A DNA stretch of 64,000 bases, from NCBI GenBank assembly GCA_020736575.1, contig JAGPYM010000007.1:1612001-1676000 (forward strand). Reading direction: 5' to 3'. Of this stretch, positions 1 to 64,000 are shown piece by piece. The notes under the pieces were generated by a model. It did not search any database and was not told the DNA's origin. It saw nothing but the letters and a program-made list of their open reading frames with translations. Position numbers and translations under genes: made by a program. Source of the DNA: Thelonectria olida (lineage: Eukaryota; Ascomycota; Sordariomycetes; Hypocreales; Nectriaceae). Numbering within the stretch: position 1 is the first letter of the stretch; each line of letters opens with the position of its first letter.

Positions 1-3000
1 CCATTCCGGATGGTCGTGAGGGTTCCATCCTTTATGGCCAGTGTTTTCAAGTTCACGAAGGAGGTCAATCGGATCATGTTGAAATTGGAGTAAGCGTCTG
101 GCTTGTTGAAGAGCCGTGATCGCAAGTCCGTAATCCAAGATGGCCTTCTTCCAAGGACCGGAGAGTTGAGACCATCGCGAACTCCTCAGCTGTTGCAAGA
201 GGAGGAGTGGTGAGATTCTTGGTAGAAACCCTGCGTCAACAAAAATAGGTTCTGTTCCCTTCGGAGCGCAGAAATCAGTGGCGGCTCCTCGTTTTTGTGT
301 TGGTTGAAGTGCTTGTGACAACGACTCGTAGGTAGATGCCACACGTCTTTCGCATCGTTGCAAATGTTTTCGAAAAATCCGGGCATGAGCTGAAGCTCGT
401 CCTTCGTTCAACTCGTTTCCCGGGCGGTCTCGCAGACTCGTAAGGCTATGTCGAAGCTCCCTGAGATAGCGATGCTCATACTCTAGCTTGGCCTTGGAAT
501 CAAGAAAATCGAGAACATGAGTCAACTTCGTGCTCGTATCTACACTCGTTTCTGTTGCCTGAAGAAATCCATCCAGCATGGGAGAACAAGCTGGAGGCTG
601 AACCGGTGGAATGTGGCAAAAGAGATCATCGATGGACACGAATCCTAGAGAATGTCCTCTTTGCTCGAAGATGGGTTTTGAAGAAAGAGGCTCGACAATC
701 ACACTTTTCACGGGTAGCTCTCTTAGTTTAGAGGCGAATTCCTCGAGATAGTTCTTGAAATGCAGATTTTCCCACCATGATGTCCACTTCCTGTAGACCG
801 GACTCATTGCAGTCAGCACATTGATGTAGGTTTCGACAAGGTTTCCTCGAGGCCGGTCAGGGGTACTGCGTGGCCACTGTTGATCAAGGGATTGTGAGAA
901 AGAAGAAATAGCCTGGTTTGTCTGCGACTCAAATTCCCGCTTCCGCCGCTTCAGAGTCTCTCGAGCAGCCTCGTAGCGCAGTGGTTCTAGACGCGCCTCG
1001 GGGCATTCGCCAAATGGCCGGATTTCCTTCTGTGCAAAACTTCTAAGGACGCCTGTCTGCACACTGTGGCCTTTGGTGAGGTCATAAGAGCCTTTATCCG
1101 GTAATGGGGCCGCAGACACAGATGGGGACAAAGCAAGCATCAAGAGTGCCTGGGTAATTTGGTCGTCATGCTCGGCAGAGTATGACATTGTCGATATCCA
1201 AACCATCAACTCGAATTTGTTGAGCCAGTGCTGGTTGTATTGGAATGCATAGTGTAACTGGCACCAGCAAGACGGGAGAACTTCTTTCGGGCTCCGAAGC
1301 CATCTCGAGTCGTAGTCCATGTTTCTTTTTGGCGGTGTCAATCTGTCTGAGGATATTTGCTCATTCATGATAACCTTATACACGTGTGCAGCGAGCCCTG
1401 AAGACACGTACTGGAAGAGAGTACGGCGGTTGTTGTAGATTCGAAATGCCATCTCAGCAGCGCGCGTACCTCGATCCGACTGTGTGCAGTCTCTTGGGTT
1501 GTATTTCACATCATGTTCAGTGGTGAAGTCCTCAGCTCCAAAGCCAGATACATGCTGACCAGATGTTCGGAGGATGGCTCGTTCGACCAGTTCCATGGCG
1601 GCATGCGTTGGAAGAGGTAGAACAATGTCGTCTTTGGGGTAGAGGAAGTCGATTTCGCGAGACCTCTCAAGAATCTCCTGAGTGATCTTGTAGAACCGGT
1701 CATCTTGGGATAGACAACTCAAACTGGAAGACCATGTGACATCCTGCATCACTCTTTTGTGGTGCGGGTAAAAGGAGCGGCCCGGAGCGAGGTCAGCAAT
1801 GAGCCCCAACGTGTGATAGGTGACTTGAGTCAAGCGACAAGGTGCTCGGACAGAGGCAGAGCGCAGAATCTCAAGAGCCTCTTCAGTTCCCGTCCGCCTG
1901 AGGAAGGGGTCTGGAAGGCAAAATGAGGTGAGGGCGTGCATATAAGCCAGGTACAGTTTGTTCTCGACTTTGTCATTAGCGGCAAGCCGGCTGAGGAGAT
2001 TGTCGATCCGATAGGCCTGCACGCGGTGAGCAGACCCATAAGTGACCGACACGTTGACATGATCGTCAAGGGAGCTGCCAGTTGTTCGGTGATGATGAAC
2101 CTTTCCTTGGGGAATGATCAGCATTCTGGTTTTCTGATCGCGCTGGCTTCGTAAGACGAGCTTGCTTGTAAGTCCGACGAGTGCTCCAACGGATTGATCC
2201 GAATCAATCTGCATTCCTCGATACTGTTTAGATCGAATCGTTGATTCTCTGGAGTTTAGAAGGAACTCAAGCTGCAATCGTGGGACCTGTATTTCAAGAG
2301 CATTCTTTTCCATTCCATACAGCATGTGGAGGCTCAGGGGCTCTTCGAGGGGAGACAAGATTGCTGCTATGCGCTGAGCCAAGATGCTAGGAGGAGCCAG
2401 GAGGAATGTTTCCTCGTTTCGACTCAGTTTCCAACTCTCACCGCATCGGCCGAGGCGCCAGTTGTCCAGGCTTGAAGCCCAGGGATTCTCAAGCGGGCAG
2501 AACTCGATGATTCCCGTGCCATTGTCATACCAATGCGCGTGTTTGTTGACGAACGCGTGAGGCAGCAGCCCATTAAAGGTGCGTGGCGGGATGAGATCCC
2601 GGGTCGACCCATTTCTGTGTAAGTGCACCAGGAGATCTCGATGTGACGAGCTGTCGGGAGAATCCTGCATTCCAAAGTGTACGGTATAGCCGCGGAAGCT
2701 CTTTGTGGTGCTGAAACGCATGCCTGGTAGCGAACTAGGCATAACCTCCAAGACCAGCGAGCCGAAGAGTCTCTCGTAGTCATGGTGTTCCTCGTGGTCG
2801 CGAGGGAGTCGGGATAGAGGCAGACCATCCACCAAAAGCGCTCCTGTGAGAATGTTGAGATGGACTTTGAGTTTCCCAGAGGTTGTTTTGAACCAGTAAC
2901 AGGTTGATTTGGCGACGCACCAGTGACTGGTTGAATCAAAGGCTGGCCAACGTCGCTGGACAGCGAGGTTGAGACAAGGGTTCTCTGAGAATTCAACCTC

Positions 3001-6000
3001 ACGAAGGAAGATGACGCGAGCGCGATGCATAGTATGTCGCCACCTATCGAAGAGAATGTCTTGAATGGTATGTTTCGCTGTGTTCCTCAAAGAACTATTG
3101 TTATGGATGATGATGGAAGCCTCAACTAGGATTGAGGCTTGGTGAGAGTCTTCCAAGATCCTGCTCATGAACTTGTCATCGACATTGAATGAATCAGCAC
3201 AAATGAGGGCAATTGTGAGCGCGGCTTCGGAGAACTGCTTTCGTTGCGTATCATCCGTAGTCTCCTGCACCTTTTCAATCAATTTCATCAACCATCCATA
3301 AGAAATCTCGCGGCATTGCTCGAGAAGATTCAGGAATGAGTCGTGTAGATCCTTGGAAACCAGGGACAGAAGGCGTGTTGCCAAGAACGTGAAAGAGCAG
3401 AGAGTAGTGTGAGATTCCCAGTTCTCTTTGACGCGTGAGACGCAAGCTTTGAGATTCTGCAGGATTTCACGACCAAATGATAGGTCAGATGGCGTCGAGT
3501 GTGCGCATCGTGTGGTTTTTTGAAGTAAATGGGGGCCAGCTTGCAGACTCATCTGGAGTAGAAAAGTGGCCGTCTCAGTTTTGTTAAAGTCAATCGTGGG
3601 CATAGCGAGCTGCGTAAGGATACTCATCCATTGAAGGCGATATCCGTATGGTAGAACACACAAGGCCTTGAACTCTCCCAGGGACATGTAGTCAGGGCAG
3701 AATGACTGGCTGGCTATGGTGTTGTTCGGCGTCTCGCCATTTGGATCCGCCCAAGTGCGCATAAGGAACGGCTTCAAGGCCTCAGCACGCGTAGGCAGCT
3801 TAAATGTGCAGAGGACTGATACATCGACAGACGGGCTGAAGGCGGAAAGAAAGGAGCTTCGGATCTCGTCGTAGTATTGATAGCGGAGGCCGTTGTTGAC
3901 GCACACATCAGACTCTGAGCTAGAGCCGACGGGTCTATCTCGCCGATGGGTAACAACATGAGGTTTCGCTTCCGACACCAGGTGAATACGATGATGCCAA
4001 GACTGAAAGTATCTGGAAAGCCCCTGGTACGTTCGCAGCGGGTAATATGATTCGAGGCGATGGGAAACAGACGGCTTCCACCGAAGCACATTGTCGATGA
4101 GGTAGACGGTTGCATCTCGCCACTCCGCAAAGACCAGGGGAACAGCCAGCTCGAAAATTGTCGTTTGAGCTTGAAACAAATCGCTTGATAAGGGCCATTC
4201 ATGGGCAGAGATCTCCAGTTCATTTGCTCTGGTTAAAACCTGGCAGCGACTGCATGCATAAGAATAGTGATCCGAGACCCTGACGCCATATTCCATCCGA
4301 GAGATATATTCACACGCGCTGGCTTCATACTGCCGCATCAGGCTTGCGTACTCGTCCTTGAGTCGGCGAAATTCTTCAAGTTTTGCCTGTCTCTGAGCCG
4401 TTGCGTCCTTTTCGATCCGCTCTTTCATCTCCTGGTGCAAAGTTGACTGCGCAAAGTACTGCACTGGAAATGACAAACCCTCACCGTAAGATCGAAAGAC
4501 GGAGGGCAATCTCTTCGTCGAGGCGAGTTTCTGGCGCTTCAGGAGATAGACTTCAAGACGATGAAGCCTCTCCATGTCCACGACTGAACTAAGCAGAAGG
4601 GCTCGCCACACTTCAGTCGGCATCTCTGGATCATAGTCCTCCAACATGGGGATGGCATAAATAGCAGCTTTGTCGGCTGCGATCCAGAGTTCTCCGATTG
4701 TGAGGAGCATTCTTGATGCACCTTCAGGATAGTTTGAATACCACTCACAAGCTACGGAGTGGTAACTTTGAATCAGTTGCGCCAAGTTCTGACACGATGA
4801 TTCTTCCTGAATGTGTCCCTCGAGCCACTGGTCAAGGTGGCTTGCGACCCAAGATTCAACCATCGCAAGGCGGAAGGGTAAGTATTTCGTGTTGATATCA
4901 TAGCTCACCGAGGGAAGGACGTCACCTTTAAGTACCCAGACGTGTGGAGTTGGACTGAAGGTGGAGCATTCGGTCTTCTCGACGCGTAAAGGGATCGAAG
5001 AGAGAAAAGCCTCCATCGCGGGGAGGGAGAAACGAATGTTGTCTTTCATTTCAAGGCCCAAGATTGCTTCCAGATCAAGGTACTTTTCTGACCTTTCACG
5101 GATTCGTTTCCATCTCTGGCCCAGAAGCTCTGAAGTCGCTGACACGATTTGTTGGATCGCTTGCAGCCATTTTCCATTGCGAGGGCTCTCCAGTTTGCAG
5201 CGCCTTCTAGAGACTTTGGTCATCATCATGTGAAGAACATCGCTGGCAGTGGACTGCTGATTCGCAGAATCAAGCACTTGAGCCATCAAGAATACCATGA
5301 AGGGCTTATACAGATTCTCCGAGGTACCAGTAAGACGAACCATGGTAAGCTGCAGAGCAACACGAACAAGAAGCCACAAAGGAGACCGTCTCCAGGGTAG
5401 CTTGCTCTTGCTCCACATGACCTCTTCACGAGTATTCTTGCGAATGCCCTTGACGCTGGCTTGCTTTCCAGCACCTCGAAGGATGCTTGTCAACAGCTCA
5501 GTGACGATTCGTGGGTCCGTCGTGTCTCTGTCCTCATCGTGCTCTTGGTTGGCCTTCCAGGCTTTTCCTTTCATCTCCTGGACTGTTTGGTGGCTCATTT
5601 TGACGAGAGTCTTGGCCACGACAGTCAGGAACTCGTTGGTTTTGAAGTTATCACCGGATATTTCGATCGCAGTTGCTGGAAATTCCCGGACAAGACGGCC
5701 TCGTGTGGTCATGACTGAGTCGTTGGTCGGGGAGAGTTCAAATGTTTCAAAGCAGACCGAGTCGGCCATTTTGCGAATAAGAATTCCCGCATTCTGCGCA
5801 GCGATGTGAAACACCACAACAGCGCCTGTGAGTTTCGAGATTGTTAGCAAGTACTTTGCGACGGAAGGTCGTGAATGTCTCTGCACCTTTGATGGAAAGC
5901 TGCCGCAAGGCCTCTCCAACTCCGTCTTCGCTGAGATATCCGCGAAAGTCTCTTGACTTTTTCATGCCATCCATCATCTTTATGCACGTTGTGATTGCGT

Positions 6001-6190
6001 CCGTATCTTCTGGACCAGCCTCGGAAAGGAAACGTTTCAGTGAGAGTAAAACAAAGTCAACGAGCAGGGATCCATTCGCAGCGGAGTCGTCATCCCCGCC
6101 TGGAAGCTTCGGAGGCAAAAATAGGTGATGAAAGAGATAATGCAGCCTCTCCTTTCCAGTTGCTGCTGTGGTGTCATGAAGGCTGGCCAT
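1..6190 (-). CDS. Giant DUF6606/DUF3638-family protein (putative ubiquitin hydrolase-like), 5' part
   Basis: The frame is open from the ATG at 6190 to the left edge, giving 2051 codons and no stop in the window. The N-terminus reads LHYLFHHLFLPPKLPGGDD, typical of DUF6606 at the start of fungal proteins of about 3000 residues that carry DUF3638 and DUF3645 further on and are often labelled ubiquitinyl hydrolase. After a short intron (about 5826-5862, branch GCTAAC; 29- or 61-bp alternatives exist) comes HIAAQNAGILIRK, another family landmark. The last residues, NPHDHPEW, lie just before the DUF3638 core with its NMGEGK-like loop, so the putative catalytic or NTP-binding part is outside the window. 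An upstream in-frame ATG at 6289 is less likely because family similarity begins only after 6190. Biochemical activity is poorly established for this family; the name is inference from domain annotation. No neighbour suggests a shared pathway. Confidence 0.85.
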
Positions 6191-7475
6191 CGTATCAAGA
6201 AGCTTGTGAACGGGTAGTATGATGTAGTTGGGGCTTCGGGTGAAGTGAAGAGAGGAATCAAAGGAATTGGGTACGGTATTTATCTTCAAGAGGTGCGGGC
6301 ATTGCTTGCCAAGACAGGCTTTACACTTCAGACACCGCCTGGCCCAACATGGTCTGTCTCCTGGAGACTCGTTGGCTCTTCAGACGTATCAACCGCAGGG
6401 CCAAAATACTACAGCAAAACGAAAAGCTTAATTACACTTGGGGCTGCATCAGACGGCCTCATGGCTGGCCACGCCAGCACGTATCCTACCACTGAGATGA
6501 CGAGGTTTCACCCTGGTCGGCCTCCCGCATGGTTAGCACCAACAGGTCTCCCAGCCCGATAGTGATTTCTAGGACGATAATAAAGCCCTGTGACGTAGGA
6601 TACTTGAGGTATTATCACTGCAGGCCCTACTGAAACGGTTTGTATCGAGCTTCTGGCCTCTCAAGGTCTTCACTTCTAGATTGCGGCGTAACAAAGCTAC
6701 TCCTTGGTGAGTTCCGATGGGTCCTAGGTTCCTATTTATCCTGGCGATTCGGCCCGCGAAGTCAATGCCTTGTACATAGGCTGGGGGAAAGCCTAGAGTG
6801 TCCTGGGTTATGGTCCAGTCCCCCAGGTTGCGTTCTTGCTCTTCTGAGAGCTTTTGACGCCATTCATCACTCTTTGCACGGCCCTAGGTGGCGGAAATTC
6901 GTTCCGGAAGGGTCGCACGAGGATTCCCATGACGTGCCGCAACCGCCGGCAAGACACGTCATTTGCGACTTCCTAAATGGCGTTTTGAATGCCGTCCTTA
7001 GTATAACGGTATGACGATTCCAACGATATAGCAATTATTGCGATAGCTCCATTATGACGCGAGAGATGGCGGTCGCAATTGAAATTGAGTTTGACGTATC
7101 GGTGGTTTATGAGGGCAGGAGGTTTAATCAATGGGGTGGGCGGCTTAGAGAATAATTGCCAGATAATACGCAGATCAGATGTGACACTGCTGCAATAGCG
7201 CCGGAACGCTGATAAGACAAAACGCCTGCTGCGACAGTTGTGAAATGCTAGTGCCACACATACACGAGGATGTGGATAATAGAGAAGAGGCAGAAAAGGC
7301 AGAGATAAGGCAGATAGCAAGAGAGCACACTCTTGCATGGATCGATCCCGCAGAATACACACATAAATTCTACTATGACAAATGGCTGAGGCAACCTACT
7401 CATTCATCCTACTCATCTCGCTCCCTCATCGCGTTTGCACAGGAGCACCATTAACCGCATTACAAAATCATCACG
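6191..7475. other. Intergenic region, no supported gene
   Basis: This 1.3 kb stretch holds only short overlapping frames on both strands, with no recognisable domain, signal peptide or convincing splice pattern. It should contain the promoter of the DUF6606-family gene on its left. Nothing repetitive was seen. Confidence 0.5.
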
Positions 7476-8834
7476 ATGAGCTTCACCCAAGGCACTCTCC
7501 ACAAACATTGCGGTATCACGACACAGGAGCGAGCGCACAACCTTGCCACCTTGGACCGCGCCTCGCAGCACAGCTGTTACTCCAAACTCTGCCTCAGGAA
7601 ACGCCTCCTGGGGACTCACTTCAAGTTTGCAATCAATTGGTTGCCAATGGGATGCGGGCACAGTGCAGAGGAGTGGGGAACGCTCAAGATGTGTTCTATT
7701 GAGCTCGCCATTGGCTTGTTGCCATCTGCAGGGAGACAGAATCAGATGACGATGGACTGCTCTTGTGCTCATCATCTCCTCAACAGACGCTATCTCCACT
7801 CGTGTCAGCTCCAATCCAATAGTCACTCACGAGGGATGCTCCTGGATGCACCTCGAGAAGATTTTTGCATTTACTAGCCTTTCATATACCGTGTCAAGGC
7901 TCTTAGTTGAGGCGAAGAAGATGTACTCGCTGGCGTCGAGATTTGGTACCACGCCATCCAACGTCCAGAAGAACGAGAGGCATTCTTACTTCTCGCCAAT
8001 CGTCTGTGGCCAGACGCAGCGAAGCGTTTCCCAGAGGATTCTCCCGACATTGGAGAGAACGGGACACAGATCAGGACGGGTTTTTGCAAGGGTCAGTGGA
8101 GTGCCAATAGGCCTGTCAATCCAGAATCAAGTGGCCAGCCGGTCTCAAGCCAGCAGTTCGCTTTCGCCTCCATATCGACGCTGACGCCATTTCCTCCAAC
8201 ACATGCGTACCAGAGCGCTCAACATCCGGCTTACGATATCTATACCAGCCGGACTAGTGCATGGCCCGACCCCAATATAACGCCGACTCAGGCACTTCAA
8301 GGCGAAGTCTTTCAATCGATGAGTGGGACGAATAATTTGTGGGAATTTGCATCCTTAGACTCTGGACACACGTACTCAAACGAGTATGAGAACCCTCCGA
8401 CTCTCTCGGCCGGAAGACACGCAAACCCGCTGGTGCCAACCGATGTGAGCTGGCTTGACGTCCTAGATCCAAACACCCTAGCGCACACATGCAATGCGAC
8501 GACCGATTCAACGAGAACGAAGGTGAAAATATCCGCCGAGGATCTACGAAAAGCCAAGTTATTTACCAACTTTTTTGAGTTTCTCTGGCACCTACATGAT
8601 CTCACATTCGCTCTCTCAGGCAATAGATTGACAGTTCAAGATCTAGAATCGTTGCTTACCTATCTTCAAGAAAGGAACTCTGATAGAGATCACACGATCG
8701 AGGACTTTATGAAAATAGTACTAGCGGAAAGCAACTCGGGAGGTTTAGTTTGCCAGGCAGTTACGTCAATGACGGAGAGATTCGTGAAGCTAGGGTACCT
8801 GCAAAGCGTTGAGCTGGTCACAACTTACATGTAG
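7476..8834 (+). CDS. Unrecognised multi-exon gene; 3' exon well supported
   Basis: From about 7911 to the TAG ending at 8834 one frame is open for some 307 codons. It starts GEEDVLAGVEIWYHAIQ and ends LGYLQSVELVTTYM. It is polar, has no membrane segment or signal peptide, and has a helical C-terminal third (LRKAKLFTNFFEFLWHLHD, then LTVQDLESLLTYLQER). Stops at 7875 and 7908 in that frame mean an intron or the gene start lies just upstream. The ATG at 7476 opens the same frame for 133 codons and could be a first exon joined by an intron whose length is a multiple of three, but I could not fix the splice sites. No family recognised; a regulatory protein is possible but unsupported. Confidence is good for the 3' exon and low for the 5' structure. 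Confidence 0.5.
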
Positions 8835-10644
8835 TTTTTTTGGAAAAGTCAGTGCGAAGTGATAGCGACTGTAGGAAAGCCTTCTCGCGAAGGCACAACA
8901 TGGTGAGACACAAGTCGATGAATTGCCCTGGCCTGTGTGCGCAAAGGAACATGCTGAGTCTACCTTGCCGTAATTTAAACCAAGCGATGGCAGCGTGACT
9001 TTTTACTGTGTCAATGCCGGCACCTAGAGGCTACTTGACCCGTAAAGAGGATTATTTTGTAAAACGGGGACCAAGGGTACTTACTTAAGGGGAATCTAGT
9101 ATTAGTAAATAAATGGTTCGATTTTCTCATATTTTTATGATTGACTTCATGGAGCTTCATTCTTCACATAATTAAATACAGAAACATTAGAATAATCTCA
9201 GCCTTGTATATTTATTTGGTTATTCCACCTCTTTTCTAACAACTCTACGGATCTTCGTCACTCAGGTCAGCCGTGATTCCTCTTCACAACACCAGGTATG
9301 AAGCCCTCGTCGGTGTCCTTTTGTGTCGCTATAATTGGACAATGCCAGCAGATAGGGGATTTATCCATCTGACGCTTTAGTTGCAAACCATCCGACCTAG
9401 ATTTTCTCAAGCTTGGGGTGGGCCTTATCTTGCATGTTTTGCCGACTGTACCCGATTGCACCAGCAGCAAACTCAATGGTAAGTTGAATGTAATGATGTC
9501 AAGGCAATTATTGACATTAAGGGGCCAATTATTGGCATCAAAAGAACTTAGATACTGCAATTTTTACTCATAGGGAGTTGCTCACACGACTGTCCTGACT
9601 GCGAGTCTTCGAATTACCGCCTTTAGTTCGTCACGGTCCGCCGAGTTGGAAGCCACAACTCAATTGGACAGAATATTTCCGCAAAAACCATCTCGAATTG
9701 CCGTTACAAAAGATTAAATGTCATTTCATTACTGTCAGTTTTGTCAAGTCCGCTGAGGTCGTAGACTATGCCCCTGCCATCCTATAGCCGCCCAGCACGT
9801 ACCATCACAAAACCCCAGTGAAAGTGACATCGGGGGCATATTTGCAAGCAACCGAATTCGCAGGGGAACTGAAATAGCCTGTCCTTCACACTCAGGACGT
9901 CGTATCCTTTGCAACGGCGACCGAGAGTTCAGAGGACAATACGAAGGATTCTTCGGCGGAAATAAAACCGCAGAAGCCAATGAGTAGTTGACACACGTCT
10001 CGTATTTGTCTTGTCGTCAATGCAGTTGTTTTTAGGCCGAAACTGACTGCGTTGATGCTGATTAAGCCCAATAAGGTACTTGCATAGGCGCTGGGGTGGG
10101 AGCCAAGGCGGCTCGAGGGAATCACAAGCCACAGGTAATCAAACTACCATCTCACTTCGCAGAGATTGACCTCGTATCTGCACGAGCCGCCGCCCTCAAA
10201 ATCCTACTACGCAGTAGAGCTGAAAGATCTTCCCGGCAAGGTCCGACCGTGCATGCAGATGCTTTTTCAACGCGAACAACGGCCATCTCATCCGATTGGT
10301 TGAATGTTGGCTGAATTATCGCCTTGACGTCAATCTTACCGCGACCACCAACACGCCAGCAAGCGGTGCATAACGTGAATTCATCTCAGCAAGCCATGTG
10401 AGAGTGTAAGCCACACTACTGCACGGTTCGATGCACCTCGTTTCAGGTGATCTAGTTAGACCCGCGTCATAACAACAACCAAATGGAAATTCTCAAGCAG
10501 GCTTAGCAGGAGCAGGCTCGGCTCGGGACAGTGGTGGGTGAGTCAGGAGTTGTCAAGTATGAGTAGTTATATCTACCATTGAGTGCTGGGGTGGTTGTTC
10601 TTCCTGTCTACTCTTTCAGAGAAGGATCACTCCAAAATACAGCC
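8835..10644. other. Intergenic region with an AT-rich stretch
   Basis: No supported gene. The part from about 9050 to 9250 is visibly AT-rich, with AATAAA-like words that could serve as 3' processing signals for the gene ending at 8834. The right part is the promoter side of the galactose oxidase gene. Short frames on both strands show no domain. Confidence 0.45.
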
Positions 10645-12708
10645 ATGCCGTCCGTATTTGCGCTTAGCGCTCTCGTTTTGTGCGGGTTTTCTCCAACAGT
10701 TGCCAATGCGGTCAGTATCCCGTCTCACGGTTCATCTGTTGCTGGCAAGGGTCGAGACTTCGACGTTCAACATCTGAGTCTACGAGCCGCCGCCCCTATC
10801 GGAACAGCCATAGATCGTTCTGGTTGGAAGGTCACCTGCGACAGTTTCCACTCTGGAAATGAGTGCAGCAAGGCCATTGACAATGACAAAAACACCTTCT
10901 GGCACACGGCGTACTCCAGCACGAGCAACCCAAAGCCGCCTCACACCATTACCGTGGACATGGGGTCGACCCAGAACGTCAACGGTATATCCATGCTTCC
11001 CCGGCAGGACGGCAACGAAAACGGCTGGATTGCACGACATATTGTGTCTCTGAGCTCGGATGGGAAGAACTGGGGCGCTGCAGTGGCATTTGGCACCTGG
11101 TACGATGATAGCACGCAAAAGTACTCCAACTTTGAAACCAAGCCTGCCCGATACGTGCGTATCGTTGCTGTCGCTGAGGCGAACGGCAATCCATGGACCA
11201 GCATTGCCGAGCTCAACATCTACAAGGCCGCATCATACAAACCACCGGCCAAGGGGATTGGTCAATGGGGTCCAACGCTGGACTTCCCCATCGTCCCCGT
11301 CGCTGGAGCCATCGAACCCACGTCGGGAAAAGTTGTTGTTTGGTCTGCCTATCGATATGACCAATTTGGAGGATCGCCTGGAGGCTACACGCTTACTTCT
11401 GAATGGGATCCCAAGACCGGAGTCATCTCGCAGCGCACCGTGAGCAACACTGATCACGACATGTTCTGCCCTGGTATATCGATGGATGGCAATGGCCAGA
11501 TTGTTGTCACGGGTGGCAATGCAGCAAAGCGAACGTCGCTCTATGACTCTCCCAGCGACAGCTGGATAAAGGGGCCGGATATGAATATCGCTCGGGGATA
11601 TCAATCCTCCGCCACGACGTCCAACGGCCGTGTCTTTACCATCGGCGGTTCCTGGAGCGGCGGTGTTTCCAAGAAGAATGGCGAAATCTACGACCCCGCA
11701 ACTAAGTCATGGAAGATGTTGCCAAACGCCGACGTTACGCCCATGCTCACTGCAGACAAGCAAGGATTATATCGTGCAGACAATCACGCATGGTTGTTTG
11801 GTTGGAAGAACAACACCGTCTTTCAGGCCGGCCCCAGCACGGCGATGAACTGGTACTACACCAACGATAACGGTGGCGTCAAGCCAGCAGGTTCTCGCAA
11901 GTCCGGCCGTGGAGTTGACCCCGATGCCATGTGTGGCAATTCTGTCATGTATGACGCAGTCAAGGGCAAGATCTTGACATTTGGGGGCGCGCCGTCTTAC
12001 CAGGATTCCGACGCGACCACCAACGCCCACATTGTCACAATCGGGAATCCTGGAGATAACGCTCAAGTTTCGTTTGCTAGCAACGGCTTGTATCATGCGC
12101 GTACCTTCCACACTTCCGTCGTCCTTCCTGACGGAAGCGTCTTCATTGCCGGAGGCCAACGCCACGGCATCCCTTTTGCAGACTCGACTCCTCAACTGAC
12201 TCCAGAGCTATACGTTCCAGGCAAGGATCAGTTCTTCCAGCAACAACCCAATTCAATTGTTCGTGTGTATCACAGTATCTCACTTCTCCTTCCTGACGCT
12301 ACAGTCTTGAATGGCGGCGGTGGTCTCTGCGGAACCTGCACGACAAATCACTTCGACGCGCAAATCTTCACCCCGGCATACTTGTACAATGGGGACGGCA
12401 ATCTAGCAAAGAGGCCTTCTATTCAATCCGTTTCGGCAACCACCATCAAAGTAGGCGGCACCATCACAATCAAGACTGATTCGGCAGTCTCGAGTGCCTC
12501 CTTGATCCGGTACGGAACGGCCACCCACACGGTGAATACCGACCAGAGGAGGATTCCCTTAACCTTGGCCAAGAAGGGGACAAACCAGTACTCAGTTGTA
12601 GTTCCGCGTGATGCTGGAATTGCGCTGCCAGGTTACTGGATGTTGTTTGTGATGACTCAGGGGGGCGTGCCCAGTGTTGCGAAGACGATCAAGGTGACTC
12701 CATCATAA
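10645..12708 (+). CDS. gaoA: Galactose oxidase precursor (secreted copper radical oxidase)
   Basis: Oxidises the C6 hydroxyl of galactose and other primary alcohols to aldehydes and releases H2O2, outside the cell. The 687-residue single-exon product starts with a signal peptide (MPSVFALSALVLCGF...ANA) and a pro-segment to about residue 47. An F5/8-type carbohydrate-binding domain follows (about 50-200), then a kelch beta-propeller and a C-terminal Ig-like domain. All catalytic residues of the Fusarium enzyme are present at a constant offset: Cys275 (DMFCPG) and Tyr319 (RGYQSS) for the thioether cofactor, Trp337 (GGSWSGG) stacked over it, Tyr542 and His543 (RVYHSIS), and His628 (ATHTVN) as copper ligands. 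The Met at 10645 is chosen because it begins the signal peptide; the frame upstream has only a TTG. It stands alone, with a sugar transporter convergent on its right. Confidence 0.96.
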   Translation: MPSVFALSALVLCGFSPTVANAVSIPSHGSSVAGKGRDFDVQHLSLRAAAPIGTAIDRSGWKVTCDSFHSGNECSKAIDNDKNTFWHTAYSSTSNPKPPHTITVDMGSTQNVNGISMLPRQDGNENGWIARHIVSLSSDGKNWGAAVAFGTWYDDSTQKYSNFETKPARYVRIVAVAEANGNPWTSIAELNIYKAASYKPPAKGIGQWGPTLDFPIVPVAGAIEPTSGKVVVWSAYRYDQFGGSPGGYTLTSEWDPKTGVISQRTVSNTDHDMFCPGISMDGNGQIVVTGGNAAKRTSLYDSPSDSWIKGPDMNIARGYQSSATTSNGRVFTIGGSWSGGVSKKNGEIYDPATKSWKMLPNADVTPMLTADKQGLYRADNHAWLFGWKNNTVFQAGPSTAMNWYYTNDNGGVKPAGSRKSGRGVDPDAMCGNSVMYDAVKGKILTFGGAPSYQDSDATTNAHIVTIGNPGDNAQVSFASNGLYHARTFHTSVVLPDGSVFIAGGQRHGIPFADSTPQLTPELYVPGKDQFFQQQPNSIVRVYHSISLLLPDATVLNGGGGLCGTCTTNHFDAQIFTPAYLYNGDGNLAKRPSIQSVSATTIKVGGTITIKTDSAVSSASLIRYGTATHTVNTDQRRIPLTLAKKGTNQYSVVVPRDAGIALPGYWMLFVMTQGGVPSVAKTIKVTPS

Positions 12709-13076
12709 GTTGTGTCTGTGATCGTCAATTGGTTAGGATAAACCATCTCGCGTTACGTATATAGCCTAGTCGATACCTTCTAAAAGAAGCGGTCGGTTGT
12801 TCTCTTTGCATTTAATCGTGTGACCAGAACTGTGAGCACCCCGGTCATAGTACAGGTGCCAGGGCATGGTCCTATTTCAACACGTCAACGTAACGGCATG
12901 CCCAACCTAGGCTAGCAGAGTGAAAACATAGTCCGATTTCAGTGATTCAATCCTCTCATTGAAAAAAGGCGTCAGTAGATGCAACCTCCCTTACAATTTA
13001 ATTACGAGACGAAGTAAGTTTGATTTACTAAGTGATCAATTCACAATATTAACAGGATTAAAAACTAAGAAAATAT
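12709..13076. other. Convergent 3' intergenic region
   Basis: The 368 bp between the galactose oxidase stop and the transporter stop should contain both 3' UTRs. It becomes AT-rich toward 13070. No gene seen. Confidence 0.5.
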
Positions 13077-15018
13077 TTAAGAATAGTTAAGCCATCCATG
13101 CCATGGATTTCTCATACGCTCCGCCTTTGTCATGGTAAGGTAGGCCGTGTTAGCAAGCCGCTCCCCTAGTATTTTAAACTTATGTGTCGACGCCCCCTTT
13201 TCAAAGAGCATATCCAACTCAAGATACGATAATTTCTGAGTCTCTGGTAGCCGGAAGTAAGTCCAAATCAAACAAACAAGAGCTGTTCCGGCATAGACAA
13301 AGCAAGACTTCCCTTCCAAGTCCCACGCCGTCGGATTGAGCATCTGAGGCGCGACAACATTGTTGATGATAGTGAAGATATTATATACCACTCTTGCGAG
13401 GGCAATTGTCTTGACCCTAAGACGCGTAGAGGGAATTTCTGCCACGATGACGTAGCAAGTTGGGCCAATGGTTAAGTTGTAAGCAAACGTGGTCGTGATG
13501 AGGATCGCGCCCAATGTCCAGTTCCGGGCAGGATGGCCCTCCAGCGCTATGGCGAGAATCCCACCCAAAGCCAGAAGCGCACAAGACACAGAGAGTCCTG
13601 TGAGGTAAAGCTTGCGACGACCGATATGGGAGAGCAAGAACCAAGAGATGATGCCTCCAACCAGAGCCATGCCATACATTCCCGTAGCAAGGCTGAACGA
13701 CTTTGATGAGTCGAAGCCGGCTTGCTCCAAGAAGTACGGTGCGTAGCCTGTCAGTGTCCATCCGCAGAGCGCTTGGCAACTCCAAACCATGCATGAGATC
13801 TCGGTTCTCCGAAGATTGGCACCTTTGAACAAGTCGGCGTAACTAGCCCCGCCATAGTTAAGCTTGCGTTCGACTCGATTGGTGTGTTCCATCACAGCAA
13901 TGGTGTCGTCGATGTCGAGATGCGACTGCTTCGTAAGGCGTTGCAGGGCATGTCGCGCTTCGACTTGTCTCTCGCGGCGAATGAGCCACCCTATCGGAGC
14001 CGTTAGCACTTTTCTATGGTAGCAGACTGAGACAACTCTTACATGGGCTTTCTGGGGCAAAGCAAATCCCGATCAGAAGAGGGACTGCCCAGGCCCACTG
14101 CAGGGCGAATGGTACGCGATAGGACCACTCAGAGGTGTTATGGATAAGGGAACGGAGGATGCCAGTTCCCAGTAGCTGGCCAATGACCCAGCACATGTTG
14201 ACGTTGCTAAGTAGACAGGCGCGAATGACTGCAGGCACCACCTCGGCGGCGTATGTGGCTGCTAAAGTCTGGATGACACCCCACGATACACCTTTGAACT
14301 CATTGTTAGCTTTGATGAAGGTAGGGAAAGCAGCCGGAGATACCATGGGATGAGGAAGGAGAAGATAATGACATGCTAACTTACCACAGATAGCTTGAGA
14401 AACAAGCAAAACGGTAATGTTGTGCGCAAAGAAGGCGGGAAAGATGCCAAAGCACATCCACACCAGACTAAGAAGCATCATCTTGCGGTACCCGATGTTG
14501 TATGTGACGTATCCATGAGCCAGAAGACCAAGGACCTCGCAACCAACGGCCGCATTTTGCAAGCCCATTTGCCAGAGTGGTGAAATCTCGTAGATGGGTC
14601 CGGACGGCGACTCAGAGAGTTCTCCGTATCTGCGTCTGAACGACGGGAAGGCTATGAATCCGGCTATTAGGGATTTGTCGTAGCCTTCCATGACGACAGT
14701 AAGGAAGAGTAGTAGTGACCATCCAATTGCTTTCGGGTACTGTCTGCAGCAGTTCAACAAGGTCATCTCCTTCTCGGCCTTTAAGCCACGCTGCACACGA
14801 GTGCCCGTATCATCGGAGCTGCTGGATCCTCGAGGGAGCCATAGCACGTCTCGAGCGTCACCAGGCTGGTCTTCCAGTGGTGTATGAGTGGCTTCGGGTG
14901 CTGAGACGTGAGTTTCGATCTCTGTGATTTTGACAATTCCCTTTTTCGAACTGACAGGCAGCAAGACTATCTCGTCCTTGCTACTGTTCCCCGAGGCGCC
15001 ACTAGAAAGGCCGAACAT
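13077..15018 (-). CDS. MFS sugar transporter (maltose/alpha-glucoside permease-like)
   Basis: Plasma-membrane sugar:proton symporter of the fungal MFS sugar porter family, about 598 residues after splicing. Two introns are clear. The first, 14292-14384 (93 bp, GTAAGT...AAAG), is in frame and would add an odd loop after SQAICG if retained. The second, 13991-14042 (52 bp, GTAAGA...ATAG), restores PESPWWLIRRER, the family signature after the sixth membrane segment. Other landmarks are EGYDKSLIAGF in the first helix, the HIGRRKLYL loop, the RLPETQ motif, and LELDMLFEKG near the C-terminus as in maltose permease-like members. The N-terminal 90 residues are hydrophilic. Substrate is inferred only from resemblance; the protein looks divergent. 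It converges with the galactose oxidase gene, but co-function is not shown. Confidence 0.88.
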
Positions 15019-18000
15019 GGTGAGTAGAAATAATGATAATGAGCGGATGCCTTTCGGCGTTTCATGGGATCGACAGTCTCAGCGTCAACTAGCCAGGATT
15101 CTTCCTGCATCTGATGGGATATATACAACATGGCCATCAGCAAAACTCCCACTTCCCCTGTCTGCCTCGGCTGGATCAATTCCAGGCTGGGGTACGTAGC
15201 CATGCACCCCAGGTTCCGCCATTCTCAAGCTATCCCGCTATTCACGGCCGTTCTTCGGCGTCCTGAGGCTAGTTTGTTCTGGCCCTGGAGAAGAGTCCAA
15301 TCTGATAAGTAGCTTGCACCCGGAACAAGGTGCAATCTGGCCAAGTGGGTGTGTGTTCTCCTTGTGATGAAGCTGGCCTGACTCTTCTGGGCATTTGGCA
15401 AGTCAGACAAGCCAAAACGTTAGGTAACAATTGCTTAACGAGAACGGAGCATTACGAATGACTAACTGTGCGAAAGCAGCGAGGGTCAGGAGATGCTCCG
15501 CTCTGGATTCGTCCAAGACAGCCGGTGTTAACCGGTTCCTGAGCATCTCATCCACTTCTTCTTCTTCTAGAGCCAATCCCCGCACGTTTCCCCATGGAGA
15601 AGGGCTGACTAAGGTCCTTGACCCCTTTTTATTCATGGCGTGCATCACTGTGCGCAACAACAGCTCCGGCGAGGACATCCAGTTTTGTCGCAAACGCAGC
15701 CGTCAACGGGGCCATGATCCACGTGCCCAATAAGAGCCTCAACCGTCACGCCGGTTCTGGCAAGCATGCGGGCGCTAGAAGGCGTTGCGACGAACATGTG
15801 TCGAGTCTCGCCGAGAGAACGCCTAGCGACCGCGAATAGTTTCATCCTTTCATCCTCAAATGGCAAAGGGTGTTCGCTTCGGGACCTGCGCCGTCGAGTC
15901 TCCCGAGCGTCTGGGCAAGCAGATGACAGACTTCCGAGGGGGGTCACACCACGGAAACTGGACGCGAGCATCGGGTCTCGATTCCTTCAACCAGTTTTCT
16001 GCCATTTCTGGGTCGCCTTGTGCCTGCTCATTAAAGACTGCATCTATCGGCCCTTTCTCCGACTCAAGTGGCCCCCTGCGTCTTGTCAGGGCGGACCAAC
16101 AGCAGGGCTAAACTTGATTTTGACAACGGAGACCAGGGTCAGTCGACCGGAGGCGCCCGAAGCTGGCGACGAGCATCTGATGCAGCCTGGAGCTGATTGA
16201 AAAATGAAGACGCTCTCCAGAATCTATCGTCAGTGGCGCTCCGAAATGCGTGGCGACACTGGCTGTAGCATCGTTTCTTTCAGCAAACGGACGAGAAGTC
16301 AACATTGCCGAAGCACCCGAGAGTCTGTCGCGAGTCAACGTCCAAGCTTATGATGCTCGGTAATGTGGCTGGGTTTGCCGAGCCCTCCCTCTGGCACTAT
16401 CTTGGTATCCTGACACTGTGCTTTCTACTTCTTGTCCCTCCTCTCAAGCTCGCATCATCAGGTACCCGGTGCCGACCCCTCGACGGCCTTGCTGCGCACT
16501 CTCATGCTCCATCGTGGCTTTCACGAATTTCCAAGTGTGACACTCATGAGCATGCGGGGCCCCGCGAGTTTATTGCCCCAGATGAGAATGAAAAGGGCCG
16601 ATAACTGTGATTTATCGAGTCACTCTAAGAGACCTGGGGGAATATGCCCCGATTGACCAACGCCTCTTTTTTCGTAGGCAGACTGGGGTAACGGGAATGG
16701 GTATGTCTCGGAGAGTAAGCGATGGTTCCTGTTTTGATCTATTGATCCTCGAAAATCTGCGACATGTCGCCTCAATAGAACCGTAGGGTAGGCTGCGCGC
16801 CACCCAAAGCACAAATCGGCAGACAAGGAAAAATCATTTCGCGCTGTCTGAATTGGACGGATAAGCTGAATCGTGACCGATCATGTTATTATCCTCGTCA
16901 TTTAATCAGGTCGTAGAAGAAGGGAGTGAATCGGATGCAATGCAAGAGGTGGGTTATCAAGTAAGTATCTTTTCTACAAATCCCGACAGAATTACACGAA
17001 GACACTTTTTCAAGGCAACGACCACAGCCACCAAGCCAAAACGCGAGTTGGATACAATCTCTTCATTAATTGCTAGCGTCTACTCCTAAATCACGAGGTC
17101 GTTCATCCATTTCATTTCCATTGAGTAATCTTACAGACACATACTACACATCTTTCTCTGCAGCTTTCAGCATTTCAAGCGATTGAGGTATAAGTGACGA
17201 GGGGATTCGCTCACACCTGGTGATTACTCGTCGTGCTCACAGCCCTAATTATTCCCTCGGACGTAGTATTGGGAATTTTGCGTCATGGAGAATTTATTTG
17301 GGCCAGCAGGACAACACATCAACCTCCGACCTGGTATCTTATAGCGCTGTCATGCAGTACAAATTGTCCTAGTCTTTCGTGTTCTTGGATGAACCGTCGC
17401 ACCAGAGCAACTCCCCTACCTGGGCCGACCAGGATCCCTGGTGGATCGGGATCGTGAGGCAATCTGAAGTTGGAAGAACCAATTTGAATAGGGAAGCAAG
17501 CGCCATCATACATATCTCTTTCTCGGGCCCATCAGTTCATACAGCGGCCCTGGCTCCAGCCCTTCATATTGCTGTTGTTCAAGTGCAAGGAGATAATTCG
17601 TCGAGACTCTCTTGAAATCGCCTTCTCCGCTAAATATATCCTTACTCTCAAAAACCGCAACAAGATGCACCCTTTTAGGCTGCACTCGAGAAGACGAAGA
17701 GATGGAGTTGGAGCGGGGTTGGGGCATCAGGAGGCCTTTGATCAAATGTGAAGATGGAGTCTTCGGCCACTGCTCGCCGCCACTGACGATGCTTGCTGCT
17801 GGGCTCGACGAGACCGACCTCTGGCGACACACTTCCATCTTAACCCGTCCTCCTTGACAGCGGCAAATGCAAGCTCATGTACCGCCTCTCTCTGGTGCAG
17901 CCCATTCGATCGGAAATGAAGCCCACATGCCATCATTTTAAGCCAGAAATCCTTCTTACGAAATCCGGCACCATCGCAACTTTTCCCAGCCTCGTCAATC

Positions 18001-18658
18001 CACTCAGTTCTTGAGATCTCAGGTATCTTTCTCCATGCTACGGCTCATCAAGTTGTAGTGCTTCTATGTGCCAGTTTTCCGGCCTAAGATGATGCACATG
18101 GGTTGTCCGATGCAGAGTCTCGACTCGACTCCCAAAAAATGCACCGTCGGCATTGCATCTGTAGAAGTAGACGGCGTGGTTCATGGACTGACCCTCGCCC
18201 GTATATTGCAAGAAAAAATGGCCTCCTTTCCCTCGGGAAACGTGTCTAGATTGGTAGTCAACGTTCTCCAGATCGGCTACCACGGTCTCGAGACCGCAGT
18301 GTCGTTTACCCCTTTGGGTCAATCGAGGGGCGCGGTCTTCAGTATTGCCGGATTGGGATCTATCTCTGAGAGATTGCACACACCGAAGCTTGCGACAAGG
18401 GATAATAGTGCAGGGAAGGGGTGAAAATTAGTTCTTGTACAGAGCCAGTAATGCCACTAATGCCACGTTGAAGAAGGTACCAAATCGGAAGTTCGTCGTT
18501 GGAAAGGTCTGTAATCCCCAACTGCACGGTCACGGACGAATATTTCCATCAGGACCAAAAGGTCACAATTGTAGGAGGAAAGTATTATCTAAGGTACCTA
18601 GGGTTGAGTGCATGCCTTAATCGAGGATCGTCGGAGCTCTCCCCACGCCCGGCATACA
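15019..18658. other. Gene-poor region without a supported gene
   Basis: Over 3.6 kb there are only short frames (at most about 144 codons), overlapping on both strands and without domain signatures. The pair at 18038-18379 (-) and 18068-18424 (+) illustrates the ambiguity: neither shows a recognisable fold. The left end should hold the sugar transporter promoter. No repeats or RNA genes recognised. Confidence 0.4.
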
Positions 18659-18944
18659 TCATTTGAACGGAGCGTTCCACAGGGGCGTGCCATTCGGTTC
18701 AGTGCCGGGATAACTGCCTACCTTGATGACACTCCGTCCAGGAGGGATGTGGACCGCCGTCGGCTTGGTGTCATCTAGCCGGCTTGTGGGAACCGAGGTG
18801 CGATCCAGCCGATGGATACCTGTAGGCCACCCTCAAACCGACGGCATTAGTTAGTAATTGGATCCTCTACAGCCTCGGGGGCCTCGCCGCAGGAGTTTCA
18901 CGTGCCAGTACCTTGTGGTTTGTAAAGCAGGGGTGTGAGACGCC
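18659..18944 (-). other. Coding-like exon pair of an unknown or decayed gene
   Basis: On the minus strand 18659-18819 encodes a proline-rich tail with HIPPGRSVIKVG, ending in TGA. It is preceded by a well-formed intron, 18820-18911: donor GTACTG, a perfect TACTAAC branch site at 18850-18856, and a CTACAG acceptor 30 nt later. The preceding frame (LTPLLYKPQ) splices in phase but reaches a stop within about 35 bp unless another acceptor (CTCAG near 18945) is used. The splice signals and local GC content argue for real coding history. I do not recognise the product and see no 5' part, so it may be a gene remnant. Confidence 0.25.
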
Positions 18945-19495
18945 CTGAGGCTCAGAAGATAACCCACATACCTAATCTAGCAACTCGCAGCGGACCAGGC
19001 AGCTTATACAATGGATAAGTTGCCTAACCTCATTATGATATGGTAATGGATGAGTACTCTAGTTCTGCCATAACTTGGCAAAGCTTTCCTTGCTATTCGA
19101 GCCTATCTACCTTAAATTCTTTCTGAAGAGTCTGATATTATTTTATGTCCGGTGTAAAAAAGTGACAACTCAATGCCGAAGTTGGCGCTTTCGAACTTCT
19201 TTTCAAGGGGGAGAACACATCCCACGGTGCCAGCCATCATAATTTAACCACATATTGAGGCGGCCATAGCAGAGCTAACAACAGTATTGATATACTACCT
19301 AGGTAGTTAACGAAACCGGCTACTAGTACGCGACCCCTGGGATAAAAGTTGATTGAGGTTCTCTTCTAGTAATAAGAAGCCGAGACTGGTAAGTAACTAC
19401 AGCTTTTTCCTCTAGATATTTTGATCCAGATGGCTTTTAGTAGCTCTCTTGGGCTGCTGACCAACGGCAAGACATTGATGAATCGCTTGTCGCCG

Positions 19496-19843
19496 TCATG
19501 GCACGGTACTCAAAACCAGATAGTTGCAAGGTTGGTCCGTCTTCGACGGGAATGTCTGCAAGTCTGACACGTCTACTCTGGTGCCATTATCATCAACATC
19601 CTCAAGACAATTAAACGAGCACTGGAATGCTGTGTGAAACGTGAGAAACGTTGGTTCGTCCGTTACATCGTTGAGTTCAATTCTCCCGACGTCGAATACG
19701 TCGCTCGTAGCTTGTTGGATGGTGTGTTGCGAGCGGCGCTTTGTCTTTGCTGCCAGCACCATTTCTAGGGCTTCATTATATACGTCCCTCACATCCTTGC
19801 TGTAGATAAGTGTAAGAATGCATAAAATCTCTCTATTTTTCAT
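19496..19843 (-). CDS. Small hypothetical protein (weak)
   Basis: An ATG-started frame of 115 codons with no counterpart on the other strand. The product is soluble and acidic in its second half, with two cysteines in CSFNCLED, and has no signal peptide or membrane helix. It lies downstream of the SDR gene on the same strand. No family recognised; it may be chance or an exon of an unresolved gene. The flanking stretch 18945-19495 shows no further gene. Confidence 0.2.
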   Translation of the reverse strand: MKNREILCILTLIYSKDVRDVYNEALEMVLAAKTKRRSQHTIQQATSDVFDVGRIELNDVTDEPTFLTFHTAFQCSFNCLEDVDDNGTRVDVSDLQTFPSKTDQPCNYLVLSTVP

Positions 19844-19935
19844 ACTACTATTTTCATCTCACATCTAACAAACTCCAAGATAAACAAACCCTTTTGCAGC
19901 CTCAAGGCCTTCTTGTCTCGCGAGAATACCGCCGT

Positions 19936-21042
<1,107 letters not shown>

Positions 21043-21744
21043 CTTGAATGACTGATGGGTTGAATTCTAAGTACGAGAGATGCAATTGAAGGATGCTGTG
21101 AAGTTACCAGAACGGAGAACTAGAGCATTATTTATCTCCGAGCCGGGTATTGCTATCTTTGGTACAGATTATTTCTGCTAGTCTTGTGATCACCATCTCT
21201 AGTCACGGGCTTCACGCTTTGGCCACGTATCCATGTCTCGAAACCCAGAGCATGATGATCTGACGTGGAAAAAGGGATAGTGAACTGTTTGGAAACTTGG
21301 CTGATCGTTTGCTGGGTACAATTGTGGGCAAACGAGCAAGTCTCCCAAAGCCGATTGGTAAAGGAGTGGCGGTAAACGACACGAGTAGAGCATTTCCATA
21401 ACAAGGAAGCCGATGTTGCCGATCAAGGAGACTAGTTAGAACCCACTCAGAGTCCCACAGCCATCTTCAATAAATGTGTTATTAAGCAAAGTTGATTTAA
21501 TAGGTCGTTACTGCGTAGCGACCGACGAGGACAGCAGCCCGCCATCACTGGACGAGCCTGATATTACCACGATCATGGGGTTTTGAACGCCCAGCCCCCG
21601 TCGGGCATGGTGTCTACGTGCAACAACTTATAGTTCGTCGAGGCGGATGACAGCATCACGCCTACCAAGTATACAAATTGACCGTGACGAATGCAAATCA
21701 TCAAAGCCAGCTATCGAGATAATTCTTTGCGGCCCAAACAGCGC
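21043..21744. other. Intergenic region, promoter side of the SDR gene
   Basis: About 700 bp between the SDR start and the stop of the first HET gene. Only short frames with no domains; no repeat or regulatory motif stood out. Confidence 0.45.
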
Positions 21745-23727
21745 TTATCTGAGAATAAACTCCCTTATATCCAGTTTCGCGTCCACTAATAATTCCATAT
21801 TTTCCTTGCTCTTGTCCTCAAATAGCTCCCCATTCATAATGCCATGCATATACGCCTCTCCAACTATAACGAATTCCTCCCGTCCCTCAGTGCCCGTCTG
21901 CAACCGCCGCAAAATAGTTGCAACGTGCGATCCAAGCAACACAGAAACCACATCCCCGAGCTCCATCTCGACCGGCCCAAGCCCCATAAAGCCACCACGT
22001 CCTGTTATAAAAAAACGACGGTTCTCGGCCGCCAGCTGGAATGCTTGTTCAAGTTGTGCGGTGTATTCCTTCTGCCGCTTGAGCGCTCGTTCCCCCGCCC
22101 CTTCCGCACGTGCCTCTCTGGCGTGCTCTCTCGCTGCGGCTGTCTCTACAGCTTGAGACTCTTCCGTAGGGCCTGAATCAGTATCAGCATCAGAGTCCGA
22201 GTCCGAGAAGAGGTCGACTGTGGGCGTTCGTCCCACGCGGATTGTGGTTGTGAACCCTTCTTGGATAGTCACACCAGATGCGCAGCGAAAACTGCCGTCG
22301 CAGGGAATTTCTTCTCCTATGCTACCAGGCGTTCCGTCAGGATGGAAGCGAGATGTGAGAATCGCCAGCTCACGCCATTTGCTAAGAATGGCTTTGAGAG
22401 TTTCCGAGTCACCGACATATGGGAAGCCGATACCCTGAATGGTGGTGACGGCAATGCCGCGGACGACGATAGCATCGCCGTCATCTGCTAAAGATCTGAT
22501 GAGATCGCCAAAGTAAGGAACCTTGCCAGATGCATGGTGTATGCGACCCCAGGTATCGACATCTATGATGGGGTGGTTGTTCCGTGGAGTAGTCCAGTCA
22601 GGAGCCCATGACGGGAGATCGTTTAGCCGTAGCGGGTTCTGGCACGCGGCGAGTATATCAAGGCTGTGAGAGTTCCGAACAATGTGTTTGACAGTGCCGG
22701 TGTACACATCAGCTATTGATCTTGTGTAGTCCACGCGCAGCTCGTCTGAAGACGGGGGTGGTGGTGGAAACTCAGCCACAATCTCATCCTTGCAAACGCC
22801 AAGCACAGCGAATACTTTGTCTCTAGGATCCGTGGCTAGGGCTCTTCGGCGTGTCTGCAGAGCTTCTGCAAGGGTGAGCGGGCTGAGAGGTCGCTGCTGG
22901 CGAAACAGGACAAAGTTGTAGAGATCCAGATACTTGGCAATGAGAACACGCATTCCCATGTTCTGACGAGCAAGCAGCGGGGCTTCCAGCTCATTAATAG
23001 TCTGCGCCATAGTCTCGAAAGCAGCCCAGGAGACTGACTGTCGCCCGCAATGAACGGTCGCTGCTGGCGCGCATAGGATCTCTTGGAATATCCATGACCG
23101 ACTCCACCAAGCCTTGCTGAGAATCTCGAGGGCCACCGTCAGCCACAAGTCGTCCTTGGATGCTGTCTCGAAAAGCCATTGCATGAGCTTCTCAGAATCA
23201 TTGCTTTTGATGACTCGGTCGTGAAAATCTTGCACGAACGTGAGACCTTTCTCAGTCATTTTTGTGCTAGGACCTAAGAAAATGACAACTCGACTTGACT
23301 CTTCGTAGATGAAGCGCATTAGCATGACCTGTGCAGCTCTCTCCGTCAAGTCTTGCTGGTTAATGCAAAGAGCATCGACCCATAACGTGCGTTTCTTCGT
23401 GCGAGACCTGAGAGCAAGCAGAGCGGCGTGCAGGTTTCTTGTCACTGTTACGTCCCGATTGTTGAGCTTGATCGCGATGGGATTGCTGGGATCGCCCCAG
23501 ACGTACGATAGAGCTTCATATGCCGGATGGCTTGCTACTGCGGCGGCTGGAGGGTCCACCAAGTGCTCACCAGGAAACTTCTCAGCCGGCTTCAGATTGG
23601 AAGTGAGCAGGTCGCATTTAATGAGCGAACTGCTTCGCAGGGCGGGCAGAAGAGAGAGAAGCCGGATCTGCCGGAGTGATGTGTCTAGCTTTGAGTAGAT
23701 CGAAGAAGGAGCAGATGAGGACGCCAT
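21745..23727 (-). CDS. HET-domain (heterokaryon incompatibility) protein 1
   Basis: Intronless gene of 660 residues counted from the ATG at 23727. An in-frame extension to 23865 is rejected because family similarity starts later. The HET domain (about residues 65-210) shows the three expected blocks: AYEALSYVWGD, then LWVDALCINQQD, then a segment around RVVIFLGPST; AWWSRSWIFQEI follows. HET domains are death-inducing modules acting in fungal vegetative incompatibility, often TIR-like in fold. The C-terminus (RRFFITGRGGFMGLGP, then VIVGEAYMHGIMNGE) is the common tail of this HET subfamily. An Asp/Ser-rich stretch followed by a charged coiled coil (about 520-585) separates the halves. A second HET gene lies 2.6 kb away on the same strand. 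A role in nonself recognition is inferred from the family, not shown. Confidence 0.93.
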   Translation of the reverse strand: MASSSAPSSIYSKLDTSLRQIRLLSLLPALRSSSLIKCDLLTSNLKPAEKFPGEHLVDPPAAAVASHPAYEALSYVWGDPSNPIAIKLNNRDVTVTRNLHAALLALRSRTKKRTLWVDALCINQQDLTERAAQVMLMRFIYEESSRVVIFLGPSTKMTEKGLTFVQDFHDRVIKSNDSEKLMQWLFETASKDDLWLTVALEILSKAWWSRSWIFQEILCAPAATVHCGRQSVSWAAFETMAQTINELEAPLLARQNMGMRVLIAKYLDLYNFVLFRQQRPLSPLTLAEALQTRRRALATDPRDKVFAVLGVCKDEIVAEFPPPPPSSDELRVDYTRSIADVYTGTVKHIVRNSHSLDILAACQNPLRLNDLPSWAPDWTTPRNNHPIIDVDTWGRIHHASGKVPYFGDLIRSLADDGDAIVVRGIAVTTIQGIGFPYVGDSETLKAILSKWRELAILTSRFHPDGTPGSIGEEIPCDGSFRCASGVTIQEGFTTTIRVGRTPTVDLFSDSDSDADTDSGPTEESQAVETAAAREHAREARAEGAGERALKRQKEYTAQLEQAFQLAAENRRFFITGRGGFMGLGPVEMELGDVVSVLLGSHVATILRRLQTGTEGREEFVIVGEAYMHGIMNGELFEDKSKENMELLVDAKLDIREFILR

Positions 23728-24924
23728 TTTTGCACGAGAGGCTGTTTTGGAGTACTTGATAGCTTCCAATGGACCTCGCAGTACGACATTTATTAGAAGG
23801 GCGATCAATGCGTGCGGCTGAAGATGGAATCGTACTAGGTCAGTGAGCCTCTCGTCCATGTACACGTGATAGGTAATAAGGTGAAATGCACATTAACCAC
23901 ATTGGTCAATTAGACACGAACAGTCAGCATGACTGGGCCGCTGGTGTGCCCGACTAATAAGTTGCAAACTGATAAGGATATGGCCAATGTTTGCGTAGCG
24001 GGAAGCAAGAAGGAAACCTGGAACCAGACATTTTGATATGTATTGGTGCGGTGGAAGGTGAGTGGCATGATGTATTGTGTGCTTGACGGAATTACTCGGT
24101 TCATATGTATGTCAAGGGTAGGCGAATTAATATTGTGCCTTCGTATCTGATCTCTGCACGTGCCAACGATCACGTCAGAACTTCAGGCATCTTCCTGCAA
24201 TGGGGCTGTAATTTTGTGTGCGTATTCGCGCCTTCTTGGCGAGAGAAGACCTGGAGTTCCAAGTAGAGACCAAGCTCGATTTGGACGGCCAGCCAGGGTG
24301 GACGGACACCGTGCTCGTCGTCACAAATACTCCGTAGTAAATAAACAAGACCCCCCAAACCCGCCCACTTACCGTGGTCGCCGAACTGCAAGGGCATGTT
24401 ATTAGCATAATCGGCGACCTAATCTCGGTAGCATGCAATATATAAAGCACTGCATGAATTGGTGGACAATTCTAGGTTTGCGCTGAAACGCCCTTTTTCG
24501 CTTCAAGCATTGGGCTCTAAGTAATTGCTCTTCATCCTCGCCATCAGGGTGATAGCGAGGTTGTTATGGACCCCGGGACCATGCTATCCATCCTCCGTTG
24601 GGTCGTTGGTGGCCAGGGAGGGAGGAGCCTTATAAGACTACGCACGCCAGGTGGCTAAGCAAAGCCAACATGTATCTTCACTCACTGCTAGACTCTCGGT
24701 GGCTCGGTCGTTCCATACTCCAACGCCCAGATCCATTTTTCGCTCCGCCTATACCGAGACATCTTTTCTCTCACTCCTTATCCCGATATCGACCCGTCTA
24801 TCGACATCCACTGAAGAAACGGGATTGAGAAATGTTTGGTCATAGGAACCAACAGAACTCTCATGTGCTGCTCGTAGATCGATCAGGCAGCATTGATGGA
24901 CCTGGTATGAGATGATATGCCGTC
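23728..24924. other. Intergenic region
   Basis: This 1.2 kb stretch upstream of the first HET gene has only short overlapping frames on both strands, none with a recognisable domain. Confidence 0.45.
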
Positions 24925-25242
24925 ATGATTATTTCGACGTATGCTTACCAAGTTTCCATAGACAGACCCGGCGAAGGCCTGTTGGAGAACGGGAGAACGA
25001 ACCCTCCTAAACCAACCCTCACAAAGTCTTACATACTGTCTGTAGTTGCAGTAGTCTTGCTGGAACTGGCGTTCATCGCCATGGTCTCGGTAATATTCAT
25101 GAATTGGAAGGGGTGGAGTAAATCTTCCACCAGCGACAAGATATGGTTGATAGCGTTCCCCATTCAGACGCTGCTTACGATATTTGTCCTCACAAATTTC
25201 TTCCTCGTCTGTCGGGGGATTAGGAAAATCAACCATGCATAA
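24925..25242 (+). CDS. Small hypothetical two-helix membrane protein
   Basis: An ATG-started frame of 105 codons. After a polar N-terminus of about 35 residues come two clear hydrophobic segments: one of about 27 residues from SYILSVVAVV to FMNW, and one from IWLIAFPIQTLL to FFLVCRG. They are joined by a short polar, lysine-rich loop, and the protein ends in a basic tail. This pattern fits a small integral membrane protein and is better than the antisense frame 24883-25257. No family recognised, and there is no neighbour whose job would explain it. It could be an exon of a larger gene or a chance frame. Confidence 0.35.
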   Translation: MIISTYAYQVSIDRPGEGLLENGRTNPPKPTLTKSYILSVVAVVLLELAFIAMVSVIFMNWKGWSKSSTSDKIWLIAFPIQTLLTIFVLTNFFLVCRGIRKINHA

Positions 25243-26486
25243 TGGGGACGGGCACATGTATAATTTGCATTATCCCTGTTGGGAAGCAGACAACGCATCC
25301 GCACTCGCAAGTATTGGATACCTTACTTCAGCTCTACTAACTCTGGCTGCCTGCATCGAAACACAAAATAATTGATCTTTCCAGCCCTGACCTGGTCTCA
25401 ATGGCCCCCGAAATGCGACCAAATTAATGATGCACTATGCGCAACTGTGCCTATAACTGCTTGAAGAAATCCAGGCTACCCTTGGTGTGACCGACGTGGA
25501 ACAGCAACCCTTCTCCAAACTCGCTTCATGAGCATATGCTTTGACCGGGGGCAGAGTGTGACTCTTTGAGGCTTTACAGCCGGAATTGCCAACCAAGATG
25601 CCAGAGTCACCACCAGTCATGTTTTTCTGCCAGTCGAGCACGTCGGACTTCGTTCCAGAGGCAGCACGAGTTTCCTACTTCAATTGCCCCTCACACGACC
25701 CATCATCCAAGCTAAGCGCATTAACATCTGAGCTCTCCAGTTCGAACTGTTAAGTGGTAGCATCCATCTTTAGTTCTGGCAATCTAGACTCGACTCACTT
25801 CGCAAGCTCGAGTTGGAATCCAAGCACTTGCTGAAGTGTTCCATTCATCTGCACTAAGTCGTCTCGATCCACTCGAAACCCGTCATTGAGACTCCCTGTC
25901 AACCTGACATGATTCGTAGAGATGCGCTGGCGTAATTCGCCTCTGGCATAGGCGAGGCGGGCAAGGATGTCATGACCGCTTCCCCAGCACCGAGATCAAG
26001 GTGCTCCGGGGTGTCGGCAAGCCGCGTCTGGTGAAGCGCCTGCAGCCCAGTGAGCCAGCCAAGCCTGCCACTGCCGACGGCATCGAGGTATACTCGCTCA
26101 TGGCCAACACGGCCGAGGTGCCCAAGATTGAGCTGCCCCCCGTCTATTGCGGGTATGAGGTGCTGCCTGAAATCACGCTCAACAAGCCTGGTGGTTACAC
26201 CTACAAGGGATGAAGCTGGCCTTATCATGAGCAACGGTTTAACTAGGTTTCTGTTTTGGCTAGTCCAGTGAGTTAGCTCTAGAAGCATCAAATGAAGATT
26301 ATACTCAACCCTGACTCTGAATGGGTAGTTGTAAATGTCCATTTCGGTGCTGCCTGAGGGGCTCTCCTTGGCATGGGGAGCCACCTAAACAACAGGCTCA
26401 ATATCGTACGCACCTACGACAACCTTGTTGACTGTTCATCTACTTCTAACCCAGGTACGGTTGACTTTTGTAGCACCACGACATTA
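25243..26486. other. Gene debris between the two HET genes
   Basis: No intact gene. Two pieces look coding but have no start or partner. One is a minus-strand frame at about 25435-25669 that includes DWQKNMTGGDSGILVGN. The other is a plus-strand frame at about 25960-26213 with strongly C/G-ending codons, annotated separately. Both may be relics of genes lost between the HET loci. Confidence 0.35.
25960..26213 (+). pseudogene. Orphan C-terminal coding fragment with high-GC3 codon use
   Basis: The frame contains STEIKVLRGVGKPRLVKR, then IEVYSLMANTAEVPKIELP, and ends in GGYTYKG followed by TGA at 26213. Nearly every codon ends in C or G (for example CTG CAG CCC, ATC GAG, GTG CCC AAG), unlike the surrounding DNA and typical of a well-expressed fungal gene. 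Upstream the likely frame changes near 25980: GEAGKDVMTA is readable in another frame, which suggests a frameshift or a lost intron. No start codon or 5' part is visible. I do not recognise the family. A 161-codon antisense frame (25899-26384) is probably its shadow. Confidence 0.3.
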
Positions 26487-28524
26487 CTAGAATATCTTCA
26501 TCCTCTTAATCGGCAAGCTCTCTCTCCACACCTTGAAGGATGAAACCACCGCCTTGGTCCAATCATTAGAACGTCCATTTCCCCCAGGAATGACATACCC
26601 TCTCTCAACCGTGAGTAAGCCCGCTCTAATAAAGTACTCGGGTTTAACTTCGCAAAGTAGTATTCCCCTTATCAGAGATCTCTTCTTATCCCAACACACT
26701 AGCAGTCCTGAAACAGGACACGCACTACAGTCGAACTGCTGGAACTCCGGATCACGAATAATCGAGCTTGATAGAGGGAGACGAACATGTCCAGGGACAT
26801 CCACCTCCGTGTTAGTATTGTTGTGCTGAATGTTGGCGAGAGCAGGTAAACATTCAGCTGCTACGATTCGCCCGCGGATTTGGAGAAACCCGGACGCCAG
26901 TGAGCCGTACTGAAAACCTTGATGAAGCGGCTGGATCTTGTAGTCTAGGACTTCAAAAGCATCATCAACAAGACAAGAGTTCGTGGAGATACAGTTAAAC
27001 TTGCCGTAAGTATTAGGGATTGAGGCCCAAGACCATGATGGGGCGAAGTACCTGGACGGCCGCTTCTGTTCTGTGGCCTCGTGCCACCATAGCAAGTCAA
27101 GCCAAATGTGCTTTTTCCAGCAACCAGCAATATAATCATCCTGGATGATCTGGTGAAAACGCGATGCGATGCCTGCCAGTGCGGGAAGTCGATCTGAAGC
27201 CTCAGTCAAATCGCCGCTCATGTAACATTGCACCAGGACGCTCCAGAGTTCATGCGGCTTAAGAGTTGCCTTGGATGCGGCAGAGAATAGCTCATGGAAC
27301 CTCTGCCGGCTCCAGCAAGAAGTAGGAGATGACATGAACCCGTCTGTGGGCTTATTGTCAGCCTTGCAGATCCATGTCGTCCTCAGCTCCCCATAGTCAA
27401 GGACTCGGGGCGAGAGGACGAACTCTTGGAATGCCCAGGCGCGTGTGCTCAAAGGATCGACGTACAACTGAGAGCTAGCCTCTTCTATCAGGACCACAGA
27501 TCCCGCTACTCTATCCTTGGACTCGTATGGAAGACGGAAGGCACAAGGATCATTCCCTGCGCCAAGCGGGCTTCGGGGTTGAAGAAATCCGAGATCGACT
27601 GTCTTTGCCCTGCTGGCACTGATTGTGACATAGGAATTGCGGTAAATGTCTGCCATGTTGCTTATCTCCACAGCTTTATCCTCCGGGTCGTCCTGGACAA
27701 TGCAGAGGGCGTCAACCCAGAGATAGTTCAAGCCGAGCTCACCGCAGACACGGACAGCGTCTTGGATTGTGGAAGGCAGAGTATTCGTTGGAAATGACAC
27801 TTCGGGGGACCCAAGGTGTGATAGGGTCAGAGTGACGCGCTGTGGACCGCCCCAGCAATAAGACAAGGCCGCGTAGGGAGCGGGGGAGGCATTGTTGCGA
27901 ACGTGAATGCTTTTTGTGGACGAAGATATCTCGAGGATTCTTTTTGGCATAAAGAGTTCAGATTCGGCCGCGCAAGCTGGATGGTTCTGGATGCATCCTT
28001 GTACCCATCGTCTTGCGAGGTCGAATGCCTCGGCAGATGCAGGATCCAAGTTTGGGGTTCGTTGAAGCACCTCATGAGCCACGGGGTTTTCTGCACGTGG
28101 GATATGAGCAACGGAATGTAATGCGTTCTGGGATCTGCATCAAACCTTTCTCCGTCATGTATGCAAAAAGAGCAAAAAAATCAGGACGAACGCCATCCAC
28201 TAGACGACCATCATCCACTAGGCCGACATAGATGGAATTCGGCTCATAGTCTTCGCATGGGGAATCGCGGCAGAGAATGGCATTCTCTGAGATGTTTTTT
28301 GGGTTGAATTTGAGGATCAGATACTCTGCGAACGCGCATCCATCCAAAGCCATTTGCCTGAGTTCTGAGAGTGTAACGGGATTCTCACGGGAAGGCGACA
28401 GCTTCCAGTAATGATCAACTGACGGGCTGTTTATATGACAGCGCGGCCGAGGCTCATCAGTGTCTCGAATAAGAAACCTCTCTCGACATTGAATACAGGA
28501 GTGCGCGGTCTTGGTGGAAGCCAT
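26487..28524 (-). CDS. HET-domain protein 2
   Basis: Predicted 660 residues from the ATG at 28524, using one intron at 28091-28145 (55 bp, donor GTTTGA, acceptor TGCAG) that joins the N-terminal part (ending YMTEK) to ENPVAHEVLQRTPN. The donor is non-consensus, so the junction is the weak point; without it there would be two separate frames. The HET domain is well formed: YAALSYCWGG, then LNYLWVDALCIVQDD, then NMADIYRNSYVTISAS, and finally STRAWAFQEFVLSPR. The N-terminal 140 residues contain a CxxC pair (HSCIQCRERF) that may bind metal. The C-terminal half is the usual variable HET tail, with SRYFAPSWSWASI. Family knowledge points to cell-death signalling on nonself contact; partner and trigger are unknown. 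It ends the debris region and is followed by the siderophore island. Confidence 0.85.
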
Positions 28525-28945
28525 TTCGGAGCGACCTCCACGATTGAGGCTTGTGCTACACTGCTCAAGGAGGTGACGAGAAGAATGGAACCGCTCTATG
28601 GCTTTGATGTGCGGGGAAACCACGCGGAGCTTTTGTCCCCACTGAAAGCGTCTGATTATCCTTCTTTTCACCAGGCATCCATGCCCCTACCAGGTAGTAA
28701 CGAGAAAAAAGAATCACAGAGAAACTGCAGGTGGCTCAGAATGACGATGCATCGTCTTATGCTCGACGTCAACATTATCAAGAAGTGGCAAGTAGTCATA
28801 AGCTGAAAGTTAGATAACCCCCTTAGAAGCAGTCACACTTTCAAAGCAGAGAGAAGAACGCAGGGAGATGAGAAGCACGTGAAGCTGGGGGGCCATGTAT
28901 GGATGAGTGGGTTATCGACAACTATTTTAATATTATATGACCCCT
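28525..28945. other. Intergenic region
   Basis: About 420 bp separating the second HET gene's start from the transporter stop. No gene or motif recognised. Confidence 0.45.
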
Positions 28946-30964
28946 TTAAACATCCTTATAGTAAGCAGCGAGCCACCTGCGATAGAACGACTTTGGCTCG
29001 TTTGAGTTCGTCACGACCCCCTCATTCCCAGACTGTCGTTGCGGCACATCAATCCTCTCACCATCTAGGCCAGTGTTCGTGACGGCGTTTTGCTGCTTGC
29101 CTAGGTAAAAGTCGGGCATGAAGAAGGTCGCAAACAACGGCACGGCAGCTAGGAGAAGTGCGGTAATGGCGATGTGGCCGTTAACATAGGCATACGCACG
29201 GATAGCGCCCTGCCTAATGGGACTATTGAAGGCGTAGGTAGTGCGCAGTGTCTTGATGCTTCCATACAGCTCCAAGATTGTCGCCTCATCGACTCCGGTC
29301 ATCTCCATGTGCATGCGATCGAGCATCTCATTCGTCCAGATGGCCGATGATACGGCACTGCCGATGGACGAGCCGAGAGTGGACCATAGTGTGAGCAGGG
29401 AGATGATCGAAGCCATATCCTCGTGTGGCACCGAGGCCTGACTACCCACACGGACACCGACGATGTTGAAAGAGCCCAGGCAGAAGACTAACTGGGCGAC
29501 GACCAGGCGGGCTGTGTCTTGGACCATGCTACCGTTGCTTTTGAGCAACAAGCCGTAGCCGATCAGTCTTGCCGCGGCGCCAAAGACCATCATGGACTTG
29601 TACCGGTGCGTGCGTCTCTGGATAAGACCGACGATGGGCCCAATGAGGCTGAGTCCCATGGTCGTGATGCCCAAGAATATGATCCACTGGTAGTTCGTCC
29701 ACTCTTTGATGACGTAGATGTAAGAGGAGAAATATGTGTTGCGGACTGCTGAGGCCATCTGGTTGAAGGTGTAGATAGTGACTGCGGCGAGGAACGTGCG
29801 GTTCTGGAGGATGCGCTTTGTCATGAGTGGCTTTGGGGCGAGATATATCTCGAAGAGAACAAAGGCAATGAGTAGAACGAAGCCGACGACAAGCATGGCG
29901 ACTATGCTTGCATTCGCCCATCCCCCGTCGGCAGCCTCAGCAAGAGTGAAGGGCAGCAGGATGAGTGAAAAGGATGTTCCGAGAATAATGAGCCCGAAGA
30001 TGTCGATGTCGATCAGGCCTTCGTGAAGGAGCTTTAGCCAGTAGGCGAAACCTTTGGGTTTCATGGGCTCATCAGAGTCACCGGCAGCCCCGATTCTCAG
30101 GCGCTTCGAAGCCGCCATAGTGACCATGCCCATCTTTTTTCCACGTCGCTGCATTGAGTACAGCGTGAAGATGGCCGGCAAGAGCAACACGGGCACAACA
30201 ATGGCAAACATACCCAATCCCCATCGCCAGTTGTCGACGAAGGCGTCGCCGATGAAACCGTTGACGGGGACGGTAATGACAAATGGGATGGACAGGGCGG
30301 CACCGAAGAAACCTCGCCACTCCAGCGGTGTCAAGTCGCCAACGATAATGTCGCTGAGCAAGTCAAGCCCGGATTTGCCCACTGAGGTGAAGCAGATGCC
30401 CACCGTGTAGGCCGCAAAGGTGCTCGAGCTGGCCGCGACGGCAAACCCGACGACGTAGAAGACGAGGATGACAACGTAGGTAGTAGGACGCGAGGTGATG
30501 TCCGCCAGCTTGCCAATGAACGGCTTGCTGATGGCCCGGATGATCTGACTGGCGGTACTGACGGCCGCGAGCGAGCTGTGCTGTTTGAACGTGGAACTCG
30601 CCATGGTCGTGAAAATGGCAGAGGTGATGCCCTGGTCGAGCGCATAGGCAAACATGGTCAGGCCGATGGAGACGCCCAGCAGCCGGAGCAAGATCTTGCC
30701 AGACTTGCCAGACCGATACAAGACCTTGTTGAAGGCCTCGACCTTGCTCACTCCAATTTCAGTGTGGCCTTCATTCGCAGCGGGAGCGTCAGCGTCTGAG
30801 TCGGCGAGGACAGCGTATCGTTCGGAGGGGCCAGTCTTGGAGTGGCCATCATCTTTTCCAGCCCCATCGACCCTGTCTGGGGTCGACGGTGGCGAGGTTG
30901 ATACCAAGTCTCTGTCGTTGGGCGTAGGCTGACCAGTGCCCGAGGTTCCAGCTGGCATCGGCAT
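28946..30964 (-). CDS. Siderophore-iron MFS transporter (Sit/Mir family)
   Basis: Intronless, 672 residues. Family members import ferri-siderophores by proton symport or move siderophores between compartments. A hydrophilic N-terminus of about 90 residues is followed by roughly 14 hydrophobic segments, starting with LLRLLGVSIGLTMFAYALDQ. The acidic Asp-Gln pair at the end of helix 1, the PFIGKLADITSRP loop, the long extracellular loop before the last helix, and the tail SFYRRWLAAYYKD are typical of fungal siderophore transporters such as MirC/Sit1. Its promoter contains two ATCTGATAA motifs 76 bp apart, expected if the gene is repressed by an iron-sensing GATA factor. It lies next to an MRP-type ABC transporter, an acyltransferase and the siderophore synthetase. 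Which siderophore it carries, and at which membrane, cannot be told from sequence. Confidence 0.92.
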   Translation of the reverse strand: MPMPAGTSGTGQPTPNDRDLVSTSPPSTPDRVDGAGKDDGHSKTGPSERYAVLADSDADAPAANEGHTEIGVSKVEAFNKVLYRSGKSGKILLRLLGVSIGLTMFAYALDQGITSAIFTTMASSTFKQHSSLAAVSTASQIIRAISKPFIGKLADITSRPTTYVVILVFYVVGFAVAASSSTFAAYTVGICFTSVGKSGLDLLSDIIVGDLTPLEWRGFFGAALSIPFVITVPVNGFIGDAFVDNWRWGLGMFAIVVPVLLLPAIFTLYSMQRRGKKMGMVTMAASKRLRIGAAGDSDEPMKPKGFAYWLKLLHEGLIDIDIFGLIILGTSFSLILLPFTLAEAADGGWANASIVAMLVVGFVLLIAFVLFEIYLAPKPLMTKRILQNRTFLAAVTIYTFNQMASAVRNTYFSSYIYVIKEWTNYQWIIFLGITTMGLSLIGPIVGLIQRRTHRYKSMMVFGAAARLIGYGLLLKSNGSMVQDTARLVVAQLVFCLGSFNIVGVRVGSQASVPHEDMASIISLLTLWSTLGSSIGSAVSSAIWTNEMLDRMHMEMTGVDEATILELYGSIKTLRTTYAFNSPIRQGAIRAYAYVNGHIAITALLLAAVPLFATFFMPDFYLGKQQNAVTNTGLDGERIDVPQRQSGNEGVVTNSNEPKSFYRRWLAAYYKDV

Positions 30965-31400
30965 GTTGTCTCTGGTTGGGGACTTTGAATGACGTCCTCG
31001 TAAATACAGAGGTGAGGAGGGCTAACGCCAGATGGGTGACAATGGAACGAAGGTTGAGACAGGTTGCCTCGCGTTTTATGTATCTGCACACCCTGAAAGC
31101 AAAACGACCCAACATGTGTGCCTCTGAAAAACTCTTGTTTTCCTTTTTCCATTTTTCCCGTTTATTATCAATCTGTGCCAAGGGCCAAGAGACATGGGGT
31201 ACAATGTCTGCTGATAATGACACACAAGGGGTGAACCCTCCATTCATGGGATCATCCAAGTAGACCGTAGGTCTAATTAGTAGGAGTACGAAGTAATCCC
31301 TCCCTCTGGGCCTTCCTCGGAGACCCGGCCACGCACCTTATAGAGGCGATGCAGGGATGATCGGATCTGTGCCCGACTCCGGATTCTAAGCTAGGAAAGG

Positions 31401-31409
31401 ATCTGATAA
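31401..31409 (+). promoter_or_regulatory. Putative iron-responsive GATA site (ATCTGATAA)
   Basis: Exact match to the extended motif ATCWGATAA bound by fungal iron-regulatory GATA repressors (Urbs1, SreA, Sre). It lies 437 bp upstream of the transporter ATG. Binding is inferred from the motif and the gene's role. Confidence 0.65.
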
Positions 31410-31476
31410 AACATGACGAGCGAGTGAGCTGCGTGGTATGCCGACTTCGGCTACGAGTGACGCGGGTGGGGGTTGC

Positions 31477-31485
31477 TTATCAGAT
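31477..31485 (-). promoter_or_regulatory. Putative iron-responsive GATA site, inverted (TTATCAGAT on +)
   Basis: Second exact ATCTGATAA, on the opposite strand, starting 76 bp from the first. Paired GATA sites are a known arrangement for the two-finger iron repressors. With about one match expected by chance in 64 kb, two in one promoter is unlikely to be accidental. Confidence 0.65.
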
Positions 31486-31754
31486 CTTCTCCCTCCCCGT
31501 CAACCCTGCGCCGTCTGAGTAGGTGAATGCTACTCAAGGAGGTTTTCGCTAAAAGTGCAAATTTTTTGCCCTCGTTGTTACGTAGCACTCGCAATTTAAG
31601 GCGCCTGTCGTAGCCAACGGTGCCATCGTTTCTTCTTGGCCTCAGCGGGGGTGGTTCCTAAGAGCTAAAATGTCGCCAGTCAGCAGCCAACAATCTGATG
31701 AGTGTCGGGATATCAGTAGCTGCTTTTTTGATCTTCACGGCGATCGTCTATAGC

Positions 31755-31774
31755 TTTTTTTTTTTTTTTTTTTT
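31755..31774. repeat. Poly(T) tract
   Basis: Twenty consecutive T bases, then C and five more T, about 110 bp downstream of the ABC transporter stop. It reads as poly(A) on the gene's coding strand, so it may be a simple-repeat 3' flank; no function is claimed. Confidence 0.6.
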
Positions 31775-31885
31775 CTTTTTCGCTCACTTGCCAGGTGCCA
31801 TTCTGCGTTGCCTCATCGTAGATTTGGTATTATAGAGTATCGATATTAACTAGGTACGTATGTAAACACGTACAGTTCTCCTCCA

Positions 31886-34800
31886 TCAGCATGTCTTCCC
31901 CACGCAAGTGATTTTGGAGGCATCGCAAAGCGCCCGGAACAGACTATCTGGCCTGGAAAAAAGCTCTGGGATGCAATCAAATTCAGCAACCCTGCCGCTC
32001 TCCATTACAATGACCCTGTCACACGTAGCAACAATGGTATCCAGTCGATGAGCCACGGTGAGAACTGTAGCATCCCCCATGACTTCGTTCAACATCACTT
32101 GAAGTGCTTTGTCAGCTCTACCGTCGATAGACGCCGTGGCCTCATCTAAAAGGACAATCCTGGACCGCCGCACAAGGGCGCGGGCGATGGAGATGAGAGA
32201 CCGTTGGCCCTGGGAGATATTGGCGCCGTTCTCTTTGACTTCCGAGTCCAGAACCAGACTCGGACTGCCACCGCCAGGCTCGGACTCGTAGATCTTCTCG
32301 TCTTCGCATGAATCGCTCCCAATCCCATTGTCTTGCCCATTTGAGCTTGTTCTATTGGTGTTTGGTTGGCCACCAGCAAGCCCAACCCTGCTCAAACATT
32401 GTTGCAGCCAGTCGTCGTCGTGCTGCTGGAACGGATCTAGGTTATACCGGATGGTCCCGGCCAGGAGAACGGCGCCTTGGCTAATGACAGACAAGCTTGA
32501 CCGGAGTAGATGTAGGCCGACGGTGCGAATGTCAACTCCGTCAATAAGGATCTTGCCGCTTGTGGGCTCTGTAATTCTCAACAAAGCAGATATCACTGAT
32601 ATATGGTTAGACGGTGTGAGAGAAAAAGTAGGATAAATGGTTGCAAGCGCAGAAGTGGCTGGATGGGAGAACTTACAACTGCTCTTTCCTGCTCCAGTGC
32701 GCCCTACAACACCAACCTTCTCGCCGGGCTTTATATCCAGCGTGATGTCCCTGAGTGCCGGTTCCAGGCCGGGACGGTGACTGAGAGTCAACGACTGAAA
32801 CTGTACCCGGCCAGCACGCGGCCATTCGCTAGCCTTGAGGTCCTTGTCAACATCGTCGACCTCGTGCGCAGGCTCTTGCTCGATGTTGTACGCATAGTGA
32901 AGCATTCTCTCGACCGAGTTCATATTGTTCTCGATCTCGGCGCTTTGGCGAATCATGTTCCCAAAGACGGCTTGTGCCGTGACAACATACGACAGGACCA
33001 CGCCCCCGGACGACGGGTTGATCTTGTCTCGAAGCCCCACGACGAGCAAGCCCGCGGCGAGGACGAGTGTCGCTCCACAGAGGTCCAGGCGGAGATTGAG
33101 CCAGCGCTGACACGCAACCGAGAGCCAGTAGGCCGTATTCTCGGTGTCGATCTTGCGGGCGTTGTCCTCGAGAAAGCGCGACACGGCACCAAAGGCCTTC
33201 AAGGTGGGCAGGCCAGACAGCGACTCGCCAAAGTGCTCGTAGATGCGGCTGCGGAGCAGATTATTGACACGGCGCAGCTCGCGTGACGCGGGCCGGTAGT
33301 ACATGCCAGTCCAGGTGTATGCGAGGAGAAGAGCGACTGCGATGGCCACGAACGACGGCACCACGATACTAACCACGATGATAGTGCCCACGGCCTGCGA
33401 GGCCGTCGAGATGAAGAGCCGCAGCGTCTCACCCACGACGTTATCGACGGCGTCGACGTCCTTGCTAAATCGGTGCGTGATGCGGCCTTGCGGCGTCGTG
33501 TCAAAGAAGGCCACGGGTGCGTGCAACACCCTTGACATGGTGGCATGGTGAAGCTTGTTTGAGCACCAGAAGCAGAAGAAGGCGAAAGTCGCGCTCATAC
33601 AGAATAGGCCCAGTGACTGACCAATGCCGAATGCCGCATAACCTCCCATGTATGCGTCCTCCGAGATGGACGTGTATTTGTTGAGTTGCCACCAGCTCAA
33701 CCACAGCGGGGACACAATACTTATTCCCTGATAGATTACGATGGACGTTACAAAGAAAGGCACCGTGAGCCAGGCGTTACCCATCCGCACGTAGCGGATG
33801 TAGGTCTTGCCACTAACTGAACCAACCAGCCTCTCTTCACTCTGCATGATCTCTTTGCCTCGGCCCTCTTGCTTGCTCTTTGGCTTTTCGGTGACAGTCG
33901 CCTCCTCCCGAGCTTCATTTACCATGTGCTCTCGAGATTGCGGTTGCTCAGAGTCGCCGTCATGTTGAGTTGATTCCGAGTCCGAGTCCGAGTCCGGCGT
34001 CAAAGAAGACCCGACAAAGAGAGAAAAGGGACCACCCCGGTTGGCCAGAAGTTCATACGAGCCCTGTTCTGCAATGTGACCGTTTTCCATGTAGACAATA
34101 TGATCCGCCTGCCTAGCTAGCACCATCGAATGCGTCACTAGAACAATGGTGGCCTCCTTGTCCCTCCGCGCCTGGTTGACTGCCATGTCAAAGACACGGG
34201 CACCGATATGGGCATCCAGGGCGGAAAAGCAGTCATCTAGGAAGAGCAACGGACTTCTGCCGTAGATGGTCCTGGCAAGACTGATGCGCTGCTTCTGGCC
34301 GCCCGAGAGGGATACGCCCATTTCGCCAACAACGGTCATATCGCCCTCAGGCAGCATCTTTAGGTCCTGATGTAGACAGCACCGCGTGAGAACCTCGTCG
34401 TACCATTGAAGATCTAGGGGCCTTCCAAAGACAATGTTCTCCCGCACCGTCTCGCTGAGCAGCCAGGCTGTCTGGGGGGCGAACGCGAGTTGAGACGACG
34501 ACAACGAGTTGTCGAGGTTGAGCCGGCATGAGCGTGCCTTAACGAGCTGCATGTCTCCCAAGAGCGCACCTAACACCGAGGATTTGCCCGATGCCACAGG
34601 TCCCACGATGCAGACAAGCTGGTTCCTCTTTACCACAAGCGAGTCGAGACGTAGTCTCTGCGTCTGACCCACGGACACCTTGCTTTGAACTTCCGTTGCG
34701 TTTGGGTTCTTGACTTCCTGAGCATTTACACTGGTGTCATCTGCCATGAGTTCCTCGTCATCGTGATATGCAAAAGTAGCATCTTCAACTTGAACCACTG

Positions 34801-36328
34801 TATCAGCTGGCGATTTCTCGCCCGCATTCTCGCCAGGCTCCGAGTGAAGTTCAGCATTGGTAGTGGGAGCCGCGTCAGATGCGAGCATAAAGACTGCCAA
34901 CCGCTCAAGTGCCGCGCGAGCATCCGCCATAGCCGAGAGTGCAGTAGGCAGGGCTTGCAGCGGCGTCCTCAATAGTAAGAAATAAGCGAGCGCAGGGAAG
35001 ACGACACTGGCTTCCATGCCGTTCTCGTTCGTCGCTCCATAGCAGATGATGCTGACGACGGCAGCCAGCGTGGGAGCTGTGTATGAAACGGCGGTGTTGA
35101 AGGCCCTAAGAAGCATTCTCTTGCGGATGTAGACGACCTCGTCGGACCTCAGCTTCCCGATCTTTGCGAGCAGACTCTTTTCGTACGCGTTGGTTTTGAC
35201 AAGCCGGATGGTCGCCACGGCCTCTAAGACGGCCTTGACCCGGGCGTCGGTGAAGGGCATGCTGGCCCTTCGCAGGCGCAGTAGCCGGCCCATCATGAAG
35301 GTCTGAAGGGGGTACAGCAGCACCAACAAGCCGAACCCCGGAAGAGCGCTGTAGCCCATCGACCACACGGTCAGGGCAAAGCAGAGCAGGACCTGGAGAA
35401 TGCTGGTCCATGCCGAGTGGAAGAAGCCGCAGCAGAAGTCCACGCGTGTCACGTCAGCGCTCATCAGGCTCATCAGCTTGGCTGTGCCGAGGCCATATTT
35501 CAGCTTGGCCTTTTCGGTGAGCTGCTTGGTCGCCCTGCGGTAGATGACATGCATAAGGGCGCCTCGCAGCAGGATACCGGTCGTGTACGAGCGGTAGAAG
35601 CCGTGGACGTTGGACGTGACGGAGAAGACCAGCAAGGCAAACAGGCCCACCGCGTAGCCGAAGCCTGCGCGCAGAGCCTGCTGGGACGGATCGGACAAAG
35701 TAGCGATAAGAAACCTGATGAGCAACGGTGAGACCATTTGCGACAGGTCTCCGGCCATCTTGAAGAGACCACCCAGCCAAAACCACCGGAAGCAGACATC
35801 GTTGAGAGCCAGGGTCAAGACGGTGGTGTCAGTTGTGCGCCTCGCCCAGAAAGGCCTCCATCGAATTGGCCCAGATGAAGCTGTTCGATTCCTGTTGCTC
35901 TCTCGCCTTGTGGACCAGCAATTCTCGAGTCGATCCGCATGGTCCTCGGCCAACCTGTTAGTGGGCATGTCGTACAAGTCATCGACCTGAAGCGGCCTGG
36001 TGTAGCCTGTTCTCAGAACAGGACTTAGCCAATTGAATGTCAAAATCGACAGCCAGTTGGCAGTCAACTCTGGCAACGCGGTCTTCTCCTCGATCCCGGG
36101 TCCAGCTCCAGCCTCAACGTTGCCGGGGGCCGACGTTGAATCCAAGTTCCGTGCCGTCAGTCGCTTGTCAATTGGTTTCGTAGACAGAAACGGTACCCTC
36201 CTGTACCATTTCCTAGGAGGGAAGCTTTTCCCACCAATGCTTGTCATGTTGTTGTCGCCGCGGATTTGGCTGTACCTGTTGCTCGTCAGACAGTGTCGAG
36301 ATGGATAACACGCGCGCGTCTTTAGCAT
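31886..36328 (-). CDS. MRP-type (ABCC) ABC transporter in the siderophore island
   Basis: Full-length exporter of about 1453 residues with two membrane domains and two nucleotide-binding domains, and without the extra N-terminal TMD0 of long MRPs. NBD1 has Walker A GPVASGKSS (about residue 580), signature LSGGQKQ and Walker B LLFLDDCFSALD. NBD2 has Walker A GRTGAGKSS, a variant signature ISQGQRS and Walker B IVLLDEATASID. The Asp after LLFLD replaces the usual catalytic Glu of site 1, as in other ABCC proteins. An in-frame intron at 32596-32676 (81 bp, GTAAGT...ATCAG) lies directly after the NBD2 P-loop; removing it restores GKSSLISALLRITEP. Start is either 36328 or the downstream ATG at 36247. 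MRP-like genes occur in siderophore clusters of Aspergillus, where export of siderophores or their breakdown products is proposed. It is divergent from the acyltransferase gene. Confidence 0.93.
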   Translation of the reverse strand: MLKTRACYPSRHCLTSNRYSQIRGDNNMTSIGGKSFPPRKWYRRVPFLSTKPIDKRLTARNLDSTSAPGNVEAGAGPGIEEKTALPELTANWLSILTFNWLSPVLRTGYTRPLQVDDLYDMPTNRLAEDHADRLENCWSTRRESNRNRTASSGPIRWRPFWARRTTDTTVLTLALNDVCFRWFWLGGLFKMAGDLSQMVSPLLIRFLIATLSDPSQQALRAGFGYAVGLFALLVFSVTSNVHGFYRSYTTGILLRGALMHVIYRRATKQLTEKAKLKYGLGTAKLMSLMSADVTRVDFCCGFFHSAWTSILQVLLCFALTVWSMGYSALPGFGLLVLLYPLQTFMMGRLLRLRRASMPFTDARVKAVLEAVATIRLVKTNAYEKSLLAKIGKLRSDEVVYIRKRMLLRAFNTAVSYTAPTLAAVVSIICYGATNENGMEASVVFPALAYFLLLRTPLQALPTALSAMADARAALERLAVFMLASDAAPTTNAELHSEPGENAGEKSPADTVVQVEDATFAYHDDEELMADDTSVNAQEVKNPNATEVQSKVSVGQTQRLRLDSLVVKRNQLVCIVGPVASGKSSVLGALLGDMQLVKARSCRLNLDNSLSSSQLAFAPQTAWLLSETVRENIVFGRPLDLQWYDEVLTRCCLHQDLKMLPEGDMTVVGEMGVSLSGGQKQRISLARTIYGRSPLLFLDDCFSALDAHIGARVFDMAVNQARRDKEATIVLVTHSMVLARQADHIVYMENGHIAEQGSYELLANRGGPFSLFVGSSLTPDSDSDSESTQHDGDSEQPQSREHMVNEAREEATVTEKPKSKQEGRGKEIMQSEERLVGSVSGKTYIRYVRMGNAWLTVPFFVTSIVIYQGISIVSPLWLSWWQLNKYTSISEDAYMGGYAAFGIGQSLGLFCMSATFAFFCFWCSNKLHHATMSRVLHAPVAFFDTTPQGRITHRFSKDVDAVDNVVGETLRLFISTASQAVGTIIVVSIVVPSFVAIAVALLLAYTWTGMYYRPASRELRRVNNLLRSRIYEHFGESLSGLPTLKAFGAVSRFLEDNARKIDTENTAYWLSVACQRWLNLRLDLCGATLVLAAGLLVVGLRDKINPSSGGVVLSYVVTAQAVFGNMIRQSAEIENNMNSVERMLHYAYNIEQEPAHEVDDVDKDLKASEWPRAGRVQFQSLTLSHRPGLEPALRDITLDIKPGEKVGVVGRTGAGKSSCKFSHPATSALATIYPTFSLTPSNHISVISALLRITEPTSGKILIDGVDIRTVGLHLLRSSLSVISQGAVLLAGTIRYNLDPFQQHDDDWLQQCLSRVGLAGGQPNTNRTSSNGQDNGIGSDSCEDEKIYESEPGGGSPSLVLDSEVKENGANISQGQRSLISIARALVRRSRIVLLDEATASIDGRADKALQVMLNEVMGDATVLTVAHRLDTIVATCDRVIVMESGRVAEFDCIPELFSRPDSLFRALCDASKITCVGKTC

Positions 36329-37577
36329 CTCTTTGAGAAAGAAATTCTCTCTAAGCCCATTCTGGCTAATTTTAATTCCATACTACGTATACAGTTACCG
36401 AGAATGCCATCCACATTTGGATATCGGAATCTGAAGCTCTCGCCGACTTCGGACCTGCAGGAGCTGTAGGGTAGCACGTCTGTGCAGCATGAGCGAGATG
36501 CTTCGTTTGCAGCCAAGTGTGTGTAAAGCTTGGCATTAGTAAGGATCTTCACATCTCTCGATGGGCACCATGTGAAGCAGGGTGTGGACGTATACGAAGT
36601 CTCAAAATGCCTTGTGGAATGTTGCATTCGAGGGAGCCAGACAGAACTTTTGTAGAACTTCTGACCATGACCCAGCTTATTAGCCTTGGCTGGATGGGGG
36701 TCTCGCGGACATCTTCCTTCTTTCAGCTAAAAGCGCCACCGAGATCGACCATGTTTCTTCCCGTCTGGCTATCCCGGCCGGGGCGTCGGAGGTAGAATAA
36801 GCATAAAGCGCCACTCAACTGCCGGCATCAGACGAACCGCCTTAAATAAGCTTCCCTTACAAGCCGACTCGTTGAAAGGGCGTGGACATACCCAGCGATC
36901 CCCCACCCTTTCCTTTTCCCATGTTGCGGCTTTAATCGCACAAACCAATGGCATACGCTGGCACTTCTGAGCATAGCCCGGTAATGCCTGAGGTATGGAA
37001 TCTTGGCTACTGGTCAGAACGTGTCAGGAAGTGCCGAATCCTAGTGACATGGCGCAATGCTGGCACCGCTTGTCATAATCTCGCTAAGGGGAACATGTCA
37101 GGATGACCTGGACCGCTGATGTCATGGGCGGTGCTCTCGGATGCGGCGCCGAGACGTAGTGGTTGCAGCGACAGCAAGCTGTTCATACTCCGTAGGTGCA
37201 GTAATGCGACTGAACGATCGTTCAGTGCTACTTATCTCTTTGTTTCAATGGCGAAGGGAGTCTGCTGCTTTGACTATATAATAGTGTTAGACTATAAATA
37301 TATGCATTCTTACATCGTTGGTTGAATCATTGATTCCTCTGGGCTTCACAGCTTGCACAATCGTGAAGTGAAAACGTTTTCGTTTTCCATTATTCTTATT
37401 CGAGTGGCCTTTGTGTAAAGCTCACTGTTCTCCGTTTATCCCACAATCAAGTACGGGATCCTCTGTGTAAGTATGGACCTTACCTAATAGCGAGCAGGCA
37501 AATTTGGTTAATTTGCTGAGGAGCTTTAGCTCTGATGAGCGAGAAGACTAATGGACTCGTAGGTAAATACAACGAAA
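36329..37577. promoter_or_regulatory. Divergent promoter between ABC transporter and acyltransferase genes
   Basis: A 1.25 kb bidirectional intergenic region. It contains an 18-bp perfect palindrome (37209-37226), an HGATAR site read on the minus strand just after it (AGATAA at 37232-37237), TATA-like words near 37275 and 37293 facing the acyltransferase, a 12-bp palindrome GAAAACGTTTTC at 37370-37381, and a GTAAGT at 37468 that could start a 5' UTR intron. No gene seen inside. Confidence 0.6.
37209..37226. promoter_or_regulatory. Perfect 18-bp palindrome, candidate regulator site
   Basis: Reads ACTGAACGATCGTTCAGT on both strands. It lies 352 bp upstream of the acyltransferase ATG, inside the promoter shared with the ABC transporter, and is followed within 6 bp by a GATA core. 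Twofold symmetry suggests a dimeric binding protein; none is known to me for this sequence. Confidence 0.45.
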
Positions 37578-38864
37578 ATGGGTTCTGTCATTGTTGAGAC
37601 ACAGCATCGCCACGAACGGCTGTTGAAGATGTCTAACGGGACAACTTTCAAACTACCCGACGGTGAGACCGAAGTGTGGGTTGATGCCACCGGCAATGGC
37701 GCTGCCACGGGCTATGTCGTCGGTTCTGGTGATCAAACGCTGGCTCGGTGGACGACTGATGGGACTCAAACAAGAGTCTCTCCGGCCATGGTCAACGATG
37801 ACAATGCGCAGTTCGACAAACTTCTCCGGCTCCAGCTGCTGAGTTTGGGTGCAGCCGACCCTCGCTCACCATTTCGGTTTGAGGGCCAGTGCCATGACCT
37901 CGCACTGGCATGGGCCTCTGTGTATGCCTTGTGGGTGCATCCCGACCACAGAGACGACGAAATGATCGCCGTCTCGGTGGACAGCGAGCGAGTGGGCGAG
38001 TACATCCGATGCACAGGCTTGGGAGTGCTATCACCATTCTCGCCGGATGTAAGAACAGCAGCGAAACATACCATCTATTGGCTTTACCGTGAGGCGTTCT
38101 GGCAGGGAGCAGGGGCGCCAGACTCGCAGCACTGGCTTCGATCCCGACCTGAAGTGACCTCCTTTCCGGGTTTCAACGGAATGCTGGGTGCTTTCGCCAG
38201 CCAGATGGGGTTCACTCGCAAGGGCAACGTCTGCACCGTCCACCCAGTGCGGCCTGCCAAGCCCAAGCCCGGCACAGTCATCTACTCACGGTTCATCGTC
38301 GAACTCGGCCAGCAGCTGCGAATTCTGCACATTGACGCCGAAAACCCGGTCCATTTTGAGGCGTACAAGCGGTGGCAGAACTCAGACCGCGTCAACGCCT
38401 CGTGGAAGGAGCGCGGGCCGGACGAGCATCACCGGGCGTACCTGGCGGAGCAGTTGGCGGATGCGCACAGCATGTCATGCTTGTTCGAGTGGGACGGCGA
38501 GCTGGCTGGGTACACGGAGCTTGGCTGGGTCAAGGAAGACAACGCGGCGTGTTTCTTTAGCTCTAACTGCAACATTGTGGTGGGCGAGCACGACCAAAAC
38601 TCGCACATCCTGGTGGGCGAGGAGCGCTTCCGGGGTGGCAAGAGGTATGAGGCTGTGGCGACGTCGATCAAGCATTGCTGCTTCTTACGAGACCCGCGGA
38701 CCAAGCAGGTGATTGCCGAGCCTCGATTCGACTTGGCCCACGTTCATATCCAGAACAAGTACCTACCGCAGGAGAAGAAGAAGCGTTTCCACCTACCGCA
38801 CAAGACGGCCATTCTGTTCGCTCTCCAGCGGGATCGGTTTTTCCAGGAGGCGCATCTAGTATAG
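37578..38864 (+). CDS. SidF/SidL-type N5-hydroxyornithine acyltransferase
   Basis: Predicted to transfer an acyl group from acyl-CoA to N5-hydroxyornithine, making the hydroxamate that chelates iron. The 428-residue single-exon protein has the family's two-part plan: an N-terminal variable region, and a C-terminal GNAT-like domain (about 230-428) related to bacterial siderophore acetylases. Landmarks are NPVHFEAYKRWQNSDRVN, HHRAYLAEQLADAH, CLFEWDGELAGYTELGWVKED and the C-terminal KTAILFALQRDRFFQE. It resembles both SidF (anhydromevalonyl transferase, fusarinine/TAFC route) and SidL (acetyl transferase, ferricrocin route). Proximity to a SidC-like NRPS favours acetylation, but no residue I can read decides the acyl group. 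It is divergent from the ABC gene and 0.8 kb upstream of the NRPS in the same direction. No peroxisomal PTS1 is visible (tail EAHLV). Confidence 0.85.
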   Translation: MGSVIVETQHRHERLLKMSNGTTFKLPDGETEVWVDATGNGAATGYVVGSGDQTLARWTTDGTQTRVSPAMVNDDNAQFDKLLRLQLLSLGAADPRSPFRFEGQCHDLALAWASVYALWVHPDHRDDEMIAVSVDSERVGEYIRCTGLGVLSPFSPDVRTAAKHTIYWLYREAFWQGAGAPDSQHWLRSRPEVTSFPGFNGMLGAFASQMGFTRKGNVCTVHPVRPAKPKPGTVIYSRFIVELGQQLRILHIDAENPVHFEAYKRWQNSDRVNASWKERGPDEHHRAYLAEQLADAHSMSCLFEWDGELAGYTELGWVKEDNAACFFSSNCNIVVGEHDQNSHILVGEERFRGGKRYEAVATSIKHCCFLRDPRTKQVIAEPRFDLAHVHIQNKYLPQEKKKRFHLPHKTAILFALQRDRFFQEAHLV

Positions 38865-39675
38865 ACATTACCATGCTATGAATTTGATACTTGGTCACTC
38901 TCCTTAGTAACAAAGCTGTAGCCGTGAGGGTATCTAATTACCTCAAAATGAGCACTGGAGTTACATTGAATAGACCCCTCCCTGCTTTCATGTCGTTAGT
39001 GGGACAGCATCATCAAGGAGTGGGAGGGTTAGATTCGGCGAAAGTGAAGCTTAATTGATGATCTTCAACTCTGGAGCTACCTTCTTTTGTCCATTGCGCC
39101 GTCTGGCTACAGAGGGAGGAGGTAGTATACATTACCTAAATGACGTTGCAGGAGGTGTTCAACTAAGAGGCGGGCCAGCCAAGAAAGATAGGCAGTGCTC
39201 TTCTTCCCGGATGAAGCCGATGTAGCACCGTAAGTAGGGACAATGAAGAAGGTTGGGAAGCAAATTTTCGCATACGAGGTAGATAATCTAATCAGATCAC
39301 GGCTCGCATGGCCCGGGAGCATTGCGTAAATCCACTTCGGCAGACTCCAGAAGCCAAGTGACAAGGATGCCGCCTCCAGGGTGGATGCCCACACGCCCAC
39401 CCCACGTAGAGAACACACTCCTTCCACAAGCTGATGACCCTGACGTAGGGCCGTGGGGAGAAGGGAGAGGATGCTTGGTTTACCCCTCGGGTTGACAGAA
39501 TTTTTCACTCCCCCACCGTTCAAGCGATGCGGCATACTTGGACAGTATTCGAATATGGACCAAGAATATAAGTCAGTTTAGCTGGTAGTCATACAAAATA
39601 CGCACACGAATAGACTCTCAAAAGACTCGTACAGTGGCCTCCGGTTGAGGCAAAACAGACAAGACCTACGACAAC
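38865..39675. promoter_or_regulatory. Promoter region of the siderophore synthetase
   Basis: This 0.8 kb region between the acyltransferase stop and the NRPS ATG contains no supported gene. Two plus-strand HGATAR cores are visible (AGATAG at 39186 and AGATAA at 39281, the latter followed by ATCAGATC at 39291), which could be weak iron-GATA sites. No exact ATCWGATAA was found. Confidence 0.45.
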
Positions 39676-42600
39676 ATGAAGACCGCTGAATTGATGCCCT
39701 GGCTACCTATCACGCAGCTCCGACCACTGCATTCTCGCCAGCAGCCTGCCAATCGAGAGCTAAAAACACCACCGTCAGGAGAAAAAGAGCATCATGAAGA
39801 TGATTCCCAGCTGCTGCACTGGCTAAGCTCTCTGGAACCAAGACCCAACGGGGACACAGCCACCAAAGCTTTTGTAAAGCTTGTCTCTCGCCTAGTGGTC
39901 CTTGACCCTGGCGAGGCTTATTGTATCCAAGACTCTATACGCGGTGGCTTCATCTTGGCTTGTTCTGCCAGCGCAGGCCATAAGAATGAGAACGGCGATG
40001 GAGCGTTTAGCTTCATCGAATGCGAGAAGAATCATGACATTCCAACTGACTTTTCGATTGGTGAAGGAAAGGTGAGTTGACCCAGAGGAACTCAGAGGGC
40101 CACAGTGAAAAACCCATGCTCGACGGTTCTTGTGGCTAACAAGCAACTCAGGCCTTGCAACTTCATATCAACGCGGTAACTGGACAAGTGCAGTTGACCG
40201 CACAGCCCAATGTGATACCTCCAGCTGCTCTCGAGGCCGTGGGTCTGATGCTGGACGACCTCATCGTTGGCCTGCAGCAAGGTCAAGGCCGCCAAGATAC
40301 AGGTAGGAAGTGGACGCAACCTTCTGTGCTCAACTTCCCACCCAAGGACAGGCCCTTGGCTTTGCTTCATCAAGAGCCGACCTGTTCAAACAATTTGCAG
40401 AATGAGGTGGATGAGATTCATCAGGATGAGCCAGCCTTACTTCACCATTGGTTTGAGCAACGCGCGGCAGAAAACCCTCACAGGACGGCTCTGGATTTTC
40501 TCGTACACCTTGAAAGCGGCAAGAGGATTCAGTATACATATCAACAAGTCGAGAACGCCGCCAACGCGCTAGCGGCTCAGCTGGTCAGCACATCTGCACA
40601 GTCGCAGTCACAATCACAGCCATCCATCAACACGGTTTCCGTGCTGATGGGGCCCTGCCCAGAGTTGTATATCAGCTACCTGGCGGCTCTCAAGGCTGGG
40701 ATGGCATTCTGTCCTATTCCCGTGGATGCCCCTGAAGAGAGAAAGAAGGCACTTATGGAAGATCTGAAGCCAGTTGCTGTTCTTGAGGCCGCACCGACGC
40801 AGTCAGGGTTATCATCATCGTTGTGGTCTACCACGACGACCATCATCAGCGTGATCCCCTATCTTGCAGCATGCGACGTCAAATCGGAAAGACAACCCCT
40901 CTCCCCCCCATTTTGCGCCACGGAGACTGACGTGGCTTACATCCTATACACGTCAGGAACAACTGGCATGCCAAAGGGCGTGGCCGTCAGCCATGTTTCC
41001 GTAGCATGCACCATCTCCGCCCTAAGTGCTCACTACGGATTTGTCTCGCCAAAGTCACCATCGCCCAGCGAACCCATTAAATGGTTTCAAGGCGCAGCTC
41101 CCACCTTTGACATTTCCATCTTTGAGATCTTCTGGACACTCAGTACCGGTTCGACGCTCTGCTGCGCCCCGCGCGAGTTTACGTTGCAGGACATTGACAA
41201 GGTCGTCACGACCTTCGAGGCCGACATAACCAATATCACTCCCAGCTTCGCCAACTTGCTGGACCCTTTGTCTATCCGTGGTCTGATGGTTGGTGGGGAG
41301 ACACTGAATGCACGCCTCTTGCAACGCTTTGCATGTCACAACCCCGCTGCGACTGTGGGTGGTGACGACCGCGGGCAAACGCCTAGAGGTATCTACAACG
41401 GATATGGGCCTACAGAGACGGCCATCTACTGCATCGCGCAGGCTCACGTCCCGGAAGAGCAGCGAGGTTCCGTGCTGGGAACACCTCTCGCAACGTGCGG
41501 ATGTCTCATCGTCGATGAGCTGGCTCAGAGCCAGGCTCAGACTGAAAGCTTGGAGCCCGTGCCCATGGGGGCAATAGGAGAGCTCGTAATCACTGGCCCG
41601 CAGGTGAGCAGGGCGGGCTATCTCAACCGTCCCGAGGAGACTGCGTGCGCCTTTATCGACGATCCGCGATGGGGTAGGGCATATCGAACCGGCGACCGAG
41701 CTAGAATTGTATGGGACTCCCGTGGTGAGCCCATTGTTGAATTCTTGGGCAGGATTTCTGATGATCAGGTCAAGCTCAGCGGAAGACGCGTGGAGCTTGG
41801 CGAGATTGACAGTGTGCTGGCCAGCAAGGTGGAAGGCATTCAGGAGACTCTTTCTTGTGTCTGGAAGCACCAGGGTGCTGAGGCCGGCTCTGAGAAGGTC
41901 GTGAGTCTTGTTGTCCTTGATCCGCGTGCCGACTTGGCCTTTGGATTTGTCCGCCAGGGGTGTATTGAGGCCGCACAACGGCACTTGCCGGACTACATGA
42001 GACCCTTTAAGATCTTTCAGGTCGTGGCGCTCCCGAAATCTCCATCCGGGAAGGCCGATCGCAAAGCAGCTCTGACATACGTTCGGGAGACTTTGACGCA
42101 GGACCATCAACTGCACACATCAGAGTCTACTCAGGATGAAGCCACCGAATATGTTGAGGCACTACCCGACACTGACGATGCCATACTCGAAGAAGAGCTC
42201 CTCTCTACCGTGTGTGATATTCTCAGCGATGGCTCTGCCACTACCAGGGTGACACTCACGGCCACCACGCCACTCGCCGAGGCTGGCATGGACAGTCTTC
42301 GCGCAATGAGACTCTTGCGCGATATCAGGAGGCAGTGGCTCAGCTCTGGATCCACAGAACATCGACATCAACACGCGCATCTACAGCCACCACTGGCCCT
42401 GCTTCTCGGCTCGGGGGCCAGTGTTCGATCCGTGTTCTTCCCCTCGATGCAAAATGTCGATGACTCGACAAAGCTAAATGCCATGGAAGCTGATGTACGA
42501 AGTCAATTGGCTGAATTCTCCTCCAGATACGCGACGGAAGCTCTCGACAAGCTCAATCTCGCTAGCAAGACTGACATTGAGATGATTCTTCCCACAACAT

Positions 42601-45600
42601 CCACTCAGAGTCAGCTGGCCATGAGCTTCGCTATGGATAGGCGCAACTACATCAGCCATTCTGTCTTGAGACTGAAGCCGGATGTCTCGGCCGCGGCGCT
42701 CAAGACAGCCGTCGAGATGGTTGTCTCCGAACAGGCCATATATCGATGTGCAATTCTTCCATGTGATGATTCGCTGTCCCCATTTGCCCAGACCATCCTG
42801 GCGCCTGAGGCATGGCATAAATTCGTCAACAACGCGAGTCGGGTCGTGCACAGGAGGACAAGTGCAAGTCGTGTTGCTGCTGATATGAAGGTGTGGCTCG
42901 AATCGGCTGAGGAGAACATTTCTCTCGATTCTCAGAGGCTGTACCATATTCAGATCATTGAGCCAGACGCGGATTGTGAGTCCAATTCCAGTAGCACTGG
43001 CCTTTTGGTCATCAGCGTTGCCCACTGCATCTGCGATGGTGCCTCACTTGAGGTGCTTATGACCGACATCGCCAGGCGTTATGCTGGCCTGGAACCTCTC
43101 CCGAGACAGGGCATCTACGAGGTGGTGTTTGAATGGGCGTCAAACGTGGACCCCGGGACCGACAAGCTGTGGCGAGAGTTCCTAAACGGCTGGGAACCAG
43201 AAAGTTTTGGTTCGTTAAGCGGTAACAACGTCAAGCCATCTTCTGTTGGTTCAGGGTGTGATCATGAAATGGTCCAATACGCCAGTGGCCTACCATGGCA
43301 GGTCTTGGAGGACAAGAGCAGGGCCCTGGGTGCGTCCCCGTTGTCAGTTCTCCAAGCGGCCTGGTCCCTGCTCCTTCATTTGTTCTCTGAGGCAGACACG
43401 GGAGATATCACGTTTGGAAGCGTCATTTCGGGCCATAATCTCGCTGCACACGCGCCCACCTTCTCAGTGGTGCCTTGCCGGGTGGCCCTGCCCGCGATGC
43501 AGACTATCAGTCAACTTCTCGGCAGCCTTGCAGCTCACTCCAAGTTTGCGCAGAGCCACCGGCACACATCCTTTGGAAACTTCAAGACGCTGCCATACAC
43601 CACAGCCTTGGCCCTACAAGCATATCATTCGCCGGATCCTGGGTCCGAACATGAGTTTGCAGAGAGTTCACCTCTCTTCTGGACCGAAATCCAGAACCCA
43701 GCTATACGTTACGATTTTTCTATGTTTGCGGAGCTCTTTCCAACAGACCCTCATTCCCCAGATCGAAATGGACAGTTCAGTAACATGACGTTCAAGCTTA
43801 CGTACCGCGGGGATGCGCTCTCAGAAGTCTCGGCGACATGCATCGTGAAGCAGCTGGCGGCACTCACGGAAACCATACTTGGCTCAATGCCCGGTGACAT
43901 GGTCCAGGGGCTACCAGGACGCCTGCCTAGGAGCTTGCTGTCTACAGAAGGAACAATTCCGATTCCAACCAAAATCGAGGAAGAGCCAAGCCGGCAAAAT
44001 CAGGATCGAGTTGAACTTCTACACTCCCAATTTGAAAACCAAGCTGCGTCAACCCCTGATCTTCTGGCCCTTAGTTTCTACGCTTCATTAGATTCGCCTC
44101 CAGTCGAGTTAAGCTATGCAGAGCTTGACGCCAGGGCCAATGGCCTAGCAAGCGTCCTGCGCGAGGAAGATGTAGAGATCATTCCCATCTGTTTGCAGCG
44201 AAGCGTCGAACTCTACGTCGCCGTCCTGGCAATCCTGAAAGCCGGCTCGGCGTGGTGCCCTATTGACGAGACGTCGCCGGTGCAAAGACGGACCTCGCTG
44301 ATCGCTAGGACACAGAGCAAAGTATTGCTCACGACCACTGAGTCCCTACCTCTGGTCGAGCCCTGCCTTGCCCAGGAGAGTCTTCAGGGCGTGCGCGTAA
44401 TTCTTATCGACCAGTACGCGAATCTGAAGACATCGATGAGGCCCGATCCGCGCCACAGCGTTCTATCTTCGCACCGCCTCAGCGGGAAAGACCTGGCTTA
44501 TCTCCTGTGGACTTCGGGAACCACAGGTGAGCCAAAGGGTGTCATGATCCAACACGGCGCCGCGGCACAGGCTATGCGCGATCTTCAGATCCAAGTTGAG
44601 CACGATAAGGAGACCGGTCAGGTACGCACCTTGCAACTGTCGGCATACAGCTTCGATGTATTCGTGCAGGACCTTTTCTACACCTGGGGCCTGGCAGGGA
44701 GTGTCATCAGTGGCACACGAGAGGTGGTGCTGGGCACCTTTACTGAGTTCATCTGGAAATCCCGCCCCACGCACGCTCACCTCACACCTTCATTTGGCGC
44801 GAGTATCACTGTCGACGAGATCAGGGGCTCAACCCTGCAGTACGTGACCTTCATAGGCGAGAAGCTTACAGAAGACGTCGCCGAAGCCTGGGCGGCACCT
44901 GGAATCACCACACGCGCGTACAACACATATGGACCAGCCGAGAACGCGGTAGTGTCCACCCTGAGGCAATTCTACGGAAAGAGCAGGGATCAGGCGAAGG
45001 CTGCCAACGTAGGCTTTCCCTTGCACCACTGCACTGCTTATGTCGTTCGCGAGGTTGAGGTTCAACAAGACAAGCTGAAGCGCTGGGAGCTTGTCCCGCG
45101 ATATGGAGTTGGCGAGCTGGCCCTCGGTGGCGCACAAGTAGCCAAGGGCTATCTCAGTAACGAAGCCAAGACGACCAAGGCTTTCATCCAGGGGGGCCCC
45201 GGTATCGACGAGCGTATCTACCTAACGGGAGACATGGTGCGTCTCAACGACCACGGCTTCGAGTTTCTCGGCAGAAACGACGATCTGGTCAAAATCACCG
45301 GCATCCGCATCGAGCTGAGCGAGATCAGCGCGGCCTGCGCGAGCGTCAAAGACCAGGAGATGGCCGTCGAGCACGTCGAGACGTTGTATCTCTTGCGCCC
45401 AGGGACTGACACTGGCAGCAGCAATAAAGTCGTCGTCACTTTTGTCTCTGTCAGGAAAGACAATGTTGACACGGGCAAGATCAGGGCACAAGTACTCCAG
45501 AGGGCTAGGGACATGCTACCTGCGTACATGGTTCCCGGCCACATCGTGGTTCTGGAAACGACCATGCCGAGAACCGCATCTAACAAAGTCGACCGTAAGG

Positions 45601-48600
45601 CCCTGCAGGAGATCTACAAGGAGTCAAATCTGAGCGTTCTAGCTGGAAGAGATAGCTCTGATCACTCCACTGGTGACGGTCAGCGGACGGAATTGCAATG
45701 GACTGAGGCACAGCTTCCTGTTCTGCAGAGCATCGCCAGCAACTTCAACGTGGCACTCGAGCCCCTCTCTCCAGGAGACAGCTTGGCCGGTCTGGGCTTT
45801 AGCTCTCTGCAGGTTACCAAGCTGGCGTGGTCATTGCGACGGCAGCTGAAGTGCGCAGTTGGGGTTCTTGACCTGATGCGGTGCCAATTTCTCGGCGAGC
45901 TGGTCGATGTCGTTCTCGCAAAGCTACCGAGCCAGAATGCCGCACTCCCGCAGTCCAACGACACAAAATCTCCTGCAACGTCAGCAGAGACTTCATGGGT
46001 GGCTGTAGTCAAGGAGATGCTGACCAAGAAGCTTCGCGGCGACATGCGACCGCATGACACACTATACGTGCTGCCTGCGACCCCAATGCAGGAGTCACTT
46101 ATCGTTGAGACAATGCTAGAGCCTCGGGCGTACTGGGCACATCGTGTGTTTGATTTCAGTCACCTGGGCGATATCGATGGCCGTCGTTTGAAGAACGCCT
46201 GGACTGCGGCTGCGAAAAAATTCGACATACTCCGAACCATCTTTGTTCCTTTGACGCAGCTGGACATAGAACCCACAGAGGGGCATGACAATGTTGTCAC
46301 ATGGGCTCGTCAACAAGGGATTCAGTCCACGATTCTGCAACTGGTCCGCGGCGAGCCGAATGTGTGCTGGACTTGGCTCTCCAGTGAAGAAAATCAAGAT
46401 CTAGCCAGCTGGGCCGAGAAGCTACAGATGGAACTGGCGCCGACAACCACACCCCGTCCCCCTTGGTCTATTACCTTTGCCGAGGGGCAGGGCAAGTTGA
46501 TGTTGAGCATGCATCACGCACTCTACGATGGCGTATCATCACAAATCCTCCTCGACATGGTTGCTAAGCTCTACCAGAAGCAAGCCGGGGACGGCTCTGA
46601 TAACTTCGTGCAACTCGCGAGAGGTATGGAGCTGGGTCTGTTGCCTACTGCTTCCCAGAGGGATGAGGCTGCCACCTTGTGGAACAGCCGTCTCGCCGAG
46701 CTCAGGAAGACGTCAGGCGTGTTGAACGCTCCTTTCCCCGACCTAACACAATCCCGACAACAGCAGCCACAGAGGATCCTGCTTTCAAGAAGAGTGATCC
46801 CTCCTTCGTTCTTCACAGCTGCATCTGGATCGCCGGCTCTTCCGACATTGTTCCAGTCCGCATTCGGGTGCGTTCTAGCATCATATCTGGAGTTGAAGGC
46901 CGTCATGTTCGGCCAGACGGTCTCGCAAAGGATTTTGCATCCTGACCTCACCCGCGTCATGGGCCCTGCAATGACTACTCTTCCCGTGATTGTCCGCGCA
47001 GACAGCCCCTCAGCCAAGGATCTCTGGAGCAATATGGCCCGCGACTCGTCCAGCCTCCTCCGAAGTACGCACAACCTGCACCCCGTGGATATCAAGAAGA
47101 TGCTCAACCAAGACAGCGAGAACAGGAACGCCCCATTCCCGGGTCTCTTTGTCTACCACCCGGCCCAGGAGACCCCTGGAGACGATACCGCTCAACACAT
47201 GTTCCGGGAAGTAGACCAGGCACTGTCGCTCAATGTGGAACATCCCCTTGCCTTGAACATTTTTGAGGCCGACGGAACCATGGAGCTCACCGGCGATGGG
47301 CGTCGCATCTCCCAGGAGCAGTTGGAACTCATGTTGGATCAGATCGTTGACCAGGCTCGGGTTATGGCGGAGTCACCCCAGCTCCCTCTTGGCCAGCTTC
47401 AAAACAGAATGGACCGCAATCTCATATCCATCAGTGGTGAGGCTACGACTGACGAGGTTCGCGCAGTCGAGTTAGTTGATCCTACCAAAAGCATCTCCTT
47501 GCATGCGTCCGAGCATCCCGAATGGATCGCAGCTGAGGAAGTCATTTTTGAAGAGTCAGATGAGATCGATGACACAATAGTCACCAAGACTATCACCTAC
47601 GCCCAGCTGGACATGCTCACCAATGCCATCGCCTCCAGGCTAGCCCACGAGGCTCTTCTCCAACCAGACGACGTCGTTGGTATGTACCTGGGCAGGGACA
47701 TCACATCGCTCGCAGCAACGCTGGCCATCTTCCGGGGCGGCTACATCTACCTTCCCGTGGACGAGGATCTACCCCCTGCCCGGAAGCGGCTGCTCGTCCG
47801 TGACGCCAAAGCAAAACTCATCATCACTACGAAGAAGCTTGTCAGAGACCTGGATCTGGACCTCGACAGTGATCCGCCAGTTTTTCTGATCCCTGATGGT
47901 GAAGATAATGTCGATATAATGCTGTCTTGGCCCTTGTTTGAGAGACAGCCTCCAACCGGCCACGGTGGCTACCTTCTCTACACTTCGGGGTCTACGGGCC
48001 GTCCCAAGGGCGTGCGTGTGTCTAACAGCAATCTGTGCCATTTTATTGCCGCCTTCAGTACCCGCATGATCGAGCCCTCGCCCGTCACGGCTGACCTAGG
48101 GGGCGTCGGGAAGTATCTCAACCTTGCATCTCGTGCCTTCGATCCCCACCTCACGCAGCTCTTTGTGCCCTGGCACCTAGGCCACCGCGTGGTTATCGGA
48201 AAGGACCGTAATGCTATGCTCGGCAGTCTGCAACAAGTCATCAACGAACTGGACATCACGCACTTTGGCTCCGTACCCTCCGTGTTGACTCAACTCAGAC
48301 TACGGCCTGAAGACGTGCCCTCGGTCAGAGTTGTGACGACTGGTGGAGAGAAGGCGTCGATCGAGCTTCTCGACACTTGGACGAAGCGATTCGATCATGT
48401 TGACCAAGATGGGCAACATCAACAAGTTGTCCTTTTCAACTTCTATGGGCCGACAGAGGTCACAATTGGCTGCCTGGGCCATGCTGTGAGCCGCGCCTCG
48501 AACGCTCGGAACCTTGGTTTACCACTCCAAGGCCTGGAAGCTCTGCTTTTGTGTCCAGGCACTGGCGACGAACAAGTCGTTGCCAGGCGAGGTCAGCCAG

Positions 48601-51600
48601 GAGAGCTTTGCATAGCCGGTCCGCAAGTGGCCATGGGCTATTTGAATAGACCTGCGGAGAACGCCAAGAGCTTCTGGGCTACATCGTTGCTGGGAGACAA
48701 CGAAAAGAGAGTGTACAGAACAGGCGACATGATGAGGATGATGCATGATGGGACTCTTGAGTTCCTAGGCAGGGCAGACCATCAGGCCAAGATCCGGGGT
48801 CAGAGGCTCGAGCTCGACGAGGTCGTATCTTTCCTCAAAGAGGCTGCAGTCGGTGAAGGTGATCTTGACTTTGCTGCCACCATTTTCACCGGCGACAATG
48901 ACGGCTCCAACAAACACCAGCAGCTGTTGGGTTTTGTGGCTCGTAACGCGAGGAGTCTTTTAAAGGGGGAAATCGACGCTGAGGTTGAACTGCTCCAGAA
49001 CCAAGGCCAGGCGTTAAAGTTGGTTCTGGAGAGGATCGAGCAGAAGTGCGAGGCTGGGCTCCCGGCTTTCATGGTGCCCACAATGCTTTGGGTTTCGAAG
49101 ATCCCCTACTTGTCCGCGTCAGGCAAGGTAGATACCAAGCTCCTGGCTAAGTTGGCGGTTGACTTTTTCGCTTCCCGAGAAGATCAACAAGATCGAGATG
49201 GGCCTGCATCTACAGCTATCACAAACTCAGGTTACGTTTTAGACAGCAACGAGTCCTTGGTCGTGGCCGCTGTGGAGGAGGCTGTGGACGGCAAAATCAA
49301 GGCCACCGCCACAAGCACCATCAATAGCTTGGGCATTGACAGTCTCTCGGCTCTTCATCTAGTGTCTTTCTTGAGAAAACGGGGATTCTCGAAGCTTACC
49401 ATCGCCGAAATCATCTCATCCTCGTGCACGGTAGGATCTATAGCCCGATTGGCGGACCGAGAAGACTTGGGCCGGAGTGCCTCGATGAGCAGCGTGTCCG
49501 TATTCAGGTCGCCACAGCAGCAAACGACAGACATGCTACAAGAGGTCGGGCCGCTCAGTATGGCAGATCTTGGCCCAATTCCTGTTGGCCTCAACAATGT
49601 GCAGATCGAAGCAGTACTGCCATGCCTGCCTCTACAATCCGCCCTTGTCGCCCGGTCCCTGGCGTGGCTAAGCGCCAATAGTGGTGGCGATGACGACAGA
49701 ACAGCAGTCGACGTCCCATACGTGGCGGAATTCCACTACCGTCTTTCTCGAGGCACGGATGTCGCCAGATGGAAGAAGGCAGTGGAGCTGACTGCCGCAT
49801 CTGAGGCCATGCTGAGGACTTGTTTCGTTCAAAGGGAAGACGATGGTCGAATCTTCCAAGTTGTTCTCCAGTCACCTCCTTTCTCGCCATTCGACGGTCA
49901 AAGAGACTCGGTGGATATGGTGGCCCAAATGAACATACGACCGCCAATCACAATGCAAATTCGAGAAACTGAAGATTCTGGCGAGACTGTCGTTTCGTTG
50001 AAGATACATCATGCTCTCTTTGACGGCGTGGCTATCGACGTGCTCAGGAAGAGGTTCGAGCAGCGCTACGACGAAGACAACTCCGTTTTATCTTCTGACA
50101 ACAAGAGCCTCAATGTTCTCACGAACATATCCGCGTACTGTCATCTCTCGAATGCGCAAATAGAATCCACAAAAAGGTCGTGGCAGGCGAGGTTACATGG
50201 TGTGCGGCCGTGCCGTGTCGGGGCCTACAACGATAACAACGAACATGGCACCATGGTTCGGTCGACTTTGTGTCTTTCCTACACAAATTCTCAGCTCATG
50301 GCACAGCTGCGGACTCAGTCTCAACAAGGCGGCGTGTCGATAACACCTTCCTCTGCTTTCCAGTTGGCGACCGCCCTCTGTCTAGCCCAACTTACTCGGC
50401 AGACATCAGTCGTCTACGGTTTTGTCATGTCACTCCGACCCCTACTTGATCACGTTGCCGACGGCGTGGGCGTCTTTGTCGGGCCATGTATCAACACCCT
50501 GGTCCAGACGCTCAGCCTCCAAAGACGCGGCGAGGCTTTACCTGAGCTTGCCCAGAGAGTCCACGAGGCTCACATTGGTGCCTGCCAGGGAACGATGCCG
50601 TTCGTCAGTGTGAATCATATACAGCGTTGGGCTGGATCCGAAAACCAGCTGTTCGACAGTTTACTGAGTATTAACCTTGTTCCCGAGGCCGTGGCGACAA
50701 ATGGTGAGCCCGAGCCTGGGCGCATGAGTGCTCTACGTACCCAGAGCAAGAGTGACATGGCCTTGGCAATTGACGTCGATTTGCACGCAGATGGCAGGAT
50801 CCTCTTGACGCTTTCGTCGTCTGGGGCCCTCTATGAGTCTCAACTGGAGGGTGTTGGGCGGTTGTTTGAGAAGATCGTGTTCAGTTCTGCGGATAAGAAC
50901 GCGAAAGTCGAGCATTTTGTGTCGGCGCACCTTGACACGAACGCCGTCCCTGACAGGCATCATACCCCCAAATCCCTTGATCTAGAGCCAAGTTTGGAAT
51001 ATAAGGGGTATCGAGAGGCCTTGGCCTGCGTACAGGCAACTGTTTGCCGTCTCTTCCGTCTCAAGCCGTCTGATATATCGGATGACACCAAACCGACTTC
51101 GCTGTACCAGATGGGTCTCGATTCTATTACGGTTCTTCCATTCGTCAAGATTATTAACAAGTCAGAGAACATTAAGTTAACTCCCGACGTCGTCATCAAG
51201 GCTCGAACTATCCAAGGCGTCGCGAGACTTGTCCAGGAAGCGAAGACGAGGGGCAGCACAGCTGTCAATGGCAGCGCACAACGAGAGGGAGAAGCCAGAG
51301 ATGACAAGGCCAGCAACAGCATGAACAACAAGGAAATGTACGAGAAGTCTCTAGAACGACTAGCCAAGGACCTCATGTTCATCGCGACACCGCTTCAGGA
51401 AGGTATGCTCAGTGCCTCGCTCGCCATTACAGGCAAGGCTTACACATACACCCACACCATCCAATTATCCGAACAGGCCCTCGGAGCAGACACTCCCAGC
51501 CTCGGCAGCTTCTTTGCCGCCGTCAGGGATACAGTACAGGCCTGCGAGATACTGAGGACCCGCTTCATTTTCACACAGGATGACGAGGCACCGTGGGTTG

Positions 51601-54488
51601 GTGTTGTGTCCCCGACTGAACAGAGCGACCTTGTCAGTTGGGAGGCAGTCGAGTCAGGTCCGCCCGGCAAGGTGCAGCTGAGTATTCACCATGCCCTATA
51701 CGACGCGACTTCGCTTCAGGCTGTGTGGCGTATCCTGAGCGAGAACTACCGTCGGCGCCTTCAGAGCGATGATCAAGATCCCAAACAAGCTGCGAAGTAC
51801 CTGTTCAGGCCCTTTGCAAAGACAGTAGCCACGGCGCAAGGGGACTCGGTGGCATTTTGGACCAATATGGTTCAATACTATAGTTACATGCGACTCGACT
51901 TCCCAGGCGACTCACTTCAGGCGTCATCCTCCTTCCATTTTGCTTTGGGCGAAGAAGACCTGTCGATTCTGCAGACAAGATGCAGGGCACTCAGTGTGAC
52001 AACCAAGGCAGCACTTCAACTAGCATGGGCAAAAGTACTGTGCGAATCTCTTTATGGACAAGCAGATGTCGTCTTTGGCGAGGTCGTCTCGACTGGTGGT
52101 GGATTTGACGGTGATGCTGTCATTGTTGGCCCTACCATCAACACAGTGCCCATACGGGCCAAACTAGCCCGCCAGGGTATCACCTTCAACGTTGCGGAGG
52201 CTTTGGCTCGGGTGCAGAAGTTAAGTGACGATGCGAGGGGGGCGGACGCAATGGCATCTCTGAGGAAGATCCAAACGAAGTGGAGATGGTCAAGTCAGGA
52301 CATCGAACACGCCCCCGCGAGTCTTTTCCAAAGTCTTTTTGTATTCGATGGCATCATTGCTTCCACAGAAACTCTTAGCGAAAGCTCAACACAACCATTA
52401 TTCAGCCCCGCTCAAGCCCAAACCGAGAGCGTTCAGGGGGACTCTGATGATGATGGACCAGCGTATGACGACTACCCTCTGATTGTCAGTTTCCGCATCA
52501 AGGACAACATCCTTCACGGCAAATTGAGAGCCAAGATGGTTACAAATGAGGTGGACACCTTAGGCAGCCGATTGGAGGCTGCGGTGAAACACATCGCCTC
52601 ATGCGAACTGCAACAGCCTGCACTTGACACCAGCCACATGGCAACGATTCAGAAGAAGAACTTGGCCCAAAATGGAAGAGTCATAAACGCGCTGGCAAAT
52701 CGTTCGGAGATGGACAACCTGACTCCAAAGGCCGATGCTGTTATGGAAGTAGTCAGGACGGTGTTGGGGAAAAGGTGTATGGGCAAGCAAATTGGCTATA
52801 ACACGAGGTTGGTCAACATAGGCCTTGACTCGATCTTGGCCATTCGCCTGTCAAGGCTCCTGAAGAAGCGGATGGGAATAAGTGCGAGCGTTTTTGAGAT
52901 CATCAAAGGCGCCAGCGTCCATGACATCGTCAAGAGCATGACCTCGACTCAGAAGGTCGAGGTCCGCAAACCGAGACAACAGCTGATGGCTCAGGAGGAA
53001 GAGCTGAAGGGGATCGTGGCCAAACACCTCGGACTGCCAAGAGACTTCGTCAAGTCTGTGTTGCCAGCCCTAGCAGGCCAGCGCGCTCACCTGGAGCAAT
53101 GGTTATACAACGGCAAGAGGTTCTTTGAGGCACCATGGGTGTACCGGGTTGATGATTCTCTCAACACAAGGAAAGTGGCGAGCTGCTGGACTCAGCTTTG
53201 CCAAGTCCACGAAGCTCTCCGTACCACGTTCGTCTGGACAGGCAATGCTACCGGGCTGGTTCAGGTCACATTAAGCGAGCAATGGGTGGGAGAGGGGCGT
53301 TTTACGGTTGTCCGAGACCTATCGAAACCCATCCAAGCCTTGATCGACGGGCATATCGGCGAGGAAAATAACAAGCCATCAGACTTGAGGCAGCCCCCAG
53401 CTCGTTTGTCGCTACTTGAAGCTTTGGACGGGAAAGCAGTTGTGATCCGCGTCCACCACGCACTGTACGACTCATGGAGTATCAAGATGATTGAGAAGGA
53501 CTTCAATGAGCTCTTGGCCTTTGGCAAGGTGCTACAGACTCGTGCGCCTTTTAGAGACATGGTTCGCCAAATCAGAGACATCATGCAGCCCGATGCTGAG
53601 TACTCGTATTGGAAACATCACCTGTCGCACGCGCAAGATACTATCCTGCACACGGGAACTGAGAGGGATGCATCATCAGCATCCACATCCAAGTCTCCGC
53701 TGGGCCCGCACTTCAAGGCCAGCTATTCCGCTGTCGTCCCACAGAGCACCATCGACGCACTATCACGAACCAACAGTAATGCACGCACCTCGGCCTCGAT
53801 CATCCTGGCCTACGCAAGGACGCTCAGGCATTTCACGAAGAGCTCTCAACCCACGTTCGGCCTGAACCATGCTTCACGGTACCTGTCTTCCACAGACGGG
53901 ACACAGACTCTCGACTTGACTAACGCGAGCGTGCCGACACTGACTGTGACACCATTTTGCATGGACTTGGACAGTCAAAGCTCTATGGTATCATCTGATG
54001 AGCACTTGCTAGACTTTGTACAAGCCCATCTGGCAGAGCTCACCAAATTCGCGCAGTCAGATTGTGTACAAAAGCTTTGCCCCAGGTTCAACTGCTATAT
54101 CAACATTCTCTACCCCGAAGACAATACCGCTGAGGTTCAGGATCTGGATGGTAGGGCTGGAATGAAGGTACTGAGCAGGCACAAGCTCAGGGAGCCTCTT
54201 GCGTCAGATTACTTCACTATCACTAAGGCCTCGCCAACCACCGTTTCTACTGTCGAGGGGCTTGAAACCTCACACTTGTGCCCCGGTCGATTCTTCTTCA
54301 ATGTTATCGTCCATGAAGGTCCAGATATCAGCGTGGTAGTGAGCGGTGATGACGTGCTATGCGACGGGGACTTGACGGGGGTGACAAACCTCGTGTCATA
54401 TTTCGGTTCTGAACTGGCAAAGATCATTCAGGGAGCATGTACAGGCCAGGCTTCGATAATTCAGACCGAACAATGGAGAGACGAATGA
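39676..54488 (+). CDS. sidC: Ferrichrome-type siderophore nonribosomal peptide synthetase (SidC/NPS2-like)
   Basis: Assembles a cyclic hydroxamate hexapeptide such as ferricrocin from glycine, serine and N5-acyl-N5-hydroxyornithine. The protein has 4910 residues: exon 39676-40071, intron 40072-40151 (GTGAGT...CTCAG), then a 14.3 kb exon. Domain order is A1 (226-776), T1 (Ser847), C1 (His1090), A2 (1415-1956), T2 (Ser2017), C2 (HH2253), A3 (2582-3132), T3 (Ser3196), C3 (HH3418), T4 (Ser3790), C4 (HH3978), T5 (Ser4359), C5 (HH4567). All five carrier serines are present. C2 and C3 keep HHxxxDG; C1 has AHCICDG, C4 ends in DA and C5 in DS. There is no thioesterase; the last C domain is expected to release by cyclisation, as in this family. 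Three A domains plus two extra T-C units match the known iterative SidC/NPS2 layout. Ortholog naming is by architecture and length, not by phylogeny. Confidence 0.94.
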
Positions 54489-55052
54489 GACTGGAGGAGA
54501 GGATTTCTTAGGACCTTGTAATATAGATAGAAAATGAAAGGTTTTCGTCATGTATGATTAATTCACACTTTGTTTTATATCTTGGGAGGACTAGGGTCAA
54601 GCATGTCAAGTGTTAAAACATAACTACCCTCGTTTCTTGAAGTGAAAGAGCTTATGCTCCCGCAAAAAGCCCTATAAATCCACATGGGAAGACATATCGA
54701 GCAGGAGCCTGCACTTTTTCATGCTGCGGTATTGAGACTTGAGATGCAGTTGTAACAGTCAACAATGTCACCCAAGTGATTCAGTTCTTAATCACATCGC
54801 GGCATTATCCAAAAAACTTTGTGCAGTCAACATCTCCTATCCGTTCAAAGTACAGTAGTATTAGAGGATCATCATCTTCAAGTTTAAGGGATAATAGATA
54901 TCGGAATCTATCGGATCAAGACAACAATGATGGCGCTGACGGATTCACACTTTAAGGCTTTGTGTTCAAGTCGATTCTACGCTATATACTGTAATATGTA
55001 GTACATGAAGAATACTCCAATTCAGACCTTGCGGAGGAAGAAGAAGTAATTT
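54489..55052. other. Convergent 3' intergenic region
   Basis: About 560 bp between the NRPS stop and the FMN enzyme stop. AT-rich patches; no gene or motif recognised. Confidence 0.5.
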
Positions 55053-56546
55053 CTAACCCGACCAGTTGTTAGGAGTCCAGTGAACCTAGTAATAGCTGTT
55101 AGCAAACACAACCTGCGTCAATGCCAATAGTAACTCACATAGCTTGCATCAATATCCTTAATATCACCCAAGCCCAAGTTAGCACCGTCAACAGCAATCT
55201 CCCTCTTCAGAAGGTCGATAGCCCGCTTGACACCCTCCTCGCCGAACACATTGGAGTACATAAAAGGGCGGCCCAGACCGACAGCCTTAACGCCAAGGGC
55301 CAGCAGCTTAAGCACATCAGTACCATAGCGGACTCCGCCATCAGCGTAAACCTCAATCTTCTCAAAGACTTCAGGAGCCTTCTGATAAATCTCAATGGCA
55401 ACCTCCAAAGCAGAAGGGGCACCATCTAGTTGGCGGCCGCCATGGTTAGAGAGCACAATGGCGGGAACTTTATGTTTCACGGCCAGCTTGGCATCCTTCA
55501 CGCTCATAATGCCCTTGACGATGATGGGCAAGTCGGTCATGGTCTTAAGCTTTGCGTAGTAGTCCCACTGTCGATCCAATTAGCATTGAGCAATGGATGC
55601 GCAAATGACCCATATTCAGGTCAGTGACTTACAGTGATGTAACGGTACGTCGAGGACCTTGTGCAAAGTCAGCAAAGCTCCACGAGTAACAAGTTGTTTA
55701 GTAGCAGTTTCACTCACGACAAGCTGACGTCAAGTCGGGCAGCGCGCTGTCGAGTGCCAAAGATAGGAGCATCGACGGTGAACACAAGGGCATCTGCTCC
55801 GGCCTTCTTGCTTCGGTCGAAGAGGCTCTGGGTCTCAGTGTCGTTTTGCGTCAGATAGAGCTAAAAGGTCAACATATAACTGGCAAAAGATACCCGTAGT
55901 TGCCACATACCTGTTGGAAAACAACCTGGCCCTTGGCTTTGGCAGCATGTATCTCCTCGATAGAAAGAGTAGCATAACCCGATGGCTGCAATTCGCGTGA
56001 GCAAGAGAAGATATGATTTTGGGTTGTTTTGTTCTTACAATGTAAAGGATCTCGCCAGCGGCGGCACCCTTGACAAAGTTAAGCTCGGCGTCAGGGTGGC
56101 CGTAGAGAGCGCTTGCGCAAGGACTGATAAAGAAAGGAGCTGAGAAGTTATGGCCAAGGATAGTTGTACTGATCATATCATGTCAGCCAGTCAACGCTGG
56201 GGCTACCAATCAGCCGAGTGGGAGCTTACGGAAGTGAATCTTCAATATTGGTGATATCGTTCATAACGCTTGGGTTAAATGTATAGCGTGAAAACACCTC
56301 GAGGTTGTTGCGGTAAGACGTTTCACCCGCAGCACCGTTTCGGTAGTAGGTGTAGTTTTGCAGGGGAAGATAGTTTCTTGCTGCCCAGTCAAAATCTGGA
56401 AGGCCAACCATGTCGTCCAACTCGGGCAATGAACCTTCGGGGGTTTCTCCCAGAACCTCCTCGAGGCCAGTGTCCGGCTCGTTGATGAACGGACGGGCAG
56501 CCAGAGCCCCCACCGCAAGGGTAGAAGTGATCAAAAAGGAACGCAT
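55053..56546 (-). CDS. Secreted FMN-dependent alpha-hydroxy-acid oxidase/dehydrogenase (lactate oxidase-like)
   Basis: Oxidises an L-2-hydroxy acid such as lactate to the keto acid, with FMN bound in a TIM barrel. Seven exons give 383 residues; introns are 56169-56229, 55986-56038, 55861-55910, 55658-55717, 55568-55632 and 55086-55138, and all keep phase. The final intron (branch GCTAAC, acceptor TACTAG) yields the tail VHWTPNNWSG. Family residues are all visible: the QLYLTQND tyrosine, TVDAPIFGTR, the lysine in IIVKGI, the catalytic His and Arg in LSNHGGRQLDG, and the flavin-phosphate loop YADGGVRYGTD with GLGRPFMYS. The first 17 residues (MRSFLITSTLAVGALAA) form a signal peptide, unlike mitochondrial cytochrome b2, and there is no cytochrome b5 domain. 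Electron acceptor (oxygen or other) is unknown. It converges on the NRPS, but a role in siderophore metabolism is not supported. Confidence 0.88.
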
Positions 56547-57701
56547 TTTGAGGAAGTAGAATGAGTGACAATGGGATTGGAAGGGCTAGATGGATTGGTG
56601 AGGGTGGGACGAAAGGCTGTTGGTTCGTTGGGTGCTGGGAGGTAATGTATATACCAATCCGGAAACCTGGGAACTTGGCCGGACATAGTCCGATGCGGTT
56701 CCGAACCAACAGGCTTTCGCAATTAACCTGGCTTGAACCTCGGAGCCGAGTCCCAATACCAATTCAAGCCTGGATCCTTTGAGCCACGCAATATGTCTAC
56801 TACGAGGGATCTGCCAGGGTCTCGTGAGAGTTAGATGAAACGGTTTATTAGAACGGACGAAGAGCCCACTGTTTAAGCTTCATCTCTATGCTTCTTTGTC
56901 CAATTATTAGTTACGTAGTACTCCCACATAGATGCCCAGGGTTCTTGATCAGACGATTCTGAATTCTAATAGATGACAAATGATCCATTACAGTTTTCTC
57001 AGCTCCACTATTAGGGTCCCTGAGACTTGGCAGCTGACGTTTGGAGTTGGATCCTGGCACAATAATAGACCTATAGTAGTCGAAACCAGTACCGTGTTAA
57101 TGAGGTGTTTTGGATAGTTTTATTAAATGCCTCAGCACTGCATTCCCACCATCCAGGACGGGGAGACTTTTGTAATGTGACTAAGGAAATGCATGAGGCC
57201 CTTGAAGGATTCCATCTTATCAATTTTCGAGCGAAACCAATCCGGTAACGGACTGTTTAATCTTATTTCGGGGACCAAAGGATTCTACAAAGACCACCCG
57301 TCCTTGAGTGTCAGCTCACGGAGTATTATTCATGCTCTGGTACCCATTATATGACAAAACTGTATTCTATTCACTCTCGCTACCCTAGGCATATGGGGCC
57401 GAATAGGCCCCTGACCCCCGGACACCCCCACAACAGCTGCCACTTACCATGATGGAGGAAAAAAAAGAGCCTAGGAGTAGTTTTGCAGACCTAGTTTCGG
57501 ATCATCAGGGACAATACTATAGGGAAAGGCCTTGAAGCCTTGTGCGCTTTGTTCAACTTGCTGCGAACACAGAAGGATCTCGTGCCCGTCGGACGCGCAG
57601 GTAACTTTGTTAGGAAGGTAACACAGATGAATTTTGGTGTGGATGTCGTTTAAACAAAGTACAGATGTGCAAAGTCTTGCAACTAGCCTCCTGTCAGCAC
57701 T
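56547..57701. other. Intergenic region
   Basis: About 1.15 kb upstream of the FMN enzyme gene. No supported gene, repeat or RNA. The first 250 bp should hold that gene's promoter. Confidence 0.45.
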
Positions 57702-58580
57702 TAAATCCTGCCTATCACCCGTCTTTCACCCTCGAAGATATGTTGCGGCACCCTTCGAAGCGATCTCTCGAGGCTCATTTTTGCGGCCGCCTTCGACAAA
57801 TTCGTCTTGGACCGCATCAAACCCGTCCTAAACACAGCTCTCTCCGGCACTCCAGATGACAGGCTTGTCTGGGATCAAGTCAACCGCGTCGTCGCCGAAC
57901 CTACCCCGACTCCCTGGCCGATGGCGTCGATGTTGAGATGCCGGTCGCTTGACTCTGCATCTCATAAGGATGGCAGGTTATCGCCGTTGGAAGACCTATT
58001 CGCAAATGGAGATTCTTATAATCTCCTATCCGAGCATCGGCTTGGGGCTTGCTTTTCCGCTGGAGGGCACTCGAATCCAAGCGGCAATATAAATAACTAT
58101 GTTGGTCAGTATGGTGCCAACTGCTATCCCATTCACGGATGGAGTGATGATGATTCGGTCATGGATCTCTAGGGCAACAACATGACTACTCCCCACAATT
58201 CTATCGACTTTGCACCGCATCTCTTTAGCGATTCCATTGGCGGGGACATCCAGACTTCTCCCACGGGAGATTCAGGAACTTGGTGGCAGGAGTCAAGCCC
58301 CCGCGGCCCAGCGGCCGAGAAAGAGAACTTGGAGATGCTGCAGAGGCTAGAAATCAGGGGATAATCCAATAATCACGAGCAGGGCATCAAGCCAACCTCA
58401 TCGAAGAAGCAGAGGCAGCACAACGGTGAGGTCGAACATATTGGCGAGCTTTGTAGGGACTGCCATATTGACGAGGCTGTGCATGACCTTGAAAAGTTGG
58501 AGGATCGATTACAGGGCTGGAAGAGGCACCAGATGGATGCCGTTCAAGAAACCGTCAACACATCACTGGGGGCGGTATAA
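57702..58580 (+). pseudogene. Decayed gene with two in-frame nonsense codons (RIP-like)
   Basis: A single reading frame runs from about 57702 to a TAA at 58578, interrupted only by TAG at 58170 and TAA at 58362. Text on both sides looks coding: FDKFVLDRIKPVLNTALSG and DDRLVWDQVNRVVAE early, a Gly/Asn-rich middle, and an acidic helical tail (LCRDCHIDEAVHDLEKLED). Neither break involves a frameshift, and both are what CpA to TpA changes would make from glutamine codons (CAG to TAG, CAA to TAA). Upstream of 57702 the frame has further stops and no clear start, so the 5' end is lost or spliced. I recognise the early segment only as resembling uncharacterised fungal proteins. Introns spanning the stops remain a less likely alternative. 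Confidence 0.5.
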
Positions 58581-59131
58581 GTAGGAAAGTAGAGAATACT
58601 AAAGGAAAAACAAAAAGCAAAGAACGTAAAGAGAAATGGAAGAAATAGGGATAACAGGCGTGATTTGCTCTTGGTACGACATCACCAGGCATTCAAGGCA
58701 GTTGCCCTCGCAAACAGGGCGATAAAAGGTTCTATTCCCCATTTGAAAGAGTTCAAGGTGACTGGGTTCAACCCGTCATTCTCCCCTTTATCCACCTATA
58801 CGTGTAAGAGCTGCTATGGAGGCAAGTGGCATATCCTGTGAAACATGAGAGAAATATGTATTCCGCTGAAGCATGACGAGCAAGGAATGGCGTATTGCCC
58901 ATTTGGTCGTTTGCTCTTCGCTCAGCACCGTATTTTGAGGAGCAAGGCATTAACCGTTGCCCTCGAGATGAACAGGGGAATTGGTTCAAGCGACTAGATG
59001 CCCTCTCAGAGACTGTACTGCCAACGAACACAATGAAGAGGAATTTTCCCATAACTATTTCTCGTGTTGACATCTTTGACTTGTTGTAGACTTGTAGCAC
59101 AGTGGCGAGTCTATCAAAGGCTGCTCCCTAT
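58581..59131. other. Intergenic region
   Basis: About 550 bp between the pseudogene and the stop of the ankyrin-WD40 gene. Only short frames; no motif recognised. Confidence 0.45.
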
Positions 59132-62100
59132 CTAGCTTCCTCCTCCTTCGTACCGACCGTAGGACCAAATGCGAGCAACCATGTCGCCAGAGCCAGTTGC
59201 GAAGAAGTCTCCTTGGGGAGGCGCCGCGACTGAAAGAACCGAGTTCTTATGGCCCTGGACCAGACATTGTGATATGCCTGTTCGTGGATCCCAGAGCTGG
59301 CAACCCCTATCCTTAGACCCAGACAGCAGCCACTTTGCGCCAGGAGTGAATGCAACCGACAGGACAAAGGCCTGGTGGCCCTCGATTGTCTTGATACACT
59401 TGCCTCTACTTGGACGTATACTCTGGAGGGGCACACTGAGATCCCACACCTTGATAGTCTGGTCGAAGCTGCCCGAGGCGAGGTTCTCTCCATCGGGTGA
59501 AAAGGCGACCGAATAGACACCTTCGCTGTGTCCATCAGGGCCTTCAATACGCACAAGAGGGACGCCTGTGCGGGTTTCCCAGACCCATATGCAACCGTTT
59601 ACTGCGCCTGAAGCGATGAGTTGCATCTCTGGTGAGAAAGCGACGCTCGCGACACTATCTTCGACGGCGAAAGTAAGGGTATTATTCCCCGTGCCGACAT
59701 CCCACAAACGGACAGTCTTATCGCCACTACCTGAAACAATCATTCGCCCATCTTGTGAAAAGTCTATCGAATAAATATCCGACGTATGGCCCTCGAGTTT
59801 GGTTTGGATTGTACGGGATTGGATATCCCAGACCTGGAAATGTTGGTGTTTAGTACAGTTGGGGCTGGATAAGTTGGGAAGAAACTCACGTAAACCATAT
59901 AATCCTCCAAGCTAGCTGTAGCCAGACAGCTACCATTAGGGCTGAAGCACACGCTGCGTACATACGTTTCTTCGACCGTATCGGAAGCCTTGTGATCCAG
60001 GACACACACCTTCTCGCCAGTCTCTACCTCGAAGATCTGGGCAGCCCGTTCACTGCCAGTCGCGAGGTACTTGCCATCGTGACTAAACTTCACGCAGCAC
60101 ACAACAGTTGAATGTTTGAGTGAGTGGACTAGATTGATGTCGAGGTCTCGTGGTAGTTGAGGGTTAAAGATGACCCGCCAATCTGGACCATCCTTCTTGT
60201 AGAGGGGAGGCACGGAATCAAAGTCGAACTCCTTAGGAGCCTTGGCAACGGGGACGGCTTGAGTATCGTCGGGGGTCGGATTGCCGAGCTCGGACGATGG
60301 AGCCTTCTCTGGAAAGTCCATGTTCGGTTGCAGCAGCCGGATGATGTCCTGATGTCCCTCCTCGACGGCAATCGAGAGTGGTATCCGTCCATCCTTCTCC
60401 ATCACCTGGTCGTCGGCGCCTTCGTCAAGCAGCATTCCGACGATAGCGCTGTGTCCGTTCCTAGTGGCGTTATGTAGGGGCGTCCGGCCATCGTGGTCAA
60501 TAAAGTCGATATTAGCTCCCATCTCGATTAGTATGTTAACGATTTCCTCACATCCAGCCTTAGCGGCCAAATGTAGGGGCGTTTGGCCAAAATTGTCCAT
60601 AGGTTCGAGTTTAGCATCTCTCTCAAGCAGCATTGCGACGATTTCCTCACATCCAGCCTTAGCGGCCAAATGTAGGGGCGTCCGGCGAAAAGTATCCACA
60701 TGTTCGAGTTTAGCGCCTCTCTCAAGCAGCATTCCGACGATATTGTTACATCCAAGCTCAGCGGCCAAATGTAGGGGCGTCTGTCCATCGAGGTCAAAAA
60801 AGTCGATATTGGCTCCCATCTCGATTAGCATGCTAACGGTTTCCTCACATCCAGCCGCAGCGGCCAAATGTAGGGGCGTCCGGCGAAAAGTATCCACATG
60901 TTCGAGTTTAGCGCCTCTCTCAAGCAGCATTCCGACGATATTATTACATCCAGCCTCAGCGGCCAAATGCAGGGGCGTCTGTGCATTATTGTCAATGAAG
61001 TCGATATTGGCTCCCATCTTGATTAGTATGCTGACGATATCCTCACATCCAGCCTTAGCGGCTAAATGTAGGGGCGTCTGTCCATCGAGGTCAAAAAAGT
61101 CGATATTGGCTCCCATCTTGATTAGCATCCTAACAATATCCTCACATCCAGCCTTAGCGGCCAAATGTAGGGGCGTCCGGCGAAGACTGTCCCTACATTC
61201 GAGAACGGCACCTCTCTCAACCAGCATTCTGACGATAGCGTCGTGTCCATTCTTGGCGGCATAACATAGGGGTGTTCGTATAAGATTGTCCCTATGTTCG
61301 AGATCGGCACCTCTCTCAAGCAGTATTCTCACAATAGCGTCGTGTCCCTTCTCGGCGGCATAGTGGAGAGGTGTCGGGAGAAGACACTCGCCCCCGGAAT
61401 CAATATCGGCTCCCTTCTCGATTAACCGCCTGACAGTAACCTCATTTCCATTCTCGACGGCCCGCGATAGCACCGTCCGGCCATTTTGGTCCGGGGCGTT
61501 CAATCTTGCCCCCATGGCTTCGATGATCTCATATGGCAAAGCCGGCTGGCAGCCCAGGGTTTTAACGGCGGCACTTCTGACACTCTCGTCCAGGTCGCCC
61601 AGCTGTTCGGCTAGGGATTTCATTGATGCTGCTTCAGAGTCGTCGGCCATTTCCCAATGTTTACATTTGGAGGTATATCCCGCTTCCTCACTCATGAGTA
61701 GCTTTGAGAAGTCGGCCGGGGCCTGCCCATGATCTCCAGCTGCAGAGAAGCCGAGGCTGCTTGCATTTGACTTGGCATCACTGGTCTTGCCTTGAGACTC
61801 GAGTCTCGCCGCCTGCACCGAGTCGTTTGTCCCTCCATTTTCTTGCCCGTCCTCAGCATTGGGCAAGACGAAGAGAGCGAGGTCCTCCATATGAGTGGCT
61901 AAATGTTTCTGCAGCGCCGAGAATGAGAGTTCCTCTCCACACACCAGGCATTCATATTTCTCGCAGTTTACGTCACCGACCTGGTGATCACATAGATCCA
62001 GAATGACGCCTAACTGTGCCGGTGAGATGGATTCGCCATAGTGCTCCCGGAGGTGTCTTGACATTTCCGTCTTGCTGGGGTACGTGCTGGGGCACTCTTT

Positions 62101-63539
62101 GCAGACATAGGTGCGGCGGTGAATCTGAAGTTCGTGATACATCCACTCGTGGCGGCTGACATAGAGCTTGTCAGAATTCTGGCAGTCTTTGAATGTGCAG
62201 ACATAGGGACGGAGATCGTGGAATACATGGCGCCTATGGGTTTTCTAATCAGCACGGTTAAAGCGGTATTTAACAGGGTTGAACCTACTTCCACGACTGC
62301 CTGTTCTGCATCTCGCTCGACTCGAGCGTCATCCCACAGTACGGACATGGAAAGGTTGTCTTTCCATTCTCCGTCTTTGGGGGATCTGGGACAGTATTTG
62401 AACGCCCTTGACCGATATTTGTGGGAGCGTAGACTGTTCGTGGCCGGACGTTTGTCTTGGTATCGTGGACGTCTGAGACGGCAGCTGTAGAGAAGCTCTG
62501 CTTGGACATGGTTGACTTTGGCCCTGCACGAGGGAATTTGAAACCCGGCTGTTTGAGGGTGGATGTCTGGCTTTGCGATTCCTCCCTGGTTTCTGGTCCT
62601 TTGGCAGGATGCTTCACCAAGTCTGGTCTTGCAAGCCGGCCTGGGTCGAGTTTATGCTGCTCGGGATCATATGGGTGATCGGTCCAATACTGAAGTTGCT
62701 CTCGGCGCCTCGTGTTCGCTCTTGAAAGTCGTTGGCAGTACCACAGAATGTCATCGACATCATTACGCGCCGATCCTTGTCCCATGGCAGCAGCTTCCTC
62801 GTCCTCAAAGCTAACGCTCCGCTCGCTCTTTGTCAAGCCACGCCATTGCAGCACCTTCTCTACGATGTGACTCTCGTCTGACTTTATGAAGCTGACCATG
62901 AGTGGTAGCGAGTCCGGCTTGTCTAGTACGGCTGCGCGCAGCTTAGAACTGATAGAGCGGATGTATTTGTCCGCTATCTTAGGGCGCCGGAGCAAGGAGG
63001 AAAGGTCATATAGCGACCGGATCTGGTCCGTTATTTGCTGGACGAGCAGACAGATCTTTGGCATCCTGGTACGCTGGGGTTCTTCCTCATCGTCTGAATC
63101 AGAGTTAGAGTCGGCGCTGACGCTGCTGACCGAATCATGGTCCGACCCGACGATGGGATCATACTTTCTGTTGGTGATGGATGTAGCTGAAGCCGAGTCA
63201 GATAAATGCATCAATCATCTTGATTTACTTGCCTTGGCAGAGAAGCCCGCTCAGTCGCATGAAAATGGCCTCTACCAAGCCTTTGAGGTTCTCGTCGTGC
63301 CTGAGCGTGTCATCTAATGAACCTCGAGCCCTTTCCGGAAGGTCTGCTTTGGTCTGGTCTCCCCAGATCTTGGCTCTCCCGTACTGGTCCAACATCTCGG
63401 CAAGATGAACTTGCTTCAGACGAACTGCACGGCAATTCTGTTCGCTCAGGGATAGTAGAAAATCCTGGAACAGCCGCATGCATTCGGCATATGACTTCGA
63501 GAGCGATGGCGCAGTTGCTTCGGTCGAGATGGCCTCCAT
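59132..63539 (-). CDS. C2H2 zinc finger-ankyrin-Tup1-like WD40 fusion protein
   Basis: Predicted 1416 residues in four exons. Introns are 63187-63232 (46 bp, GC-AG type with CAAG|GCAAGT donor and CTGAC branch), 62234-62288 (GTAGGT...ATAG) and 59834-59889 (GTGAGT...CCAG). The N-terminal 380 residues are helical with an Asp/Ser-rich patch. C2H2-like fingers follow at about 385-510 (FPCPYCGM, YVCKECPSTYPSKTEMSRH, YECLVCGEELSF...HLATH), as in the acuF-like C2H2 family of fungi. Twelve ankyrin repeats occupy about 640-1040. A WD40 domain takes up about 1085-1416 and opens with DWRVIFNPQLPRDLDINLVH, the Tup1/RcoA propeller entry; it continues with VVCCVKFSHDGKYLATG, LSGSKDRGCQLWDPRTGI and FATGSGDMVARIWSYG, all close to Tup1. 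The Tup1 N-terminal tetramerisation domain is absent. Function is unknown: a transcriptional corepressor-like scaffold, or a recognition protein with Tup1 as decoy, are both possible. Confidence 0.85.
60320..61510 (-). repeat. Twelve 99-bp ankyrin-coding repeats, internally homogenised
   Basis: Tandem units of 33 codons with the PLHLAA...A.CE.IV.ML...GA core. Outer units have diverged, while units 4 to 10 are nearly identical in DNA. A two-unit (198 bp) block is duplicated: about 82 bp starting at 60663 reappears unchanged starting at 60861. Another segment recurs after exactly three units (60774 and 61071). This indicates recent unit exchange or gain within the array. Confidence 0.9.
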
Positions 63540-63933
63540 AACGGTCGAGTTGAGGAATATAATGATAGGTATGGATTTATCAGTCTGGTGCTGCAAAATT
63601 ACCGCTGGCTTTTGACGCTTGACTGAGCCTTGTCAAGGACTCGCAGCAAAAGGAGGGGTTCCCAACCTATGAGAACCTTTCTCTGGCCACACACTGCATG
63701 CTGCGGAACGGCCTTTAACCAACCACTGCCCAGCAAAGGACCCAGTCTCTGCTGACAACCGTGGCACAGCCTGGTTGGAGCCTAACATGTTCAACCGAAA
63801 GAAATACCGCGGGGTTGTGATCAAAACTCCCTCACCCGCCTTTGTCCATTTTCAACCCCATCTTCAGCCTATTCCGTGAGTCGTTAGCATCTGGCCTTGA
63901 CGTAACACTCAGAAACCGTCAAGCGGTCATGCC
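63540..63933. promoter_or_regulatory. Divergent promoter at the right end
   Basis: The 394 bp between the ankyrin-WD40 start and the divergent start at 63934 must serve both genes. No specific motif was recognised. Confidence 0.5.
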
Positions 63934-64000
63934 ATGGCTGAAATCGCAGGCCTCGTTCTTGGCGGCATCCCAATCGCCATCTGGGCATTGGAGAAGTACG
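63934..64000 (+). CDS. N-terminus of a fungal HeLo-like/DUF7580-type protein (partial)
   Basis: The ATG at 63934 opens a frame of 22 codons to the right edge (MAEIAGLVLGGIPIAIWALE, then KY). This matches the common start of fungal proteins of the form M..IE(I/V)AGLVLG.IP..I.AL..Y, which carry a helical N-terminal domain related to HeLo-like/DUF7580 and occur in cell-death and STAND-type immune proteins. It is head to head with the ankyrin-WD40 gene. Only the first residues are visible, so the rest is unknown; the family call is from memory of the N-terminal pattern. Confidence 0.5.
   Translation, partial: MAEIAGLVLGGIPIAIWALEKY

What the first reader, a model, noticed from the sequence alone, without database searches (positions are those of the whole stretch)
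59132..63539. Tup1-like corepressor propeller fused to ankyrin repeats and zinc fingers
The C-terminal 330 residues follow Tup1/RcoA closely, including the characteristic entry strand (DWRVIFNPQ) and the last-blade text (GSKDRG..LWDPRTGI, ATGSGD..ARIW). Fungal ankyrin/NACHT proteins normally carry generic, high-identity WD40 arrays instead. Here the Tup1 N-terminal tetramerisation region is replaced by a C2H2 plus 12-ankyrin sensor-like half. Such a layout could recruit corepressor partners to new targets, or act as a decoy that guards Tup1 against an effector. I know of no described system with this order, though I cannot search.
Basis: partly seen in the sequence, partly recalled or inferred. 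Interest (0 to 1): 0.88.

Follow-up and report, generated by a model that had tools for sequence, protein, structure and literature searches.

The report
Captured Tup1 propeller in recognition protein
A fungal gene-silencing protein (Tup1) was copied, and its propeller-shaped binding domain was welded onto a mix-and-match zinc-finger/ankyrin protein; in related fungi the once-conserved binding face of these fusions has become their most variable part, as in known fungal self/non-self recognition proteins.

Summary

It is not unique: of 73 relatives of the N-terminal module, 11 (all Fusarium, two truncated) carry Tup1-type WD40; others carry TPR, kinase, HEAT or HET-E-type WD40.

The surprise: Tup1's partner-binding top face is its most conserved part but the least conserved in the fusions. 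At 28 positions equivalent to those under diversifying selection in Podospora HET-D/E, mean pairwise identity is 0.25 in five close Fusarium relatives (rest 0.71) and 0.79 in five Tup1-type references (rest 0.52). This copy itself keeps most of the Tup1 face.

In this genome 13 of 17 module genes lie within 4 kb of a DUF7580 gene, 10 divergent (0.1 expected).

Best reading: a recognition receptor without a nucleotide-binding domain, with a captured Tup1 propeller as variable sensor and DUF7580 as partner. Recognition, cell death and partnership are inferred; selection was not tested.

The parts
63229..63539 (-). Exon 1, start codon at 63539; residues 1-103, first helices of the N-terminal module
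   Evidence: Open frame, GT-AG junction; module conserved in relatives
62289..63167 (-). Exon 2; residues 104-396, rest of the helical module, acidic/serine linker and start of the zinc-finger region
61864..62368 (-). C2H2-type finger region (residues about 371-520; includes intron 62234-62288)
   Evidence: PF13894 28.1 bits (cut-off 27) at 439-461, other C2H2 models below cut-off; Cys/His columns 90% or more conserved among 73 relatives
59890..62233 (-). Exon 3; fingers, spacer, ankyrin array, Tup1 linker and first propeller blades in one open frame
60334..61491 (-). Ankyrin array, 12 repeats; DNA period 99 with 198/297 higher-order periods
   Evidence: 12 Ank stretches; tandem repeats 60472-61362
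60184..60321 (-). Tup1-derived linker upstream of the propeller (residues about 1035-1080)
   Evidence: Aligns with the own Tup1 linker
59153..60183 (-). Tup1-type seven-bladed propeller (residues about 1081-1405; includes intron 59834-59889)
59834..59889 (-). Intron 3, 56 bp, same position as the intron in the own Tup1 gene
59132..59833 (-). Exon 4, last blades and stop
63934..64000 (+). Start of the head-to-head neighbour gene (continues outside the window in L058, C133 to about 1677.9 kb), DUF7580 protein; 394 bp between the two start codons
   Evidence: PF24476 2.1e-20 on an approximate joined protein, own-genome match C133:1677150-1677827

Best explanation
This is a non-self-recognition (immune-type) receptor of filamentous fungi that has no nucleotide-binding domain. 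The gene family pairs a conserved N-terminal module (helical bundle plus C2H2 fingers) with exchangeable C-terminal domains. In Fusarium and this genome a genomic copy of the 3' half of the Tup1 gene (linker, propeller and intron) was joined behind an ankyrin array. The propeller no longer serves as a conserved corepressor surface; its top face is the ligand-reading surface and varies as in HET-D/HET-E. On ligand binding the N-terminal module would signal, most likely together with the divergently transcribed DUF7580 protein, to trigger a defence or cell-death reaction. Shown: architecture, Tup1 descent, shared intron, swapping of C-termini, inverted conservation pattern in relatives, genomic pairing in this one genome. 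Inferred: ligand binding, signalling, cell death, physical interaction of the pair.
For: (1) Tup1 descent. (2) Swapped C-termini: of 73 module proteins, WD40 in 14 (11 Tup1-type, 2 HET-E-type, 1 undecided) and TPR in 19; ankyrin in 18 of the first 36 (not shown in the capped list for the other 37); single members with kinase, HEAT, NB-ARC (precomputed annotation) or a PF17111 domain. (3) Face inversion, mean pairwise identity top/bottom/other: 0.777/0.400/0.505 in 5 Tup1-type references, 0.402/0.584/0.533 in 10 fusions, 0.464/0.801/0.707 in 5 close relatives whose finger region is 87-97% identical. 42 of 45 fusion pairs show top below rest; 10 of 10 reference pairs show the opposite. (4) The 28 positions equivalent to HET-D/E codons 7, 9, 25, 27 (PMC1805685, passages): 0.245 against 0.710 in 5 relatives, 0.260 against 0.537 in 10 fusions, 0.786 against 0.524 in references. 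(5) 13 of 17 module loci have a DUF7580 match within 4 kb, 10 of 13 divergent.
Confidence: 0.55

Rival explanations
1. Integrated decoy: the Tup1 propeller is bait for effectors or antagonists (bacterial, viral or from rival fungi) that target Tup1; binding to the bait triggers a response.
For: A host hub gene duplicated and fused to a receptor-like protein. This copy keeps 12 of 13 invariant partner-face residues. Precedent: CHK2-type kinase domains in Sordariales NLRs proposed as integrated decoys (PMC12258605, passages and one section). The plant corepressor TOPLESS is reported as an effector target or susceptibility gene (PMC10754003 and PMC7446885, search listings only).
Against: A decoy should keep the targeted surface; in the nine other full-length fusions the Tup1-invariant top positions are kept in 264 of 432 cells (61%) against 455 of 612 (74%) elsewhere, counted (permutation 0.006).
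Confidence: 0.2
2. Alternative corepressor adaptor or dominant negative: zinc fingers bind DNA, and the propeller recruits or titrates Tup1's repressor partners.
For: Tup1 WD40 repeats alone bind repressors in yeast (PMC10163088, passages). This copy keeps most partner-face residues. C2H2 fingers are present.
Against: Tup_N is missing; the face is not conserved in relatives; only one finger passes its cut-off; the same module carries a kinase, TPR or HEAT repeats instead of a propeller elsewhere.
Confidence: 0.12
3. Paralogue under relaxed constraint: no recognition role, the top face decays because Tup1's partners no longer matter.
For: A degraded Tup1-type copy lies on contig C136. No dN/dS is available. 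Three of ten fusions are still nearer to Tup1 at the top face than elsewhere.
Against: Long intact frame of 1411 aa; propeller strands and bottom face stay conserved in close relatives; variability concentrates at the same positions as in HET-D/E; 11 Fusarium proteins of the kind, 9 with a full propeller.
Confidence: 0.1

Closest known systems
Tup1/RcoA corepressor (1ERJ; PF08581 Tup_N)
   Same: Propeller, entry strand, linker text and intron position
   Different: No Tup_N; helical/C2H2 module and ankyrin array in its place; ligand face not conserved in relatives
HET-D/HET-E/HNWD NLRs of Podospora (NACHT-WD40)
   Same: C-terminal WD40 propeller with variability at the same top-loop positions in relatives
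   Different: No NACHT or NB-ARC found; blades are not near-identical repeats (tandem repeats only in the ankyrin array); propeller is Tup1-type
NLRs with CHK2-type kinase as putative integrated decoy (PMC12258605)
   Same: Domain of a conserved host gene captured by a receptor-like family
   Different: Captured domain is Tup1; host protein lacks the NB domain; the captured face is highly variable in relatives
Fusarium beomiforme 'transcriptional repressor tup1' (P0162) and ten other Fusarium proteins
   Same: Same module plus Tup1-type WD40
   Different: Those scanned with repeat counts (P0134, P0140, P0162) have fewer Ank stretches; top faces differ from this copy; labelled hypothetical, C2H2 or tup1 in the sources
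Trichoderma aggressivum P0123 (DUF7104 repeats plus Tup1 propeller)
   Same: Tup1-type propeller captured behind a repeat region
   Different: Different partner repeats; a degraded copy of similar build by eye lies on contig C136 of this genome

Membership tests
Tup1/RcoA corepressor | Tup1-type seven-bladed propeller with its entry strand | tested here: met
Tup1/RcoA corepressor | N-terminal Tup_N (tetramer/Ssn6-binding) domain | tested here: not met
   Absent from residues 1-644 at E 0.01; present in own Tup1, 6.1e-18
Tup1/RcoA corepressor | Is the genome's Tup1 orthologue | tested here: not met
   A Tup1 with Tup_N lies on C122
Tup1/RcoA corepressor | Conserved partner-binding top face | tested here: inconclusive
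   Window keeps 12 of 13; nine relatives keep 67 of 117, summed; residue list partly recalled
Fungal NLR (STAND) | NACHT or NB-ARC domain | tested here: not met
   None in residues 1-644 at E 0.01; the remainder is ankyrin and WD40 (best 25 of 63 families shown)
Fungal NLR (STAND) | C-terminal WD40, ankyrin, TPR or HEAT repeats | tested here: met
   relatives
Fungal NLR (STAND) | N-terminal death or HeLo-type effector domain | tested here: inconclusive
HET-D/E (HNWD) recognition WD40 | High-identity WD40 repeat array | tested here: not met
   Tandem repeats found only over the ankyrin array
HET-D/E (HNWD) recognition WD40 | Variability at the da-loop and bc-turn top positions | tested here: met
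   In relatives, not within this one copy: 0.245 against 0.710; positions from PMC1805685, mapped by me
HET-D/E (HNWD) recognition WD40 | Positive diversifying selection at those positions | not tested
   No coding DNA of the relatives at hand
Integrated decoy | Copy of a host gene's domain fused to a receptor | tested here: met
   the receptor role is itself inferred
Integrated decoy | Binds the effector that targets the original protein | not testable with these tools
   Needs binding assays

The most novel reading that the evidence does not exclude
A two-gene fungal non-self-recognition system outside the NLRs: a 'C2H2-module' receptor with interchangeable sensor domains, divergently paired with a DUF7580 protein. 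In Fusarium the sensor is a Tup1 propeller whose ancient repressor-binding face was turned into a hypervariable recognition face. This would be receptor evolution by capture of a corepressor, with Tup1-type propellers taken up more than once (Fusarium module proteins, Trichoderma DUF7104 protein, kinase-linked copies in Agaricomycetes).
Probability: 0.4. Interest if true: 0.92.

Novelty: new variant of a known kind. Interest (0 to 1): 0.8.

Why it matters
Fungal recognition receptors are mostly sought by their NACHT/NB-ARC domain; this family would be missed. It gives a clean natural experiment: one scaffold, Tup1, whose ligand face is its most conserved part, and fusions in which the same face is the most variable part. 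That lets one ask which ligand is read and how a corepressor propeller turns into a receptor. The recurrent DUF7580 pairing names a candidate partner for which the paper library holds nothing under that name, and a public protein named 'transcriptional repressor tup1' (P0162) appears to be one of these fusions.

Tried and rejected
Uniqueness: rejected. (region 1045-1160) had returned only 13 proteins and missed the Fusarium relatives that one search found, so its near-blank result was a false negative. (whole propeller; 120 of 7710 hits listed) was swamped by repetitive WD40 arrays and was used only as a source of single sequences.

Clustering control: HET genes (PF06985, 152 matches, about 150 listed) lie within 6 kb of 4 of 17 module loci (about 0.6 expected; counted by reading against the list), so these loci sit in HET-rich regions, but the DUF7580 link (13 of 17) is far stronger. 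Four loci lack a DUF7580 match (C57:278 kb, C155, C78, C94).

One fusion event or two: the tree leaves it open (window clade of 7 at 94/93; P0140/P0149/P0162 clade at 99/99; their join unsupported).

Residue list for the Tup1 face: Y489 and N673 (experimental) and V346, D464, R465, Q486, L547, R652, H671 (predicted) from PMC2614187 (passages); C348, Y445, S448, E463, Y580, K650 recalled, and their letters agree with the 1erj chain (for C348 the numbering offset, 279 or 280, was inferred and both give C). A recalled L542 did not agree and was dropped. R465 and Q486 vary among the references and so drop out of the 13. PMC203344 and PMC1142409 are not held.

Full report
What is there. The window lies at C133:1612001-1676000 of a 52.5 Mb, 165-contig assembly, by its protein neighbours a Fusarium-like ascomycete (best hit P0134, Fusarium lateritium). 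On the minus strand four exons join to a 1411-residue frame with a single stop at its end. Pfam finds 12 ankyrin and 7 WD40 stretches. Residues 1-644 hold one C2H2 finger above its cut-off and weaker ones. The ankyrin array shows a DNA period of 99 bases with higher-order periods of 198 and 297; no array was found over the WD40 part.

It belongs to a family with exchangeable C-termini. A search with residues 1-600 gave 73 proteins (candidates were capped and limited to about 776-2469 aa, so shorter relatives are hidden). Eleven have Tup1-type WD40, all from Fusarium, two of them cut short; P0173 and P0175 carry HET-E-type WD40 behind the same module (55-61% to HET-E against 36-41% to Tup1); P0199 is undecided. 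TPR occurs in 11 of 36 and 8 of 37; ankyrin in 18 of the first 36, not shown for the rest. P0137 carries a kinase and P0139 HEAT repeats; P0184 a PF17111 domain; P0205 NB-ARC by the precomputed annotation. In this genome the C14 member has WD40, C84 TPR and C155 a kinase; five further frames gave no Pfam hit at E 1e-4.

The ligand face is inverted. Top-face columns were defined from the own Tup1 as the strand d-to-a loop and the b-c turn of each blade (77 columns). Among five Tup1-type references (yeast, own, P0122, P0125, and P0018a, the last from a two-propeller protein) the top is the most conserved class: 0.777, against 0.400 bottom and 0.505 other. Among ten fusions it is the least: 0.402, against 0.584 and 0.533 (permutation 5e-5). 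Among five close relatives (P0135, P0136, P0138, P0141, P0143; F. solani complex as I recall) it is 0.464 against 0.801 and 0.707, while their finger regions are 87-97% identical. Of 45 fusion pairs 42 have top below rest; all 10 reference pairs have top above rest; leaving out any one fusion changes little. Against this: compared with the own Tup1, the top is less alike than the rest in 7 of 10 fusions (by 2 points or less in three) and more alike in 3, and P0149/P0162 show no inversion between themselves. In Podospora HET-D/E, codons 7, 9, 25 and 27 are under diversifying selection, in just these two loops (PMC1805685 and PMC2873952, passages). I placed the equivalent 28 positions by counting from the conserved strand end and the turn Asp: identity 0.245 against 0.710 in the five relatives, 0.260 against 0.537 in all ten fusions, and 0.786 against 0.524 in the references. 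The set follows the paper but was mapped by me, after I had seen the first result; the permutation treats columns as independent. It shows variability, not selection.

This copy differs from its relatives. It keeps 12 of 13 Tup1-invariant literature residues of the face (L547 is V), against 67 of 117 in the nine other full fusions (summed), and 17 of 28 of the HET-like positions, a number that P0135 equals and P0143 exceeds with 20. Over all 48 Tup1-invariant top columns it keeps 38 (79%), against 57 of 68 (84%) elsewhere, no clear difference. By the literature residues it is the copy among the ten most apt still to touch Tup1's partners, and the decoy reading is strongest here.

A partner gene. 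The start codon of the neighbour lies 394 bp away, head to head; it encodes a DUF7580 protein (PF24476). In the own genome, 17 module loci and 25 DUF7580 places (26 rows, two of them exons of one gene) were compared with a limit of 6 kb: 13 of 17 have a DUF7580 match, 0.9-3.9 kb apart, 10 of the 13 divergent; 0.1 expected. Four lack one. Two of these (C57:278 kb, C155) have a HET gene nearby instead (read by eye). Of seven partner loci whose frames I listed, four (C133, C81, C88, C46) begin with a similar hydrophobic stretch (AG-x-V...P), and in three (C90, C89, C115) I did not place the start; the four have no meaningful Pfam match. The library has no paper with the word DUF7580.

More captures. 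Contig C136 holds a degraded Tup1-type copy (64% over 84 residues to the last blades of the fusion), with Tup1 linker text readable in another frame and, upstream, repeats that look by eye like those of Trichoderma P0123 (DUF7104). In Agaricomycetes P0049 and P0121 carry a kinase and Tup1-type propellers in one deposited protein (sequences; precomputed Pfam), which may be real fusions or gene-model joins.

Mechanism. By analogy with HET-E (WD40 top face reads the antagonist; PMC1805685, PMC2873952, passages) I propose that the propeller reads a ligand and the module plus DUF7580 partner carries the response. Capture of a host hub domain has a precedent in CHK2-type kinases in Sordariales NLRs (PMC12258605, passages and one section); that study reports head-to-head NLR pairs as rare (13 of 225 two-gene clusters), whereas pairing with DUF7580 is common for this family in this genome. 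Of the ten paper searches none listed a Tup1-ankyrin fusion or the module/DUF7580 pair by title or opening abstract lines; most listed papers were not opened.

Noticed in passing
window 28949-54485: Large NRPS frame (40140-54485, 4782 aa, three adenylation stretches) beside an Acetyltransf_8 gene (37563-38861), an ABC transporter (31889-36382) and an MFS gene (28949-31021): might be a hydroxamate-siderophore-type cluster next to the fusion (inference).
   Followed up: partly
window 21748-23892 and 26490-28139: Two HET-domain (PF06985) frames on the minus strand.
   Followed up: no
C136:5817-6335 (L047), minus strand: Degraded Tup1-type propeller fragment behind DUF7104-like repeats (by eye); a protein of similar build exists in Trichoderma aggressivum (P0123).
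   Followed up: partly
own genome, 13 pairs: C133, C81, C84, C88, C90, C46, C89, C115, C132, C24, C14 and two on C57: DUF7580 genes recur beside C2H2-module genes, 10 of 13 divergent.
   Followed up: partly
P0049 (Marasmius sp.), P0121 (Termitomyces), P0018 (Astraeus): Basidiomycete proteins with kinase plus Tup1-type propeller or with two tandem Tup1-type propellers; between tandem copies the top face is somewhat less alike than the rest (0.81/0.85 and 0.69/0.80).
   Followed up: partly
window 10567-12705 (+) and 1-5961 (-): Galactose-oxidase-like protein with F5/8 type C domain, and a long DUF6606 protein frame.
   Followed up: no
window 60353-61261 (+): A 303-codon open frame on the strand opposite the ankyrin array; most likely a by-product of the repeat (inference).
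   Followed up: no
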